Virus record (IMG/VR): IMGVR_UViG_3300025853_000133
Coordinates: 1-50,740 of that record
Strand: one strand, 5' to 3'
From: a virus
Length of the DNA stretch: 50,740 bases
The position numbers and the translations under genes are program-made. The notes below the pieces were generated by a model. That model was given only the letters and a program-made list of their open reading frames with translations, was not told where the DNA came from and did not search any database. Shown in pieces: positions 1 to 50,740 of the stretch. Every line of letters begins with the position of its first letter. Positions within the stretch are counted from its first letter, which is position 1.

Positions 1-1
1 T

Positions 2-1090
2 GCCGCTAACGGCAGTAATGGAACTGATGGTACTGGCGGAGGTGGCGGCGGAGGTGGCTACGGCTCTACCTCTTATGCAGGCGGTAACGGCGGTTCAGGC
101 GTCGTAATCATCCGCTACTTAGGCGCACAACAAGCTACTGGCGGAACAGTTACGTCATCTGATGGATACACAATCCACACCTTCACGGCTTCAGGCACAT
201 TCACAGTAAATGCAACAGCAACTACACCCCGCATTTCAGTTGGTGAAGAAGGTGCAGGTTCAGGTGGAACTGAGGTTACAAGCGGTGGGTACAAGTACCA
301 CACATTCACTGGTACAGGTGACTTCACTGTTACTAGAGCAGGGCTATTTGAAGTACTACTTATTGGCGGCGGTGGTGCCGGAGGCAGTTATTTTGAAAGC
401 GGAGGCGGCGGTGGTGCCGGGGCTTTAATCCAACAAACCATGTATTTACCTGTAGGAGCACATACTGCAACCGTTGGTGGCGGAGGTTCAGGGCATTCTG
501 GAAATAATACAACAGCCGCTAACAATGATCCCGGTAACAATTCGTCTTTAGACAGCGTAACAGCTATTGGCGGAGGATACGGAGACATTCGTGGAGCCGA
601 TAACGCCAATACTATACTTTACCGTGCTGGAAGCGGCGGTTGCGGTGGTGGCGGAGCCGGAGACACGAACGCTACTGGCGAAACTTTTGGCGGTTACGGG
701 TTTATTGGTTTTGATGGTGGATTAGGGTTTGGTGCTACTTCTGGGGCTAATGTCGGAAGCGGTGGTGGCGGAGGAATGGGAGCCGCTGGGTCAGATGGAA
801 GCACAGGCACAGGTGGCGATGGCGGAATTGGTGTAAATACTTATTCAACTTGGGCTACAGCAACTTCAACAGGCGACTCAGGTTATTACTGTGGTGGTGG
901 CGGAGGAGGCTCTAAAACCACTGGAGGAACCGGCGGGACTGGCGGAGGCGGAAATGGTAACGTCGATCAAACTGATAGTGGGTCTAGCGGTGCCGATAAT
1001 ACTGGCGGTGGTGGCGGAGGAGGCTATTCTTCTGACGGCTCTACAAACAGCGGTGGATCAGGCATCGTAATCATAAGGTACGCAGTATGA
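2..1090 (+). CDS. Glycine-rich adhesin / tail fibre tip protein, 5'-truncated
   Basis: The reading frame is open from the window edge, so the start lies outside. About 362 residues are visible. The order is: the end of one glycine-rich module closing with GVVIIRYLG, two beta-type linker repeats of the form YxxHTFTxxGxFTV, then a second glycine-rich module that opens FEVLLIGGGG and closes IVIIRYAV before the stop. The next two genes have the same two-module plan, so these are tandem paralogs. Glycine-rich modules of this kind form the receptor-binding tips of some phage fibres, packed as polyglycine helices; that function is inferred here. The stop overlaps the next start (ATGA). Confidence 0.75.
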   Translation, partial: AANGSNGTDGTGGGGGGGGYGSTSYAGGNGGSGVVIIRYLGAQQATGGTVTSSDGYTIHTFTASGTFTVNATATTPRISVGEEGAGSGGTEVTSGGYKYHTFTGTGDFTVTRAGLFEVLLIGGGGAGGSYFESGGGGGAGALIQQTMYLPVGAHTATVGGGGSGHSGNNTTAANNDPGNNSSLDSVTAIGGGYGDIRGADNANTILYRAGSGGCGGGGAGDTNATGETFGGYGFIGFDGGLGFGATSGANVGSGGGGGMGAAGSDGSTGTGGDGGIGVNTYSTWATATSTGDSGYYCGGGGGGSKTTGGTGGTGGGGNGNVDQTDSGSSGADNTGGGGGGGYSSDGSTNSGGSGIVIIRYAV

Positions 1091-2865
1091 GCATTGAGAA
1101 CCTCTTTCAACAGATTCCTGCAAACATCTCTGGCCTTAGATGTGAGGTATTAGTTGTTGGCGGCGGTGGTGGAGGCGGAGACTACCACAACACTGCTTTC
1201 CTTACAGGTGGTGCCGGTGCAGGTGGTTTAGCCAATGCAACCATTACTTTACCTATTGGCAGTAATGCTGTTGTTGTAGGAAATGGTGGCGTAGGAAATG
1301 GTGATACTAGTCAACTTGGTGAAAACGGTGGTCAGTCTTCTATAGGCCCAGTCATTGCACTTGGTGGGGCAGGAGCGCAAGGTCACGGTAACACAGCGGC
1401 ACAAACCTATGCTGAAAGATCTCGCTTTGGTGGGTGCGGTGCAGGTGCAAGTGCTAGACAAGATTCATCGACAAGTGAGGGTTTACCCGGCCTTGGATTA
1501 CAAGGTAATGACGGTGGAGAGTGTTTAAATCATCTTACATCTGGAGGTGGTGGAGGCCAAGGGGAAGCAGGAAAAGTTGCAGGAGCCAGTAATGATGGTG
1601 GCGATGGTGGCGATGGTACTTCTGCTTATGACACTTGGTTACAAGTCACATCGCAGGGCGTAGACTCTGGCGGAGTGCGTTACATCGGCGGTGGTGGAGG
1701 TGGTTCTGGATACACTGGTGGAACATCAGGATCTGGCGGTCTAGGTGGAGGTGCAGATGGCGCACTTTCAGGCACAGGAGCTAACGCTACGGCAAACACT
1801 GGTGGCGGTGCAGGTGGAATGCTTAATGGCACTCCCGGCAATGGCGGATCAGGTTTAGTAATAGTTCGCTACGACAAAGCAAATGGTCAGTTAGCCACAG
1901 GCGGTACAGTCACAAGTGATGTTGATTACTATTACCACACGTTCACAAGCTCTGGGACGTTTACTGTTGCAGTTACTGCCACATTACCACGCACGTTTAT
2001 AAGCACAGGTGCTGGTACAGGTTCTGGTGGAACAGAAGTCACATCTGGCGGGTACAAATATCATACCTTTACGTCAACTTCTTCATTCACCGTGTCAGAT
2101 GCAGGACTGTTTGAAGTTCTTGTAGTTGGCGGTGGCGGCGCTGGTGGAAGCGGAAGCGGGGGTGGTGATTGCGGTGGCGGTGGCGGCGCTGGTGGTGTCA
2201 CATCCAGCACAATCTACTTAGACGCAATATCCCACTCTGTTGTAGTTGGCGCTGGTGGAGCCGGTGGCAATGATAATGCTTTTACAAAATGTTTTGGAGG
2301 AGACTCCAGTTCTATTGGCCCAGTAATTGGTATTGGAGGAGGTTTTGGTGAACCTTCTCAAAACACAAGATCTGGTAGAGCCGGTGATGGCGGTTCAGGA
2401 GGTGGCGGTGCCGATAATGGAACGAACGATGCCGATGGTAACAGGGGGCATTCTTTAGGGACTTCGGCTCAACCTCAAGGAAATTCCGGTGGTAACGGGC
2501 TTAATGAGCTAGGTGCTGGCGGTGGCGGTGGAGCAGGTGCCGCTGGGCAAGATGGACAAGCCGCTGGTAGTGGTACAGGTGGTGCTGGCGGTGCTGGAAC
2601 TGGATCTTATAACACTTGGCTATCTGCCACTTCTCAAGGTGTAGATGTATCAGGAACCTTGTATGTAGCTGGAGGCGGTGGCGGTTCTGGTAACGTAATT
2701 GGCGGTGCAGGAGGTTCTGGTGGCGGTGGCGCTGGTGCCGCTGGAGTAGATGCAGGTGGCAACGGCACAGCGAATACCGGAGGCGGTGGCGGTGGTAATG
2801 AGAGTGCTGGCGCAGATTCAGGTTCCGGTGGTTCAGGTCTAGTAATTATAAGGTACGCAGTCTAA
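1087..2865 (+). CDS. Glycine-rich adhesin / tail fibre tip protein (paralog 2)
   Basis: 592 residues, very rich in Gly with Ser, Thr, Asn and Asp. The N-terminus carries IPANISGLRCEVLVVGGG, closely matched in the next gene. The first glycine-rich module (about residues 18-258) ends GSGLVIVRY. A linker follows with two YYYHTFTSSGTFTV-like repeats (about 280-345). A second module opens FEVLVVGGGG and ends GSGLVIIRYAV. There is no signal peptide or membrane segment. A role in host recognition at the tail tip is inferred from composition and from its place in a structural block. It starts inside the stop of the previous gene and ends in a TAATG overlap, so the three paralogs are translationally coupled. 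Confidence 0.75.
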   Translation: MSIENLFQQIPANISGLRCEVLVVGGGGGGGDYHNTAFLTGGAGAGGLANATITLPIGSNAVVVGNGGVGNGDTSQLGENGGQSSIGPVIALGGAGAQGHGNTAAQTYAERSRFGGCGAGASARQDSSTSEGLPGLGLQGNDGGECLNHLTSGGGGGQGEAGKVAGASNDGGDGGDGTSAYDTWLQVTSQGVDSGGVRYIGGGGGGSGYTGGTSGSGGLGGGADGALSGTGANATANTGGGAGGMLNGTPGNGGSGLVIVRYDKANGQLATGGTVTSDVDYYYHTFTSSGTFTVAVTATLPRTFISTGAGTGSGGTEVTSGGYKYHTFTSTSSFTVSDAGLFEVLVVGGGGAGGSGSGGGDCGGGGGAGGVTSSTIYLDAISHSVVVGAGGAGGNDNAFTKCFGGDSSSIGPVIGIGGGFGEPSQNTRSGRAGDGGSGGGGADNGTNDADGNRGHSLGTSAQPQGNSGGNGLNELGAGGGGGAGAAGQDGQAAGSGTGGAGGAGTGSYNTWLSATSQGVDVSGTLYVAGGGGGSGNVIGGAGGSGGGGAGAAGVDAGGNGTANTGGGGGGNESAGADSGSGGSGLVIIRYAV

Positions 2866-4637
2866 TGGCAATATCACTATTAAGTGCAGAAATTCCAAAC
2901 AATGCATCAGGACTAAAATGTGAAGTCTTAGCTGTTGCAGGTGGAGGTGCCGGTGGTAATGGCGGTGGCGCTGGCGATCCTTCTGGTGGCGGAGGTGCCG
3001 GGGGTGTCACTTCTGCCACAATTATTTTTCCTACAGGAAGCACTGCTGTAGAAATTGGTGCCGGTGGGGGCTCAGGTACTTTCAGAACAACTCCAGCAGG
3101 AGCTGGGTTTTCTACCAGCGTAGCATCCATCACTGCAATTGGTGGCGGCAGAGGCGGTGAAGGTGACAGTACATTAGGTAATATTGCAGGTTCTGGCGGA
3201 TCTGGAGGTGGAGGAGGTCACGCCTATGACGCTACGGCAACCCTTCAAAGCGCATACCCCGGTACCTCTCTAGGGTCAACCCTTGATCCACAAGGTAATG
3301 ATGGTGGTAAAGGTGACACCGGAGACGGTGGCGGTGGCGGTGGCGGCGCAGGAGCGGTAGGTGGAGATTGTGTTGCGGCCTCGTTAACTGGTGGTGTGGG
3401 CGGTGCAGGTACTTCAGACTATAACGCTTGGCTAGTTGCGACATCACAAGGAGAAGTGTCTGGTGGTCTTCGTTACATCGCAGGAGGCGGTGGAGGCGGT
3501 GGAAACACTACTGGCGGTGCGGGCGGTGTCGGTGGAGGCGGGGACGGTACTGCTAGCACTGTTGCTGGTGGTGATGGCACTGCCAATACTGGTGGAGGTG
3601 GCGGAGGCAACGAAGAAGCTACTGTTAGTGGAGGCAATGGTGGTTCAGGCTTAGTAATTATTCGCTATCTAAACACAGACGGCCAACAGGCCACTGGTGG
3701 TACTGTTGTAAATTCTGGTGGGTATTACTACCACACATTTACCGCTTCATCTAATTTTGTTGTAAGTACCACAGCAACTACACCTCGTATTGTTACTACT
3801 GGAACAAGTGGAACTGGAACGGGTGGCACAGAAGTTACATCGGGTGGATATAAATACCACACCTTTACAGCCACCTCCTCATTTACTGTAGTTGACCCGG
3901 GTTTGTTTGAAGTATTAGTTGTCGGCGGTGGCGGCGGAGGAGGAAACGAAAACTATTCTTCCGGCGGTGGCGGTGCAGGTGGTCTAGTACAAAAAACAAT
4001 TTTTCTTCCTACAGGGGCTAATGCAGTTGTTGTGGGAAATGGTGGTCTCGCTAATACTGCAAGTGTACCCGGAGGTCAAGCGGACAATGGTGGGGAATCT
4101 AGTATTGGTGCTGTAACTGCATTTGGCGGCGGTGGCGGTCAAGGATATGGTGCAGATGCGTCTAACCGTCAGGGAACTGCGGCTATAGGAGGTTGTGGTG
4201 CTGGCGGAGCTGCTGGTAGTAGTACATTTCAGCTTGGTGGATTAGGTCTTCAAGGGTTTTCCGGAGGCGATTGCACTATTGGACGATCTACTGTATCGAA
4301 TAGATCTGGAGCCGGTGGAGGCGGAACAGGTACCGCAGGTGAAGTTAACGAACTAGGCGGTGTTGCCTACCGTGGTGGAAATGGCGGAGATGGAACTAAT
4401 GCATACTCTACATGGGCCACGGCAACCTCTACTGGTGCAGACTCAGGTTACTACGGAGGCGGTGGCGGAGGTGGCGGCAGAGAAGCTACTGGAGGAAATG
4501 GTGGTTTAGGTGGTGGCGGAGATCAAACCGTCAGCGGTACAGCTAATACTGGTGGCGGTGGTGGTGCAACCGATGCCACTAGCGGAAGCGCTGGAAATGG
4601 CGGTTCCGGTATTGTAATTATTAGATACGCTGTTTAA
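2865..4637 (+). CDS. Glycine-rich adhesin / tail fibre tip protein (paralog 3)
   Basis: 590 residues, almost the same length and architecture as the gene before it. The N-terminus has IPNNASGLKCEVLAVAGGG, then a glycine-rich module ending GSGLVIIRYL, two HTFT linker repeats (YYYHTFTASSNFVV and YKYHTFTATSSFTV), and a second module ending GSGIVIIRYAV. The linkers and module borders are well conserved among the three paralogs while the glycine-rich interiors differ, as expected if the interiors contact receptors. It is the last of the tandem set; the next gene has its own Shine-Dalgarno site. The adhesin role is inferred. Confidence 0.75.
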   Translation: MAISLLSAEIPNNASGLKCEVLAVAGGGAGGNGGGAGDPSGGGGAGGVTSATIIFPTGSTAVEIGAGGGSGTFRTTPAGAGFSTSVASITAIGGGRGGEGDSTLGNIAGSGGSGGGGGHAYDATATLQSAYPGTSLGSTLDPQGNDGGKGDTGDGGGGGGGAGAVGGDCVAASLTGGVGGAGTSDYNAWLVATSQGEVSGGLRYIAGGGGGGGNTTGGAGGVGGGGDGTASTVAGGDGTANTGGGGGGNEEATVSGGNGGSGLVIIRYLNTDGQQATGGTVVNSGGYYYHTFTASSNFVVSTTATTPRIVTTGTSGTGTGGTEVTSGGYKYHTFTATSSFTVVDPGLFEVLVVGGGGGGGNENYSSGGGGAGGLVQKTIFLPTGANAVVVGNGGLANTASVPGGQADNGGESSIGAVTAFGGGGGQGYGADASNRQGTAAIGGCGAGGAAGSSTFQLGGLGLQGFSGGDCTIGRSTVSNRSGAGGGGTGTAGEVNELGGVAYRGGNGGDGTNAYSTWATATSTGADSGYYGGGGGGGGREATGGNGGLGGGGDQTVSGTANTGGGGGATDATSGSAGNGGSGIVIIRYAV

Positions 4638-4652
4638 TCAAAGGAGATACAA

Positions 4653-5045
4653 ATGGCACACTTTGCAGAAATTGATGCAAACAACAAAGTAAAGCGGGTG
4701 ATCGTTGTTTCCAATGACGATTGTGGTGGTGGAACATATCCGGGTTCTGACCCTATCGGTGCGGCATTCTGCAACAACCTGTTAGGCGGAACGTGGAAGC
4801 AGACTTCATACAACTCAAACTTCCGTAAGCGTTACGCAGGCAAGGGTTATGAGTTTGACGCAGTCAATGATTGCTTCTGGGCACCACAGCCTTACGCTTC
4901 ATGGTCCAAGAACACAACGACTCTTGAGTGGGAAGCACCGATTGCTAAACCAGAAGGTGACTACATCTGGGATGAAGAGGCATACCAAGCTGACACAGCC
5001 GATCCTAAGACAGCGGGTTGGGTAGCAATGGACGCACCTGAGTAA
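4653..5045 (+). CDS. Conserved phage virion-associated protein, function unknown
   Basis: 130 residues starting MAHFAEIDANNKVKRVIVVS. The strong ribosome site AAAGGAGA eight bases upstream fixes the start. The sequence is rich in aromatic residues and has three Cys (about residues 24, 40 and 74) and the segment YAGKGYEFDAVNDCFWAPQP. From memory, close relatives occur in many marine phages next to tail-fibre genes and are taken as structural; no enzyme motif is visible. It sits between the adhesins and the tail protein, so it may be a fibre accessory or connector. Confidence 0.6.
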   Translation: MAHFAEIDANNKVKRVIVVSNDDCGGGTYPGSDPIGAAFCNNLLGGTWKQTSYNSNFRKRYAGKGYEFDAVNDCFWAPQPYASWSKNTTTLEWEAPIAKPEGDYIWDEEAYQADTADPKTAGWVAMDAPE

Positions 5046-5051
5046 TCATAG

Positions 5052-5696
5052 ATGCCATTATCAAAACTGGTCTTTAAGCCGGGTATAAACCGAGAAGGTA
5101 CTAATTACTCGAACGAGGGTGGGTGGCATGACGGGGACAAAATTCGTTTCCGTTATGGCTACCCAGAAAAGATTGGTGGGTGGCAAAAAGTAAATCAGAC
5201 AGAATATGCTGGTACTCCACGTTTTCTTCATGATTTTGTGACATTAAGTTCTCAATCCCTTTTGTTTATTGGAACGGAAAAGAAAGTCTATCTTGAACAG
5301 TCGGGCACATTAAATGACATTACCCCCTTCCGTCGTACCGTTACTCTTCCTTATGAAGTAACAAGTGTAGGTGCTGGTGCTAGCTCAGGCATTGGTACAG
5401 TTACGGTGATAGAAGGAAGCGAGTTTGATGTAGACGGTGATGGTAACGGGGTCTTAGTCATACGAAACGGTCTAGCAGCTACCGCGGAACTTGGACGGCT
5501 TGAATCAGTTACCACTATTCAAGATAGTGTTCCTAATTTCCCTGTTGAAATGACCGGTCTTGTTGGTACAGTTACTGTAGATGCGGTACTGGCGAATCAA
5601 CCTATAGTGTTAAGCCCAATATCTGTTGCTATCACTGAGTTTACTGCTCCGATGACAGCTTCTATCGGATCTGTCACCGTTACAACAGGAAGTTAA
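5052..5696 (+). CDS. Tail / head-tail connector protein, N-terminal part (split frame)
   Basis: 214 residues beginning MPLSKLVFKPGINREGTNYS, followed by GGWHDGDKIRFRYGYPEKIGGW, a start typical of a roughly 700-residue tail protein seen in marine podoviruses (recalled, not searched). After about residue 100 it continues as Gly/Val/Thr-rich beta sequence with repeated GTVTV and SVTVTTG motifs and then stops. The following frame continues the expected family sequence, so the two frames together probably correspond to one ancestral protein with an insertion of about 110 residues near the junction. The stop is two bases before the next ATG. Confidence 0.6.
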   Translation: MPLSKLVFKPGINREGTNYSNEGGWHDGDKIRFRYGYPEKIGGWQKVNQTEYAGTPRFLHDFVTLSSQSLLFIGTEKKVYLEQSGTLNDITPFRRTVTLPYEVTSVGAGASSGIGTVTVIEGSEFDVDGDGNGVLVIRNGLAATAELGRLESVTTIQDSVPNFPVEMTGLVGTVTVDAVLANQPIVLSPISVAITEFTAPMTASIGSVTVTTGS

Positions 5697-5697
5697 A

Positions 5698-7245
5698 ATG
5701 GCTATCTCATTTGACACCACAAACGGCAGTCCAACAGTTACCGTTAATGATCCTTTGCATGGCGCGTCTGTTGGTGACTATGTTCTTTTTGAACGGGTCT
5801 CAGGGTTGTCCTCACAGTTAAATAGTGATTTAGCCGACGAGTTTGTTATTCAGACCGTTCCAAACAACAACAGTTACACAATAACATTACCGCAAAATGC
5901 AGACGCCACTTATACTTCCGATGGTATTGCAGCAGCGTTTTATCCTTTAGCAACCGGCCTAGCAACGACAGTTCTTGGCCCAGGATGGGGCGCAGGAACC
6001 TGGGGACGTTTTACTTGGGGGTCCGCGGTAGGTTCGTTAGCGGGGCAAACATTACGGCTATGGTCGGGCGATAACTTTGGTGAAGACCTCATATTTAACG
6101 TCGAAGACGGTGAAATATTTTATTGGGATGCTAGTGGCGGCGTAACAAGTCGAGCTTATCCTTTGTCGTCATACACTGGAGCTAATGAAGTTCCGACAGT
6201 GGCTCGTAAAATTTTGGTATCAGAGGCGGACCGGCATGTTATTGCTTTCGGTACAAATCCTATTGGATCAACACAACAAGATCCTTTATTAATTCGTTTT
6301 TCGGATCAAGAAAATCCGTCTGATTGGAACCCAACCGCAACAAATACGGCTGGAGACCTTCGTCTTTCCCAGGGGTCTGAGATCATTACGGCGGTTAGAA
6401 CGACTCGTCAGGTGCTCGTCTGGACAGATGCAAGCCTTCACTCACTGCAGTTTATTGGCCCTCCGTTTACATTTGGCACGGCTTTACTTGGCGACAACGT
6501 CCGTATTGCGGGTCCAAACGCTGCGATTGGTGTAAATGACACAGTTTTTTGGATGGGGCAAAGTAATTTTTATGTCTTTGATGGTCGTATCCAGCCGATT
6601 CCTTGCACTGTTCGTGACTATGTGTTTTCTGATATTAACACCCAGCAATCCTTTAAGATTTTTGCAGGCTCACTAGGTTCTCAGAACGAAGTTTGGTGGT
6701 TTTATCCATCAGCAAATTCAACAGAAAACGACCGTTATGTGGTGTACAACTACGCCGAACAAATATGGTACTACGGGCAGCTAGCCCGTACTGCGTGGAA
6801 CGACCGCGCAACTGGTCAGCGTTCCTTCCCACAAGCAACTGGAACAGATGGATACTTGTACGACCATGAGAATGGTTTAGATGCGGATGGTTCGGCAATG
6901 GATTCTTTCATCACTTCGTCTGACTTTGACATTGGAGATGGTGAGCAATTTATGTTGATCAGGCGAATACTCCCCGATCTTTCTTTCCGTGGTTCAACAG
7001 CCGAAAACCCAGAAGTAGATTTTACGGTTACCGCGAAAAACTTTAGTGGTGACGGAGTAGATGACGAAGCGACTGGTACTGTGGTTCGTCAAACATTAGT
7101 TGGTGGTAGTCACGATTACACCGATCAGTTGTTTATGCGAGCTAGAGGCCGTCAGTTAGCATTAAAGGTGTCCTCTGACACAACTGGTGTAAAATGGCGA
7201 ATAGGAGCACCACGCTTAGATGCACGACCGGATGGTAGACGATGA
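5698..7245 (+). CDS. Tail / head-tail connector protein, C-terminal part (split frame)
   Basis: 515 residues in the +1 frame relative to the preceding gene. It opens MAISFDTTNGSPTVTVND, the beta-rich stretch that in related tail proteins lies internally. Further on are DRHVIAFGTNPIG, RFSDQENPSDWNP and PNAAIGVNDTVFWMGQ, consistent with a beta-propeller-like tail protein. AGGAAG at 5687-5692 is a plausible ribosome site for the ATG at 5698, so this part can be translated separately or by coupling. A +1 frameshift or an indel joining it to the upstream frame is the alternative. Its stop overlaps the next start (ATGA). Confidence 0.65.
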   Translation: MAISFDTTNGSPTVTVNDPLHGASVGDYVLFERVSGLSSQLNSDLADEFVIQTVPNNNSYTITLPQNADATYTSDGIAAAFYPLATGLATTVLGPGWGAGTWGRFTWGSAVGSLAGQTLRLWSGDNFGEDLIFNVEDGEIFYWDASGGVTSRAYPLSSYTGANEVPTVARKILVSEADRHVIAFGTNPIGSTQQDPLLIRFSDQENPSDWNPTATNTAGDLRLSQGSEIITAVRTTRQVLVWTDASLHSLQFIGPPFTFGTALLGDNVRIAGPNAAIGVNDTVFWMGQSNFYVFDGRIQPIPCTVRDYVFSDINTQQSFKIFAGSLGSQNEVWWFYPSANSTENDRYVVYNYAEQIWYYGQLARTAWNDRATGQRSFPQATGTDGYLYDHENGLDADGSAMDSFITSSDFDIGDGEQFMLIRRILPDLSFRGSTAENPEVDFTVTAKNFSGDGVDDEATGTVVRQTLVGGSHDYTDQLFMRARGRQLALKVSSDTTGVKWRIGAPRLDARPDGRR

Positions 7246-7472
7246 GTGTTAAAACGATACGGCCTTTATTACCGTCTGCTCCAAACGAGTATGATCCGGT
7301 GTATCTGCATCAGTTAGCGCGGTCACTTGAAAACTTGATTAACGAGGTCCGTAACCCGTTAACCGCAATCAACAATTTACCAACGGCAGAAGCCATAAAC
7401 AGTCTTGAGATTGGCGATTTGTATCAAGACAACGGTTTTGTCAAAGTCGTCCGAGCAGAGGATAAACCATGA
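7242..7472 (+). CDS. Small conserved phage protein, function unknown
   Basis: 76 residues with a helical centre (QLARSLENLINEVRNPL) and an acidic, mixed C-terminus. There is no membrane segment and no Cys. It is joined by 4-base overlaps to the tail protein upstream and the zinc-ribbon protein downstream, so it is co-translated with tail and internal-virion genes and is probably a minor virion or assembly factor. I recognise it only as a recurrent small marine-phage protein. Confidence 0.6.
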   Translation: MSVKTIRPLLPSAPNEYDPVYLHQLARSLENLINEVRNPLTAINNLPTAEAINSLEIGDLYQDNGFVKVVRAEDKP

Positions 7473-7699
7473 GCGATAATGTAATCGTAATGCCAAATGG
7501 TTCTCGTTGGAGTCCATCTACGAGTTCTGATAAAGTACACTGTACCAACTGCGGGAACGAAGTTGACACGCCCGAAGAGATTTTGAGTTACCCAAACGGG
7601 AACTGTCCCGATTGTGGACAAACTTGGACTGGCGCAGAACGTAAAGATGTGTCAATTGTTGTGACAATGCCACAAGCACTCGGAGGGCAAACACTGTGA
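7469..7699 (+). CDS. Small zinc-ribbon protein
   Basis: 76 residues with two CxxC knuckles, C25/C28 in HCTNCGN and C46/C49 in NCPDCGQ, spaced as in a zinc ribbon. The N-terminus (VIVMPNGSRWSPS) and C-terminus are short extensions. It may bind nucleic acid or stabilise a virion or assembly complex; the sequence does not decide which. Start and stop overlap both neighbours by four bases, which supports the start and places it in the structural operon. Confidence 0.65.
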   Translation: MSDNVIVMPNGSRWSPSTSSDKVHCTNCGNEVDTPEEILSYPNGNCPDCGQTWTGAERKDVSIVVTMPQALGGQTL

Positions 7700-8442
7700 G
7701 CAGTCTTTTACAAAAACTAGCACCTGTCGCCGGTATGCTTATTGGATCATCTATCCCAGGACTTGGTCCTGCGCTAGGGTCTGCCATCGGTGGGGGTATT
7801 GGTTCTTTGCTTGCTGGTGGTGATATTGATGACGCATTAAAAATGGCTGCCATTGGTGGGATTGGTGGATACGCATTAAAAGGTGCTGGCCCTCAAACTA
7901 CTGCGGCTGCAGGAACAACTGCAGGACAGGCGGCTGCAGGAACAACTGCAAAGCAAATGGCTGAAGCACAACTGTATGATCAAGCAATGACGGGAACCGC
8001 ATCTCAAGCAGCACAATCCGGTATTTTATCTGCAATTAAAGAAAATCCAGGACTTTCAGCAACCCTTGCTTCACTAGGACTTGGCGCATTAACTGAAGCA
8101 GAGCAAGAAGAACGTGAGCTGACAGAACTTGAAAAACGTCAACAAGAAACAGGCGAGCGTGTTCCAGGGTATAAGGGCAAAAACATTGTATTTGAGTATG
8201 ACTACCCTGAAGTTGTTAGAAAGTATATGCAAGGTGGATACATTGAAGGACCAGGGACCGGGAAAAGCGACTCGATCAAGTCCGGCATTTATCAAAATGG
8301 CATGAAAGTCCAAGAAGCGCGGCTCTCGGACGGTGAATTTGTAATGACAGAACGCGCAGTTCGAGGTCTTGGTAAGGGCGACCGAGGTAAGGGCGCGGCT
8401 AAAATGTACGAAATGATGCGTAAGTATGAGGCGATGGCGTAA
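7696..8442 (+). CDS. Internal virion-type protein with C-terminal GPGTGKSDSI motif
   Basis: 248 residues with a GTG start inside the upstream stop (GTGA). The first 60 residues are hydrophobic and Gly/Ala-rich (GSAIGGGIGSLLAGG), resembling membrane-active segments of ejected virion proteins. A Gln/Glu-rich helical middle follows, then a C-terminal block with EGPGTGKSDSI and ARLSDGEFVMTERAVRGLG. From memory this last signature is widespread in marine-phage internal or tail-tip proteins. An ejection or internal-core role is inferred from the hydrophobic N-terminus and from neighbours of the same style. Confidence 0.6.
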   Translation: MSSLLQKLAPVAGMLIGSSIPGLGPALGSAIGGGIGSLLAGGDIDDALKMAAIGGIGGYALKGAGPQTTAAAGTTAGQAAAGTTAKQMAEAQLYDQAMTGTASQAAQSGILSAIKENPGLSATLASLGLGALTEAEQEERELTELEKRQQETGERVPGYKGKNIVFEYDYPEVVRKYMQGGYIEGPGTGKSDSIKSGIYQNGMKVQEARLSDGEFVMTERAVRGLGKGDRGKGAAKMYEMMRKYEAMA

Positions 8443-9440
8443 TGGCTACTACTACCACCCAAACCCTACAGTTATTACCTGAATATCAAGAAACCTTTCT
8501 AAAGGATTTACTTGCTTCAACGTCGGAAAGAGCACAAGACCCGACATACATTCCAGAGCGTCAGGTTGCGGAGCTTTCCCCAGGACAGCAAGCTGCAATT
8601 GGGTTAGGGTATGGTGGTGTTGGTGCTTACATGCCAATGCTTCAAGCAGGAGAACAGACTCTTGGAGCAGGTGCAGGAGCAATCGAAACCGGAATTGGCA
8701 CATCTTTAAGTGGTGCGATGCCTTTGATGGGGTCAATGGGGGCTTATGACCCACGCTCTTATCAAGCATTTATGGACCCATACATGGAAGAGGTGGTCCA
8801 ACGCGCCCAGGCAGACATCGGTCGTCAAGGCCAGATTCAAGCGCAAAATATTGGTGCTCAAGCAGTAAGAGGTGGCGCGTTTGGTGGCTCTCGTCAAGCA
8901 GTTGCTGAACAGGAACTGCAACGCAACATCATGGATCAGCAAGCACGGACTGGTGCGCAACTTCGTTCGCAAGGTTTTGGCATGGCGCAACAAATGGCGC
9001 AGAATGCATTCCAGAACCAAATGGCGCGTCAGCAGTCTGCTGCACAGATTTTCGGTCAACTTGGTCAGGGGATCGGGGCACTCGGATCTTCGTTAGCAAA
9101 GACAGGATTATCGCAAGCTGCCCTGGGCGAAGCAGCTCAAACTGGGCAGCAAAAAGATATCAACGCATTGTTGTCACTGGGCGGATTGGAACAACAGCAG
9201 GCGCAGCAACAGTTTGAAGCGCAACGCGCAACGGATCTTGAGCGTCAGTATGAACCATATCAGCGTCTCAGCTTTATGTCAGATATCTTCCGTGGCGTAC
9301 CATCAACGCAGACGTCGTTAACTTCTGCCACTGCACCAGATCCTTCGTTTATTTCTCAAGTAGCAGGGCTTGGTGTTGGCATTGGCGGCCTAGCACAGAC
9401 GGGACTTTTTGATTCATTAATTGGAAGAAAAACTTCATGA
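8442..9440 (+). CDS. Internal virion-type protein, Gln/Ala-rich helical
   Basis: 332 residues. From about residue 100 to 270 the protein is a long Gln/Ala/Arg-rich helical region (for example QARTGAQLRSQGFGMAQQMA) with heptad-like spacing, suited to a coiled-coil core. The C-terminus is Gly-rich and hydrophobic (GLGVGIGGLAQTGLFDSLIG). It starts in a TAATG overlap and ends overlapping the next gene by four bases. Composition and place resemble podovirus internal core proteins that leave the capsid with the DNA; there is no catalytic motif. Confidence 0.55.
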   Translation: MATTTTQTLQLLPEYQETFLKDLLASTSERAQDPTYIPERQVAELSPGQQAAIGLGYGGVGAYMPMLQAGEQTLGAGAGAIETGIGTSLSGAMPLMGSMGAYDPRSYQAFMDPYMEEVVQRAQADIGRQGQIQAQNIGAQAVRGGAFGGSRQAVAEQELQRNIMDQQARTGAQLRSQGFGMAQQMAQNAFQNQMARQQSAAQIFGQLGQGIGALGSSLAKTGLSQAALGEAAQTGQQKDINALLSLGGLEQQQAQQQFEAQRATDLERQYEPYQRLSFMSDIFRGVPSTQTSLTSATAPDPSFISQVAGLGVGIGGLAQTGLFDSLIGRKTS

Positions 9441-11194
9441 AGGACGTAACTAACCGCAAAATGTTTCGTAAGAGTGCTGCGCGGGATAGGCTGCGTCAGA
9501 TGGGCGGCATCATGTCGTCCAGTCCTGAGCTAATGGGCACGGTACAACGATTTGCTGATGGCAGTCGAGGGCCTGTTCAAGCAGATCCAAGATTAGTTGA
9601 GCAACAACGTCGCCAAGACAGAAGATTTGTCGGTAACTTAACTTATCCATTTGCTGCTGCGGCAGATTTGGTAAACATTCCTGCAGCTGCTCTACAAAAT
9701 TTAACTCAAGACATCCAATATGGGCCAATTGGTCGATTTACTGGAATGAGTGATTACGGAGACGTAGCACCTCCAGATGTTACTGGCACACCAGCAATGC
9801 AACGTGTCATGAATTACATGAACACAGCCGAAGGCGACATGTTTAATGTTGACGTTCCAAGTGTTATTCCAGGTGCTCGTGCGGATGCAGAAGTACAACA
9901 GTCAGATGCTTCTTCAATGCCTGAATTGACTCAAGAACAGTCGGAAAGCATTTTCCCTCCAAGGACTCCTACTGCACCAGCTCCTTCTCCACAAACAGAT
10001 GCAGAGTTAGCTGCGGATGCTAGAGACAGTGCGCCTGTTGCCCCACAAAGAAGAATCGAAAAACCTGATCCAAGCGAGTCAATTCCTGATCCAAATATTG
10101 ATTTTTATGGAGCAGAAGAAAAGCGTAAGCAGGGAGACAACGCCCGGAAACAAATGTTGGAGTTCTTGCGTAATCCAAATGCCTCCGAAAAAGATAAAAA
10201 CGATGCTGGATTAGAGATGGCTGGATACAAACACCCAGACGAAGAACTTTCTTTGGAAAAACGTGCTGAAGTAAACGCACAGATGTTCCGTAGAATGATG
10301 GGTCGTGACCCTGAAGAAGACAAAAAGATTGATGGCTATAACCTGGCAATGCTTGGCTTCTTAATTGCATCTGGAGATAGCCCAAATGCGTTAGAAAATA
10401 TTGCACGAGGCGCAGCGGCTGGAGTTAAAAACTTCCAGGATACTGCTAAAGCACGTCAGGCACGGGAAGAGAAAATCAAGATGGCTGGTCTTGAGAAAGC
10501 CATTCGTGATGACGAGACCGCTAAAAAGGTTGAGATTGAAGAACGCCGTATTGCACGGGGCTATCAGTTCCAATACTTCCAAAGCTTGATTGAATCAAGT
10601 GATCGTCAAGTAGACCTAAGAACTCGTCTTGGGTTTGAAAAAGTTAAACTTGAAGCTCAATTACAACAGCAACGAAAACTAGCAGAAGCTGACAATATTT
10701 CAGCAGAAAAACGAGCCGAATATCAGTCTAATGCAACAATGCTTTCAGGCATGTTAAGCAGTTTAGGTTCAGTAGCGTCTGTTGCATTGGGAGAATCAGA
10801 TGGGACACCTGAAGGGCTAACAAGTGCAATAAGAGATGTTCTAAACGACCCAGAAAAAATGGAACAAGTTAAACAGCTTGAAGCTCTTACTAGTAAAGTT
10901 ACGTCAAAGGATCCATTGACCGTCGGTCGTCAGGTCCAGGAGTTATCTACTGGAACTGATGCAGTGCGGTTCCAACAGCTGGCTGAAGACCAGTTTGCTG
11001 AAGCCGGGGTTCGTGACCCATCGTCAACTCAAGTTGCCAACCTTGCTCAAGTTTTAATTAAGCTTAATGCGGAAGGAAAACCTCTCACGTCTCTACCAAA
11101 AGTTGGGTCACAGCAAGAGATTGAGGATAAGATGTACACAGTCACAGGGTTTAATTCCCAGGGTCAGCCATTATACGAACCAGTAGGAGGCTAA
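9437..11194 (+). CDS. Internal virion-type protein
   Basis: 585 residues. The N-terminus is basic (RKMFRKSAARDRLRQMGG), then come a short hydrophobic stretch (about residues 70-90), a Pro-rich acidic linker (about 165-230), and a long charged helical region rich in Lys, Glu, Arg and Gln (about 230-480). The C-terminus ends VTGFNSQGQPLYEPVGG. No enzyme domain is recognisable. Its place between two other helical virion-like proteins suggests part of the internal core or tail-tip assembly. The start overlaps the preceding stop by four bases. Confidence 0.55.
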   Translation: MKDVTNRKMFRKSAARDRLRQMGGIMSSSPELMGTVQRFADGSRGPVQADPRLVEQQRRQDRRFVGNLTYPFAAAADLVNIPAAALQNLTQDIQYGPIGRFTGMSDYGDVAPPDVTGTPAMQRVMNYMNTAEGDMFNVDVPSVIPGARADAEVQQSDASSMPELTQEQSESIFPPRTPTAPAPSPQTDAELAADARDSAPVAPQRRIEKPDPSESIPDPNIDFYGAEEKRKQGDNARKQMLEFLRNPNASEKDKNDAGLEMAGYKHPDEELSLEKRAEVNAQMFRRMMGRDPEEDKKIDGYNLAMLGFLIASGDSPNALENIARGAAAGVKNFQDTAKARQAREEKIKMAGLEKAIRDDETAKKVEIEERRIARGYQFQYFQSLIESSDRQVDLRTRLGFEKVKLEAQLQQQRKLAEADNISAEKRAEYQSNATMLSGMLSSLGSVASVALGESDGTPEGLTSAIRDVLNDPEKMEQVKQLEALTSKVTSKDPLTVGRQVQELSTGTDAVRFQQLAEDQFAEAGVRDPSSTQVANLAQVLIKLNAEGKPLTSLPKVGSQQEIEDKMYTVTGFNSQGQPLYEPVGG

Positions 11195-11197
11195 TTC

Positions 11198-14100
11198 ATG
11201 GCTCTTACAATGGAAGAGATTCTGGCTGGGCAGCGTGAAGATGCCACAACAGCGCAACCTGTACAACAACCTGTACAAGTTGCTGCACCTGCTCAACCAA
11301 CTTCCACACTGACCACTGAATCAGAAGGTACTTTCCAAGAGATTGGCGAAGGCATTCTGTCTGGTGTAACTAAGGCTGCCGAAGGCGTCGCCTCGACTGT
11401 CGCTATCGGCGTCGATCTAATGGCGGATACCGACTACACCACCGGGGTTCAAGAATCTTTTGAAGACCTTCGCGAGTATGCGGGCCTCGACCCTGTAGGT
11501 TTTGGCGGTAAGGCCGCAGAAATCATCACTCAATACATTGTCCCTGGCGGTCTTGCTATGAAGGGCGTTACCAAGTTGACGAAGCTTGGCCGTCAAGCAG
11601 AGCGATTCCGTAAAGGTAAAGCTGGGATTGACCCACTAAACCCTGGCGAAAAGTTTGCTTTGGGTGCTTACACTGTTGGCGCAGCAGCGGGTGCCGACAT
11701 TATGGTTGCAACAGATGATGCAACAACTATTGCTGACTTCTTTGAAGGCGGACCGACTCAAACAGACACCGCACTTGGTTTATCTGGACGCGAAGAAGCA
11801 ATCCGTCGCCTTGGCAATAAGATCAAGATCGGCACAGAAACAGGTGTGCTTACTGCTACTCTGCCCACGGCCCTCGGAGCTACCTTTACCGCGGCAGCGA
11901 AAGCTGGAGATGTGGCAGCAACAGGACTTGCCCCGGTTCTTTCTCCAATTGCTCGCGCAGTTAGAGAGTCAAGACCAGCTCAAAGTGTAGGTGATTACTT
12001 ACAAAATTTAGAGCAGCGTCGCATTCTTGAAGACCCTAACGCACCTCTTCGTTTTGGAGAGCAGACGTTGTCTGACTTTCTTTCTGTATTACGGTTCAGA
12101 GGCTACCTTCCACAAGAGCTTGCAAATGAGCGGCTGTTAATTGCTGGTCGAGGCGAAAGCGCAATCAAACGTGCGCAGGGCACGTTGAACAACATGCGCA
12201 AGATTCTTGATGATACGGTTGATGAGTATTCAAAAGCATCTGGTCAGTCATCTGAGCTTTTGCAGCGTCAGTTCTTCAATACAATTGAGAATGTTCTAAC
12301 ATCCAGGACAAGTGAAACGCTTCAGTCAAATCTGGACGAGCTTCCTCAAGCACTGCAAGCTCCTGTTCGTGAGATGCGTCGTCAGGTCGACAACCTGGCT
12401 GCCGACGTTTTGAATAGCGACTACATTCAAAACCTTCAAAGACAGGGCGTTATTACAGACGAAGACTCTGCCGAGGCGTTGATCAACACCATCAAGAGTA
12501 ACCTGAATGGTTACATCCGTCGTCGATACAAAGTGTTTGAAAATGCTTCGTACAAGCCTTCCGATGAAGCAATGCGAGAAGCGATTGATGGATTTAAAAA
12601 TGACCCTCTTGCTACTCGTCAAATTCTTGAGAAGCTGAACAAGACATACAAAGGTCCAGACGGTTCTATTCAAAACCCTCAGTATTCCGCTGCAAACCTT
12701 GGTCTTGCGAGGAACGCGGACGAGCTTGCAGAAGGCGAAGCCAACTTTTTGGTTAACAACACGGTTAGTCAGGCTCAAGCGGAAACTGCTGCGAGAAACT
12801 TCTTGCAGATGCACAGGATTAAAAACCAAACTGCGCTAAAAGGCCGAAAAGAAATTGCTAGAGACAGGCTCAATCCTGCGCTGTTCCTCCGTAAGTTCGG
12901 CGACCTAAAAGATTATCAGCGTAAGCTCCTTGGAGAAATCTTAGATATTGACGAAGCGTTTCTTGGAACGGTTGCCGACATGTCTGAGTTTCGTGCAATC
13001 GATCAATTCTACGGAAGGATTAGAGAGTTAAGCAGGACAAATGCTGGGGTTAGAAAGCTATTTGTAGACACTCGACTAAAGGTTCCAGATGGTGCGTCGC
13101 CAGAACAGATACAACAACTTGCAAAAGCACGAGCGGACCAGAACAAAGAACTAGTAAACACCTTGGGATATCGAGTGCTCGATGGCGAGATTGACACACA
13201 GGGCAGGTTAACTTCCAGCGTCGGTCCGGTTGTATCTAGTTATGGGTCTTTGCAAGGCTTTGCAGTGCCGCAGCCTGTGTACGATATGTTGAGCCGGACT
13301 CTTGTTGGTCAAACAAACCCGCTAGAAGACATAGGCCGTCTTCTTTGGACAGGTTCTGTTCAAGCAAAGTCCAGGGTCCAGTACGCAAAAACAGTATTGT
13401 CTCCCATCACTCAGATTCGTAACGTCACCTCTGCATCGATGTTTGCTTTGATGCAGGGCAACATAGGACGTGGTGCAAATCTTGGTGAATCTTTTGGTTT
13501 GGTTCTGAATGATCTTAAAGGTCTTCGCAATAACGAGTTAATTGCGGAGCTTGAAGAGTTACAAAAACTTGGCGTTGTAGGTACACAGGCCGAGTTGCGT
13601 GAGTTACAGGATTTGATTCGCGCAGGTGCGGGTGTTAGCGGCAAGGAGACCTCTGCAGATAAACTTATTGAACTAACAGGACTTCCTGTTGGTGCAAAGT
13701 ATGGCAACCGCATCAAGGACACAAAGCCAGGGAAACTCCTGTACGGTGGGATCAACTTCGCAGAACGCGCCTATCAAGGTGGCGACGACGTGTGGAAGAT
13801 TTACAACTACAAGTTTGAGCTGCAAAAACTTCGGAACGCGACTCGTGGTATGAGCGCCGACGACGTGTACGAACTGTTTAAAGGATCACGGCCCGCGGTT
13901 GCTGGTCGTCAGAACATGAATCAGCTGCTGAAGGAAGAGGCTGCAGATATCGTTAGAAACACTGTGCCTAACTACAACGCTACTCCTGCAGCAGTCCAGG
14001 CACTGCGTAAAATTCCAATCATGGGTAACTTCGTATCCTTCCCTGCAGAAATCATTCGTACTGGAGCCAATACGATTGGTCGCGGTTTTAAGGAACTAGC

Positions 14101-15457
14101 GTCTACCAACAAAGAGATGCAGAAGATTGGCTTGCGTCGGTTGAGCGGCGCGTTGTTTACAACCGCTACAATGCCGATTGCATTGCAGAACATTGCAAGT
14201 TCACTGACAGGTGTTAGCAAAGAAGAGTTGGATGCATACCAAAGAACAATGGCTCCACCTTGGGAGAAGAACGCTAGGTTGATTCCAACGGGACGGGACG
14301 AAAAAGGATTGCCAACTTTCCTCAACTTCAGTTACACAAACCCATACGAGCTGTTTGAAAGCACGATTGTTGCCGGACTCAACGCATTTAGCGAAGCAGA
14401 AGCGCGTGGACAAGACCCTGCAGCAGCAGCCATTGGTACATTTGGCGCATCACTTGGCGAGTTCTTCGAGCCATTTGTTGGCGAGTCAATTCTTGCAGGC
14501 CGCTTGATTGACGTAGCTCCACTTGGTTCACCAGGCGGTGGCCGTGGTGGTCAAACACAGACCGGGGCGCGTATCTACAGTGACGAAGATTCCCCTGGCG
14601 ACAAGATGTCTAAGTCTTTCTTGCACATCGTTGATGCATTCCTACCGAACGCGCTTCCGTTTACAACTGCATCAGGTGATCCACGTCTTGGCCGGTTCGC
14701 TCAAGCATGGATAAACCAGACTGGTATAGCAGAAGAACTTGGCCTGTCTACGAAAGATAAGGCAGGTTTCGAGCGTCAGATTGCGGGTGAGCTTGTCCGA
14801 GCAGTGACTGGTTTGACAGAAAGCACAATCAACCTTGAGCGAGGCATGGCATTCAAGGGACTGGAATACAGACGTGACCTTCGTGAGGTTGCCTCAATCT
14901 TTAACCAGCCAATGAGCCGTCCTGACGTAGGTAACGAATCTCAGGTCATGGACGCATTCTTGAAGGCCAACGAAGCGAAGTATCGTGTAGATACACGGTT
15001 CCGGTTGGTCATGGAAGACTTGGAACGCCTGGGAGTACCAAAGTCCAAGATCCGCCGCGAGCTTTCCAAGATTGTAGGCAAGCAAAACCTTGAGAGAATT
15101 TTGAGAAACCGGTTCGATCCGTTTGAAATTTCAGAGACTACCGAGCGCAACATGCGTAAGAATGACACCTGGCGTTTTGTACCACGGTCCGAGATTCGTG
15201 CAATTGTTCGCGAAGATCGTCGTCGCAAGCTAAAGCAGGAAGAAGCGCAACAGTCGAGAGAGCCAGAACAAAGAGAGCCAGTAAGTCAAGGTACACAATC
15301 CGCGGCCCCCGTACCTGCACCACGCCCTACTACAAATGTGGTACCTTCTACACCAATACCTGTACCAAACGTACAGCCACCAGCACAAATAGGTAGCCAA
15401 GTGTCGCCTATCCTGGTGCCTGATCCAGTTACCAGAGCAACCTTTGGGATTGAATGA
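11198..15457 (+). CDS. Giant internal virion / DNA ejection-type protein (1419 aa)
   Basis: The largest gene in the window. The ribosome site AGGAGG lies six bases upstream of the ATG. Residues about 30-270 contain several Gly/Ala-rich hydrophobic segments (IVPGGLAMKGVTKLTKLG, FALGAYTVGAAAGADIMV, LTATLPTALGATFTAAAK). A very long charged helical region follows, then another hydrophobic part near residues 980-1010 (LSGALFTTATMPIALQNIA). The C-terminal 60 residues are Pro/Gln-rich and look disordered. Size, helical character and context match the large ejected proteins of podoviruses (the T7 gp16 or N4 type by analogy, not by sequence). I see no lytic transglycosylase signature. Confidence 0.6.
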   Translation: MALTMEEILAGQREDATTAQPVQQPVQVAAPAQPTSTLTTESEGTFQEIGEGILSGVTKAAEGVASTVAIGVDLMADTDYTTGVQESFEDLREYAGLDPVGFGGKAAEIITQYIVPGGLAMKGVTKLTKLGRQAERFRKGKAGIDPLNPGEKFALGAYTVGAAAGADIMVATDDATTIADFFEGGPTQTDTALGLSGREEAIRRLGNKIKIGTETGVLTATLPTALGATFTAAAKAGDVAATGLAPVLSPIARAVRESRPAQSVGDYLQNLEQRRILEDPNAPLRFGEQTLSDFLSVLRFRGYLPQELANERLLIAGRGESAIKRAQGTLNNMRKILDDTVDEYSKASGQSSELLQRQFFNTIENVLTSRTSETLQSNLDELPQALQAPVREMRRQVDNLAADVLNSDYIQNLQRQGVITDEDSAEALINTIKSNLNGYIRRRYKVFENASYKPSDEAMREAIDGFKNDPLATRQILEKLNKTYKGPDGSIQNPQYSAANLGLARNADELAEGEANFLVNNTVSQAQAETAARNFLQMHRIKNQTALKGRKEIARDRLNPALFLRKFGDLKDYQRKLLGEILDIDEAFLGTVADMSEFRAIDQFYGRIRELSRTNAGVRKLFVDTRLKVPDGASPEQIQQLAKARADQNKELVNTLGYRVLDGEIDTQGRLTSSVGPVVSSYGSLQGFAVPQPVYDMLSRTLVGQTNPLEDIGRLLWTGSVQAKSRVQYAKTVLSPITQIRNVTSASMFALMQGNIGRGANLGESFGLVLNDLKGLRNNELIAELEELQKLGVVGTQAELRELQDLIRAGAGVSGKETSADKLIELTGLPVGAKYGNRIKDTKPGKLLYGGINFAERAYQGGDDVWKIYNYKFELQKLRNATRGMSADDVYELFKGSRPAVAGRQNMNQLLKEEAADIVRNTVPNYNATPAAVQALRKIPIMGNFVSFPAEIIRTGANTIGRGFKELASTNKEMQKIGLRRLSGALFTTATMPIALQNIASSLTGVSKEELDAYQRTMAPPWEKNARLIPTGRDEKGLPTFLNFSYTNPYELFESTIVAGLNAFSEAEARGQDPAAAAIGTFGASLGEFFEPFVGESILAGRLIDVAPLGSPGGGRGGQTQTGARIYSDEDSPGDKMSKSFLHIVDAFLPNALPFTTASGDPRLGRFAQAWINQTGIAEELGLSTKDKAGFERQIAGELVRAVTGLTESTINLERGMAFKGLEYRRDLREVASIFNQPMSRPDVGNESQVMDAFLKANEAKYRVDTRFRLVMEDLERLGVPKSKIRRELSKIVGKQNLERILRNRFDPFEISETTERNMRKNDTWRFVPRSEIRAIVREDRRRKLKQEEAQQSREPEQREPVSQGTQSAAPVPAPRPTTNVVPSTPIPVPNVQPPAQIGSQVSPILVPDPVTRATFGIE

Positions 15458-15885
15458 TGGACAAACAAAGACTTTTTAAGCAGCTTCGTCTGCATGAAGG
15501 CGTTGAAAAATTTCCATACCGCTGTACAAGCGGTAAGCTGACAATCGGAGTCGGTCGTAATATCGAAGACCGTGGACTCCTGGACGATGAAATCGACTTT
15601 TTGTTAGACAACGACATTGAAGTTGTGATGAACGAAGTAGCTGTTACTTTCGACTGGTTCTTTGACCTGTCTGAAGTTCGGCAGCGCGTCGTTGCAGACA
15701 TGATCTTTAACCTCGGACTGCCAACTTTTAAGAAGTTCGGGCAAATGATCGCTGCGTTAGAAGCAGGCGATTGGTCAGAAGCTGCAACCCAGATGATGGA
15801 CTCACGCTGGGCAAAGCAAGTAGGAGCGCGAGCGGAACGCCTCCGTGACATGATGGAGACAGGTGAGGATTCATCTGACTTTTAA
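15454..15885 (+). CDS. Endolysin, GH24 (T4-type) lysozyme
   Basis: 143 residues with the GH24 active-site layout Glu-x8-Cys-x5-Thr: E15 in RLHEGV, C24 in YRCTSG and T30 in LTIGVGRN. This is the C-variant of the E-D/C-T triad. The rest follows the T4-lysozyme plan, including RQRVVADMIFNLG and the C-terminal WAKQVGARAERLRDMM segment. It cleaves the glycan strands of peptidoglycan at lysis. There is no signal peptide or anchor, so release would need the holin, which lies about 29 kb away near the capsid genes. The start overlaps the giant virion gene (ATGA). Confidence 0.88.
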   Translation: MMDKQRLFKQLRLHEGVEKFPYRCTSGKLTIGVGRNIEDRGLLDDEIDFLLDNDIEVVMNEVAVTFDWFFDLSEVRQRVVADMIFNLGLPTFKKFGQMIAALEAGDWSEAATQMMDSRWAKQVGARAERLRDMMETGEDSSDF

Positions 15886-15887
15886 CA

Positions 15888-16382
15888 ATGAAAGAAATCG
15901 AAGCGGGGCGGATAGGTGAGGTTATCTGTCTGCTCCGGCTTGCCAAGATGGGCATACAATCTGAGATCGTGAACCTCGGAACTTCAGATATTATTTCTTT
16001 TGCGTATGACTATACTTGGCGAATACAGGTCAAAGGCAGTCAGTTCAAAGGAAATAAAGGTACAAAGGACAGACATAGTCCAGGCTATCAGTTCTGTGTG
16101 TCTAAGGGCCTCAGCCCTAAAAAACCCCTGACACAAGAAGACTGTGACATTGTCGCGTTAGTTGCAATTCCACAAGAACGGGTACTATTTGTCCCCGTTT
16201 CTAGTTTTAAAGAAGTAAAAACCAAACGGCTCAAACCGCTTGATTTCTTGGAAAAAGAACTAGAGTGGAACAGTTGGGTGGAGTGCATGTCCCATTATGG
16301 GATCAACCCACCTCGCCCCAGTTGGCTCCCAATTCCTGATCAACTTTTGAAGGTACTTCCAGATCAACACACGTCTCCATAA
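15888..16382 (+). CDS. PD-(D/E)XK-fold nuclease
   Basis: 164 residues. The N-terminus has GRIGEVICLLRLAKMG with E11, then D34 in GTSDIIS, then Q47-x-K49 in RIQVKGSQF, the spacing and strand-turn pattern of a PD-(D/E)XK nuclease core with Gln in place of the second acid. The remainder has a predicted beta strand (DIVALVAIPQERVLFVPVS) and a Lys-rich tail. Likely roles are host DNA breakdown or processing of phage DNA junctions. It starts three bases after the lysozyme stop; its last 80 bases overlap the 3' end of the convergent polymerase gene. Confidence 0.65.
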   Translation: MKEIEAGRIGEVICLLRLAKMGIQSEIVNLGTSDIISFAYDYTWRIQVKGSQFKGNKGTKDRHSPGYQFCVSKGLSPKKPLTQEDCDIVALVAIPQERVLFVPVSSFKEVKTKRLKPLDFLEKELEWNSWVECMSHYGINPPRPSWLPIPDQLLKVLPDQHTSP

Positions 16383-18213
16383 TCTCCTTGATTCGTGCAG
16401 CTTGGTCCTCGGAACTGATGCTAAAGCACAGTTCGTCGTGTACCGTCAGTAGAGGAATCAACCCTTCCTTATAGCACTCGACCATCGCTTTCTTAGTTTG
16501 ATCGGCAGCGGACCCCTGGATCAATCGGTTCAATGCTTTGTATGTAAACGCTCGGCGAATGCCTGGGCCATACTCCTTGATCGCTTCTTCGTGTGGCAAT
16601 GCTTTGTTGTAACCAAAGCTATTCGGTTCCCACAAATCAAACCGGCACTTACGTCCTAACAATGTTCTAACCTGTCCGTGCCGTGCAGCCTTGGATGCTA
16701 CCGAGTCTGCGAGTCCTTTAACGAAGGGGACTTTACTATGATAAGTATCCAGTAACGCCTTTGCTTCGCCTTTTGTGATGTCGAGCGTGTTTGCCAACTT
16801 ACCTTGACCCATTCCATACATGATCCCCAGGTTGACTGTTTTTGCTTCTTTACGGCTGATCCCTGCCATATCCGCCATCATCTGATGGAAATCTACGTCA
16901 CTTTCCCTGTAAGCAGCAACAATTTCGTTAATTCCTAACATCTCATACTGAGACACCTGATTAAGCATTGAACAGTAATGGACAAGCAGCCGAGGTTCCT
17001 GCGACGAGTAGTCAAATGACCCCCACTTCTCCCCTTCTTCTGGGACGAATAGACCGCGAATCATTCCTTTGATCTCTTTGTCTCGTGCAGGGATTTGTTG
17101 CAGGTTTGGGTTACTGGAGCTAAAACGTCCCGTAACTGTCCCACCATCATCCGAACGTAACTGATTGAATTCACAATGAATTCTGCCATTGTGCTCGTAT
17201 CGAAGAATGGAGTCGATAAAGGTGGTGTTAGCTTTGTTCAGTTCTCTAAGCTTGAGAATCTTCCCAGCGACCTCATGCGGACAAGCTTGCAGGAACGCTT
17301 TTGTAATAGACGGCTGCTTCGTGTTCTCCGTCGTTGGGCAATCAAGTCCGTAATGGCCCAGGACTGCGGCCACGCTTGTTGCCACCCAAGGTTCGACCAC
17401 AATCCCGGTATCCCGCTTGATCTCATCAGTGATCTCCTTTTCCCGCTTCGCTAAAACCTTTTTGGTTTGATCTGCTTTATCTAAGTCTACGCGAACGCCA
17501 CGAGAACGCATCTCTAATAGTAACGGAATTAAACTGGACTCAAGCTCAAATACACTTGTGAGTGAGTTCTTTTCTATCTCGGACCATAACCGGTCCCAAA
17601 GTTTGAGAGTCAGTGCAGCATCTTGTTCTGCATATGCCCCCACATACTTCGCAGGGAGTCGCCACATGTCTGCTTTTGGATCAATGCCCCAGTCTTTTGC
17701 TGCAAGGCGCAAGGTCCGTTCGCTTTTAGTCGAGCCAAGGTAGTCATAACCTAACGAATTAAGTGCATATGTGTAGCGGTTCTCGTCTAACAGAGGCGCG
17801 GCAATCATGGTATCGACTACCGGTCCTTGGACCTTGATCCCTTCGTGTAATAGCCAACCTAAATCGTAAGTCGCATTATGAAAAACTTTGGTAATGTGTG
17901 GAGTCTCAACCTGCTTCTTGAGCCACTTGAGTGTCATGTTGGGGGCCATGTTACCGCCGCCTTCATGACGAATCGGGAAGTAACCTGTGTAGTCGCCGGT
18001 AGCAACAGCGATTCCTACAACGTATCCATCGCCCCGGACCCAACCAGGACCGAGCGACATCAAGTTAGGGTCACGAGTCTCCAAGTCAATAGCCATAACT
18101 TTGGCTGTAGTCAAATCTGGGTAGCTTGCTGGGGCACACCAATCGACTTCCAACTGATCTAAGTCTTGTCTGTCAAGCCAGTTAATTGTGCTGTTATCTG
18201 CCGGATCAATCAA
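16303..18213 (-). CDS. polA: DNA polymerase, family A (Pol I type), with 3'-5' exonuclease domain
   Basis: About 636 residues, the main replicative polymerase of the phage. An N-terminal DnaQ-like 3'-5' exonuclease has Exo I AIDLET (about residues 41-46). The polymerase domain has motif A FDYSSQEPRLLVHY (Asp near 401), motif B RKEAKTVNLGIMYG (Lys near 458, Leu near 462) and motif C LLTVHDELCF (Asp near 593). Motif B has Leu where E. coli Pol I has Phe762. The 5'-3' exonuclease domain is absent, as in other phage polymerases. The start is taken as TTG at 18213, because GAGGAG lies at the right distance; a TTG at 18228 in the same frame is the alternative. It overlaps the upstream gene by eight bases. 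Confidence 0.93.
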   Translation of the reverse strand: MIDPADNSTINWLDRQDLDQLEVDWCAPASYPDLTTAKVMAIDLETRDPNLMSLGPGWVRGDGYVVGIAVATGDYTGYFPIRHEGGGNMAPNMTLKWLKKQVETPHITKVFHNATYDLGWLLHEGIKVQGPVVDTMIAAPLLDENRYTYALNSLGYDYLGSTKSERTLRLAAKDWGIDPKADMWRLPAKYVGAYAEQDAALTLKLWDRLWSEIEKNSLTSVFELESSLIPLLLEMRSRGVRVDLDKADQTKKVLAKREKEITDEIKRDTGIVVEPWVATSVAAVLGHYGLDCPTTENTKQPSITKAFLQACPHEVAGKILKLRELNKANTTFIDSILRYEHNGRIHCEFNQLRSDDGGTVTGRFSSSNPNLQQIPARDKEIKGMIRGLFVPEEGEKWGSFDYSSQEPRLLVHYCSMLNQVSQYEMLGINEIVAAYRESDVDFHQMMADMAGISRKEAKTVNLGIMYGMGQGKLANTLDITKGEAKALLDTYHSKVPFVKGLADSVASKAARHGQVRTLLGRKCRFDLWEPNSFGYNKALPHEEAIKEYGPGIRRAFTYKALNRLIQGSAADQTKKAMVECYKEGLIPLLTVHDELCFSISSEDQAARIKEIMETCVDLEVPSKVDQELGANWGEVG

Positions 18214-18451
18214 AAAAATTCTCCTCAATCTCTTCCATCGACATAGCTAACATGTAAATGGGTGTAGTTGGTCCGACATATGCCCCGCATATGTTGAACT
18301 CAAAGTATTCCCAAGCCTCCTCCCTGGACATTTTGTCCCTGGCTACCAAGATATCCACAATTTTTTGTGCATCATAAACAAGAACATCGTCTGATCCGCA
18401 CCGCTGCCCAACTCCAATGACAGCATCATCTAATCCATGCGCTCTCATCAT
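18206..18451 (-). CDS. Small phage protein, function unknown
   Basis: 81 residues starting MMRAHGLDD, with AAGGAGACC as ribosome site. The C-terminal half is acidic and helical (MSMEEIEENFFD). It is tucked between the polymerase (8-base overlap) and a 61-residue gene (ATGA overlap), so it is co-expressed with replication genes. From memory, similar short proteins accompany polymerase genes in related marine phages. No motif identifies a function. Confidence 0.6.
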   Translation of the reverse strand: MMRAHGLDDAVIGVGQRCGSDDVLVYDAQKIVDILVARDKMSREEAWEYFEFNICGAYVGPTTPIYMLAMSMEEIEENFFD

Positions 18452-18633
18452 TTCTTTGGTCTCCTTACGCGATACTCAAAGTTTGGATGAAATTCTGGCA
18501 CCTCGCATGGTTGCCAGACTGTACTCGAACCATAGTTCGTGGCCCCTGGTCTGACCCTAAACTCTAGCTTATGCCCATCTGCGTAGTCTCGAAGAGCTTG
18601 CGCATGTTGATGCGGTTTGAGCTTACAGGTCAT
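18448..18633 (-). CDS. Small basic phage protein, function unknown
   Basis: 61 residues, basic, with aromatic residues near the end (EFHPNFEYRVRRPKK). The start ATG overlaps the last codons of the helicase gene by 11 bases, and the stop overlaps the next start by four. The ribosome site is weak, so translation may depend on coupling to the helicase. No family is recognised. Confidence 0.5.
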   Translation of the reverse strand: MTCKLKPHQHAQALRDYADGHKLEFRVRPGATNYGSSTVWQPCEVPEFHPNFEYRVRRPKK

Positions 18634-20152
18634 ACCGATACCGACTTTCTGAATCTACAATATGTAGGTTCTTTTTAGTTCTTGTGACTGCTGTGTAGAA
18701 CACACGATGTTCATCGTCTGGGTTTTCTTGCAAGGTCTTGTAAGGCATGAAGCCCATGTCAGACAGCAGCACGATGTTTTCATCTTCTCCGCCTTTCATG
18801 CGGTGAATAGTGCTCAGTTTTACCGCGGGGGCTGTTGTTATTTTGCCCCGGCGTTTGATCGCCCCAAGATATTGCCGGTCGTCTGTTGACAGATTGACAA
18901 CATCTTCTGCATCCATCTCTTTTGGAGCAAGCAGGCCGTGGTTATCTTTAAGCTCTGAGAAAGACACTGGCTGATTATGGTCTAGTTCGTCCAGTGTTTT
19001 GGACATACCTGCTTTGACTGTGGCTTTTTCGCCACGCTTGGGACAGTTTTCATACAAAATTTTAGCCTCGTCTGCGGTAATTAGCTCACCGTTTTGAAGA
19101 TCCTGCCACACCCTCATGCTGTTCAGCAGCCCTTCGTCAAAACTTAGTGTACCATTTTTGGTATAGATCACCCCGTCCTGGCGCAGTGTGTCACTAAGCA
19201 TGTTTAAATTTTTTGTGGTTCTCGACATGATGGTCCACGAACCTTGGTTCATGTCGATCTCATCAACACTCATGTGGTGATGGATTTCACCGTCATGATC
19301 CGTAGACTTCCATTCTTTTGGTTGACGCACAGAAATACGTTTAGCAAGTTTAGCGGCTAAATCATGTACGCTTTTCGGTACGCGATAAGACTGCTGCAGC
19401 ACCCTGGTGTTTTCGGTAACGCCCAACATGTAGCGCACATCAACGCCTGTGTACCTGAAGATAGCTTGGTCGTCGTCCCCAGCATACCAGATACGTTTAG
19501 CGTGTTTCTTTAATACATTGACTTGTTGCCATTGCAACGGAGTCAGGTCCTGAGCTTCATCGACAATCAGGACGTCGATCCTTGGACTTAGCTCCCGCTC
19601 GACCATCAATCGAATCATGTCTGTGAAGTCGTGTTTCCCGGTCTGCTCTTTGTACTTGTTATAAATAACATCCAGCTTTTGAAGCAGCGGCCATTTAATG
19701 CTGTGGTCACCGTTGTCGTTGTACTCTTGATCCAGGGTCACACAGCGCATCTGCGACCGATTAATTAAGGTCAGATACTTATTGCCTTCTTTGGCTGACA
19801 TCTGAAGAACTCCGTCCTCGTCGTAGACGTTACGGTTGTCAAACACCATGCCCATCTCTGCCCCGATTTGTTTTAAGTCGTAGATGCCTATGATTTCTTC
19901 TTTGCGCAGCCCTAGCAGTTGAAAGCCCATTGAATGCAGCGTTCTAAAGAATGGTACGTCAATTTCTTTTAAGTTAAACGCAGCCCCGGCCCGTTCACGC
20001 GCTTCATGAATAGCCTTTCGGCTAAATGAAACAAACGCAATACGGTCTGGAGGTGTGCCGTTAGACAGCTCTTTCCGAATGATTTCCATTAAGGTGTAGG
20101 TTTTCCCGCAGCCGGGAGGCCCAAAAATTAGGCATTCAGTCTTGTCTTTCAT
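18623..20152 (-). CDS. SF1 DNA helicase (UvrD/Rep/Dda-like)
   Basis: 509 residues. Motifs are Walker A GPPGCGKT (11-18), motif Ia FVSFSRKA, Walker B VLIVDEAQD (about 194-202), motif III WYAGDDDQAIFR (about 222-233), motif V LSTIHRMKGGE and motif VI FYTAVTRTKKNLHIV. This is an ATP-driven 3'-5' or Dda-type helicase, probably for replication fork unwinding or recombination with the phage polymerase and primase. I chose ATG 20152 because the longer frame begins with TTG inside the upstream HTH gene and the Walker A site is then at the normal distance from the start. It overlaps the HTH gene by 17 bases. Confidence 0.9.
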   Translation of the reverse strand: MKDKTECLIFGPPGCGKTYTLMEIIRKELSNGTPPDRIAFVSFSRKAIHEARERAGAAFNLKEIDVPFFRTLHSMGFQLLGLRKEEIIGIYDLKQIGAEMGMVFDNRNVYDEDGVLQMSAKEGNKYLTLINRSQMRCVTLDQEYNDNGDHSIKWPLLQKLDVIYNKYKEQTGKHDFTDMIRLMVERELSPRIDVLIVDEAQDLTPLQWQQVNVLKKHAKRIWYAGDDDQAIFRYTGVDVRYMLGVTENTRVLQQSYRVPKSVHDLAAKLAKRISVRQPKEWKSTDHDGEIHHHMSVDEIDMNQGSWTIMSRTTKNLNMLSDTLRQDGVIYTKNGTLSFDEGLLNSMRVWQDLQNGELITADEAKILYENCPKRGEKATVKAGMSKTLDELDHNQPVSFSELKDNHGLLAPKEMDAEDVVNLSTDDRQYLGAIKRRGKITTAPAVKLSTIHRMKGGEDENIVLLSDMGFMPYKTLQENPDDEHRVFYTAVTRTKKNLHIVDSESRYRYDL

Positions 20153-20336
20153 TTGTCCGTACCCTGTCTTCCATCCATTCTTCAATATCTTTTTCTCGCC
20201 ACCGGATCATGCGCTCGCTGATCTTGTACGCTGCTGGGAGAAAGCCAACCTTTCGCCAACGCCAAACCGTAGAGCGGCTGACCCCTAGCATGGTTGCGAC
20301 CTCGTTCACTTTTAAATACCGATCAGAAGATTGCAT
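20136..20336 (-). CDS. AlpA/excisionase-like helix-turn-helix protein
   Basis: 66 residues. LKVNEVATMLGVSRSTVWRW is a MerR/AlpA-type helix-turn-helix, followed by the wing-like ERMIRWREKDIEEWMED. Such proteins are phage transcription regulators or directionality factors. AGGAGGAGA lies just upstream of the ATG, which overlaps the primase stop by 14 bases. No integrase is visible in the window, so a regulatory role in the replication block is more likely than excision. Confidence 0.75.
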   Translation of the reverse strand: MQSSDRYLKVNEVATMLGVSRSTVWRWRKVGFLPAAYKISERMIRWREKDIEEWMEDRVRTNERQD

Positions 20337-21852
20337 TGAACTCTCCTCCTGTTGGTAATTCGACTTCTGAATCTTTCACCTCGTCTATCCACCAGACACG
20401 AGTCTTCTTCCAGTCACCCTTGTCAGTCTTGTACTGGAAGTTTTTGTTGCACTCTTCATCCCCGTTCATTTCTTTTAACCTCTCTTGCATCTGTGGTCGG
20501 GTGTATTTCGTAAAGCCTCGCTGCCTCAGAAACTCTTGTAAGCCTTTGATCTTGAAATAAGTTTTGCCATCCTCGGTCCAGGGCTTGCCAAGCTCCAGCT
20601 CCTCTGGGGACATTGCACGAATCCTGGAAGTACAGAAAGTGAAAACAAGTTCTTTGAACTGGCCCGCCGTGGTCAGTTCTTCCGGCACTTCAATCGTGGT
20701 GGCGTTCATCATCATCTCGTTGACCATTGGTTGCCAGTCACTGGGCTTCAGCAATGGCGGCATGTAGTTAAGCTGCTCCATACATGCTTCTTGAAACTGT
20801 AAAGGAATCTGCAGTTGCTTAGTCGAAAGCTCTAGGCGTTTACCGTCTACATCTAAAAAGTACAGCCGTGGTTCTGATAGCAAGATCGTCAGGCCACTAA
20901 TGCTCGGCATCGTATCGTCGTGTTTGCCGATACCAAACTGGCGAGACTTACATAATGACTTGTTGCAATGAGAGCAAAGCGGTTCTTCTTTACACTGATA
21001 CCCATAATCTTTCTTATCGAGCTGCCCCTGGATCTGCACAATCTCTGTTGCAGGAAGCGGTGGTGTGCAGTGTTTCTGGTTGATCTCTTCAAGGTGCGAC
21101 TTCCAAGCCTCTGGGTACTTCATCTTGAGGTAGGTGCCCACGTTGAACATCACTTTGTTGCGCGTCCCTTCAGGAATGCCATTGTTCAAGAAAAGTTGAA
21201 GACACGGTGGCGCGTCAGAAAACAACTCCCGCTGTGTGCCAAAGTCGATCTTCTCCAGGTCAGATAGACCAACCCTGGTCTGTTCAACCAGGTCAAGGAA
21301 CTGTTCTAGCTCAAGCCCGTCACCGTTTGCTTGCACCGCGTAACGTGTGGTGGACTCAGCCTCAAAGTATGGCAGGTTAATAAAGTTACCAACGTCGCCC
21401 CGTTCCACCAGGATCTGGTCTTGCTTTGGGAAAATCTCACAACCTGCATGGCCGATAGCCGCAGCAATTTCAATCAGGTACTCCCGCACATCAACGGCCA
21501 AGTACCAGTCATCAAGAAACAAGAACAGGTGGGCACCGCCAGACTTAGAGCGGCACACGATCATCGGAGCTTTGAGCTGCTCCAGTTTTTTAACGAGCCT
21601 CTGGTGGTCAATTGGATAGGTGTCAATATCAATGGCACCAAACTTACATTTATTGTCGTCACGAATAGGGATCGCGCCAATGCCCGCTTTACCAGACAGG
21701 TGCTCTGAAATGTTTTGCTCGGTCAACGGCTCGCGGACCACGAAACTTTTCGCTTCGGTCTTTCCGTTCCGCCGTGTGTTCCCGACTGTAGTGTGCCCAT
21801 GAGCCGCGGTCGATCCCTCAAACGCCTCCATGAACCGTTTTACATTTGACAT
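20323..21852 (-). CDS. Archaeo-eukaryotic-type primase (AEP superfamily)
   Basis: 509 residues. The AEP catalytic pattern is present: FGAIDIDTYP with D75 and D77, SKSGGAHLFLF with H108, and EIFPKQ with E139. A conserved NFINLPYF follows. A Cys-rich metal-binding patch, CKEEPLCSHCNKSLC, lies near residues 288-302, followed by a C-terminal region with no clear helicase motif. The N-terminal half resembles the primase of TOTE-type conflict elements and several marine phages (family knowledge). It would make primers for the family A polymerase. It is preceded by an intrinsic terminator and ends overlapping the HTH gene. Confidence 0.8.
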   Translation of the reverse strand: MSNVKRFMEAFEGSTAAHGHTTVGNTRRNGKTEAKSFVVREPLTEQNISEHLSGKAGIGAIPIRDDNKCKFGAIDIDTYPIDHQRLVKKLEQLKAPMIVCRSKSGGAHLFLFLDDWYLAVDVREYLIEIAAAIGHAGCEIFPKQDQILVERGDVGNFINLPYFEAESTTRYAVQANGDGLELEQFLDLVEQTRVGLSDLEKIDFGTQRELFSDAPPCLQLFLNNGIPEGTRNKVMFNVGTYLKMKYPEAWKSHLEEINQKHCTPPLPATEIVQIQGQLDKKDYGYQCKEEPLCSHCNKSLCKSRQFGIGKHDDTMPSISGLTILLSEPRLYFLDVDGKRLELSTKQLQIPLQFQEACMEQLNYMPPLLKPSDWQPMVNEMMMNATTIEVPEELTTAGQFKELVFTFCTSRIRAMSPEELELGKPWTEDGKTYFKIKGLQEFLRQRGFTKYTRPQMQERLKEMNGDEECNKNFQYKTDKGDWKKTRVWWIDEVKDSEVELPTGGEFNAIF

Positions 21853-21863
21853 AACTCCCCCGT

Positions 21864-21886
21864 AAAAGAGGGGGCCGAAGCCCCCT
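21864..21886 (-). terminator. Intrinsic terminator inside the leftward replication module
   Basis: On the minus strand a 7-bp stem AGGGGGC/GCCCCCT closes a TTCG tetraloop and is followed by CTTTT. It lies directly after the stop of the 261-residue gene at 21893 and before the primase start at 21852. It should lower readthrough, so the first two genes of the module would be expressed more than polymerase, helicase and primase. Confidence 0.75.
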
Positions 21887-21892
21887 TAACAA

Positions 21893-22678
21893 TCAAAAGA
21901 CTTCTGGTTGTTCCCGACGCTCTTCGTCGAGTACGTCCTCTGCGACAGCTTTCGCTTCGCCGCTCATGATTGATTTACGGAAGTTAATGGCCGCTTCAAG
22001 CAGCTCTTTGTCTTCAACAAACCCGTCGTTGTTGACGGTCCAGTTGAACCAGGTGCCCTGGTCGTTAGACTCTTCGATGGCAGAAAGCTTCCACTTCGTG
22101 CCGAAGAGTGGTGGTGAGACTAGCTCACCAGTTTTAGGATGCTTAATAGTCAGCATCTTAATCTGTGTCTTCCAACGACGGGAGACTTTAAGGCCAGACG
22201 ACTTCATGTCGATAATGCCGAAGCCAGGGATGCCTGAGTCATCCAGGATCAAGCAGTAGTGCTGATCGGATTTAACAAGCTCGTTGCCGTCAGGAAGGAT
22301 TTCCTTGGCACCGGTCCGTGTGGTGCGAGCGATATCTGGGTTATCCTTAGACATTTCACCCAGGAATCCGCCGCCCATTTCGCGTGGCTTGAACATCAGG
22401 TACTTAGTTTCCTGATAGCAAGGCACAACAGTGACGCCCTCTTCGCCGTCCCAGGATTGTCCCGTAACAGTGTTGAAGATGTCCCCTTGGGACGCGCCAG
22501 GAATGAAAGACGGATCAGACTTTTTAATCTGAGGCGACATTGCCTGGATTAGGCGGACGAAAGGAATTTGTAGGTCAGACGTATCATAGTCGAGACCAAC
22601 ACCCTGATGCTCTGACAGTAAATCGAGAACATCTGTGCTTGGAAGCTGTGCTTCCGCTTTTTTTGCTACTTCACCCAT
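21893..22678 (-). CDS. Candidate ssDNA-binding / replication accessory protein
   Basis: 261 residues. It has a beta-rich middle (QIPFVRLIQAMSPQIKKSDP, VTVVPCYQETKYLMFKPRE, FGTKWKLSAIEES) and an acidic C-terminal tail (AVAEDVLDEERREQPEVF), as in many phage ssDNA-binding proteins. It sits at the head of the replication module before a terminator, so it may be made in large amounts, which also suits an SSB. I recall similar proteins beside polymerase genes in other phages; the assignment is inference and no OB-fold can be proven by eye. The start has a ribosome site AGGAAG. Confidence 0.5.
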   Translation of the reverse strand: MGEVAKKAEAQLPSTDVLDLLSEHQGVGLDYDTSDLQIPFVRLIQAMSPQIKKSDPSFIPGASQGDIFNTVTGQSWDGEEGVTVVPCYQETKYLMFKPREMGGGFLGEMSKDNPDIARTTRTGAKEILPDGNELVKSDQHYCLILDDSGIPGFGIIDMKSSGLKVSRRWKTQIKMLTIKHPKTGELVSPPLFGTKWKLSAIEESNDQGTWFNWTVNNDGFVEDKELLEAAINFRKSIMSGEAKAVAEDVLDEERREQPEVF

Positions 22679-22681
22679 AGG

Positions 22682-23239
22682 TTACTTCCTCTTTATATCT
22701 GCAGTTTTAGCGACGTATGCGCCGAACATGTCTAGGTCGATAGGCAGACCTTTCTCTACGCGCTCTTTAACGAACGCCTTCAAGGTCATCGAATGAATGT
22801 GAGTCTTGGACTCTGGATGGAATCCACGCTGTTCAAGATCGAGCATGATTGAATGAGCAGTGTCATCCTCCCCGCGTCCGAAGGACAAAATTACATCGTT
22901 TTTAATTATGTCATCCAGTCCGTTGTCTCTCAGCCATTGATGTGCTTCTGCACGACGATCCTGTGGGATTGAAGCAGAAACGAATGGTTTCAGGGTTACG
23001 GATACGTCACCAACGTCGATTCGGTCAACGCTCATCTGATCCATCAAAGCAGGGATAGCATCAGTCTGTAGCTTATGCTTTTCTTGCTTCAATTTTTTGA
23101 GATGTTGCTCCGCGATGTCGAGTTCTTTATTTAATTCCTCGACTTGACGAACCAGGTTAGACAAAGATTTTGTCGTCTTTGCATCCACTTCAGTTAACGC
23201 ATCTGCTGCGTCAAGCATTTCTTCAAAGAAGTCAGTCAT
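22682..23239 (-). CDS. Coiled-coil protein of the replication module, function unknown
   Basis: About 185 residues from ATG 23239, which has AGAGG upstream. The frame stays open further upstream across the divergent promoter region, but those codons are unlikely to be used. Residues about 20-65 form a coiled coil (LVRQVEELNKELDIAEQHLK). It is the first gene of the leftward replication block and four bases ahead of the candidate SSB. Position and shape would suit a DNA-end or nuclease-modulating protein, but no family is recognised. Confidence 0.55.
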   Translation of the reverse strand: MTDFFEEMLDAADALTEVDAKTTKSLSNLVRQVEELNKELDIAEQHLKKLKQEKHKLQTDAIPALMDQMSVDRIDVGDVSVTLKPFVSASIPQDRRAEAHQWLRDNGLDDIIKNDVILSFGRGEDDTAHSIMLDLEQRGFHPESKTHIHSMTLKAFVKERVEKGLPIDLDMFGAYVAKTADIKRK

Positions 23240-23264
23240 CAAGTATATCCTCTTCAGGGGTTGA

Positions 23265-23306
23265 TTGAATGTGTTGAAACATTGTGCTAATGTCTGAAAC
23301 ACAATG
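23265..23306 (+). promoter_or_regulatory. Divergent control region with a promoter inside an inverted repeat
   Basis: A sigma70-like promoter for the rightward helicase: -35 TTGAAT (23265-23270), a 17-base spacer and -10 TAATGT (23288-23293). The -10 lies between the arms of an inverted repeat CATTGTG (23280-23286) and CACAATG (23300-23306), and the heptamer TGAAACA occurs twice 20 bases apart (23275-23281 and 23295-23301). A bound regulator would block this promoter. The 87-base gap between the divergent starts probably also serves the leftward genes. Confidence 0.5.
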
Positions 23307-23326
23307 CAACCATAAGAGGGAATGGG

Positions 23327-24778
23327 ATGCCTGTCAACTATATTTTTAAAACTAATCCATACGCGCATCAGAAAGATGCATTAGAGAAGAGCATAGGGAA
23401 AAGAAGCTACGCCTTTTTTATGGAAATGGGAACTGGTAAATCGAAGTTGTTGATCGACACGATTGCCAACACAGAGAACCTCAAGTTCGTGTGTATCCTT
23501 GCTCCAAAAGGTGTGTATCACAACTGGGTCAACAAAGAGATACCCGATCATTTCCCCGACGAGATACCGCACCGTGTTATACAGTGGCGAGCGCAACCGA
23601 CGAAAGAACAAAAGAAAGAGATGCAGTCGGTGGCAGAGCCGTTTGAAGGTGTGACCATGTGGGTCATGAATGTCGAGTCTTTGTCTACGAAGCGAGGCAA
23701 CCAGGCTCTCGGATGGCTTGCAGAGAAGTACGGGCAAGAGGGCTTGATCGCGATTGATGAGTCTACCACGATTAAAAATCCGAAGGCCAAGCGCACCAAG
23801 AACATAATTAAGGCAGCGCACATGTTCAAGTATCGACGAATCTTGACCGGTAGTCCCGTGACGCAATCGCCCCTGGACTTGTTCTCTCAGTGTGAGTTCC
23901 TCGGCCCTCGGTTCTTGGGTCATGACAGCTACTACACATTTCAGATGCGGTACGCAATTACACAAAGCCGGACGATGGGAGCGCACAGCTTTCAACAAAT
24001 TGTCGGGTACAGACACATAGAGGAGTTAACTGAAAAGGTGGACAGATTTGCATACAGAGTATTAAAGAAGGATTGTCTGGATCTCCCAGAGAAGACCTAC
24101 ACGGTCAGGAACGTATCGTTGACTGACGAACAGCGGCTGGCATACGTCGAGATACGAGACGAAGCTATGACTGTTTTAAACAACGAATTGATTTCTGTAA
24201 ATTCAATTATGACGCAAATGATAAGGTTACAGCAGGTTCTTTCAGGACATCTTAAAACTGACGACGGTAGAACCGTCGAGCTATCGAACAATCGGATACA
24301 AGCAGTGTTAGATATCCTTGAAGAAACCTCTGGAAAGGTTATCATTTGGTCAAGGTTCCGGTATGACATCGAAGCTCTACAAGCTGCAATCAGCAATAAA
24401 TTCGGTGATCGCTCTGTGGCTAGTTACTACGGTGACACCAAAGATGACGAGAGAAGAGAGGCCGTTCAGTCATTCCAGGACCCTAACTCGGAGTTGAGAT
24501 ACTTCATCGGCAACCCGCAGACCGCAGGGTATGGACTTACTTTGACGGAAGCAAACACGGTGATTTATTACGCCAACGACTTCAACCTGGAAACCAGGGT
24601 GCAATCTGAAGATCGTTGTCACCGTATCGGCCAGAAGAATCCGGTCACCTACGTTGACTTTATTACTCCCGGAACAATTGACGAGCGCATTGTGAAAGCA
24701 TTGCGTAAGAAGATTGATATTAGCGCAAAAGTATTAGGAGAGGAGGCCCGTGAATGGCTACAGCTAGCGCCGAAATGA
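23327..24778 (+). CDS. SF2 DNA helicase / translocase, SNF2-like
   Basis: 483 residues. Walker A is MEMGTGKSK (32-40), the Walker B position reads IAIDESTTIKN (D144, E145), motif III is ILTGSPV and motif VI is SEDRCHRIGQKN (about 427-438), which with NTVIYYANDFN is typical of SNF2-family ATPases. It probably moves on double-stranded DNA to remodel protein-DNA complexes or help replication and recombination. ATG 23327 has AAGAGGG upstream and follows the divergent promoter. It is transcribed away from the main replication block. Confidence 0.88.
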   Translation: MPVNYIFKTNPYAHQKDALEKSIGKRSYAFFMEMGTGKSKLLIDTIANTENLKFVCILAPKGVYHNWVNKEIPDHFPDEIPHRVIQWRAQPTKEQKKEMQSVAEPFEGVTMWVMNVESLSTKRGNQALGWLAEKYGQEGLIAIDESTTIKNPKAKRTKNIIKAAHMFKYRRILTGSPVTQSPLDLFSQCEFLGPRFLGHDSYYTFQMRYAITQSRTMGAHSFQQIVGYRHIEELTEKVDRFAYRVLKKDCLDLPEKTYTVRNVSLTDEQRLAYVEIRDEAMTVLNNELISVNSIMTQMIRLQQVLSGHLKTDDGRTVELSNNRIQAVLDILEETSGKVIIWSRFRYDIEALQAAISNKFGDRSVASYYGDTKDDERREAVQSFQDPNSELRYFIGNPQTAGYGLTLTEANTVIYYANDFNLETRVQSEDRCHRIGQKNPVTYVDFITPGTIDERIVKALRKKIDISAKVLGEEAREWLQLAPK

Positions 24779-24972
24779 AAGAGTGTATTAAGCAGATAAT
24801 GAGTTACAAGCAGGGGAGGAGTGAACTAGAAGAATCCATTGCCAAACTCAAAAATATATCTGGCCTATCAAGAGATGTCGTGAAAGTCTTTCTTACGAAC
24901 GTAAAGCGGGATAATATAGTGAAATTCCCAGCGCAGTTCAGAAAGAAACAACATGGCACAAAACTTAACTGA
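24754..24972 (+). CDS. Small helical phage protein, function unknown
   Basis: 72 residues, charged and helical (KQGRSELEESIAKLKNI), with a basic C-terminus (KFPAQFRKKQHG). A very strong ribosome site GGAGAGGAGG lies inside the end of the helicase gene, which this gene overlaps by 25 bases; its own end overlaps the next gene by 20. The site supports real translation. No family is recognised. Confidence 0.6.
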   Translation: MATASAEMKECIKQIMSYKQGRSELEESIAKLKNISGLSRDVVKVFLTNVKRDNIVKFPAQFRKKQHGTKLN

Positions 24973-27900
24973 TGTAACATCGCAAGGACTCGGGGGTGCT
25001 TTCGGAAACTTTTTCCGAGAGACCTCCGAAGATGTTGAGGGACTAGGCCGCGGAACCGCAGCTATCCCCGGAATTGTTTCTGAATACGCACAAGAAACCA
25101 CAGCCGCAGAAAAGGCAGAAGATGTCGTTGGCTTTGGTAAAGGAATGGTCGGAGCAATCGCTGAAGACCCCTTAACTTTCATCGCAGAATCCCTACCAAT
25201 CTACGGACAGTACGCCGCAGTCCGTGACTCCAACATGATGCTCGACGCTGCTAAAGAGGCGCGGGAGCGTGGCGACGAAGAAAGCGCAATTAACATGGAA
25301 GCACTGGCTGCAACAGCTATGCTTGGCGCAATCCCTATCATCGGTGGTGGACTACGAGCAGGTGCTCGCGGAGCTAGACGTGCTGGTGGATTAGAAACAC
25401 TACGCACTGGGCCAGAGATAGAGCAGCCATTATCTGATGAAACTGCTCCTGGAATCATGAGCGTGGATTACGATCAACAGGGCAACGTGATTGGTGGAGC
25501 ACCATCACCTACCTTCAACCTGTCTGCAAGAGAAAGCCGGTACATCAACGACTTTGACTACGACGAGATCGAGCCAGGCCGAGCGTTTGAGTCCGGTATT
25601 GCAAGCAGCGGGGTTCTGGGGGCAGGTCTCAAGAGACAGTCAAAAGGAAAAATGGTTGCTCTTGACGAGTTCCCAAGCTTTATCGAGGGCTTTGGTCTCT
25701 CTCGAACCGAGATGAATGACCTTATAAACGCGGCCCCCGGAGCTACAAAGAAGAGTAGAAAAGGCAACGAGGTCATCGACTTCCAGAAACTGGAAGAGAT
25801 TTTACCTTCAATCGATAGCAGCTTTAGAATGTTTGTGTCAGGGAAGCCAAACCTTCCTAACACTGGGTATGCATACACAGCCGATAACGCTGGATATAAA
25901 TTTGCTCAGTTAACAAATCGGACGGATGAACAACGTGTTATTACCTTGGCAGAACTTGACCCGAGAGAGATTAATCAAGGGGCTGTAATCGGTGCTCGAA
26001 TCAGCTCAGATGATGCAGACATCTTCAAGGTAAACAACCAATACCACTCATCATTCCAACGGATGGTCACCAGCCGAGACGAGTTTATTAATGACGATGG
26101 CACCCTTAAAACTGCGCAAGAAGTATTTGACGAGCTTCGCGCAAACAACTTAGACCTACCTGATCACTACAAAGATTTTGTGACAGAAACCTTAGACGCA
26201 ATTGAGCCAGATGCGTTAGATGCGATTGAAAAAAACCTTAAAAAAATAAACGTCCTGAATATGATGAGCCGCCCCGCTCGCGATAAAACACTTAAAGATC
26301 TGCCAGACGATGCGATTAGACGAGAAGTTCTGGACGATTTCTTTAAACAACTTGTTGTAGAAGTTGGTACTTGGGGGCCAAAAGAAGACTCACACTTTTT
26401 GAGTCAAGCAAATCTTGAAAACACACCTGGAATCCCAGCTAGCCCGGTATCTACCGCCGCATTGTCTCTTCCAGAAGACCTTGCTGTAGTTAAAAAGTTC
26501 GCGGACACACACAACCTGACTGAAATGTCGGACTGGGCTGACGACACTATCCGTCAACACCGACTAATGGAAACAGACACTGATGAAATGATGGATAGGA
26601 TTAGAAGAGAAACAGACTTCTTCAACCGTCCACGTTTTAGTCATGAAGAATTCAAGGGACGTTTTGATCGTGAGCTTGCACGGTTACAAGCCGAGGAAAA
26701 CAACACCGGCAAAGTCACAAGCTATGACATGGAAAAACTGGACGTGCTTCCTGACCCTGTTAGTCGAGTCTTAGACCGGATGAAAGACGCGATGTTTAAA
26801 GAGCAGGCAGTTTACAGGGATTACTTTACTTATGACCCTGAAGACTACTCTGAAAACATTCAGCGTAATATCGATTCAGTTGCACTTAAATATAGAGACG
26901 CTGCCAGAAGAGAGGAGGCATCCAATCCAAATCTTCAGCCTTCGTCACCTCAAGGTCGTCCAAGCGAACACTCTAACTTTAGGGTGCAAGATCCCCACTC
27001 CGCGCAGGCTACTGCAGGTTTCGTCAGAACAGACGGTACTCAGGTCTTGTTCATGCCTGGCCGACAATTTGGCCCGGATGATATTGGTAGAGACATTGAA
27101 GTCAGCAGGGTCGTGGCAGAGCAAGCTATTAATCAACCCGCCGTACCCTGGGCTGGGTTACCTGTGGCAGGAGTTCTTGATGGACGTTCGGTTCTGGAAC
27201 TTCAAAACGATCTTCGAGGCAATGCAGTCAAGGACAACTACGGAACAGTTGAAGATGGCAAAGTGTTGAGAGCGGTTAGTGAGGCAGTCAGCAACCTTGC
27301 GTTTGAAGATCAAGTCAACAGAAACGTCGTCAATGCTTTGAACTTGCTTCCAAAAGCGTCTAATGCAGAGGCTATTTTAAGTCCTTCGCTCGGCGCTTTT
27401 AAAGCTTTGCAAGCTCCTCACCGTCTAACAAAAAGAGATGGCAGAGGAAACATTACTCAAAACGTATACACAAGAACTTTTAACAAGTTTATGAACTCCC
27501 CTGACGTTAATATTGCTAGTTTGTTGAAAGAAATTGACAACGACAATGCAAACAAAAAAGGTCAAAGCCCATACTTCAAAGACCTTCGCACAATTGAAGA
27601 GGGCCTCAAAGCAATTGATAAACTACGCGACTCCAAAGGATACATCGATCAGTCGAAAGTAACAGGTGAGTTTTACGATCAGTACCTTGCAACTGGCGCA
27701 CCTTTTATTGAAGCACTGACCAGAAACCGTAACCTGTACCCCTCACTGAATGACCAGAACTTTGATAGAGAGTTTGTTAAATCTCCAACAAATATGTTGC
27801 ATTACTTTACCGACGAACGGCTAAACGCGGAGGTTATGCAAACTACAGACCCTGATTCTAAAGTTAAAATTTCAGATGAGCTTGGCAACACTCTTGGTGT

Positions 27901-28636
27901 CATGTTCGGCGATCAAGTTGACCTTACTGTTGACGGGTATGGAGGAGAAAAATACAAACCGCACCGTAGCACATACCGGCAAGGTGAAGAAGTTTACGAA
28001 CTGTTTCCAGGCTATGCAAAAGATGCTACTGAGTCTCAGAAGAAACTAATCAAAGCAGCACTGATTGACACCATCCGACAAGGGAACAATGCGCTTGTCC
28101 TCCCCGGCATCCCAATGAAGTTAAATCCCGACTTCAACCCCGATCTTCCAGATGACGGCGGAGTAAACCCTCGCATGATTGTTGATGAAGATAGTATGGC
28201 TGTGACGAGGCGCACCACAGCTGATGAACGAGAGCAGGATAAACCACAAGTCTACACGCAAATGTGGTCTACTGCGCAGAGCTTGGTCGATCAAATCAAC
28301 AAGGACTTAACTGCTGCCGGGCTGCCCGGTCGTTTTACCGCGGTCCTCGCACCCACGGGTCGGATTGACGGTAAGCTTGCACAACTGGAAATGTTGGCGT
28401 CCGGTCCGCTCAGACAGTCAGGACCGTCAATAGTACCACCGGGTAACACCGGCCCCCGTCCAGATAATCAAAGAGTAGTTGCGATGCGCATCCGCCCAGT
28501 GATCTACTGGACACCTGATACGCAAGAGAAGTTGAAGTTTAGAAAAGGCGGACTGGTCACCCTGCCCGGTAAGCGATACGAACCAGGAATCGAGGCCGTT
28601 ATACGCAAGTATCGTCGTGAAGGGATGATGGACTAG
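24953..28636 (+). CDS. Giant virion-like protein (1227 aa) outside the structural block
   Basis: 1227 residues. The first 140 contain a Gly/Ala-rich N-terminus and hydrophobic stretches (FIAESLPIYGQYAAV, AATAMLGAIPIIGGGLRAGA) like those of the giant protein at 11.2 kb. A long charged region follows with no clear enzyme motif. The C-terminus is KFRKGGLVTLPG followed by a basic helix, a GGLV-type ending that recurs in phage virion proteins. It lies downstream of the SF2 helicase and away from the other structural genes. It may be an ejected protein carrying early functions; a polyvalent-type fusion is possible. Its TAG stop shares the CTAG with the convergent gene. Confidence 0.5.
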   Translation: MAQNLTDVTSQGLGGAFGNFFRETSEDVEGLGRGTAAIPGIVSEYAQETTAAEKAEDVVGFGKGMVGAIAEDPLTFIAESLPIYGQYAAVRDSNMMLDAAKEARERGDEESAINMEALAATAMLGAIPIIGGGLRAGARGARRAGGLETLRTGPEIEQPLSDETAPGIMSVDYDQQGNVIGGAPSPTFNLSARESRYINDFDYDEIEPGRAFESGIASSGVLGAGLKRQSKGKMVALDEFPSFIEGFGLSRTEMNDLINAAPGATKKSRKGNEVIDFQKLEEILPSIDSSFRMFVSGKPNLPNTGYAYTADNAGYKFAQLTNRTDEQRVITLAELDPREINQGAVIGARISSDDADIFKVNNQYHSSFQRMVTSRDEFINDDGTLKTAQEVFDELRANNLDLPDHYKDFVTETLDAIEPDALDAIEKNLKKINVLNMMSRPARDKTLKDLPDDAIRREVLDDFFKQLVVEVGTWGPKEDSHFLSQANLENTPGIPASPVSTAALSLPEDLAVVKKFADTHNLTEMSDWADDTIRQHRLMETDTDEMMDRIRRETDFFNRPRFSHEEFKGRFDRELARLQAEENNTGKVTSYDMEKLDVLPDPVSRVLDRMKDAMFKEQAVYRDYFTYDPEDYSENIQRNIDSVALKYRDAARREEASNPNLQPSSPQGRPSEHSNFRVQDPHSAQATAGFVRTDGTQVLFMPGRQFGPDDIGRDIEVSRVVAEQAINQPAVPWAGLPVAGVLDGRSVLELQNDLRGNAVKDNYGTVEDGKVLRAVSEAVSNLAFEDQVNRNVVNALNLLPKASNAEAILSPSLGAFKALQAPHRLTKRDGRGNITQNVYTRTFNKFMNSPDVNIASLLKEIDNDNANKKGQSPYFKDLRTIEEGLKAIDKLRDSKGYIDQSKVTGEFYDQYLATGAPFIEALTRNRNLYPSLNDQNFDREFVKSPTNMLHYFTDERLNAEVMQTTDPDSKVKISDELGNTLGVMFGDQVDLTVDGYGGEKYKPHRSTYRQGEEVYELFPGYAKDATESQKKLIKAALIDTIRQGNNALVLPGIPMKLNPDFNPDLPDDGGVNPRMIVDEDSMAVTRRTTADEREQDKPQVYTQMWSTAQSLVDQINKDLTAAGLPGRFTAVLAPTGRIDGKLAQLEMLASGPLRQSGPSIVPPGNTGPRPDNQRVVAMRIRPVIYWTPDTQEKLKFRKGGLVTLPGKRYEPGIEAVIRKYRREGMMD

Positions 28637-28938
28637 CCGTCATACCCTTCGTAAATCGATGCCATAATGTTGAGCTTGTCGCGCTCGGCTATCGCTTCTC
28701 GGACCTTAATACTTGCTTCTAGGTTCTTGACTACCTGATGCGTGATTCGGTGCATATAAAACTGCATCTCTTCCAACGCTTCAATATCGTGCGTCTCTCT
28801 GTAACGCTGCAGGGCATCAAGTGCGCGTCCCTGGAGGTAGTCGTTGTAGATGTTGCCAGGCATAACCTTTGACAACTTGTCCAGGCGTTCATGCTCTTCA
28901 GCCATTACCGGACAAACCGGCGTCATTGCGCTTTGCAT
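28633..28938 (-). CDS. Small phage protein, last gene of the dense leftward operon
   Basis: 101 residues, helical and charged (ALEEMQFYMHRITHQVVKNL), ending IYEGYDG. AAAGGAGGAAG five bases upstream of ATG 28938 fixes the start, although this makes a 41-base overlap with the preceding gene. The stop TAG and the stop of the convergent 1227-residue gene share one CTAG. No terminator is visible after it. Confidence 0.6.
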   Translation of the reverse strand: MQSAMTPVCPVMAEEHERLDKLSKVMPGNIYNDYLQGRALDALQRYRETHDIEALEEMQFYMHRITHQVVKNLEASIKVREAIAERDKLNIMASIYEGYDG

Positions 28939-29107
28939 ACTTCCTCCTTTCGTCCTCTCTTGCTAATTGACCAACCAGTCGTGCGAACTCCGTCAGTTCT
29001 GAAAGGTTGGCTACATATCCACGGCCCTTGATGCTTTCCATTCTGACCGTAAAGTCTTCGTCTTTCACAATCCCTGCCTTGTAAGCCAGATCATGCACCA
29101 AACTCAT
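28898..29107 (-). CDS. Small phage protein, function unknown
   Basis: 69 residues, charged, with a helical middle (NLSELTEFARLVGQLARED). The start overlaps the preceding stop by four bases (ATGA); the ribosome site is weak, so coupling is likely. It is part of the run of accessory genes and no motif is recognised. Confidence 0.5.
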   Translation of the reverse strand: MSLVHDLAYKAGIVKDEDFTVRMESIKGRGYVANLSELTEFARLVGQLAREDERRKYAKRNDAGLSGNG

Positions 29108-29256
29108 TGCGCCCAGTTTCTCCAGTCTCTGAGTCCTTCCCGCAGCTCATCGCGAATCTTCCCTGTTCTCTTTTGTTCTTTCTTCTGATCCTGGTGCGTA
29201 GCGGGTCGGTTCAGCGTTGCTGAATACTTGTGAACGTAGTTCCTTTGAGACTTCAT
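29104..29256 (-). CDS. Small basic protein, overlapping the membrane protein gene in another frame
   Basis: 50 residues from ATG 29256 (GGAAAA upstream; an in-frame ATG at 29292 is possible). It is very basic and polar, rich in Lys, Arg and Gln (HQDQKKEQKRTGKIRDE). Most of it is encoded in the same DNA as the C-terminal half of the membrane protein at 29147-29359 but in a different frame. The exact ATGA junction with the next gene argues that it is real. It has no lipobox, so it is not an obvious Rz1. Confidence 0.4.
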   Translation of the reverse strand: MKSQRNYVHKYSATLNRPATHQDQKKEQKRTGKIRDELREGLRDWRNWAQ

Positions 29257-29359
29257 CACACTTTTCCAACCTTCTCCAAGTGTTGTGTACATAAACAACA
29301 ACGAAAAGAGTCAGTAAACCAGAAACAGAAATAAGAAAAGGGAGCAATTGCCCCCTCAA
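29147..29359 (-). CDS. Small single-pass membrane protein
   Basis: 70 residues. One N-terminal membrane helix (LLPFLISVSGLLTLFVVVYV) is followed by a charged, polar tail. The start is TTG overlapping the previous stop (TTGA), or a TTG four codons later behind GAGGGG. The topology (short N-terminus, one helix, polar tail) resembles an i-spanin or a small inner-membrane effector, but the tail is short for a spanin. The neighbours are accessory genes rather than lysis genes. Confidence 0.45.
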   Translation of the reverse strand: MRGQLLPFLISVSGLLTLFVVVYVHNTWRRLEKCDEVSKELRSQVFSNAEPTRYAPGSEERTKENREDSR

Positions 29360-29550
29360 CTTACCTGAGCGAATTGCTTCGCTAACTGCACAGCCTCATA
29401 ATCATTTGGGAACAACTGAAAGTGTTGTTCTTCGATCATGTGTGCCAGCTGCCGAGCTATCGAACGGTTTTGCTTGTCTGCGACTTCCTTTAATAACCCG
29501 TAGTGTTCTATCGGCACTGCGACGTTTCTGTACTTCCCGACTCGCGCCAT
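29356..29550 (-). CDS. Ribbon-helix-helix (Arc/CopG-like) DNA-binding protein
   Basis: 64 residues. YRNVAVPIEHYGLLKEVADK followed by RSIARQLAHMIEEQ gives the strand-helix-helix pattern of RHH proteins, which bind DNA as dimers through the beta strand. TAGGAGAAC upstream of the ATG is a strong ribosome site. It could regulate the operon or bind the palindromes found further right, but that link is speculative. It overlaps the end of the preceding gene by about 150 bases in another frame. Confidence 0.6.
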   Translation of the reverse strand: MARVGKYRNVAVPIEHYGLLKEVADKQNRSIARQLAHMIEEQHFQLFPNDYEAVQLAKQFAQVS

Positions 29551-29704
29551 GTTGTTCTCCTATTGTTTCTTTCTTGGGTATTGTACCCAACTGCTCGTCA
29601 AAAATATACGCAAACATCGCGCCATGCTTGGAAATGAACTGGTCTCTGGTCAAATCAACCATGTCTTGCTGTAAATCAATGACCCAATCACCCATTTTGC
29701 TCAT
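29402..29704 (-). CDS. Small phage protein, function unknown
   Basis: 100 residues from ATG 29704, which overlaps the preceding stop by four bases. The first 45 residues (DWVIDLQQDMVDLTRDQFIS) match a style of small marine-phage protein I have seen before. The C-terminal half is basic and lies over the RHH gene in another frame, so its true 3' part is less certain and a frameshift or natural overlap is possible. Confidence 0.45.
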   Translation of the reverse strand: MSKMGDWVIDLQQDMVDLTRDQFISKHGAMFAYIFDEQLGTIPKKETIGEQHGASREVQKRRSADRTLRVIKGSRRQAKPFDSSAAGTHDRRTTLSVVPK

Positions 29705-29919
29705 ACTTCCTCCATCACAAAGTGCGCTTCGGTCGATTTGACTGGCTGACAAATCGTTATCGAATACACATCATCCAATTTCTGCAAATCAGCAAACGTC
29801 TCTTCTGCTTCCTTGTAAGTGTCCGTTGCAATCCAATGATCCTCGTACAATTCACCGTCTAGGATGTAGCTACTTTGTACGATTTCTGCAACTTTTGTTG
29901 TCCATACCACTAAAAACAT
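29701..29919 (-). CDS. Small phage protein, function unknown
   Basis: 72 residues, acidic, alternating strand and helix (FLVVWTTKVAEIVQSSYILD), ending FVMEEV. GAGGAAGT before the ATG is a strong ribosome site, and the start overlaps the stop of a 41-residue gene (TAATG). No motif is recognised. Confidence 0.55.
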   Translation of the reverse strand: MFLVVWTTKVAEIVQSSYILDGELYEDHWIATDTYKEAEETFADLQKLDDVYSITICQPVKSTEAHFVMEEV

Positions 29920-30044
29920 TACTTCTTCCTCTTTTTGCGTTTATTTTTCCCGTTCCCTGCGTGTTTGCTAACCAAACCAGGCGGTCTGATTGCTGTTTTC
30001 GGAAAACGGTTGTGCGCCTTTTGACTGATAATCCGATTACCCAT
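29919..30044 (-). CDS. Tiny very basic protein (41 aa)
   Basis: 41 residues starting MGNRIISQKAHNRFPK and ending GNGKNKRKKRKK. Nearly a third of the residues are Lys or Arg, concentrated at the C-terminus. It fills the gap exactly: TGATG overlap with the stop before it and TAATG overlap with the start after it, which is the main evidence that it is a gene. The charge suggests nucleic-acid or ribosome binding; nothing more can be said. Confidence 0.55.
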   Translation of the reverse strand: MGNRIISQKAHNRFPKTAIRPPGLVSKHAGNGKNKRKKRKK

Positions 30045-30346
30045 CACATATAGTCCTCATCCATACCATGCCCTGCGGACGCTAACGCATCAGCATCCGC
30101 CCACATCGGATCATCATCCGGTTCGTCATCGAATGGCTCGTCATCCAACCAGTCGCCTAAGTTTTGACCCATGTACAACAACTTGTTCATGATCTCCACC
30201 AACTGCGTCTTGTAATTCCACTCCAGTTCCTTCAACTCCATCTCGTCGCCCGCATTGTCCAGTTCATAGCGACGAACGTGTGGTGCTTTTTCAAACACCT
30301 TGATCTCACGATTGGTGTAGTTAACCACCAAAAACACTTTATTCAT
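30044..30346 (-). CDS. Small acidic phage protein
   Basis: 100 residues. The N-terminal half has strands and a helix (VFLVVNYTNREIKVFE); the C-terminal half is extremely acidic (DWLDDEPFDDEPDDDP), which could mimic DNA or bind a basic partner. AGAGGT precedes the ATG. It directly precedes the very basic 41-residue gene, so an acidic-basic pair is conceivable, although that is only a thought from charge. Confidence 0.55.
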   Translation of the reverse strand: MNKVFLVVNYTNREIKVFEKAPHVRRYELDNAGDEMELKELEWNYKTQLVEIMNKLLYMGQNLGDWLDDEPFDDEPDDDPMWADADALASAGHGMDEDYM

Positions 30347-30584
30347 TTGAATACCTCTTGATTGCGTCTTCCATTGCGCGGCTATGAAAACTGCCGGTCA
30401 GCCCGGCTGTTTCCTGCTTTTGCAACTGAGAAACCAGATTGCCCCAATAATCGACGGCAGCAGGTTGCTCATTGAAATACGACTCGTCGTACATGAAACG
30501 CGCCCAGGCCAACGCACTTTCGTGCGTCAGCCCCTTGTTTACCGGGTCACGTTCCACTAACGGAACTTTCCCCCGCGCTCTCAC
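30339..30584 (-). CDS. Small phage protein, function unknown
   Basis: 81 residues from a GTG start that overlaps the previous stop (GTGA). The longer open frame reaching further upstream lies over the preceding gene and has no better start. Sequence highlights are ALAWARFMYDESYF and a polar C-terminus. No family is recognised; the operon junctions support it. Confidence 0.5.
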   Translation of the reverse strand: MRARGKVPLVERDPVNKGLTHESALAWARFMYDESYFNEQPAAVDYWGNLVSQLQKQETAGLTGSFHSRAMEDAIKRYSNE

Positions 30585-30880
30585 TCTGAAATTTCCGTGA
30601 AATGCCGTGTGAAAGTTTGCGCAGCTTTTGTAAAGTCCAACATATCCTGCATGGACATTTGGTTGCGCCCAGTACAGAGACTCGCGATCCACGCATCTTG
30701 AATCCTGTCACTGACTTCAATCATCGAGTCTATCGACGCGACAACTTCTTTCGCTAACCGGACATCACGCATTGAACGAACACGCTTGTTATGGCGTTGC
30801 TTGATTGCGTCTGATGCGACGCTTGAAATTTTATTTGCATCTGTCTGCTCGACAGCTTTGTATTTGAGTACATCACCCAT
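30581..30880 (-). CDS. Small helical phage protein, function unknown
   Basis: 99 residues from ATG 30880 with GAGAGGT upstream. It is mostly helical, with a basic patch (IKQRHNKRVRSMRDVRLAKE) followed by an amphipathic helix and ending FTRHFTEISE. It may bind nucleic acid, judging by charge only. The open frame upstream of this ATG lies over the zinc-finger gene and was not used. Confidence 0.5.
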   Translation of the reverse strand: MGDVLKYKAVEQTDANKISSVASDAIKQRHNKRVRSMRDVRLAKEVVASIDSMIEVSDRIQDAWIASLCTGRNQMSMQDMLDFTKAAQTFTRHFTEISE

Positions 30881-30885
30881 AGTTT

Positions 30886-31104
30886 TTACCTCTCGGTTTG
30901 CATCATTGCTTCGACATCGAGGCCAAGGTCTTCTGTATAAAGAACCTCGCACCCCGAACCTCGGCACTTTTCACAGCGGTCAATCTGTATCTCGTCTATT
31001 GATCCGATACCATGACCACCACACCAATCACACAGTGTTTCGACAAACACCGTGCGTTCGCGGATCACGATCCGCAAATTCTCAAACTGAAGAACTGTTT
31101 TCAT
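30886..31104 (-). CDS. Small zinc-finger protein of DnaJ central-domain type
   Basis: 72 residues with two CxxCxGxG motifs, CDWCGGHG (C25, C28) and CEKCRGSGC (C44, C47), the pattern of the cysteine-rich zinc centre of DnaJ chaperones, here as half the usual four repeats and without a J domain. GAGGAGGAAG before the ATG is a strong ribosome site. It may bind protein or nucleic acid through one zinc. Confidence 0.65.
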   Translation of the reverse strand: MKTVLQFENLRIVIRERTVFVETLCDWCGGHGIGSIDEIQIDRCEKCRGSGCEVLYTEDLGLDVEAMMQTER

Positions 31105-31360
31105 CGTCTTCCTCCTCTGAAAGAAACTCGGGATGACAATTATCGTCAGTGATCACTTCGTAAATGGCAGACTCCACCAACTCCCAAGTGATCCCGTAGT
31201 TCGCGTCAAAATTATCCGCGACACGCTCCATCGCTTCTTCGATCTGCGCTTCAGTAAAGATGAAGGTCGCGTTTTCCGCCACATTTACAAAATCATCGAA
31301 ATGCCAAATGTCTTCGATGTACATTTTTCCCGACTTTTGATCTCTAACTAGCGTTGCCAC
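31082..31360 (-). CDS. Small acidic phage protein
   Basis: 92 residues from a GTG at 31360 that has GGAGGAAG five bases upstream. An alternative upstream start has no ribosome site. Features are YIEDIWHFDDFVNVAENATF and a strongly acidic tail (EFLSEEEDDENSSS). It overlaps the zinc-finger gene by 23 bases. No family is recognised. Confidence 0.5.
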   Translation of the reverse strand: MATLVRDQKSGKMYIEDIWHFDDFVNVAENATFIFTEAQIEEAMERVADNFDANYGITWELVESAIYEVITDDNCHPEFLSEEEDDENSSSV

Positions 31361-31505
31361 AATCTTCCTCCACTTCGTAACAGAGCCACCCATTGGACTC
31401 GTCAACACCTAACAAAAACGCATCAGCCTCCGCTTGCGTATTGAATGAATACTCCTTGGGGTCTTCATGAAAACCCCACAGAACTCTGACTGTAATGTCA
31501 CTCAT
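31344..31505 (-). CDS. Tiny phage protein (53 aa), function unknown
   Basis: 53 residues from ATG 31505, overlapping the previous stop by eight bases (ATGAGTGA). It contains strand-like WGFHEDPKEYSFNTQAEADA and two Cys near the end (C45 and C51). It belongs to the dense operon and no motif is recognised. Confidence 0.45.
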   Translation of the reverse strand: MSDITVRVLWGFHEDPKEYSFNTQAEADAFLLGVDESNGWLCYEVEEDCGNAS

Positions 31506-31791
31506 CGTCTTCAGCCCTAAACACAATCTCCATGCTTGTGTTGTCACCAACAAGAGTGATGATTCGCTCAAATTGGTGCGCCTCGCTCAAATCACAGATA
31601 AACAGCCCAACTTCTTCGTTCAGGACTTCTTCGTCTGTCACGTCAACATCAGGACAAATACTGTCCGCCCACTTCAGAGCAGCTTCTCTGGATTCAAACT
31701 CCATGATGTCACCATCAGGGCCATCGAGCGCATACTCGCGCCCGTTCAAAGAAATCCCAAACGGATGTCTGTAAATTGCAAACTTACTCAT
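31498..31791 (-). CDS. Small acidic phage protein, function unknown
   Basis: 97 residues. GGAGAGG upstream fixes ATG 31791. It has a beta hairpin-like N-terminus (FAIYRHPFGISLNGREYAL) and a very acidic middle (PDVDVTDEEVLNEEV). Both ends overlap neighbours by eight bases. Unknown function; a role in host takeover is only suggested by the neighbourhood. Confidence 0.5.
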   Translation of the reverse strand: MSKFAIYRHPFGISLNGREYALDGPDGDIMEFESREAALKWADSICPDVDVTDEEVLNEEVGLFICDLSEAHQFERIITLVGDNTSMEIVFRAEDDE

Positions 31792-31918
31792 TACCCTCTC
31801 CCGTTGTATCTACGTTATCGATCTTTACCCAAATGACACCGTCTTCATCAAACACTTCGATTAACTCGGCATCAAGGTCGGCTTTTGCTAACGCATCAAA
31901 CACTTCTTCAATCGTCAT
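31784..31918 (-). CDS. Tiny acidic protein (44 aa)
   Basis: 44 residues from ATG 31918 with GAGGTG upstream. A helix (TIEEVFDALAKADLDAELIE) is followed by a strand (GVIWVKIDNV). It overlaps the previous gene by 11 bases and the next by eight. Compact alpha-beta layout and strong acidity; function unknown. Confidence 0.5.
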   Translation of the reverse strand: MTIEEVFDALAKADLDAELIEVFDEDGVIWVKIDNVDTTGEGNE

Positions 31919-32216
31919 CACGCACCTCAATCTGTTCCGACATACCAACACCAGACACCGTCTCCAACCAGACCTTCGCACCACAAGCCAACGGCTTGTC
32001 AGGAGAATAGACCAAGGTACTCGGCCCTTGGATGTCTACTCCCCATGCTTTGTGATTTGCACTAGATGTCTTGCAAGTAAATGGCGGTTTCTTGTCACCA
32101 GGATTTTTTGCGTTGTGACGAATGTGATGCTGATTCACATGAATACGCTTCAACGTACCTTCGGGCAACATGGTGTACCGATGCGATACTTCCCAAACAA
32201 TTTCTTCTGCGCTCAT
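31908..32216 (-). CDS. Small phage protein, function unknown
   Basis: 102 residues from ATG 32216, chosen because it overlaps the preceding 46-residue gene as ATGA and has GAGGTG upstream. It is rich in His, Lys and aromatic residues (KRIHVNQHHIRHNAKNPGDK) and holds two Cys. No domain is recognised. Confidence 0.5.
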   Translation of the reverse strand: MSAEEIVWEVSHRYTMLPEGTLKRIHVNQHHIRHNAKNPGDKKPPFTCKTSSANHKAWGVDIQGPSTLVYSPDKPLACGAKVWLETVSGVGMSEQIEVRDDD

Positions 32217-32353
32217 AACCACACCTCGCGGATCTCGAAACTTAAAATTAAAAGGCGCTTCAATTCTTCAACTTTCTGTTGCGCTTCGTTCAATGTGGGA
32301 TACGAAAACCACAGCTTTCCTCCACCCCAAATCTGATAGCTATCTGCTTTCAT
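32213..32353 (-). CDS. Tiny phage protein (46 aa)
   Basis: 46 residues starting MKADSYQIWGGGKLWF, followed by one amphipathic helix (NEAQQKVEELKRLLIL). The start lies within the end of the zinc-ribbon gene and the stop overlaps the next start (ATGA). It fills what would otherwise be the only real gap in the operon, which is the evidence for it. Confidence 0.5.
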   Translation of the reverse strand: MKADSYQIWGGGKLWFSYPTLNEAQQKVEELKRLLILSFEIREVWL

Positions 32354-32471
32354 TTTTTATCCTTTTTCCATATTTTTCGAGCAAACACTTGGGGCAATAA
32401 GCACCCCAAGGATCCTTGACTACGCCCCTCTTGCCACAGCTATAACATTTCGGTGTGTCATACATTTTCAT
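32340..32471 (-). CDS. Tiny zinc-ribbon protein (43 aa)
   Basis: 43 residues. Two CxxC pairs, KCYSCGKRG and YCPKCLLEK, 16 residues apart, form a minimal zinc ribbon with a basic tail (KYGKRIKNESR). ATG 32471 overlaps the previous stop (ATGA). The longer open frame upstream was rejected because it lies over the preceding gene. Likely nucleic-acid binding. Confidence 0.6.
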   Translation of the reverse strand: MKMYDTPKCYSCGKRGVVKDPWGAYCPKCLLEKYGKRIKNESR

Positions 32472-32725
32472 ATGTAATCCACCTCTTGTATGTCGGCACT
32501 CGGGCCTTGGCCCTCGATCTCTTGCCAAATGTTGCAGCCTTCTTTTAACGACAGATCTAGGTCAGGGGATCGCGGTTCTTGATCCTCGACTTCTAAAGAA
32601 ATTAGATGCCAATAATCAGGCATATCTGGATAGTTCTTCTCGAAATGCCAGACAGCGCGAAAGGTATATTCTCTTTCTTCCTGATCCCACCAAACATGAG
32701 TGCAAGTGTATTTGCCATCTTTCAT
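32468..32725 (-). CDS. First gene of the dense leftward operon, function unknown
   Basis: 85 residues. GGAGGG upstream of the ATG and a promoter about 30 bases further upstream make this the leader gene of the run of about 20 genes. It has aromatic-rich strands (HVWWDQEEREYTFRAVWHFE) and an acidic C-terminal half. No family is recognised; first genes of such runs are often early host-takeover factors. Confidence 0.55.
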   Translation of the reverse strand: MKDGKYTCTHVWWDQEEREYTFRAVWHFEKNYPDMPDYWHLISLEVEDQEPRSPDLDLSLKEGCNIWQEIEGQGPSADIQEVDYI

Positions 32726-32754
32726 GTTTTACCCTCCATTTATTATGATTGGTT

Positions 32755-32783
32755 AGAGTAAACAACTAGTGAACAATAATCAA
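32755..32783 (-). promoter_or_regulatory. Promoter of the dense leftward operon with paired half-sites
   Basis: On the minus strand: -35 TTGATT (32778-32783), 17-base spacer, -10 TACTCT (32755-32760), a good sigma70-like promoter. The interval 32758-32776 contains GTAAACAA and GTGAACAA 11 bases apart on the plus strand, the same half-sites found in the palindromes of the 34-37 kb cassettes, so one regulator may control both. Confidence 0.55.
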
Positions 32784-32850
32784 TAGCTATATACACTTAT
32801 TTTTTCAGATAACAAAAAATATTTTTTCTTTCCGCAGAATGCCGTTCCAA

Positions 32851-32930
32851 ACGTACTAACGTACTAAATGGTGTTCTAGCCCGCATAAATACTGACTTCT
32901 GTTTAGTACACTCTTAGGACGTTTAGTACA
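32851..32930. repeat. Four TTAGTAC sites in two divergent pairs
   Basis: TTAGTAC occurs twice on the minus strand (GTACTAA at 32853-32859 and 32861-32867) and twice on the plus strand within GTTTAGTACA (32901-32910 and 32921-32930). The plus-strand pair has a 20-base period, about two helical turns, and the minus-strand pair an 8-base period. They lie in a non-coding AT-rich gap between divergent transcripts. Operator or origin-like iterons are both possible. Confidence 0.5.
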
Positions 32931-32957
32931 GTTATATACCCTCTTTACGATAGTTTT

Positions 32958-32985
32958 TTGAAATTCCTGGTGATGTGAGTAGAAT
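32958..32985 (+). promoter_or_regulatory. Promoter for the small terminase gene
   Basis: -35 TTGAAA (32958-32963), 16-base spacer, -10 TAGAAT (32980-32985), about 30 bases before ATG 33015 with ribosome site AAGGA. The match to sigma70 promoters is good and the distance suits a short leader. Confidence 0.5.
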
Positions 32986-33014
32986 CTGTAAAAAATTCTG
33001 TATAAGGAATCGTT

Positions 33015-33572
33015 ATGTCTGAAAGACTGGCGCAGAAGATCGAGAAAGCATCTGATCGCACACTGACTACTCGTCAAAAGACCTTCGCACGACTCGTCGT
33101 CGAGGGAACTCACACTAACACCGAATGCGCTCGTCGAGCAGGATTCGCAAAAGAGACCTGTGCAAAACAGGCTTCTGTTCTGCTGAATGGTCGAGACTTC
33201 CCACACGTTGTCGAATACATCAAAGAACTTCGAGAAGAACGCGAACGCAAATATGGCGTCACTCTGATGGGGCAGCTTAAAAGATTGGATGAACTGTCCA
33301 GAGGCGCAGAAGATGCCGGGCAATTCTCGGCAGCTATCAATGCCGAAAAAATCCGTAGCGCACTTGGCGGGTTGACCATTGACCGACGCGAACAGGTCAA
33401 TCGATTGGACGACATGAGCAGAGCAGATATTGTTGCCAGACTCGCTGATCTCCAAAAGAAATACCCACACGCATTCATTGAGGGAGAATACAAAGATGTC
33501 ACAGCCAGAAGCGAACTTTTGGAAAATCGTCAAGAAGAACTTACCGACAGGCAGTCGCCACTGGCGGATTGA
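33015..33572 (+). CDS. terS: Terminase small subunit
   Basis: 185 residues. Residues about 18-62 hold a helix-turn-helix typical of small terminases (LTTRQKTFARLVVEGTHTNT followed by ARRAGFAKETCAK), then long charged helices for ring assembly (LREERERKYGVTLMGQLKRL) and an acidic C-terminus. It would recognise phage DNA and hand it to the large terminase encoded about 6 kb to the right. It has its own promoter and overlaps the following nuclease gene by 77 bases. Confidence 0.8.
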   Translation: MSERLAQKIEKASDRTLTTRQKTFARLVVEGTHTNTECARRAGFAKETCAKQASVLLNGRDFPHVVEYIKELREERERKYGVTLMGQLKRLDELSRGAEDAGQFSAAINAEKIRSALGGLTIDRREQVNRLDDMSRADIVARLADLQKKYPHAFIEGEYKDVTARSELLENRQEELTDRQSPLAD

Positions 33573-33966
33573 AAATAGAGCAGGATCGGGCATTCCTGAT
33601 GTGTACATAATTTGGGATGGCTTTCCAATTTGGGCCGAGCTAAAAGTAACTAAAAGCAACAAGGTTTTGTTATCTCCTTCGCAAATCGCTTGGCATATGG
33701 CGCATTCTGATTCTGGCGGTCTGTCATTCATCTTAGTCAAGCACCTCGGGACGGGGGACATATTTTTGTTCGAGGGTCGAGATGCGAGGGACGTGTTTCG
33801 CACGGGCTTGCATAATGATCCGTTGTATCGCGGTTCCATAGACGGGGTTTTGTCCCACATGAAGCAAATGTCCCATGACCATTTCTTGCGGGTCGCAGAT
33901 TGCGCGGTGCTGCGCACCGCGCAGCCACCAGGCGCAGCTGCAAAAACCAGGGATTGCGCTTCGTAA
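33496..33966 (+). CDS. VRR-type PD-(D/E)XK nuclease with a repeat-encoded C-terminus
   Basis: 156 residues from ATG 33496 (GGGAGA upstream). The nuclease core is clear: GSGIPDVYII with D35, then IWAELKVTKS with E48 and K50, then LSPSQIAWHMAHSD, the VRR-NUC or Holliday-junction-nuclease-like pattern. It may resolve branched phage DNA before packaging, which fits its pairing with the small terminase. The last 20 or so residues are encoded by the GC-rich hairpin element at 33902-33922, so the natural C-terminus was probably replaced or extended by insertion of that repeat. Confidence 0.75.
   Translation: MSQPEANFWKIVKKNLPTGSRHWRIENRAGSGIPDVYIIWDGFPIWAELKVTKSNKVLLSPSQIAWHMAHSDSGGLSFILVKHLGTGDIFLFEGRDARDVFRTGLHNDPLYRGSIDGVLSHMKQMSHDHFLRVADCAVLRTAQPPGAAAKTRDCAS
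33902..33922. repeat. GC-rich hairpin, copy 1
   Basis: Perfect 9-bp stem GCGCGGTGC with loop TGC. It is followed by CAGCCACCAGG, the flank seen beside other copies. It lies inside the 3' end of the nuclease gene. Confidence 0.7.
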
Positions 33967-33969
33967 ATT

Positions 33970-33990
33970 GCGGTTCGCGGTGCGAACCGC
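33970..33990. repeat. GC-rich hairpin, copy 2
   Basis: Perfect 9-bp stem GCGGTTCGC with loop GGT, just after the nuclease stop and on the far side of the terminator at 34049. Confidence 0.7.
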
Positions 33991-34048
33991 TGCGAACCAG
34001 GCGCAGCCCTGGCAGCCACCGGCAAACCAGGAGAGATGAAGTATGGAT

Positions 34049-34075
34049 AAAAAAAGGGCGCACGGATGTGCGCCC
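34049..34075 (-). terminator. Intrinsic terminator of cassette 1
   Basis: Minus strand: 8-bp stem GGGCGCAC/GTGCGCCC, loop ATCC, then seven T. It lies 19 bases after the stop of the 98-residue gene. Confidence 0.85.
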
Positions 34076-34093
34076 AATGGGGGGAAAGTATTA

Positions 34094-34390
34094 TTAGTGC
34101 GTTGTTCCTGTGAACATTTCGTCCACAGCACCGTCTGCTTCTTCGGCAAGTTCGACGAAGTTCTTCGCCATGCGAACCATGTCTTCGTAGCCATCTTTGC
34201 TGCCGAATAAGTCCTCGGCCATTGCTCTGTTGGAATGAAGCGCGACGACTAGAGTCGCGAACAACATCGAGCGCACCCCGATGTCTTCTTTCTCCACTAG
34301 GTCGTCCATTGCTTGAAGGATGTATTTTTTTGTTATATCCAGATCCTTGAAGAACTGGTCGATTGCTTCTTCTCTCATGTTTGAACTCAT
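34094..34390 (-). CDS. Cassette 1 protein, function unknown (98 aa)
   Basis: 98 residues, mostly helical, acidic at both ends (MREEAIDQFFKDLDITKKYI, FVELAEEADGAVDEM), with a more hydrophobic central helix (RSMLFATLVVALHSNRAMA). AAGGGGAA precedes the ATG. The gene stands alone between its own palindrome and leader hairpin and its own terminator. No family is recognised. Confidence 0.65.
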   Translation of the reverse strand: MSSNMREEAIDQFFKDLDITKKYILQAMDDLVEKEDIGVRSMLFATLVVALHSNRAMAEDLFGSKDGYEDMVRMAKNFVELAEEADGAVDEMFTGTTH

Positions 34391-34409
34391 AGGGTTCCCC
34401 TTTTGTTAA

Positions 34410-34455
34410 AGTGCAGTATTGCACTAGGTCATTGTACAAAGTGTACAACATTATA
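34410..34455 (-). promoter_or_regulatory. Cassette 1 control region: -10, palindrome, leader hairpin
   Basis: On the minus strand in transcription order: TATAAT (34450-34455), the perfect 17-bp palindrome TTGTACACTTTGTACAA (34432-34448), then a leader hairpin AGTGC-AATACT-GCACT (34410-34425) about ten bases before the ribosome site. No good -35 box is seen, so activation by a bound protein is possible. Confidence 0.6.
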
Positions 34456-34484
34456 CTATTAGACCAATTGCGAATTGACAATTG

Positions 34485-34503
34485 CGCGGTGCTGCGCACC
34501 GCG
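34485..34503. repeat. GC-rich hairpin, copy 3
   Basis: 8-bp stem CGCGGTGC with loop TGC, the same stem sequence as copy 1, upstream of the cassette 1 control region. Confidence 0.7.
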
Positions 34504-34557
34504 ATCTCCCTGGTTTTGCAGCAGCTTGCGCCAGGTTACTTTTGCGCTCCTCTGATT

Positions 34558-34578
34558 GCGCATCGCTGCGCGATGCGC
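34558..34578. repeat. GC-rich hairpin, copy 4
   Basis: Perfect 9-bp stem GCGCATCGC with loop TGC. The left flank GCTCCTCTGATTGCG matches that of copies 6 and 7, and the right flank holds CAGCCACCAGG. Confidence 0.75.
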
Positions 34579-34609
34579 CCTGCAGCCACCAGGCGTTGCA
34601 GCCACCAGG

Positions 34610-34635
34610 AAAAAATGCCTTCATTAAGAAGGCAT
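34610..34635 (-). terminator. Intrinsic terminator after the 58-residue gene
   Basis: Minus strand: 8-bp stem ATGCCTTC/GAAGGCAT, loop TTAAT, then a T run. The stop codon of the upstream gene lies inside the hairpin loop. Confidence 0.8.
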
Positions 34636-34800
34636 CCTTGGATCATCAGGATAGGTCACGAACTCTTCGTGGATAAACACGGGCAGCCATTCTTGGCGTT
34701 CCTGTTCGAGTTCAGCCACAGCTTTTTGCGCCTCTTCTCTGCTGTCGTGCGCCTCGATTTCGTAGCCGTCCTTCATTCTTATTACAAATATTGTTTTCAT
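34624..34800 (-). CDS. Tiny cassette 2 protein (58 aa), function unknown
   Basis: 58 residues starting MKTIFVIRMKDGYEIEAHDS, a strand-turn-strand, then a Glu/Gln-rich helix (REEAQKAVAELEQERQEW) and an acidic, Pro-containing end. GGAGCAAAG lies just upstream of the ATG. It sits between two terminators, downstream of the 122-residue gene, so it would be expressed by readthrough. The stop lies in the loop of its own terminator. Confidence 0.6.
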   Translation of the reverse strand: MKTIFVIRMKDGYEIEAHDSREEAQKAVAELEQERQEWLPVFIHEEFVTYPDDPRMPS

Positions 34801-34817
34801 TGCTTTGCTCCAGAAAC

Positions 34818-34848
34818 AAAAAAAGGCCGACTACCGAGGTAGCCGACC
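34818..34848 (-). terminator. Intrinsic terminator after the 122-residue gene
   Basis: Minus strand: 10-bp stem GGTCGGCTAC/GTAGTCGGCC with two G-T pairs, four-base loop, then seven T. Located 19 bases after the stop at 34867. Confidence 0.8.
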
Positions 34849-34866
34849 ATTGGGAGAGTTGTTAGA

Positions 34867-35235
34867 TCACCACCAACAGGAGTAGATGACCTCGTTGCCT
34901 TCCGCGATTTCTCGTCTTGCCCACTCGCAAAACATAATGTCTTGATCGCGGTACTCGTCTTCGGCTTCATCTTGGAATTGATGACCGTAGAAAAAACCGC
35001 CCGGACTAACGGGCATGGCTTTTCGCTCGATTGCGAGTGACAACTCTTCGATATCAATGATGTCGAGAGTAAGCTCTCCGCAGTTAAGCTCACCAGCATC
35101 GAGTCCTGTCTTGGTGACGAACTTTTGTTCCATGAACTCTTGCAGTTTGCTGTGCTTGCGCCATACAAACTGAGGTTCATGACCCTCGTTAGATTCCCCG
35201 CGCTCCCGCGCCCAAGCGTATTGATCGAGTCCCAT
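34867..35235 (-). CDS. Cassette 2 protein, conserved phage protein (122 aa)
   Basis: 122 residues starting MGLDQYAWARERGE, with FVWRKHSKLQEFME and an aromatic C-terminus ending VIYSCWW. Proteins with this MGLDQYA start and WRKH motif recur across marine phages (recalled); some databases label them after unrelated enzymes, which the sequence does not support. AGGAGAAC before the ATG is a strong ribosome site. It may bind a host factor; function unknown. Confidence 0.7.
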   Translation of the reverse strand: MGLDQYAWARERGESNEGHEPQFVWRKHSKLQEFMEQKFVTKTGLDAGELNCGELTLDIIDIEELSLAIERKAMPVSPGGFFYGHQFQDEAEDEYRDQDIMFCEWARREIAEGNEVIYSCWW

Positions 35236-35256
35236 AATGGTTCTCCTATTATTGTC

Positions 35257-35312
35257 GTGGCGACATTACCACAAGCCGATAATCTCATTGTTGTGCAAAG
35301 TGTACAATTATA
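35257..35312 (-). promoter_or_regulatory. Cassette 2 control region: -10, palindrome, leader hairpin
   Basis: Minus strand: TATAAT (35307-35312) preceded by CATTAGACCAAAG, overlapping the imperfect palindrome TTGTACACTTTGCACAA (35291-35307), then the leader hairpin GTGG/CCAC with loop TAATGTCG (35257-35272) before the ribosome site. Same order as cassette 1, but with a different loop sequence. Confidence 0.6.
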
Positions 35313-35342
35313 CTTTGGTCTAATGTTGCGACTCGTCGAGTG

Positions 35343-35361
35343 CGCTCCGCTTCGCGGAGCG
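35343..35361. repeat. GC-rich hairpin, copy 5
   Basis: 8-bp stem CGCTCCGC with loop TTC, upstream of the cassette 2 control region. Confidence 0.65.
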
Positions 35362-35410
35362 TGTAACCAGGCGCAGCAGCTTCGACCAGGTGGAGTGCGC
35401 TCCTCTGGTT

Positions 35411-35431
35411 GCGGTTCGCGGAGCGAACCGC
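35411..35431. repeat. GC-rich hairpin, copy 6
   Basis: 9-bp stem GCGGTTCGC with loop GGA, one further T-A pair outside. Left flank GCTCCTCTGGTTGCG, right flank CAGCAGCCAGG; the outer CTGG and CCAG can also pair. Confidence 0.75.
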
Positions 35432-35444
35432 AGCAGCCAGGCAT

Positions 35445-35470
35445 AAAAAAACCAGGCAGCAAGTGCCTGG
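35445..35470 (-). terminator. Intrinsic terminator of cassette 3
   Basis: Minus strand: 7-bp stem CCAGGCA/TGCCTGG, loop CTTGC, followed by seven T. Located 14 bases after the stop at 35485. Confidence 0.85.
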
Positions 35471-35484
35471 CTTCGGTTGATGAG

Positions 35485-35898
35485 TTAGGAAGCAGACCGC
35501 ATTCCACAGTGCTTACCGCTTAGAGCAATCTTCGACTCCCTGGCATTCATAAAGTTAATGGCGTGTTGAGCTGACTCGAAGAAGATGACGCCTTCTTCGG
35601 CAACTCGCGATGCATCGACCGGTACATCAAGCGACTCACCCGACGATGCATCAAAGCCGAGGATCAAAGCACGTCCGGCCAATGGCTCTGGATACTGGAA
35701 GATCGACCAGAACTTTTGGTCTTGAACGAACAGTCCCTCGTCATCGAGGAACAAGCTCACGACCTGGTCATCAAACACCAGGCTAACAGCCGTCACGGTG
35801 GTGCAGTCAATTAGTTTGTACAACGCAGCTAGCGTCTCCCCCTCGAACTCGACGTCCGATATGTCCCGTGTGAACGGGTCAATTAGTACAGCTTTCAT
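35485..35898 (-). CDS. Cassette 3 protein, possibly DUF3846-like (137 aa)
   Basis: 137 residues starting MKAVLIDPFTRDISDVEFEG, then LAALYKLIDC, LVFDDQVVSLFLDDEGLF and PLAGRALILGF. The order Lys-x-h-h-Asp-P start, Asp-Glu-Gly turn and a late Gly-x-A-h-h-h-G resembles DUF3846 proteins of phages, but this is by eye. AAGGAGAC precedes the ATG. Function unknown in either case. Confidence 0.6.
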   Translation of the reverse strand: MKAVLIDPFTRDISDVEFEGETLAALYKLIDCTTVTAVSLVFDDQVVSLFLDDEGLFVQDQKFWSIFQYPEPLAGRALILGFDASSGESLDVPVDASRVAEEGVIFFESAQHAINFMNARESKIALSGKHCGMRSAS

Positions 35899-35914
35899 AC
35901 TGTCTCCTTGTTAT

Positions 35915-35970
35915 TGTGCGGTATTGCACAGTTGATACAGTAAACATATTGTTTACAGTGCACAATTAGA
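35915..35970 (-). promoter_or_regulatory. Cassette 3 control region with overlapping palindromes and leader hairpin
   Basis: Minus strand: TCTAAT (35965-35970), then TTGTGCACTGTAAACAA (35949-35965) and the perfect palindrome GTAAACATATTGTTTAC (35940-35956), which share a half-site. The leader hairpin TGTGC-AATACC-GCACA (35915-35930) comes next. The extra site suggests two bound dimers and stronger control than in the other cassettes. Confidence 0.6.
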
Positions 35971-35996
35971 CTAAAGTCTAATGCGCTCCTCTGGTT

Positions 35997-36017
35997 GCGC
36001 CTCGCAGAGCGAGGCGC
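35997..36017. repeat. GC-rich hairpin, copy 7
   Basis: 9-bp stem GCGCCTCGC with loop AGA. Left flank GCTCCTCTGGTTGCG and right flank CAGCAGCCAGG are the same as in copy 6, while the stem differs at several paired positions. Confidence 0.75.
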
Positions 36018-36028
36018 AGCAGCCAGGT

Positions 36029-36051
36029 AAAAAGAGAGGGCTTTCGCCCTC
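36029..36051 (-). terminator. Intrinsic terminator of cassette 4
   Basis: Minus strand: 6-bp stem GAGGGC/GCCCTC with loop GAAA, then TCTTTTT. It begins inside the stop codon of the 92-residue gene. Confidence 0.8.
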
Positions 36052-36328
36052 ATGATGCTTTTTTGTATTCGTCAACGGACATGATCATGTCTTCGACCAG
36101 GTCAATGACCTCGTGGCCGTCGAATGTCATGCCGGAGGCTGAGTATATCTGCTCGGCCTCTGCCCAGTAGTCGAGCATCCGTTCCTTGATCGGAGTGGTC
36201 TGTCCCGCTTCGCGGTGTTTGGCAATGCCATACGGTGCGAGCATCAGATGACCTGTCTCGTCTTGCAGGACAAAGGTGCATATTTGAAACGTGTTCTTGA
36301 AGTGCTTTTCAAGTTCGTCTTGTGTCAT
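36050..36328 (-). CDS. Cassette 4 protein, function unknown (92 aa)
   Basis: 92 residues from ATG 36328, fixed by GGGAGGAAC. It has a helical N-terminus (DELEKHFKNTFQICTFVL), a basic middle (YGIAKHREAGQTTPIKER) and an acidic C-terminus (EVIDLVEDMIMSVDEY). No family is recognised. Confidence 0.6.
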   Translation of the reverse strand: MTQDELEKHFKNTFQICTFVLQDETGHLMLAPYGIAKHREAGQTTPIKERMLDYWAEAEQIYSASGMTFDGHEVIDLVEDMIMSVDEYKKAS

Positions 36329-36369
36329 ATTGGTTCCTCCCATTAGTAACCTCTTCGAGTATCTCATTG

Positions 36370-36391
36370 TTGTTCACAGTAAACAATTAGA
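36370..36391 (-). promoter_or_regulatory. Cassette 4 control region: -10-like box and palindrome
   Basis: Minus strand: TCTAAT (36386-36391) overlapping the palindrome TTGTTTACTGTGAACAA (36370-36386). No AATAC-type leader hairpin is seen here; the leader has only the ribosome site, unlike the other four cassettes. Confidence 0.55.
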
Positions 36392-36418
36392 CCTTAGTAG
36401 TATTGCGATTCTCTGGTT

Positions 36419-36439
36419 GCGCATCGCGGAGCGATGCGC
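36419..36439. repeat. GC-rich hairpin, copy 8
   Basis: 9-bp stem GCGCATCGC with loop GGA. Left flank TTCTCTGGTTGCG. A second hairpin CTGGTGC/GCACCAG with loop AGCA follows at 36441-36458. Confidence 0.75.
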
Positions 36440-36467
36440 TCTGGTGCAGCAGCACCAGGAACCAGGT

Positions 36468-36493
36468 AAAAAAAAGGCGGCCCGAAGGCCGCC
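36468..36493 (-). terminator. Intrinsic terminator of cassette 5
   Basis: Minus strand: 7-bp stem GGCGGCC/GGCCGCC, TTCG loop, followed by eight T. It lies 15 bases after the stop at 36508. Confidence 0.85.
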
Positions 36494-36507
36494 CGTGGGG
36501 AGAACCG

Positions 36508-36927
36508 TTATTCCGGATCTGGATAGTTCCGAACGAAGTTCTGGAGCCGCTCGATGTCTGCTTCATCGGATGGAGACTCGTCGTTGATCTCGGTGCAGAG
36601 TTGCTCAAGCTTTTCTGCTAAAACGGAAACGGCGGCGATCTTTTCAGAAAGAGTCGCGGCGGCGGAATCGAAGTTGACCAATTGATCAAGAGCAGGGTTG
36701 CCGCTGACTTGACCAATGTGCTGATCAGCCCACAATTCTTTGGTAGTCCCATTTGGGAAACCAAGGATCTGGTCATACCGTGAGTACAAAGTGTCAAGGT
36801 ATTGCTGACGTGTAACACCGGTGCTAGTTGCACCATTGGTTTGATCGAGAGCTGACTCGCGCAATGCACGAGATAACTCGGCTGGATTCATGAGGCCATT
36901 CATAAAGGCTCTATCTAAGTTTGGCAT
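36508..36927 (-). CDS. Cassette 5 protein, function unknown (139 aa)
   Basis: 139 residues from ATG 36927 with GGGGAGAG upstream. The N-terminal half is polar and helical (DRAFMNGLMNPAELSRALRE, YLDTLYSRYDQILGF), the C-terminal half is a long helix (AATLSEKIAAVSVLAEKLEQ) with an acidic tail. A short coiled-coil interaction protein is plausible. It is the rightmost of the cassettes. No family is recognised. Confidence 0.6.
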   Translation of the reverse strand: MPNLDRAFMNGLMNPAELSRALRESALDQTNGATSTGVTRQQYLDTLYSRYDQILGFPNGTTKELWADQHIGQVSGNPALDQLVNFDSAAATLSEKIAAVSVLAEKLEQLCTEINDESPSDEADIERLQNFVRNYPDPE

Positions 36928-36949
36928 GGTATCTCTCCCCAGTTGCCGA

Positions 36950-37007
36950 TGGCGGTATTGCCACATCCCAGATTGTCTCATACCTTGTACGCAGTGAACA
37001 ACCTATA
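36950..37007 (-). promoter_or_regulatory. Cassette 5 control region: -10-like box, palindrome, leader hairpin
   Basis: Minus strand: TATAGG (37002-37007) preceded by CATTAGACTAAAG, then the imperfect palindrome TTGTTCACTGCGTACAA (36985-37001), then the leader hairpin TGGC-AATACC-GCCA (36950-36963). Confidence 0.55.
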
Positions 37008-37042
37008 CTTTAGTCTAATGCACTCAGTGCGCATCGCAGGGT

Positions 37043-37063
37043 GCGTTCCGCTACGCGGAACGC
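37043..37063. repeat. GC-rich hairpin, copy 9
   Basis: 9-bp stem GCGTTCCGC with loop TAC, one further T-A pair outside. It is the rightmost copy, upstream of the cassette 5 control region. Confidence 0.7.
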
Positions 37064-37094
37064 AGTGAAGCAATAGGGGTTACTTGGGATTTTA

Positions 37095-37143
37095 GGTGTA
37101 TACACCATGTATATACAGAGGGGGGAACCCCCTTTTTGGGGGG
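37095..37143. promoter_or_regulatory. Palindrome and alternative G/C hairpins before the late genes
   Basis: The perfect 12-bp palindrome GGTGTATACACC (37095-37106) is followed by GGGGG-AA-CCCCC-TTTTT-GGGGGG (37121-37143), in which the C run can pair with either G run. The 198-base stretch from here to the GNAT gene is otherwise non-coding and AT-rich, and could hold the promoter for the rightward packaging genes, although no clear -35/-10 pair stands out. Confidence 0.4.
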
Positions 37144-37261
37144 CACTTCGTATGGTGACCTATGTCTATATAAGTTTTCCAGAAATAATCGGAGATATTT
37201 TCATTGGCTACCCCCTTTTCCTGTAGAATAGGCCCCCAGGAGTCCCAGGACCGAGAAAAAT

Positions 37262-37741
37262 ATGCAAAGATTAATTCGTTCGGCGACCCAAGAAGACTTA
37301 GACACTTGCGTATACATCGCAGGTGTCTTCCATGAGGGAAGTCAGTTTAAGGACGTAACAACCTATAACCCAGAAGACGCTTATGCCCATGCTGTTTTTT
37401 CGCTCAAGAGTGAGAACAAACTGTTCCTTGTTTATGAAGTAGACGGCACGGTTGTTGGTTTCTTTATTGCAGGACGGCACCCGGTTGTGTGGAATCGGCA
37501 AGAGTATGTGTCAACAGAAGAACTGTTTTACATTCTTCCTGATCACAAAAGTCCAAGGGCCGCGCTTAAATTCTTTAGAACCTGGGAGAAATGGTGCTCG
37601 GACCACGGAACTCTGTTCATGTCGTTCACCCCGACGTCCTTTGTTGATGAGAATGTAGATCGTTGGGACAGTTTCTGTCATGCTATAGACTTCCAACGTG
37701 GTGGCGTGTACTACAAAAAGGTACTGAAGGATGCTGATTAG
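37262..37741 (+). CDS. GNAT-fold acetyltransferase-like protein
   Basis: 159 residues. The N-terminus RLIRSATQEDLDTCVYIA, then NKLFLVYEVDGTVVGFFIAG (strands 3-4 of the GNAT fold) and HKSPRAALKFFRTWEKWC in place of the usual acetyl-CoA loop. From memory, similar proteins sit beside terminase genes in many marine phages and may be structural or modify virion or host proteins. It is the first gene of the rightward packaging and capsid block and overlaps the next gene by 11 bases. Confidence 0.65.
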   Translation: MQRLIRSATQEDLDTCVYIAGVFHEGSQFKDVTTYNPEDAYAHAVFSLKSENKLFLVYEVDGTVVGFFIAGRHPVVWNRQEYVSTEELFYILPDHKSPRAALKFFRTWEKWCSDHGTLFMSFTPTSFVDENVDRWDSFCHAIDFQRGGVYYKKVLKDAD

Positions 37742-39500
37742 CCGTTTTTGTGAAGCTCGTGGATGGTACGAAGCTGACAATTCTATTGAATCAAAGATTT
37801 TTTGTTTTGGTGACGAGGGCGGCAGCTCCGGCAGTGGCTCAACCACTGATGATGCATACGAGCCTGGAAACCAGCAAACTGGACAAGGGTCTCGTCCTCC
37901 TGGCGGTTCTGATGCCAGTGGAGATCCTTCTGAAGAATCAACAGTAGATTATAGTGGCGACCCTGGTTTCGACGAGGGCGACACTGGCGACACTGGAGGT
38001 ACCGGGGCTGATTCTAATTTTTATCCTGATGCCAGTGGTGCTCCTGTTTATCCTCAAGCTCCTGATTATTCAAGACCATCTCCCGCCCCAACCCCTGCCC
38101 CAACCCCCGCTCCAGCAAATATCGGAGACAATCAATCTCGTGGCGTGGACATCCCCAACCTTCAACGAGACAGACGAGACAGAGAAGAAGATGAGGTTCT
38201 TGGACAATTAGAAAGAGAAAAGCTCGCTAGAGAGTTAAATGTTACATCTCCCCTTAATTTGGGAGAGGATGATTCCTTGTTTGGTCAGATAGGTCCAGGT
38301 GGAGAACTTTTTGATTATTCCGGCCAAGACGATATTTTTGGAGACTTAACTGAAAAGCAATTAGAGCGGCAAGAGTATGTGTCTGGGCTAACTCCTGGAT
38401 CTCCTGCTGCGGCGATTACTTCGCAAGTTACTGATCTTAATGCCAGCGGAGATCCTTCTGAACAATCAACAGTAGATTTTAGTAATAATATATCTCCTGT
38501 TGATTTGGATGAAGTGCCTGCCGGAGCTATAGATCTTACTACAGCGGGGGCTACTCCCCCTGGATCATCAACTCCCCCTGAAGACGCCAGAGGGGTAGAC
38601 ATTTTTGGTGACGTTGACCCGGTTGATCTAATCGGGCCGGTTGATCTTGACGAAACTCCCGCTGGTGCCTTAAACCCGTTTGCTCAAATGGAGCAAGAAG
38701 TAGCCCAGGGCCTGGGTACGGGGACCGCGGCCCTCGGACCTGTTACCGATAAATACGCTGGCGAAGTAGTTCCGGGCATGGGAGAGTCGATTGATCGAGC
38801 GATTAGTGATTTTGCCGGTCAGCGCATTGGAAGAATTCAAGAAATAGATGATGAGGGGAATGTCACGACAGAAGATTTTGGGCTGCGTGGAGACCTTGTA
38901 TCAAAACCCACTCCGTTTCTTTCCGGATATGATCCGGCTCAACAAAACATAATGGAAGAAGGGTATTTAGCAGAAAGACGTATTGATCTACCGTTTTCGC
39001 CTTTTGCTGAAGGCATTCTGAATGCGGTGGTTAATCCTATAGCTATGGTTACCGATGCAATCCGCAATAGGGGCGCGATTCCAATTTACAGTAAAGACGG
39101 AACTCAAATTATCGGAGCAAAATCTCCTGACGGAAGCGTAGTTTATTCAGAAACTCCGTTTAGTGATATTCTTTCTGGAATTACAGGTGATTTAGATCCG
39201 AATATGCAGGAATCGTATTCAGACATGCACTCTATGCAGGCAGAAGCTCGATCCAGGGACAGCAACAACGAGGACGAGTATACAAAAAGGCAGCAAGAAG
39301 AACTACGAGAACCTGAACCTGAACCCGAACCAGACTATGCAGGGCGAAATATTATCCAAACTCCAAACTATCAGGCTCGTGGGCCGGTGAGTTATGCGTA
39401 TACAGGGCTTCCGAGCCTAGCTCCGCAGAAATTGAAGCCAACTTATGTGGCTAAGGGACAGTATTCGCCACTATTCCCGATGGGACAGCGTCGTAGATAA
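37731..39500 (+). CDS. Large acidic low-complexity virion-associated protein
   Basis: 589 residues. Residues about 25-135 are disordered: Gly, Ser, Asp, Pro and Thr, with SPAPTPAPTPAPAN and the repeat DASGDPSE(E/Q)STVD occurring twice (about 60 and 240). Further repeats of PVDLDE(V/T)PAGA (about 255 and 302) suggest internal duplication. The C-terminus is basic and aromatic (LKPTYVAKGQYSPLFPMG). It lies directly before the large terminase (TAATG overlap). A structural or capsid-assembly role is inferred from position only. Confidence 0.5.
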   Translation: MLISRFCEARGWYEADNSIESKIFCFGDEGGSSGSGSTTDDAYEPGNQQTGQGSRPPGGSDASGDPSEESTVDYSGDPGFDEGDTGDTGGTGADSNFYPDASGAPVYPQAPDYSRPSPAPTPAPTPAPANIGDNQSRGVDIPNLQRDRRDREEDEVLGQLEREKLARELNVTSPLNLGEDDSLFGQIGPGGELFDYSGQDDIFGDLTEKQLERQEYVSGLTPGSPAAAITSQVTDLNASGDPSEQSTVDFSNNISPVDLDEVPAGAIDLTTAGATPPGSSTPPEDARGVDIFGDVDPVDLIGPVDLDETPAGALNPFAQMEQEVAQGLGTGTAALGPVTDKYAGEVVPGMGESIDRAISDFAGQRIGRIQEIDDEGNVTTEDFGLRGDLVSKPTPFLSGYDPAQQNIMEEGYLAERRIDLPFSPFAEGILNAVVNPIAMVTDAIRNRGAIPIYSKDGTQIIGAKSPDGSVVYSETPFSDILSGITGDLDPNMQESYSDMHSMQAEARSRDSNNEDEYTKRQQEELREPEPEPEPDYAGRNIIQTPNYQARGPVSYAYTGLPSLAPQKLKPTYVAKGQYSPLFPMGQRRR

Positions 39501-40966
39501 TGTCCGCGGCCCTTGAATCTCTGCCAGATGAGGTGCTCAAGGAGATTTTGTCGCTCAAAGAAGCGCAGATTCGGCTTGAAACCCGTGAAAAGGCCCAAGA
39601 TCAGTTCATGCCCTTCGTCCACCACGTCTATGACGGGTTCATCGAAGGACGACATCACCGAATTATCGCCGAAAAGCTCGAACAAATCGCCCGAGGAGAG
39701 ATAAAACGGCTGATTGTGAACATGCCACCGCGTCATTCTAAGTCAGAATTCGCGTCTTACCTCATGCCAGCGTGGTTTTTGGGCCGAAATCCGAAGTTAA
39801 AGATTATTCAGGCGACGCATAACACCGAATTGGCGGTCAGATTTGGCCGAAAAGTACGAGATTTAATGGGATCGGAGCAATATCGTGAAATTTTTCCAGA
39901 AACACTTCTCAAATCAGACGATAAAGCAGCGGGTCGCTGGGGTACGGCAGCGGGTGGCGAATATTTCGCCGCTGGTGTGGGCGCGGCGGTCACTGGCCGC
40001 GGCGCGGACCTGTTTATCATCGACGACCCTCATTCGGAACAAGATGCCCTTAGTGAAACAGCGTTTGATCACGCTTATGAATGGTATACGTCAGGCCCTC
40101 GTCAACGTCTACAACCGGGTGGCGCGATTATTCTAGTCATGACACGGTGGGGCACGAAGGATCTCACCGGTCGATTGCTCAAAGCACAAGCTAATGACGT
40201 TATGAGCGATCAGTGGGAAGTTGTTGAATTTCCTGCAATTATGCCCTCAGACAACCCATTATGGCCTGAATTTTGGAACAAAGACGACCTGCTCAAGGTT
40301 AAGGCTGCACTGCCCGTTGCCAAGTGGAACGCGCAATGGCAGCAGCAACCGACAGCTTCAGAAGGCGCAATTGTCAAAAAGGAGTGGTGGCAAACCTGGG
40401 AAGATGAAGAAATCCCGCCTGTCAAGTATGTCATGCAGAGCTATGATACTGCGTTCTCGAAGAAAGAGACGGCTGACTACTCAGCGATCACGACGTGGGG
40501 TGTGTTTGAACCAGAAGAAGGCGGTCCAGACCATCTTATTTTACTGGATGCACGGCGAGGACGGTGGAATTTCCCAGAATTGAAGGAAATTGCCCTGGAA
40601 GAACACGACTATTGGGAGCCAGACATGGTAATTGTGGAGGCAAAAGCCTCTGGAATGCCGTTAACCGACGAATTACGCAGGACAGGCATACCTGTGATGA
40701 ATTATACTCCGTCGAAAGGTCGTGATAAAGTGACTCGGATGCACACAGTCGCCCCTCTTTTTGAGGCTGGAATGGTGTGGGCACCGGATAAAAAGTTCGC
40801 AGATGAAGTTATCGAGGAGTGCGCAGCGTTCCCGATGGGTGATCACGACGATTTTGTGGACAGCATGACGATGGCGTTGATTCGTTTTCGGCAAGGTGGC
40901 TTTATTGCACTGGCTGGAGAAGAGGAAGACGTGGAAGATATACCAAGATATAGAGAGTATTACTAA
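39500..40966 (+). CDS. terL: Terminase large subunit
   Basis: 488 residues, the DNA-packaging motor and nuclease. The ATPase has the Walker A-like NMPPRHSKSEF (about 74-84), Walker B LFIIDDPHSE (D175, D176) and a coupling motif near MTRWGTKDLTGR. The C-terminal RNase H-fold nuclease has QSYDTAFSKK and DDFVDSMTMAL (D451, D454). The HSKS variant of Walker A is common in this terminase family. It joins the portal gene by a TAATG overlap; the matching small subunit lies about 6 kb to the left in its own transcription unit. Confidence 0.95.
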   Translation: MSAALESLPDEVLKEILSLKEAQIRLETREKAQDQFMPFVHHVYDGFIEGRHHRIIAEKLEQIARGEIKRLIVNMPPRHSKSEFASYLMPAWFLGRNPKLKIIQATHNTELAVRFGRKVRDLMGSEQYREIFPETLLKSDDKAAGRWGTAAGGEYFAAGVGAAVTGRGADLFIIDDPHSEQDALSETAFDHAYEWYTSGPRQRLQPGGAIILVMTRWGTKDLTGRLLKAQANDVMSDQWEVVEFPAIMPSDNPLWPEFWNKDDLLKVKAALPVAKWNAQWQQQPTASEGAIVKKEWWQTWEDEEIPPVKYVMQSYDTAFSKKETADYSAITTWGVFEPEEGGPDHLILLDARRGRWNFPELKEIALEEHDYWEPDMVIVEAKASGMPLTDELRRTGIPVMNYTPSKGRDKVTRMHTVAPLFEAGMVWAPDKKFADEVIEECAAFPMGDHDDFVDSMTMALIRFRQGGFIALAGEEEDVEDIPRYREYY

Positions 40967-43374
40967 TGTCAGTACCTCCTGATCGAATGATGGGCATGGT
41001 GGATTCAGCTTTAGAGGCTGTTCCAGGCATGGAAGTCGAGCTACCCCAGGTTGAAGACTTTGCTGGTGGCGCGGAAATCATGGAAGATGGCGCAGGTGGC
41101 GCGATTATTCAGGCTTTGATGGGTGGCGCAGGCGGCGCAGAGGTACAGGCAGAGCAATACGACCACAACGCAAACCTTGCGGAGGTGTTGGATGATTCCA
41201 TCCTTGGAGAGATTTCGTCAGAACTTCGTGAGCATTTTGAAACAGACCAAGATTCGCGGTCCGAGTGGGAAGATGGCTACACCAAAGGACTCGATCTCCT
41301 GGGAGTCAAGTATCAGGAGCGGACACAGCCCTTCCAAGGCGCGTCAGGAGTCACTCACCCAATAATTTCAGAATCAGTAACACAGTTCCAGGCACAAGCC
41401 TACAAAGAGTTGTTGCCAGCAGGCGGCCCTGTTCGCACAAACATCATGGGCGCGAAGACCCCAGAGGTCGAGGACCAAGCAACTCGCGTCAAGAACTACA
41501 TGAACTACATGATTACAGAGGTCATGGAAGAGTTTGATCCGGATACGGATCAGATGCTGTTCTATTTGCCGCTGTCTGGATCTACTTTTAAGAAAGTCTA
41601 TTACGATGAAACCAAACAAAGACCCGTATCTCGATTTGTGCCTGCAGAAGACTTGGTTGTCCCCTACACGGCGAGCGACCTTGCTACTGCGTCGCGCATT
41701 ACACACGTTCTTCGCATGGACGAGAATCAAATTCGTAAGCTACAGGTTGCTGGTGTCTACCGAGATGTTGATGTTTCTGCTGACTATGAGAGCTATGAGG
41801 ACGAGGTTAAACAGAAAGTTCGAGAGCTGGACGGAGTAGAACGCAACGATATTGATGAGCAGCTCACAGTTCTTGAGGTGCACACTGATTTAGATATTGA
41901 AGGTTTTGAAGATACCGATCAAACTGGCGAGCCAACAGGAATCAAGCTACCGTACATCGTGACGCTTGATCTGGGTTCTGGCGAGATCCTGGCGATCCGT
42001 AGGAACTACGCAGAAGGCGACCCACTGAAGCGCAAGCAACAGTATTTCGTTCATTACAAGTTCCTTCCAGGACTAGGGTTTTATGGGTTCGGCTTGATCC
42101 ACATGATTGGAGGGCTGGGCAAAGCAGTCACTTCAATTTTGAGGCAGTTGATTGATGCGGGTACATTGGCGAACCTTCCTTCCGGCTTCAAAGCGCGGGG
42201 AATCCGAATTCGTAACGACGATGAGCCGCTTGCCCCTGGCGAGTTCCGGGATATTGATGCTCCTGGCGGAGACATACGGAATTCCATCATCCCGCTTCCG
42301 TTTAAAGAACCCTCGGGAACCCTCGCACAACTCTTAGGCGTATTGGTCGAGTCTGGCCGCCGGTTTGTATCTATTGCAGACCAGCAAGTCAGCAACATGA
42401 ACCAGGAAATGCCAGTCGGCACGACAGTGGCGATGCTTGAGCGTGGCATGAAAGTCATGTCAGCGATCCACAAGCGGTTGCATTATGCACAGAAGACAGA
42501 GTTCCGTCTAATTGCTTCAGTCATTCGTGATTACTTACCGCCAAATTATCCGTATCAGGTAACAGGTGCAGATCAAAATATTAAGCAAGCGGACTTTGAC
42601 GACCGTATTGATGTTATTCCGGTCTCTGATCCGAACATCTTTTCGATGGCGCAACGTGTCACATTGGCGCAAACGCAACTGCAATTGGCGCAATCCAATC
42701 CGCAGATGCACAACTTACACGCTGCTTACAAGCGGATGTATCAGGCGTTGGAAGTGCAGAACATTGATGAGATTTTGCCGCCGCCACCTCAACCTCAACC
42801 AACAGACCCAAGTATCGAGAATGCTCGTGCATTGGCCGGTGAGATGCTCCAGGCGTTCCCACAGCAGGATCATGACGCTCACATGAGCAATCACATTCAA
42901 TTTATGCAATTGCCGCTTGTACAGGCTTCTCCGCAGGCTTACGGCATGTTCCTGGGGCATTTACAGGAGCACGTCGCGTTTAAGGCTCGTGAGTTGATTC
43001 AGGAGCAAGTACAGCAGGCCCAGATGCAAGCACAGATGCAGGGTGTACCATTCCAGATGGCACCAGAAGACATTGAAGACGCAGTGGCACAGTTGGAAGC
43101 GCAGCTTAACGCGCAAATGCTTCAGGCATTGATGCCCCAGGGTGATCAACAAGATCCACTTGTAGCGATTCGGCAGCAAGAACTTGCAATCAAGGCGATG
43201 GAGTCAGAGCGCAAGGCTGACAAGGATGAGATAGATGCTCAACTTGAACAGCAGAAATTGATGCAGAAAGCAGCGGCAGATGCTGCTAGAATTGAGTCAC
43301 AAGAAGATATCGCGAATCAACGCGCAGCAGTAAACATGGAACGTATTAGAGTGAGCCAACGAAACAGAGGATAA
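40966..43374 (+). CDS. Portal protein
   Basis: 802 residues, the dodecameric ring for DNA entry and exit. An acidic Gly/Ala-rich N-terminus of about 75 residues precedes the core, which has KGLDLLGVKYQERTQPFQGA, PVRTNIMGAKTPEVEDQA and QMLFYLPLSGSTFKKVYYDE, typical of long marine-phage portals. The last 150 residues are a Gln/Ala/Met-rich helical barrel (QEQVQQAQMQAQMQ) ending in a charged helix. It follows terL directly. Length is at the large end for portals, in line with the podovirus type. Confidence 0.88.
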   Translation: MSVPPDRMMGMVDSALEAVPGMEVELPQVEDFAGGAEIMEDGAGGAIIQALMGGAGGAEVQAEQYDHNANLAEVLDDSILGEISSELREHFETDQDSRSEWEDGYTKGLDLLGVKYQERTQPFQGASGVTHPIISESVTQFQAQAYKELLPAGGPVRTNIMGAKTPEVEDQATRVKNYMNYMITEVMEEFDPDTDQMLFYLPLSGSTFKKVYYDETKQRPVSRFVPAEDLVVPYTASDLATASRITHVLRMDENQIRKLQVAGVYRDVDVSADYESYEDEVKQKVRELDGVERNDIDEQLTVLEVHTDLDIEGFEDTDQTGEPTGIKLPYIVTLDLGSGEILAIRRNYAEGDPLKRKQQYFVHYKFLPGLGFYGFGLIHMIGGLGKAVTSILRQLIDAGTLANLPSGFKARGIRIRNDDEPLAPGEFRDIDAPGGDIRNSIIPLPFKEPSGTLAQLLGVLVESGRRFVSIADQQVSNMNQEMPVGTTVAMLERGMKVMSAIHKRLHYAQKTEFRLIASVIRDYLPPNYPYQVTGADQNIKQADFDDRIDVIPVSDPNIFSMAQRVTLAQTQLQLAQSNPQMHNLHAAYKRMYQALEVQNIDEILPPPPQPQPTDPSIENARALAGEMLQAFPQQDHDAHMSNHIQFMQLPLVQASPQAYGMFLGHLQEHVAFKARELIQEQVQQAQMQAQMQGVPFQMAPEDIEDAVAQLEAQLNAQMLQALMPQGDQQDPLVAIRQQELAIKAMESERKADKDEIDAQLEQQKLMQKAAADAARIESQEDIANQRAAVNMERIRVSQRNRG

Positions 43375-43378
43375 CGCC

Positions 43379-43828
43379 GTGATCTTTGAGGCTATCGCAG
43401 CAGTCAAAGTAGCGAATGAAGCGATAGGGGCCATCAAAGAATTTGCAGGGCATATTCAGTCTGTTGGTGAACTAGGAAAACCGCTTTCTCAGCTTGCTGA
43501 CGCAAAAGAAGAAATACAAAAGAAGGCCGAGCAGGGCGACATGCAGGCTTTCTTTGAACTCGAAAAAATCCGACAACGTGAAGAAGAGATCCGCACCATG
43601 TTCATCTACAGTGGACGTGCGGGTCTTTGGGACGATTATCAAAAATTTATCGCTAATAGGAAGCAACTTAAAGAAAATGAACGCAAACGCATTGCCGCGG
43701 CGAAGGCCCGTAAGAAAAAGCTCATTAAAGAATGGACTCTTGGTATTGCTGTCACCGTTGCCGCTCTTTCTGCTGTTGGGCTTTGTGCTTACTTTCTTTA
43801 CTGGCTAATTACAAACAAGGGGAGCTAG
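43379..43828 (+). CDS. Small protein with C-terminal membrane helix
   Basis: 149 residues from a GTG start with GAGGAT upstream. It is a charged helical region (ELEKIRQREEEIRTMFIYSG) followed by a Lys-rich stretch and one membrane helix near the end (LGIAVTVAALSAVGLCAYFL). From memory, similar proteins follow the portal gene in cyanophages and other marine podoviruses. The single tail anchor would suit a lysis accessory or membrane-attached virion protein. Confidence 0.6.
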   Translation: MIFEAIAAVKVANEAIGAIKEFAGHIQSVGELGKPLSQLADAKEEIQKKAEQGDMQAFFELEKIRQREEEIRTMFIYSGRAGLWDDYQKFIANRKQLKENERKRIAAAKARKKKLIKEWTLGIAVTVAALSAVGLCAYFLYWLITNKGS

Positions 43829-43829
43829 A

Positions 43830-44036
43830 GTGAGCGATTTGTTTATTAGTCCCTTTCACCCTGCACATCGAAAGCCTGACGTTGTCTCCCCGGTCACCCC
43901 GAGCCAGGCTCAATCAAAAGAACTTCCAATTGACTCAAAAAAGTCCACAATAGTTTTAGAGATCTATGACAGACTTGCACGGGTTAAGGAGTATAGACAT
44001 GCTCACATGGGCACTATTTGTTATATTGTTAGATAG
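43830..44036 (+). CDS. Small phage protein, function unknown
   Basis: 68 residues from a GTG start with GGGGAG six bases upstream. A polar, Pro-rich N-terminus (SPFHPAHRKPDVVSPVTPSQ) is followed by a short helix. Its end overlaps the next gene by 38 bases in another frame. No family is recognised. Confidence 0.5.
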   Translation: MSDLFISPFHPAHRKPDVVSPVTPSQAQSKELPIDSKKSTIVLEIYDRLARVKEYRHAHMGTICYIVR

Positions 44037-44184
44037 TGAACGCTACTATGTTATGCCGAGAGGTCATTTTGTGACGATGGAGCAATGCTTTGACATGCGT
44101 GATGCATTCATGGCTACAGCTCCAGAGCCAAAAATTAACTATGAAGCAGTTTGTATTCAAACAGATCAGATTACAATGAAGTAA
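43999..44184 (+). CDS. Small conserved phage protein (61 aa)
   Basis: 61 residues from ATG 43999, fixed by AAGGAG. A short hydrophobic N-terminus (LTWALFVILLD) could be a signal or membrane segment. SERYYVMPRGHFVTMEQCFD and CIQTDQ follow, a pattern I recall from marine phages. It lies just before the holin, so a lysis accessory role is possible. Confidence 0.6.
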   Translation: MLTWALFVILLDSERYYVMPRGHFVTMEQCFDMRDAFMATAPEPKINYEAVCIQTDQITMK

Positions 44185-44198
44185 TTCTGGAGATAACT

Positions 44199-44567
44199 AT
44201 GATTGGTGTGATTAGTAAAATGCTTGGGTCAGGCAATGTCATTGAAAAAGGCATGGATCTGATCGACTCAATGCATACTTCGACAGAAGAAGAGATTCAG
44301 GCAAAAGCCAAAGCAAAAACGGACTTGCTTTCCGCTTATGCACCGTTCAAGCTGGCACAGCGTTATTTGGCGCTAATGTTTGGCCTAACATTTCTCAGCA
44401 GCTATGTTTTAGTGCTTGCGATGACAATTTCTGGGCAAGGTGACCCAGATGCAGTGACAAAGGTTATGGAGCAGTTTAGTATTAACTACGCTATGCTGAT
44501 TATTTTAGGCTTTTATTTCGGTGGTGGAGCAGTTGAAGGCTTCATGGAAAAAAAGGGAAAGAAATAA
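44199..44567 (+). CDS. Probable holin (GTA/3TM-type family)
   Basis: 122 residues from ATG 44199 with TGGAGA upstream. An amphipathic, charged N-terminal half (STEEEIQAKAKAKTDLLSAY) is followed by two membrane helices, YLALMFGLTFLSSYVLVLAM (about 56-75) and YAMLIILGFYFGGGAVEGF (about 94-112), and a basic end (MEKKGKK). This matches the holin family found with gene transfer agents and marine phages. It would open the inner membrane so that the lysozyme at 15.5 kb reaches the cell wall. Confidence 0.7.
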   Translation: MIGVISKMLGSGNVIEKGMDLIDSMHTSTEEEIQAKAKAKTDLLSAYAPFKLAQRYLALMFGLTFLSSYVLVLAMTISGQGDPDAVTKVMEQFSINYAMLIILGFYFGGGAVEGFMEKKGKK

Positions 44568-44692
44568 TGCCATATCCAAAAGGAAAGAAGAGCTATTCTC
44601 CCAAACAGAAGAAGCTCGCAAGGGTTGCACCGCCGCGTGACAAGATTACTGCAGCGGATCTGAAGAAGCTTCGCAAGAGGAAATCGAAATGA
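44567..44692 (+). CDS. Tiny very basic phage protein (41 aa)
   Basis: 41 residues starting MPYPKGKKSYSPKQKK and ending KKLRKRKSK, about 40 percent Lys and Arg. TAATG overlap with the holin and ATGA overlap with the next gene. From memory, nearly identical short proteins occur near capsid genes in several marine phages. The charge suggests DNA binding in the capsid; unproven. Confidence 0.6.
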   Translation: MPYPKGKKSYSPKQKKLARVAPPRDKITAADLKKLRKRKSK

Positions 44693-45285
44693 GTAACTGT
44701 GGTGGAAGAAAGAAGATGAAAGACGGCGGCAAGGTTGACCTTGACGAACTGACGCCGAGAATGAAAAAGAAGACTAGAGTGGGCGCGTTTAAATCTACCT
44801 ACGACGTTAAAGAAACTAGAAAGCCTAAAACAAAAGAAGAAAGGGTCGGTAAAACCCCTGAAGAGAAAATTAAGGCTAGAACAACTGAAAGAGGCCGGAA
44901 AAAGTTTGAGAAAGAGGTTCAAGAAAAAATGGGATCTTTTAAAGACGGCGGCAAGGTTAAGGTAGAGCGGATTAACAAGAAAGGCCGCACCGAAGCCGTT
45001 GAAAAGATGCTCCGCAGACTTGGTGCAATGAAGCAGGGCAGTATTCAGGAAAAGTATCCAACGAAGGGCACTCGTGGCCTTTCGTCAACTTCTGAAGGTA
45101 AAAAGCCGATGTCCGAAGCTCGGGTAAAACAAATGCAAATGCAAAAGCACCGTGATCCAGGTGCCGTTGAGCGTATGATGGAGTTTGAACGCTCCGCTCG
45201 CGAAGCAGGCTTTAAAGACGGCGGATCGGTTTGTTCTGGTGGCCGTTCTGCAATTGCTGGCAAGAAGTTTAGCGGGACATACTGA
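44689..45285 (+). CDS. Basic virion-associated protein with DGGKV/DGGSV repeats
   Basis: 198 residues, Lys/Arg-rich throughout. The motif KDGG(K/S)V occurs three times (about residues 11, 84 and 176) and splits the protein into two similar charged helical parts. The C-terminus CSGGRSAIAGKKFSGTY is a signature I recall from many marine-phage proteins of this position. Probably a DNA-binding or capsid-interior protein. Overlaps on both sides tie it to the holin-capsid operon. Confidence 0.6.
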   Translation: MSNCGGRKKMKDGGKVDLDELTPRMKKKTRVGAFKSTYDVKETRKPKTKEERVGKTPEEKIKARTTERGRKKFEKEVQEKMGSFKDGGKVKVERINKKGRTEAVEKMLRRLGAMKQGSIQEKYPTKGTRGLSSTSEGKKPMSEARVKQMQMQKHRDPGAVERMMEFERSAREAGFKDGGSVCSGGRSAIAGKKFSGTY

Positions 45286-45653
45286 TGATCAGCTTAACCA
45301 TTTCCCTGGGCGGGATGCCTGTAGACAAAATGGAAAAGACGGAGGACGGGAAAACCTGTCCTCCTGCAACAGTTGACTCAGAGGTCAACGAAGAGAACAA
45401 GCAACACGCGATTGAAGAGGCGAACTACCGTGAGCCAAACTCAGGCGCGGCGTTTGTTTTGTCTGAGACTTGTGGCACTTGTGCTGCGTATAATCAGACA
45501 CACGACATCATGGAATGTATTGGCAACAACCCACACCTGGGCTATTGTCAGATGTACAAATTCATGTGTCACGAGGAAAACACCTGTGACTCTTGGGCCG
45601 AAGGTGGTCCTATCACAGATGCTGAAGATGGATCAGAACACGATATATTATAA
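45285..45653 (+). CDS. Cysteine-rich phage protein
   Basis: 122 residues. Six Cys lie in the C-terminal half: C63 and C66 (ETCGTCAAYN), C78, C88, C95 and C101 (FMCHEENTCDSW). The spacing would bind a metal or an iron-sulfur cluster, or form disulfides in the virion. From memory, the GYCxxxxFxC...TCDxW ending is common in marine phages. ATG overlaps the previous stop. Function unknown. Confidence 0.6.
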   Translation: MISLTISLGGMPVDKMEKTEDGKTCPPATVDSEVNEENKQHAIEEANYREPNSGAAFVLSETCGTCAAYNQTHDIMECIGNNPHLGYCQMYKFMCHEENTCDSWAEGGPITDAEDGSEHDIL

Positions 45654-45655
45654 TT

Positions 45656-45868
45656 ATGGACATTGTAACTTTTGCACAAGCGATGTATAAGTCGCTTGCT
45701 GATCGTGAAGAAACGATTAGCCTTTATTTGGCAAACGGTTCGGCTCAAGACTACGAGACCTACCGCAATTTGGTTGGAGTGCTACAGGGTTTGCGCTTTG
45801 CCAAAGACGAAATGAAAGCCCTGCTGGAGAAAAGTGAAGAAGATGTCGAGCACCTCCTTAAAAATTGA
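45656..45868 (+). CDS. Small helical phage protein, function unknown
   Basis: 70 residues, fully helical and acidic (FAQAMYKSLADREETISLYL, MKALLEKSEEDVEHLL). It starts two bases after the previous stop and overlaps the GroES-like gene by 26 bases. Small helical proteins of this style before capsid genes are common; function unknown. Confidence 0.6.
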   Translation: MDIVTFAQAMYKSLADREETISLYLANGSAQDYETYRNLVGVLQGLRFAKDEMKALLEKSEEDVEHLLKN

Positions 45869-46265
45869 AGACGCATACGTTACAGAAGAAGACCGCGTCC
45901 TAGACCCCTCCCTCATAGACAAATCACTGACAGAACGGTTACCGCAGCCTACAGGCTGGCGACTTCTCGTCATGCCGTATCAAGGCAAAGCAACAACGGA
46001 CGGTGGCATTGTGTTGCCAGACGAAGTGTTGAAGCGAGAGCAGTTAGCAACGGTGGTTGCATACGTTTTGAAAGTGGGACCACTTGCATACAAAGATCCT
46101 AGCAAGTTCCAGGATAATGAACCCTGGTGCAAAGAAGGCGATTGGGTGTGCATTGGGCGTTATTCTGGTTCTCGTTTCCGTATTGACGGCGGTGAGATCC
46201 GAATAATCAACGATGATGAAGTCATCGCTACAATCCTAGAGCCAGGAGATATAATGAATGTCTGA
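45843..46265 (+). CDS. GroES-like co-chaperonin
   Basis: 140 residues from ATG 45843 (an in-frame GTG at 45834 is possible). After an N-terminal extension of about 30 residues comes the Cpn10 fold: PTGWRLLVMPYQGKATTDGG (mobile-loop region), VLKREQLATVVAYVLKVGP, then CKEEGD-type turn EGDWVCIGRYSGSRF and the ending RIINDDEVIATI. Phage co-chaperonins replace host GroES so that large capsid proteins fold in GroEL; its place just before scaffold and capsid genes supports that. Confidence 0.8.
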   Translation: MSSTSLKIEDAYVTEEDRVLDPSLIDKSLTERLPQPTGWRLLVMPYQGKATTDGGIVLPDEVLKREQLATVVAYVLKVGPLAYKDPSKFQDNEPWCKEGDWVCIGRYSGSRFRIDGGEIRIINDDEVIATILEPGDIMNV

Positions 46266-47166
46266 GGAAGATTTGAAGCAGGAAACTGCTGCACCAGAGG
46301 AAGATAATGTCGAAATTGAACTCCCAGAAACTGCTGAAGCAAGTAGTGCAGGGCACGAACGACAGGATCAAGAGTCTGAAAGAGAAGCTCAGAAACCCGC
46401 AGAAGATGAGCACGAACAGTACAGCAAGAATGTACAAAAACGCATCAAGAAGCTTACCGAAAAATATCGGCAAGAAGAGCGGGACAAAGAAGAAGCTGCT
46501 CGATTAGCTCAGGTTCTTCGTGAAGAAAACGAAAAACTGAAGGCTCAGATTGGCTCTACTCAACAGGCGCACTTGTCTGAGTACGGTAATCGTCTTGAAA
46601 ACCAGCTTAACCTGGCGAAGCAAGCTTACAAACAGGCGCACGAAGTGGGCGACACTGAAAAGTTGTTTGAAGCACAACAAGCCTTGTCGAAGATTTCTAT
46701 TGAGCAAGAACGCTATCGCCTGGCAAAAGAACGCCAGGAACGCGTTCAAGTTCAACAGCCAGAAGATTCTGGAGAAAGACGGGTTCAACAGCCCGCATCG
46801 CAGCAACAAGCTGCTCCAGAACCTGACCCAAAGGCCCAGGATTGGGCTACAAAGAACGAGTGGTTTGGTCAAGACGAGGTCATGACTTATGCCGCTTTTG
46901 GAATTCATCGTAAACTTGTTGAAGAAGAGGGATTTGACCCAACTTCTGATGAGTATTATGATGAGATTGACAAAAGGATTTCTGCGGAGTTTCCGCATAA
47001 GTTCAAAAGTCAAAAAGGTAGGAGTAGTCAGGTCGCCTCTGCTGACACTTCCGCCTCAAGAAGACCGTCAGGGCGCAGAACAGTCAAGCTAAGTCCTTCT
47101 CAAGTGGCAATGGCTAAAAAGCTTAATGTTCCGCTAGAAGAATACGCGAAGTATGTTAAGGACTAA
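46258..47166 (+). CDS. Scaffold-like capsid assembly protein
   Basis: 302 residues. An acidic N-terminus (EEDLKQETAAPEEDNVEIEL) is followed by a long coiled coil (about 55-165, KRIKKLTEKYRQEERDKEEA), a Gln/Pro linker, then DWATKNEWFGQDEVMTYAAF and a basic C-terminal region (SRRPSGRRTVKLSPSQVAMA). This is the plan of podovirus scaffold proteins whose basic end contacts the coat. It lies two genes before the major capsid protein. No protease is visible, so it may leave the capsid intact. Confidence 0.75.
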   Translation: MSEEDLKQETAAPEEDNVEIELPETAEASSAGHERQDQESEREAQKPAEDEHEQYSKNVQKRIKKLTEKYRQEERDKEEAARLAQVLREENEKLKAQIGSTQQAHLSEYGNRLENQLNLAKQAYKQAHEVGDTEKLFEAQQALSKISIEQERYRLAKERQERVQVQQPEDSGERRVQQPASQQQAAPEPDPKAQDWATKNEWFGQDEVMTYAAFGIHRKLVEEEGFDPTSDEYYDEIDKRISAEFPHKFKSQKGRSSQVASADTSASRRPSGRRTVKLSPSQVAMAKKLNVPLEEYAKYVKD

Positions 47167-47177
47167 GGAGAACTGTT

Positions 47178-47645
47178 ATGAATGAACAAAATACACGCAA
47201 ACCACGCGCAGCAACTACACGCTCAACAGAAGAGCGCAGAAAACCTTGGGCACCGCCAAGTCGGTTGGAAGCCCCTAACCCTCCAGAGGGTTATGTGCAT
47301 CGTTGGATTCGGACATCTATCCGTAATGAAGACGATTCCATGAATGTTCACAGCCGTCTTCGTGAAGGCTGGGAGCCGGTCCGGGCAGAAGAATACCCGG
47401 AATATCAATACCCCGTCATTGACGAGGGTAAACATGCAGGAGTCATTGGTCAGGGAGGCTTAATGCTTTGCCGGATTCCTGCTGAAACAGCACAAGAAAG
47501 AGCCGAGTATTACGGGACCCGGACCCGCGAACAAATGACTGCTGTTGATCAAGACATGATGAAGGAACAACATCCTTCAATGCCGATGTCGGCAAACCGA
47601 CAAAGTCGGGTAAGTTTTGGTGGTCGCACTAGCGACTCGGAGTAA
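47178..47645 (+). CDS. Conserved structural-block protein, function unknown
   Basis: 155 residues, rich in Arg, Glu and Pro (PRAATTRSTEERRKPWAPPS), with RWIRTSIRNEDDSMNVHSRL and WEPVRAEEYPEYQYPV. From memory, this protein sits between scaffold and capsid genes in many marine phages. AAGGAGAACT upstream supports the start. Probably a head-assembly or minor head component. Confidence 0.6.
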   Translation: MNEQNTRKPRAATTRSTEERRKPWAPPSRLEAPNPPEGYVHRWIRTSIRNEDDSMNVHSRLREGWEPVRAEEYPEYQYPVIDEGKHAGVIGQGGLMLCRIPAETAQERAEYYGTRTREQMTAVDQDMMKEQHPSMPMSANRQSRVSFGGRTSDSE

Positions 47646-47664
47646 TTTTACGAGGTAAAATCTC

Positions 47665-48309
47665 ATGGCAAATTCAAATGGAGCCTTCGGACTACGTCCG
47701 TATGGTATTTTAGGTTCAGCACCTAACTCCACTGGTTTGACCGAGTATCGTATCGCTTCGACAAACACAAACAAGATTTACAAGGGTATGGCAGTTATCC
47801 CTACAGCGGACGGGGTCATCGACGACCTCCAAGCAGCAACGGGCGGTACCGTATCTATCTTGGGCGTGTTTAACGGATGTGAGTACGTTAGCTCGACAAC
47901 TGGTGAAACAGTGTTCTCTAACTACTGGCCTGGTTCTGGCGCGGATGCTAACTTCCCCGTCAAAGCCTTTGTATATGACAACCCTAATCAGTTGTTCACA
48001 ATTGCTAGTTCTGGCAGCACTACAAGCTTCGATACTGAAGCAGAGTATCGTGCGACAGTCTTTGCAAACGCACAGTTTGCAAATGGCAACAGTGGTGACG
48101 ACACAACTGGACTTTCGTCAGCAACATTGAATATCTCAACAGCGAATACGACAGCAGGATTCCCGCTTCGTATCGTTGGTATTATGGATCAGGCTGAGAA
48201 CTCAGACTTTTCTGTAGATGGTATTCCAATGATTGTTCGTATCAACAACCACTTCAATGCTCCGAACGGTTCAATCGTTCAGGGTACTGTTAGTGTACTT
48301 GGCGTATAA
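47665..48309 (+). CDS. Putative head decoration / minor capsid protein
   Basis: 214 residues, beta-rich with Thr, Ser, Asn and Gly (TGGTVSILGVFNGCEYVSST, NSGDDTTGLSSATLNISTAN). Only one Cys and no helix-rich part. It lies 12 bases before the major capsid gene and would be made at similar levels. A decoration or stabilising role on the head is inferred from fold style and place. A ribosome site ACGAGGTAAA precedes the start. Confidence 0.55.
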   Translation: MANSNGAFGLRPYGILGSAPNSTGLTEYRIASTNTNKIYKGMAVIPTADGVIDDLQAATGGTVSILGVFNGCEYVSSTTGETVFSNYWPGSGADANFPVKAFVYDNPNQLFTIASSGSTTSFDTEAEYRATVFANAQFANGNSGDDTTGLSSATLNISTANTTAGFPLRIVGIMDQAENSDFSVDGIPMIVRINNHFNAPNGSIVQGTVSVLGV

Positions 48310-48321
48310 GGGGGCTAAATC

Positions 48322-49236
48322 ATGGCTATTTCTCGCGCTCAACTCGCTAAAGAGTTAGAACCGGGACTCAATGCCCTCTTCGGCATGGAGTATTCCCGAT
48401 ACGAAAATCAACACGCTGAGATCTACACTACTGAATCTTCTGACCGTGCGTTTGAAGAAGAAGTAATGTTGTCTGGCTTCGGCACAGCACCAACAAAGTC
48501 TGAAGGCTCTAACGTCAGCTTTGATGATGCACAAGAAGCGTACACAGCGCGTTACAACCACGAGACTATTGCACTTGCATTCTCGATCACTGAAGAAGCG
48601 ATTGAAGACAATCTGTATGATCGTCTTGGCTCTCGCTACACTCGTGCTCTTGCTCGTTCAATGGCTCACACAAAGCAAGTCAAGGCTGCGGATGTTCTTA
48701 ACAACGCATTCTCTGGCGGTGCTAATGCAGGCGGCGACGGCAAGGCACTTTGTGCAACCGATCATCCACTTGTAAACGGCGGCACACTTGCAAACACCTT
48801 CACAACACAAGCCGACTTAAACGAAACATCTCTTGAAGATGCTTTAATTAACGTCGCAGGTTTTGTTGATGAGCGTGGTTTGAAAGTAGCACTTCGTGGT
48901 ACTAAGTTGATTATCCCACGTCAGCTTCAGTTCGTAGCAGAGCGTCTGATGGTATCTAACCTTCGCGTTGGTACTGCAGACAATGATGTCAACGCACTTC
49001 GTTCTATGGGTATGTTGCCTAGCGGCTATGCCGTTAACGACTTCCTAACGGACCCAGATGCGTTCTTCGTTATGACTGATGCTCCTCGTGGTTTTGTCCA
49101 CTTTGAGCGCACTCCGCTTTCAACTAACATGGAAGCAGACTTCGACACAGGCAACATGCGCTTCAAGGCGCGTGAGCGTTACAGCTTTGGATTCTCGGAT
49201 CCACGCTGTGTGTTCGGATCGCAGGGTGCAGCCTAA
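48322..49236 (+). CDS. Major capsid protein (HK97-like fold, inferred)
   Basis: 304 residues. It begins MAISRAQLAKELEPGLNALF (N-arm and helix), then EEEVMLSGFGTAPTKSEGSN, YTARYNHETIALAFSITEEA (spine-helix region) and TKLIIPRQLQFVAERLMVSN, ending MRFKARERYSFGFSDPRCVF. The order, length and place after a scaffold-like protein match marine-phage major capsid proteins related to gpT-type heads. It has a good ribosome site (GGGGGC) and is followed by an intrinsic terminator, as expected for the most abundant product. Confidence 0.85.
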   Translation: MAISRAQLAKELEPGLNALFGMEYSRYENQHAEIYTTESSDRAFEEEVMLSGFGTAPTKSEGSNVSFDDAQEAYTARYNHETIALAFSITEEAIEDNLYDRLGSRYTRALARSMAHTKQVKAADVLNNAFSGGANAGGDGKALCATDHPLVNGGTLANTFTTQADLNETSLEDALINVAGFVDERGLKVALRGTKLIIPRQLQFVAERLMVSNLRVGTADNDVNALRSMGMLPSGYAVNDFLTDPDAFFVMTDAPRGFVHFERTPLSTNMEADFDTGNMRFKARERYSFGFSDPRCVFGSQGAA

Positions 49237-49255
49237 TCGCATAAATATGCGCATA

Positions 49256-49280
49256 AAAAGGGGCTTCGGCCCCTTTTTTT
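49256..49280 (+). terminator. Intrinsic terminator after the major capsid gene
   Basis: Stem GGGGC/GCCCC with TTCG loop, preceded by A and followed by seven T, 20 bases after the capsid stop. Confidence 0.9.
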
Positions 49281-49333
49281 GTGCACAAAAGTGTGGTTTT
49301 ATAGAAGAACACTCATAGGGATACCCTCAATCC

Positions 49334-49371
49334 CTCCCCCATATTGGGAGTGCTATGCACTCCCTTTTTTT
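49334..49371 (+). terminator. Second terminator with a possible antiterminator arm
   Basis: Stem GGGAGTGC/GCACTCCC with loop TAT (49346-49364) followed by seven T. CTCCC at 49334-49338 can pair with the same GGGAG, so an alternative hairpin would undo the terminator. The 201-base gap from the capsid stop to the next gene holds these two terminators and no coding region; the promoter for the next genes is not clear. Confidence 0.7.
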
Positions 49372-49437
49372 ATATGTATACTCTGAGAAACTTCTGACGA
49401 TCATTGTGATCGACACTAGCCACGACAGGAGATTCTC

Positions 49438-49959
49438 ATGGCAAATACTACCTTCAGCGGTCCGGTCCGCTCAGAAAACGGCTTTAAAGCTGTCACAAAA
49501 AACGCAACCACTGGTGCGATTACTGAAATCACAACTTATGGTGGTGCCCCTGTTGCTTTAGCTGATGGCGACGTCACGTTAACTAATGCAACGCATAGCG
49601 GTCGTGTTTTGATTGTTCCTAATGGAACTCAGGACAATACTTATACGCTTCCTAGCCCAGTAGCTGGTGCATATTTCACTTTTGTTTATGGTGGTGGTGC
49701 GGCTGACGCAACCGACTTCATCGTAAACTCTGGTTCAGACACCAACTTCTTCATTGGTGGTGTTCTTCATCTTGATACAGATGCTGACGCTGGAGCAGAT
49801 GAAATTGTTCCTGTTTACTCAAACGGTAGCTCAAACTCAAAACTTCAAGTAAATGTTCCTGGGATGGCGCAAGTTCATGTTGTGGCAATCGACGGAACTA
49901 ACTGGCAGGTTTGGGGCAATGTAGCGAGTGCAACTGCACCAGCATTTGCTAACCAATAA
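49438..49959 (+). CDS. Putative virion decoration protein
   Basis: 173 residues, beta-rich: TFSGPVRSENGFKAVTKNAT, HSGRVLIVPNGTQDNTYTLP and KLQVNVPGMAQVHVVAIDGT. No Cys. CAGGAGA precedes the ATG. It is read from a unit of its own after the terminators, followed by a similar beta-rich gene. A surface decoration or tail-fibre accessory role is inferred. Confidence 0.55.
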   Translation: MANTTFSGPVRSENGFKAVTKNATTGAITEITTYGGAPVALADGDVTLTNATHSGRVLIVPNGTQDNTYTLPSPVAGAYFTFVYGGGAADATDFIVNSGSDTNFFIGGVLHLDTDADAGADEIVPVYSNGSSNSKLQVNVPGMAQVHVVAIDGTNWQVWGNVASATAPAFANQ

Positions 49960-49970
49960 GGAGATAGATC

Positions 49971-50606
49971 ATGGCCGGATCTGATATCAAGGCCGTGTTC
50001 ATTGAGGCTGACTTGAATGCGGCGGACAATGTGTCCGTCGCTACAGCTCAACTAGCTAGTCCTAGTACAGACACGGATTTTACTATTGACGGTACAGATG
50101 CTTCTGGTGGAGTAGCTACTTTTGCTGCTGCTCGAATCGTTACTGTAACAACAGCAGGTGCAGGTGATGGGACTAAAGTTGTTACTATCACAGGTACTGA
50201 CTTAGATGGAGATACAATCACTGAATCGATTACTCTCCCAGCGTCAGCTACAACTACAGCAGGCACCAAATATTTTAAAACAGTCACTGCGGCATCCATT
50301 GATACAACACCAACGGGAGATGTGTCTATTGGTCACGCGGCGGGCGCGGCTGACATTGTGTTTGGCGGACGTTCACGTCTGAAAGGCGCGTTTATTGTCA
50401 ATGGTGCAACTGCTGGTGTCATCACATTCACCACAAATGGTCCAGATGGAACAGAAATTCTCAAATTGGGAACAGTTGCTTCAGCTACCGCAGAACGTGA
50501 TGTGACTATTCCAGAGCAAGGTTTAGTTTTTGAGCAAGGCATTTACATCGTTTATCAAGGCGGTACAAATGAAGTGTTCACGAACATGACCGTGTTCCGT
50601 GCATAG
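49971..50606 (+). CDS. Beta-rich structural protein
   Basis: 211 residues, Thr/Ala/Val-rich beta sequence with Ig-like repeats (KVVTITGTDLDGDTITESIT) and a C-terminal part GGRSRLKGAFIVNGATAGVI. AAGGAGATAG upstream supports the start. Its place among capsid and tail genes suggests a decoration or head-tail protein. The composition is close to that of the preceding gene, so they may be distantly related. Confidence 0.55.
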   Translation: MAGSDIKAVFIEADLNAADNVSVATAQLASPSTDTDFTIDGTDASGGVATFAAARIVTVTTAGAGDGTKVVTITGTDLDGDTITESITLPASATTTAGTKYFKTVTAASIDTTPTGDVSIGHAAGAADIVFGGRSRLKGAFIVNGATAGVITFTTNGPDGTEILKLGTVASATAERDVTIPEQGLVFEQGIYIVYQGGTNEVFTNMTVFRA

Positions 50607-50615
50607 GTAACTAAA

Positions 50616-50740
50616 ATGGCCGTTTACGACATACGCTCCATCAGCCAAGTCGGAACATCGGAGCCATTTGAACTGCAATTGTCCCGGGGTCAAATCCCGG
50701 GGCACCTTTTTGTTCATAAGTTTGGTTACAATCCCGACAT
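50616..50740 (+). CDS. Conserved structural protein, 3'-truncated by the window
   Basis: 41 residues are visible, starting MAVYDIRSISQVGTSEPFEL followed by QLSRGQIPGH. From memory, this start is typical of a structural protein found after capsid genes in marine podoviruses. The frame is open to the last base, so most of the gene lies outside. No strong ribosome site; the previous stop is nine bases away. Confidence 0.6.
   Translation, partial: MAVYDIRSISQVGTSEPFELQLSRGQIPGHLFVHKFGYNPD

Follow-up and report, generated by a model that had tools for sequence, protein, structure and literature searches.

A putative moron-like array of accessory units behind a repeated control module in the packaging region of a marine phage

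On the minus strand of the window (the whole stretch of DNA analysed, a 50,740-base virus record from IMG/VR), at positions 33901-37064 within the packaging region, five transcription units were found that hold six genes and are built from the same repeated control parts. The parts, the covariation in their hairpins, the variable gene content among relatives and one chimeric hairpin junction are matters of observation. We read the array, with a probability of about 0.7, as a set of moron-like accessory units that are wired into the early regulon by a lineage-specific operator, the repeats providing short homology for exchange.

By TerL, the phages nearest to the window were 023Pt_psg01, Pelagibacter HTVC027P and DSL-LC04. 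The island would be a moron-like array of transcription units that a marine podovirus-like phage, with a TerL nearest to the HTVC027P type, carries in its packaging region. The array is transcribed opposite to the flanking packaging genes, which lie on the plus strand. Coordinates of the short parts, given below from right to left, were taken from reading of the sequence and from scans.

39500-40966, plus: TerL, on the GNAT side of the array
37262-37741, plus: GNAT gene, flanking the array
33901-37064, minus: whole accessory island, five transcription units, six genes, repeated control parts
37042-37064, minus: unit 1 GC hairpin, 10-bp stem, 3-nt loop
37003-37018, minus: unit 1 TTAGAC/-10-like box TTAGACTAAAGTATAG (box scan)
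36985-37001, minus: unit 1 palindrome, putative operator (palindrome scan, profile)
36949-36964, minus: unit 1 leader hairpin GTGGC-AATACC-GCCAT
36508-36927, minus: gene g1, 139 aa, no family; conserved, and heading the array in all module-bearing relatives
36475-36494, minus: g1 terminator (terminator scan)
36441-36458, minus: extra hairpin CTGGTGCTGCTGCACCAG, upstream side of the unit 2 GC hairpin
36418-36440, minus: unit 2 GC hairpin
36370-36386, minus: unit 2 palindrome, with no leader hairpin after it
36050-36328, minus: gene g2, 92 aa, no family
36036-36051, minus: g2 terminator (terminator scan)
35996-36018, minus: unit 3 GC hairpin
35966-35981, minus: unit 3 box, perfect palindrome TTAGACTTTAGTCTAA
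35949-35965, minus: unit 3 palindrome, putative operator
35915-35930, minus: unit 3 leader hairpin TGTGC-AATACC-GCACA
35485-35898, minus: gene g3, DUF3846 (PF12957, E = 4.9e-9)
35452-35470, minus: g3 terminator CCAGGCACTTGCTGCCTGG with T run (read from the sequence)
35410-35432, minus: unit 4 first GC hairpin
35341-35363, minus: unit 4 second GC hairpin
35308-35323, minus: unit 4 box TTAGACCAAAGTATAA
35291-35307, minus: unit 4 palindrome, putative operator
35257-35272, minus: unit 4 leader hairpin GTGGT-AATGTC-GCCAC
34867-35235, minus: gene g4a, 122 aa, MGLDQYA family
34825-34848, minus: terminator between g4a and g4b (terminator scan)
34624-34800, minus: gene g4b, 58 aa, no family
34615-34635, minus: g4b terminator, overlapping the g4b stop codon (read from the sequence)
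34556-34580, minus: unit 5 first GC hairpin
34483-34505, minus: unit 5 second GC hairpin
34432-34448, minus: unit 5 palindrome, putative operator
34410-34425, minus: unit 5 leader hairpin AGTGC-AATACT-GCACT
34094-34390, minus: gene g5, 98 aa, no family
34056-34075, minus: g5 terminator (terminator scan)
33969-33991, minus: distal GC hairpin 1, beyond the last gene
33901-33923, minus: distal GC hairpin 2, overlapping the 3' end of the plus-strand nuclease ORF
33430-33966, plus: nuclease/helicase-like ORF (PHROG match), TerS side of the array
33015-33572, plus: TerS, flanking the array on that side
32749-32765, minus: operator-like site outside the island, located at the early leftward promoter

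The units follow the order GC hairpin or hairpins, TTAGAC/-10-like box, 17-bp palindrome, leader hairpin, Shine-Dalgarno site, gene or genes and intrinsic terminator. A sequence-only reading of the same DNA had described five leftward units with the same ordered parts; all the parts that it named were found, in that order and on the minus strand. As it had said, a leader hairpin is present in four of the five units and absent from one, before g2. The intrinsic terminators were also recovered, those of g1, g2, g4a and g5 by the scan and those of g3 and g4b by direct reading, as were the GC hairpins between units (one or two per junction, and two beyond the last gene). No likeness was detectable among the six genes, which had been described as sharing no sequence. 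Two points needed qualification. The unit said to hold two genes does contain g4a and g4b, but g4b lies behind an internal terminator and the unit is not a plain operon. The -10-like box is present, but it belongs to a longer conserved block, TTAGACYAAAGTATAAT, without a recognisable -35. Because the conserved boxes have no -35, we can only infer that they are promoters.

The 17-bp palindrome TTGTnCAnnnTGnACAA occurred five times in the window with at most one mismatch to the consensus, always in the island, and not once in 300 shuffles of the island. Nine GC hairpins with at least 8 perfect base pairs and a 3-nt loop were counted in the island; shuffles had 0.05 on average. For the box TTAGACTAAAGTATAATTG, four matches with at most 3 mismatches were obtained where 0.01 were expected; all are in the island, and two of the four are both strands of one palindromic copy.

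When 21 distinct forms of the GC hairpin from the window and its relatives were aligned by the loop, 94% of the pairs were formed, and both-sided changes were found in 36 cells as compared to 10 in shuffles. The stem varied in its middle, with the CGCA end and the 3-nt loop being invariant. This covariation is no proof of selection, since template-switch repair of imperfect palindromes could also keep the stems perfect. The leader hairpins, 16-mers with a 5-bp stem and a 6-nt loop, showed 100% pairing and 8 double changes, as compared to 1.9. The leader of the orthologous g1 in one relative (L088) is GTAGC-AATATC-GCTAT, compared with GTGGC-AATACC-GCCAC in others. An Rfam search gave no match in the island or in the relatives.

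The GC hairpin and the palindrome were 30-34 bp apart in 11 of 17 units, and 40-41 (five units) or 53-56 bp apart elsewhere. Between box and palindrome the spacing was mostly 16, and 27 before g1 in several relatives. As the spacing steps are close to one helical turn, a role of the module parts at the DNA level is hinted at. Concerted evolution of the modules inside a genome was considered and dropped, the likeness of paralogous modules being just slightly higher within lineages (0.685) than between them (0.656).

Relatives were found by a TerL scan, gene scans and pattern scans. The module was present at the same locus in five additional contigs, all from one narrow clade (L083, L011, L008, L086/L087 and L088), giving six contigs in all, most of them fragments. 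In these, g1 was always first and the later units were variable. After g1, the window has g2, the DUF3846 gene, g4a with g4b, and g5; L086 has MESF, FIQ+KYW and g4a; L011 has FIQ+KYW+DUF3846 and g4a; and L008 has MRLTFF and KYW. A unit present in one relative was absent at the same place in another, as is typical of morons. Comparison of the genes between the flanks gave one module at one locus whose gene content differed in part, in agreement with the suggestion that unrelated accessory genes had been collected behind one common control module. Pattern scans of viral contigs found the module in this clade only, and neither the module nor g1 had a match among 50,697 phage records. Pattern matches outside the clade, together with 21 in bacterial genomes, were without hairpin and palindrome and were rejected as chance.

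Searches of the array genes against Pfam, PHROGs, NCBIfam and PADLOC gave a single assignment, that of g3, and a scan of DUF3846 loci found no relatives. Homologues of g4a were found at 53 viral loci, many of them close to TerS/TerL; its predicted structure (pLDDT 87) had no match in the PDB. In other TerL relatives, a reverse-strand accessory island that lacks the module occupies the same position, and g4a homologues were found among them. In the sister lineages L009, L014, L067, L090, L092 and L132, the accessory genes at the locus are separated by terminators, GC-rich repeats and promoter-like boxes, the GC-rich repeats being lineage-specific (GGGTCGCA, CCGCAGG, CCCGA and AGTCGCAAGGCGCA units). 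It looks as if the hairpins of the window are the form that a common border takes in one lineage.

Outside the island, the palindrome profile gave only two sites in the window at a score of at least 14 (0.3 expected), at 18365 and 32749. The former scores better and lies inside a gene. The latter has 3 mismatches and is located immediately upstream of the first leftward early gene, with a chance of about 0.004 in that stretch. L086/L087 have one further palindrome site only, which occupies the corresponding position of their early operon (chance about 0.02). In both lineages that were checkable, the best intergenic palindrome-like site outside the array is at the early leftward promoter. In the early-promoter stretch of four sister lineages the profile scored 4-7, with a maximum of 6.8. 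The palindrome is probably common to the array and the early promoter, a link that the sequence-only reading had not drawn. L014 and L067 have border repeats of another kind, and in them TACACTAGT is confined to the early promoter and the cassette promoters. The simplest reading of these motifs would be a separate early regulator for each lineage, to which the accessory units of that lineage are wired; repression would act via the palindrome, and the array would be expressed early. It may be noted that an AlpA/excisionase-like HTH protein is encoded at 20136-20336; it counts only as a candidate regulator.

L086 is collinear with L011 over positions 1-1265, and L011 resumes at positions 1653-1890 of L086. 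The intergenic stretch of L011 in between matches both borders of the extra L086 unit and is a chimera of the two, the switch being inside the GC hairpin. This was the one gain or loss event with a junction resolved at the hairpin. Direct reading of the sequences revealed a crossover within g1 of L083, from window-like to L008-like, a deletion in L008 between two CAAATG start-codon boxes that joined the FIQ leader to KYW at CAAATG, and an insertion of DUF3846 in L011 between CACAATAATTTT-type direct repeats. L008 also has a different gene between two terminators, by gain or loss. The sequence-only reading had taken the flanking repeats as likely exchange points; the L011 chimera bears this out, but the other changes lie in genes, at terminators and at start codons. 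Since changes in L008, L011 and L083 also fall elsewhere, the repeats are favoured or convenient exchange points, not exclusive ones. Exchange would be homologous rather than site-specific.

The GC hairpins could alternatively be the recombination sites of a dedicated cassette system, folded as single strands for a phage or host recombinase in the manner of attC, with units moving singly. The hairpin form is strictly preserved though the stem sequence changes, every unit is bounded by hairpins, and one junction lies inside a hairpin. We nevertheless hold this to be very unlikely, as only six contigs, all of a single clade, have the module and the scanned genome collection has none, and the same genes occur in relatives without the hairpins. 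The repeats had been said not to match attC sites, and no paired RYYYAAC/GTTRRRY boxes 40-150 nt apart were present on either strand of the island. An integron was rejected on this ground and because the record, which is possibly incomplete, has no match to PF00589 (tyrosine/integron integrase), an enzyme not needed for a CALIN. It also seems quite improbable that the array is a socket with the lineage's own border repeat and an operator common to its early promoter and all its accessory units, in which genes arriving from other lineages are re-wired to the local regulator and the GC hairpins are active exchange sites.

That the hairpins are backup terminators or insulators against antisense and neighbouring transcription, in an array formed by tandem border duplication and with no part in exchange, is somewhat unlikely: most of them have no T runs, and the chimeric L011 junction requires exchange between borders. 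Their location directly after terminators and before promoters would suit such a function, as would the orientation of the island against the packaging genes and the other GC-rich repeats at the same place in sister lineages. We consider it unlikely that the palindrome is the site of a host regulator (e.g., a stress regulator), making the array host-responsive and outside the phage early programme. The record has no HTH_3-family phage repressor and the palindrome looks like general repressor sites, but the site is also present at the phage early promoter. The motif that sister lineages use at this locus and share with their own early promoter is a different one; this agrees better with a phage-specific regulator, though different hosts could also be the cause.

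According to the reading that we prefer, of moron-like units under an early operator, each unit would have its own terminator and a copy of a portable module (GC hairpin, promoter box, operator near the start point, leader hairpin and Shine-Dalgarno site). The operator would be read by a phage- or host-encoded regulator that also acts at the early leftward promoter, and a gene dropped between two modules would join the early regulon. Near-identical short hairpin and terminator stretches at the borders would let ordinary phage recombination add, drop or replace units.

Among known systems, the array may work most like PeSL (promoter early stem-loop) cassettes combined with morons. PeSL cassettes were reportedly described in T4-type phages by Arbiol in 2010 and Comeau in 2014. 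According to PMC4503421, PeSLs are small intergenic repeats made of a stem-loop/terminator and an early-type promoter; they are densely packed where genes turn over fast and are held to mediate shuffling of unrelated genes among relatives. In the array, a composite of terminator/stem-loop and putative promoter box lies between genes at every unit, and a unit was gained or lost with a hairpin junction in one event. A T4-type phage was ruled out by the TerL neighbours named above. The array differs in belonging to another phage group and adjoining packaging genes, in its order of terminator, GC hairpin and promoter box without a classic -35, and in its added palindromic putative operator and leader hairpin. 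Lambdoid morons are additional genes that bring their own promoter and terminator and are inserted between late genes in one orientation; terminators were found here, and the conserved boxes are putative promoters. The present case is, in contrast, a whole array with one common module, whose putative operator is also at the early promoter.

The ESAS/SAS of Cluster K mycobacteriophages are recurring inverted repeats of lineage-specific consensus that precede many non-structural genes, and are proposed protein-binding sites (PMC3203893). They resemble the array as lineage-specific repeated sites upstream of genes, but ESAS are at start codons and show no hairpin covariation, whereas the GC hairpins of the array are upstream of the promoter and covary. 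The Cluster K SAS GGGATAGGAGCCC was not seen at the start codon among the module leaders listed. Stoperators of Cluster A mycobacteriophages are many copies of one operator-like site of lineage-specific sequence; in the array, by contrast, each site is tied to the promoter of an accessory unit. Integrons and CALINs, reported from phages too (PMC9892861), are similarly tandem small-gene units bounded by imperfectly repeated hairpins; the array differs in having no attC R boxes or integrase and a putative promoter for each unit.

These results touch on the open question of how phages gain genes yet keep their own programme intact. If our reading is true, abundant uncultivated marine phages would have a concrete solution, namely accessory units in a fixed slot with a local early operator and repeats that ease exchange. 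It would predict that a single regulator serves the early operon as well as every cassette, and that the borders recombine. The slot between TerS/nuclease and GNAT/TerL would then be a place to seek new accessory genes.

The perfect palindrome TTAGACTnnnGTCTAA was found 5' of cassette genes (accessory genes with repeated control parts) in the window and in related viral contigs, lineages that otherwise differ in their motifs:
window 35966-35981, perfect palindrome
L014 7211-7226, perfect palindrome
L067 7226-7241, perfect palindrome
L088 6900-6915, perfect palindrome
It may represent a second, older regulatory site that overlaps the -10 box.

The variable FIQ/KYW unit of accessory genes has a leader of ~120 nt (L011 1846-1970, minus strand; L008 108-225, minus strand). 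On folding, the L011 leader gave a single long stem (z -4.5), in place of which L086 has a short hairpin. The leader had no match in Rfam.

The cassette gene g4a (window 34867-35235, minus strand) belongs to a family with the motif pattern MGLDQYA...WRKH...GGFFYGHQF...CWW, which was present in 53 viral loci and is unnamed in Pfam, PHROG and NCBIfam. Its predicted structure (pLDDT 87) gave no clear match in the PDB; the best among the weak matches to the model include E. coli YfbM.

Elsewhere in the window, tail-fibre-like genes (210-4637) contain long glycine-rich repeat runs (GGTGGCGGTGG), and the structural region carries an Rfam match to Mu-gpT-DE RNA (RF03012; 52.1 bits; 49392-49440, plus strand).

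The interval between TerS and the leftward early operon (window 32796-32940) holds the short repeats GTACTAAAC and TAGTACGTT, two copies each. Different repeats occupy it in the relatives L014, L067 and L086 (GTAACG units) and L024 (TGTCTTAA units). These repeats appear lineage-specific, as the cassette motifs are, and are possibly origin iterons or operators.
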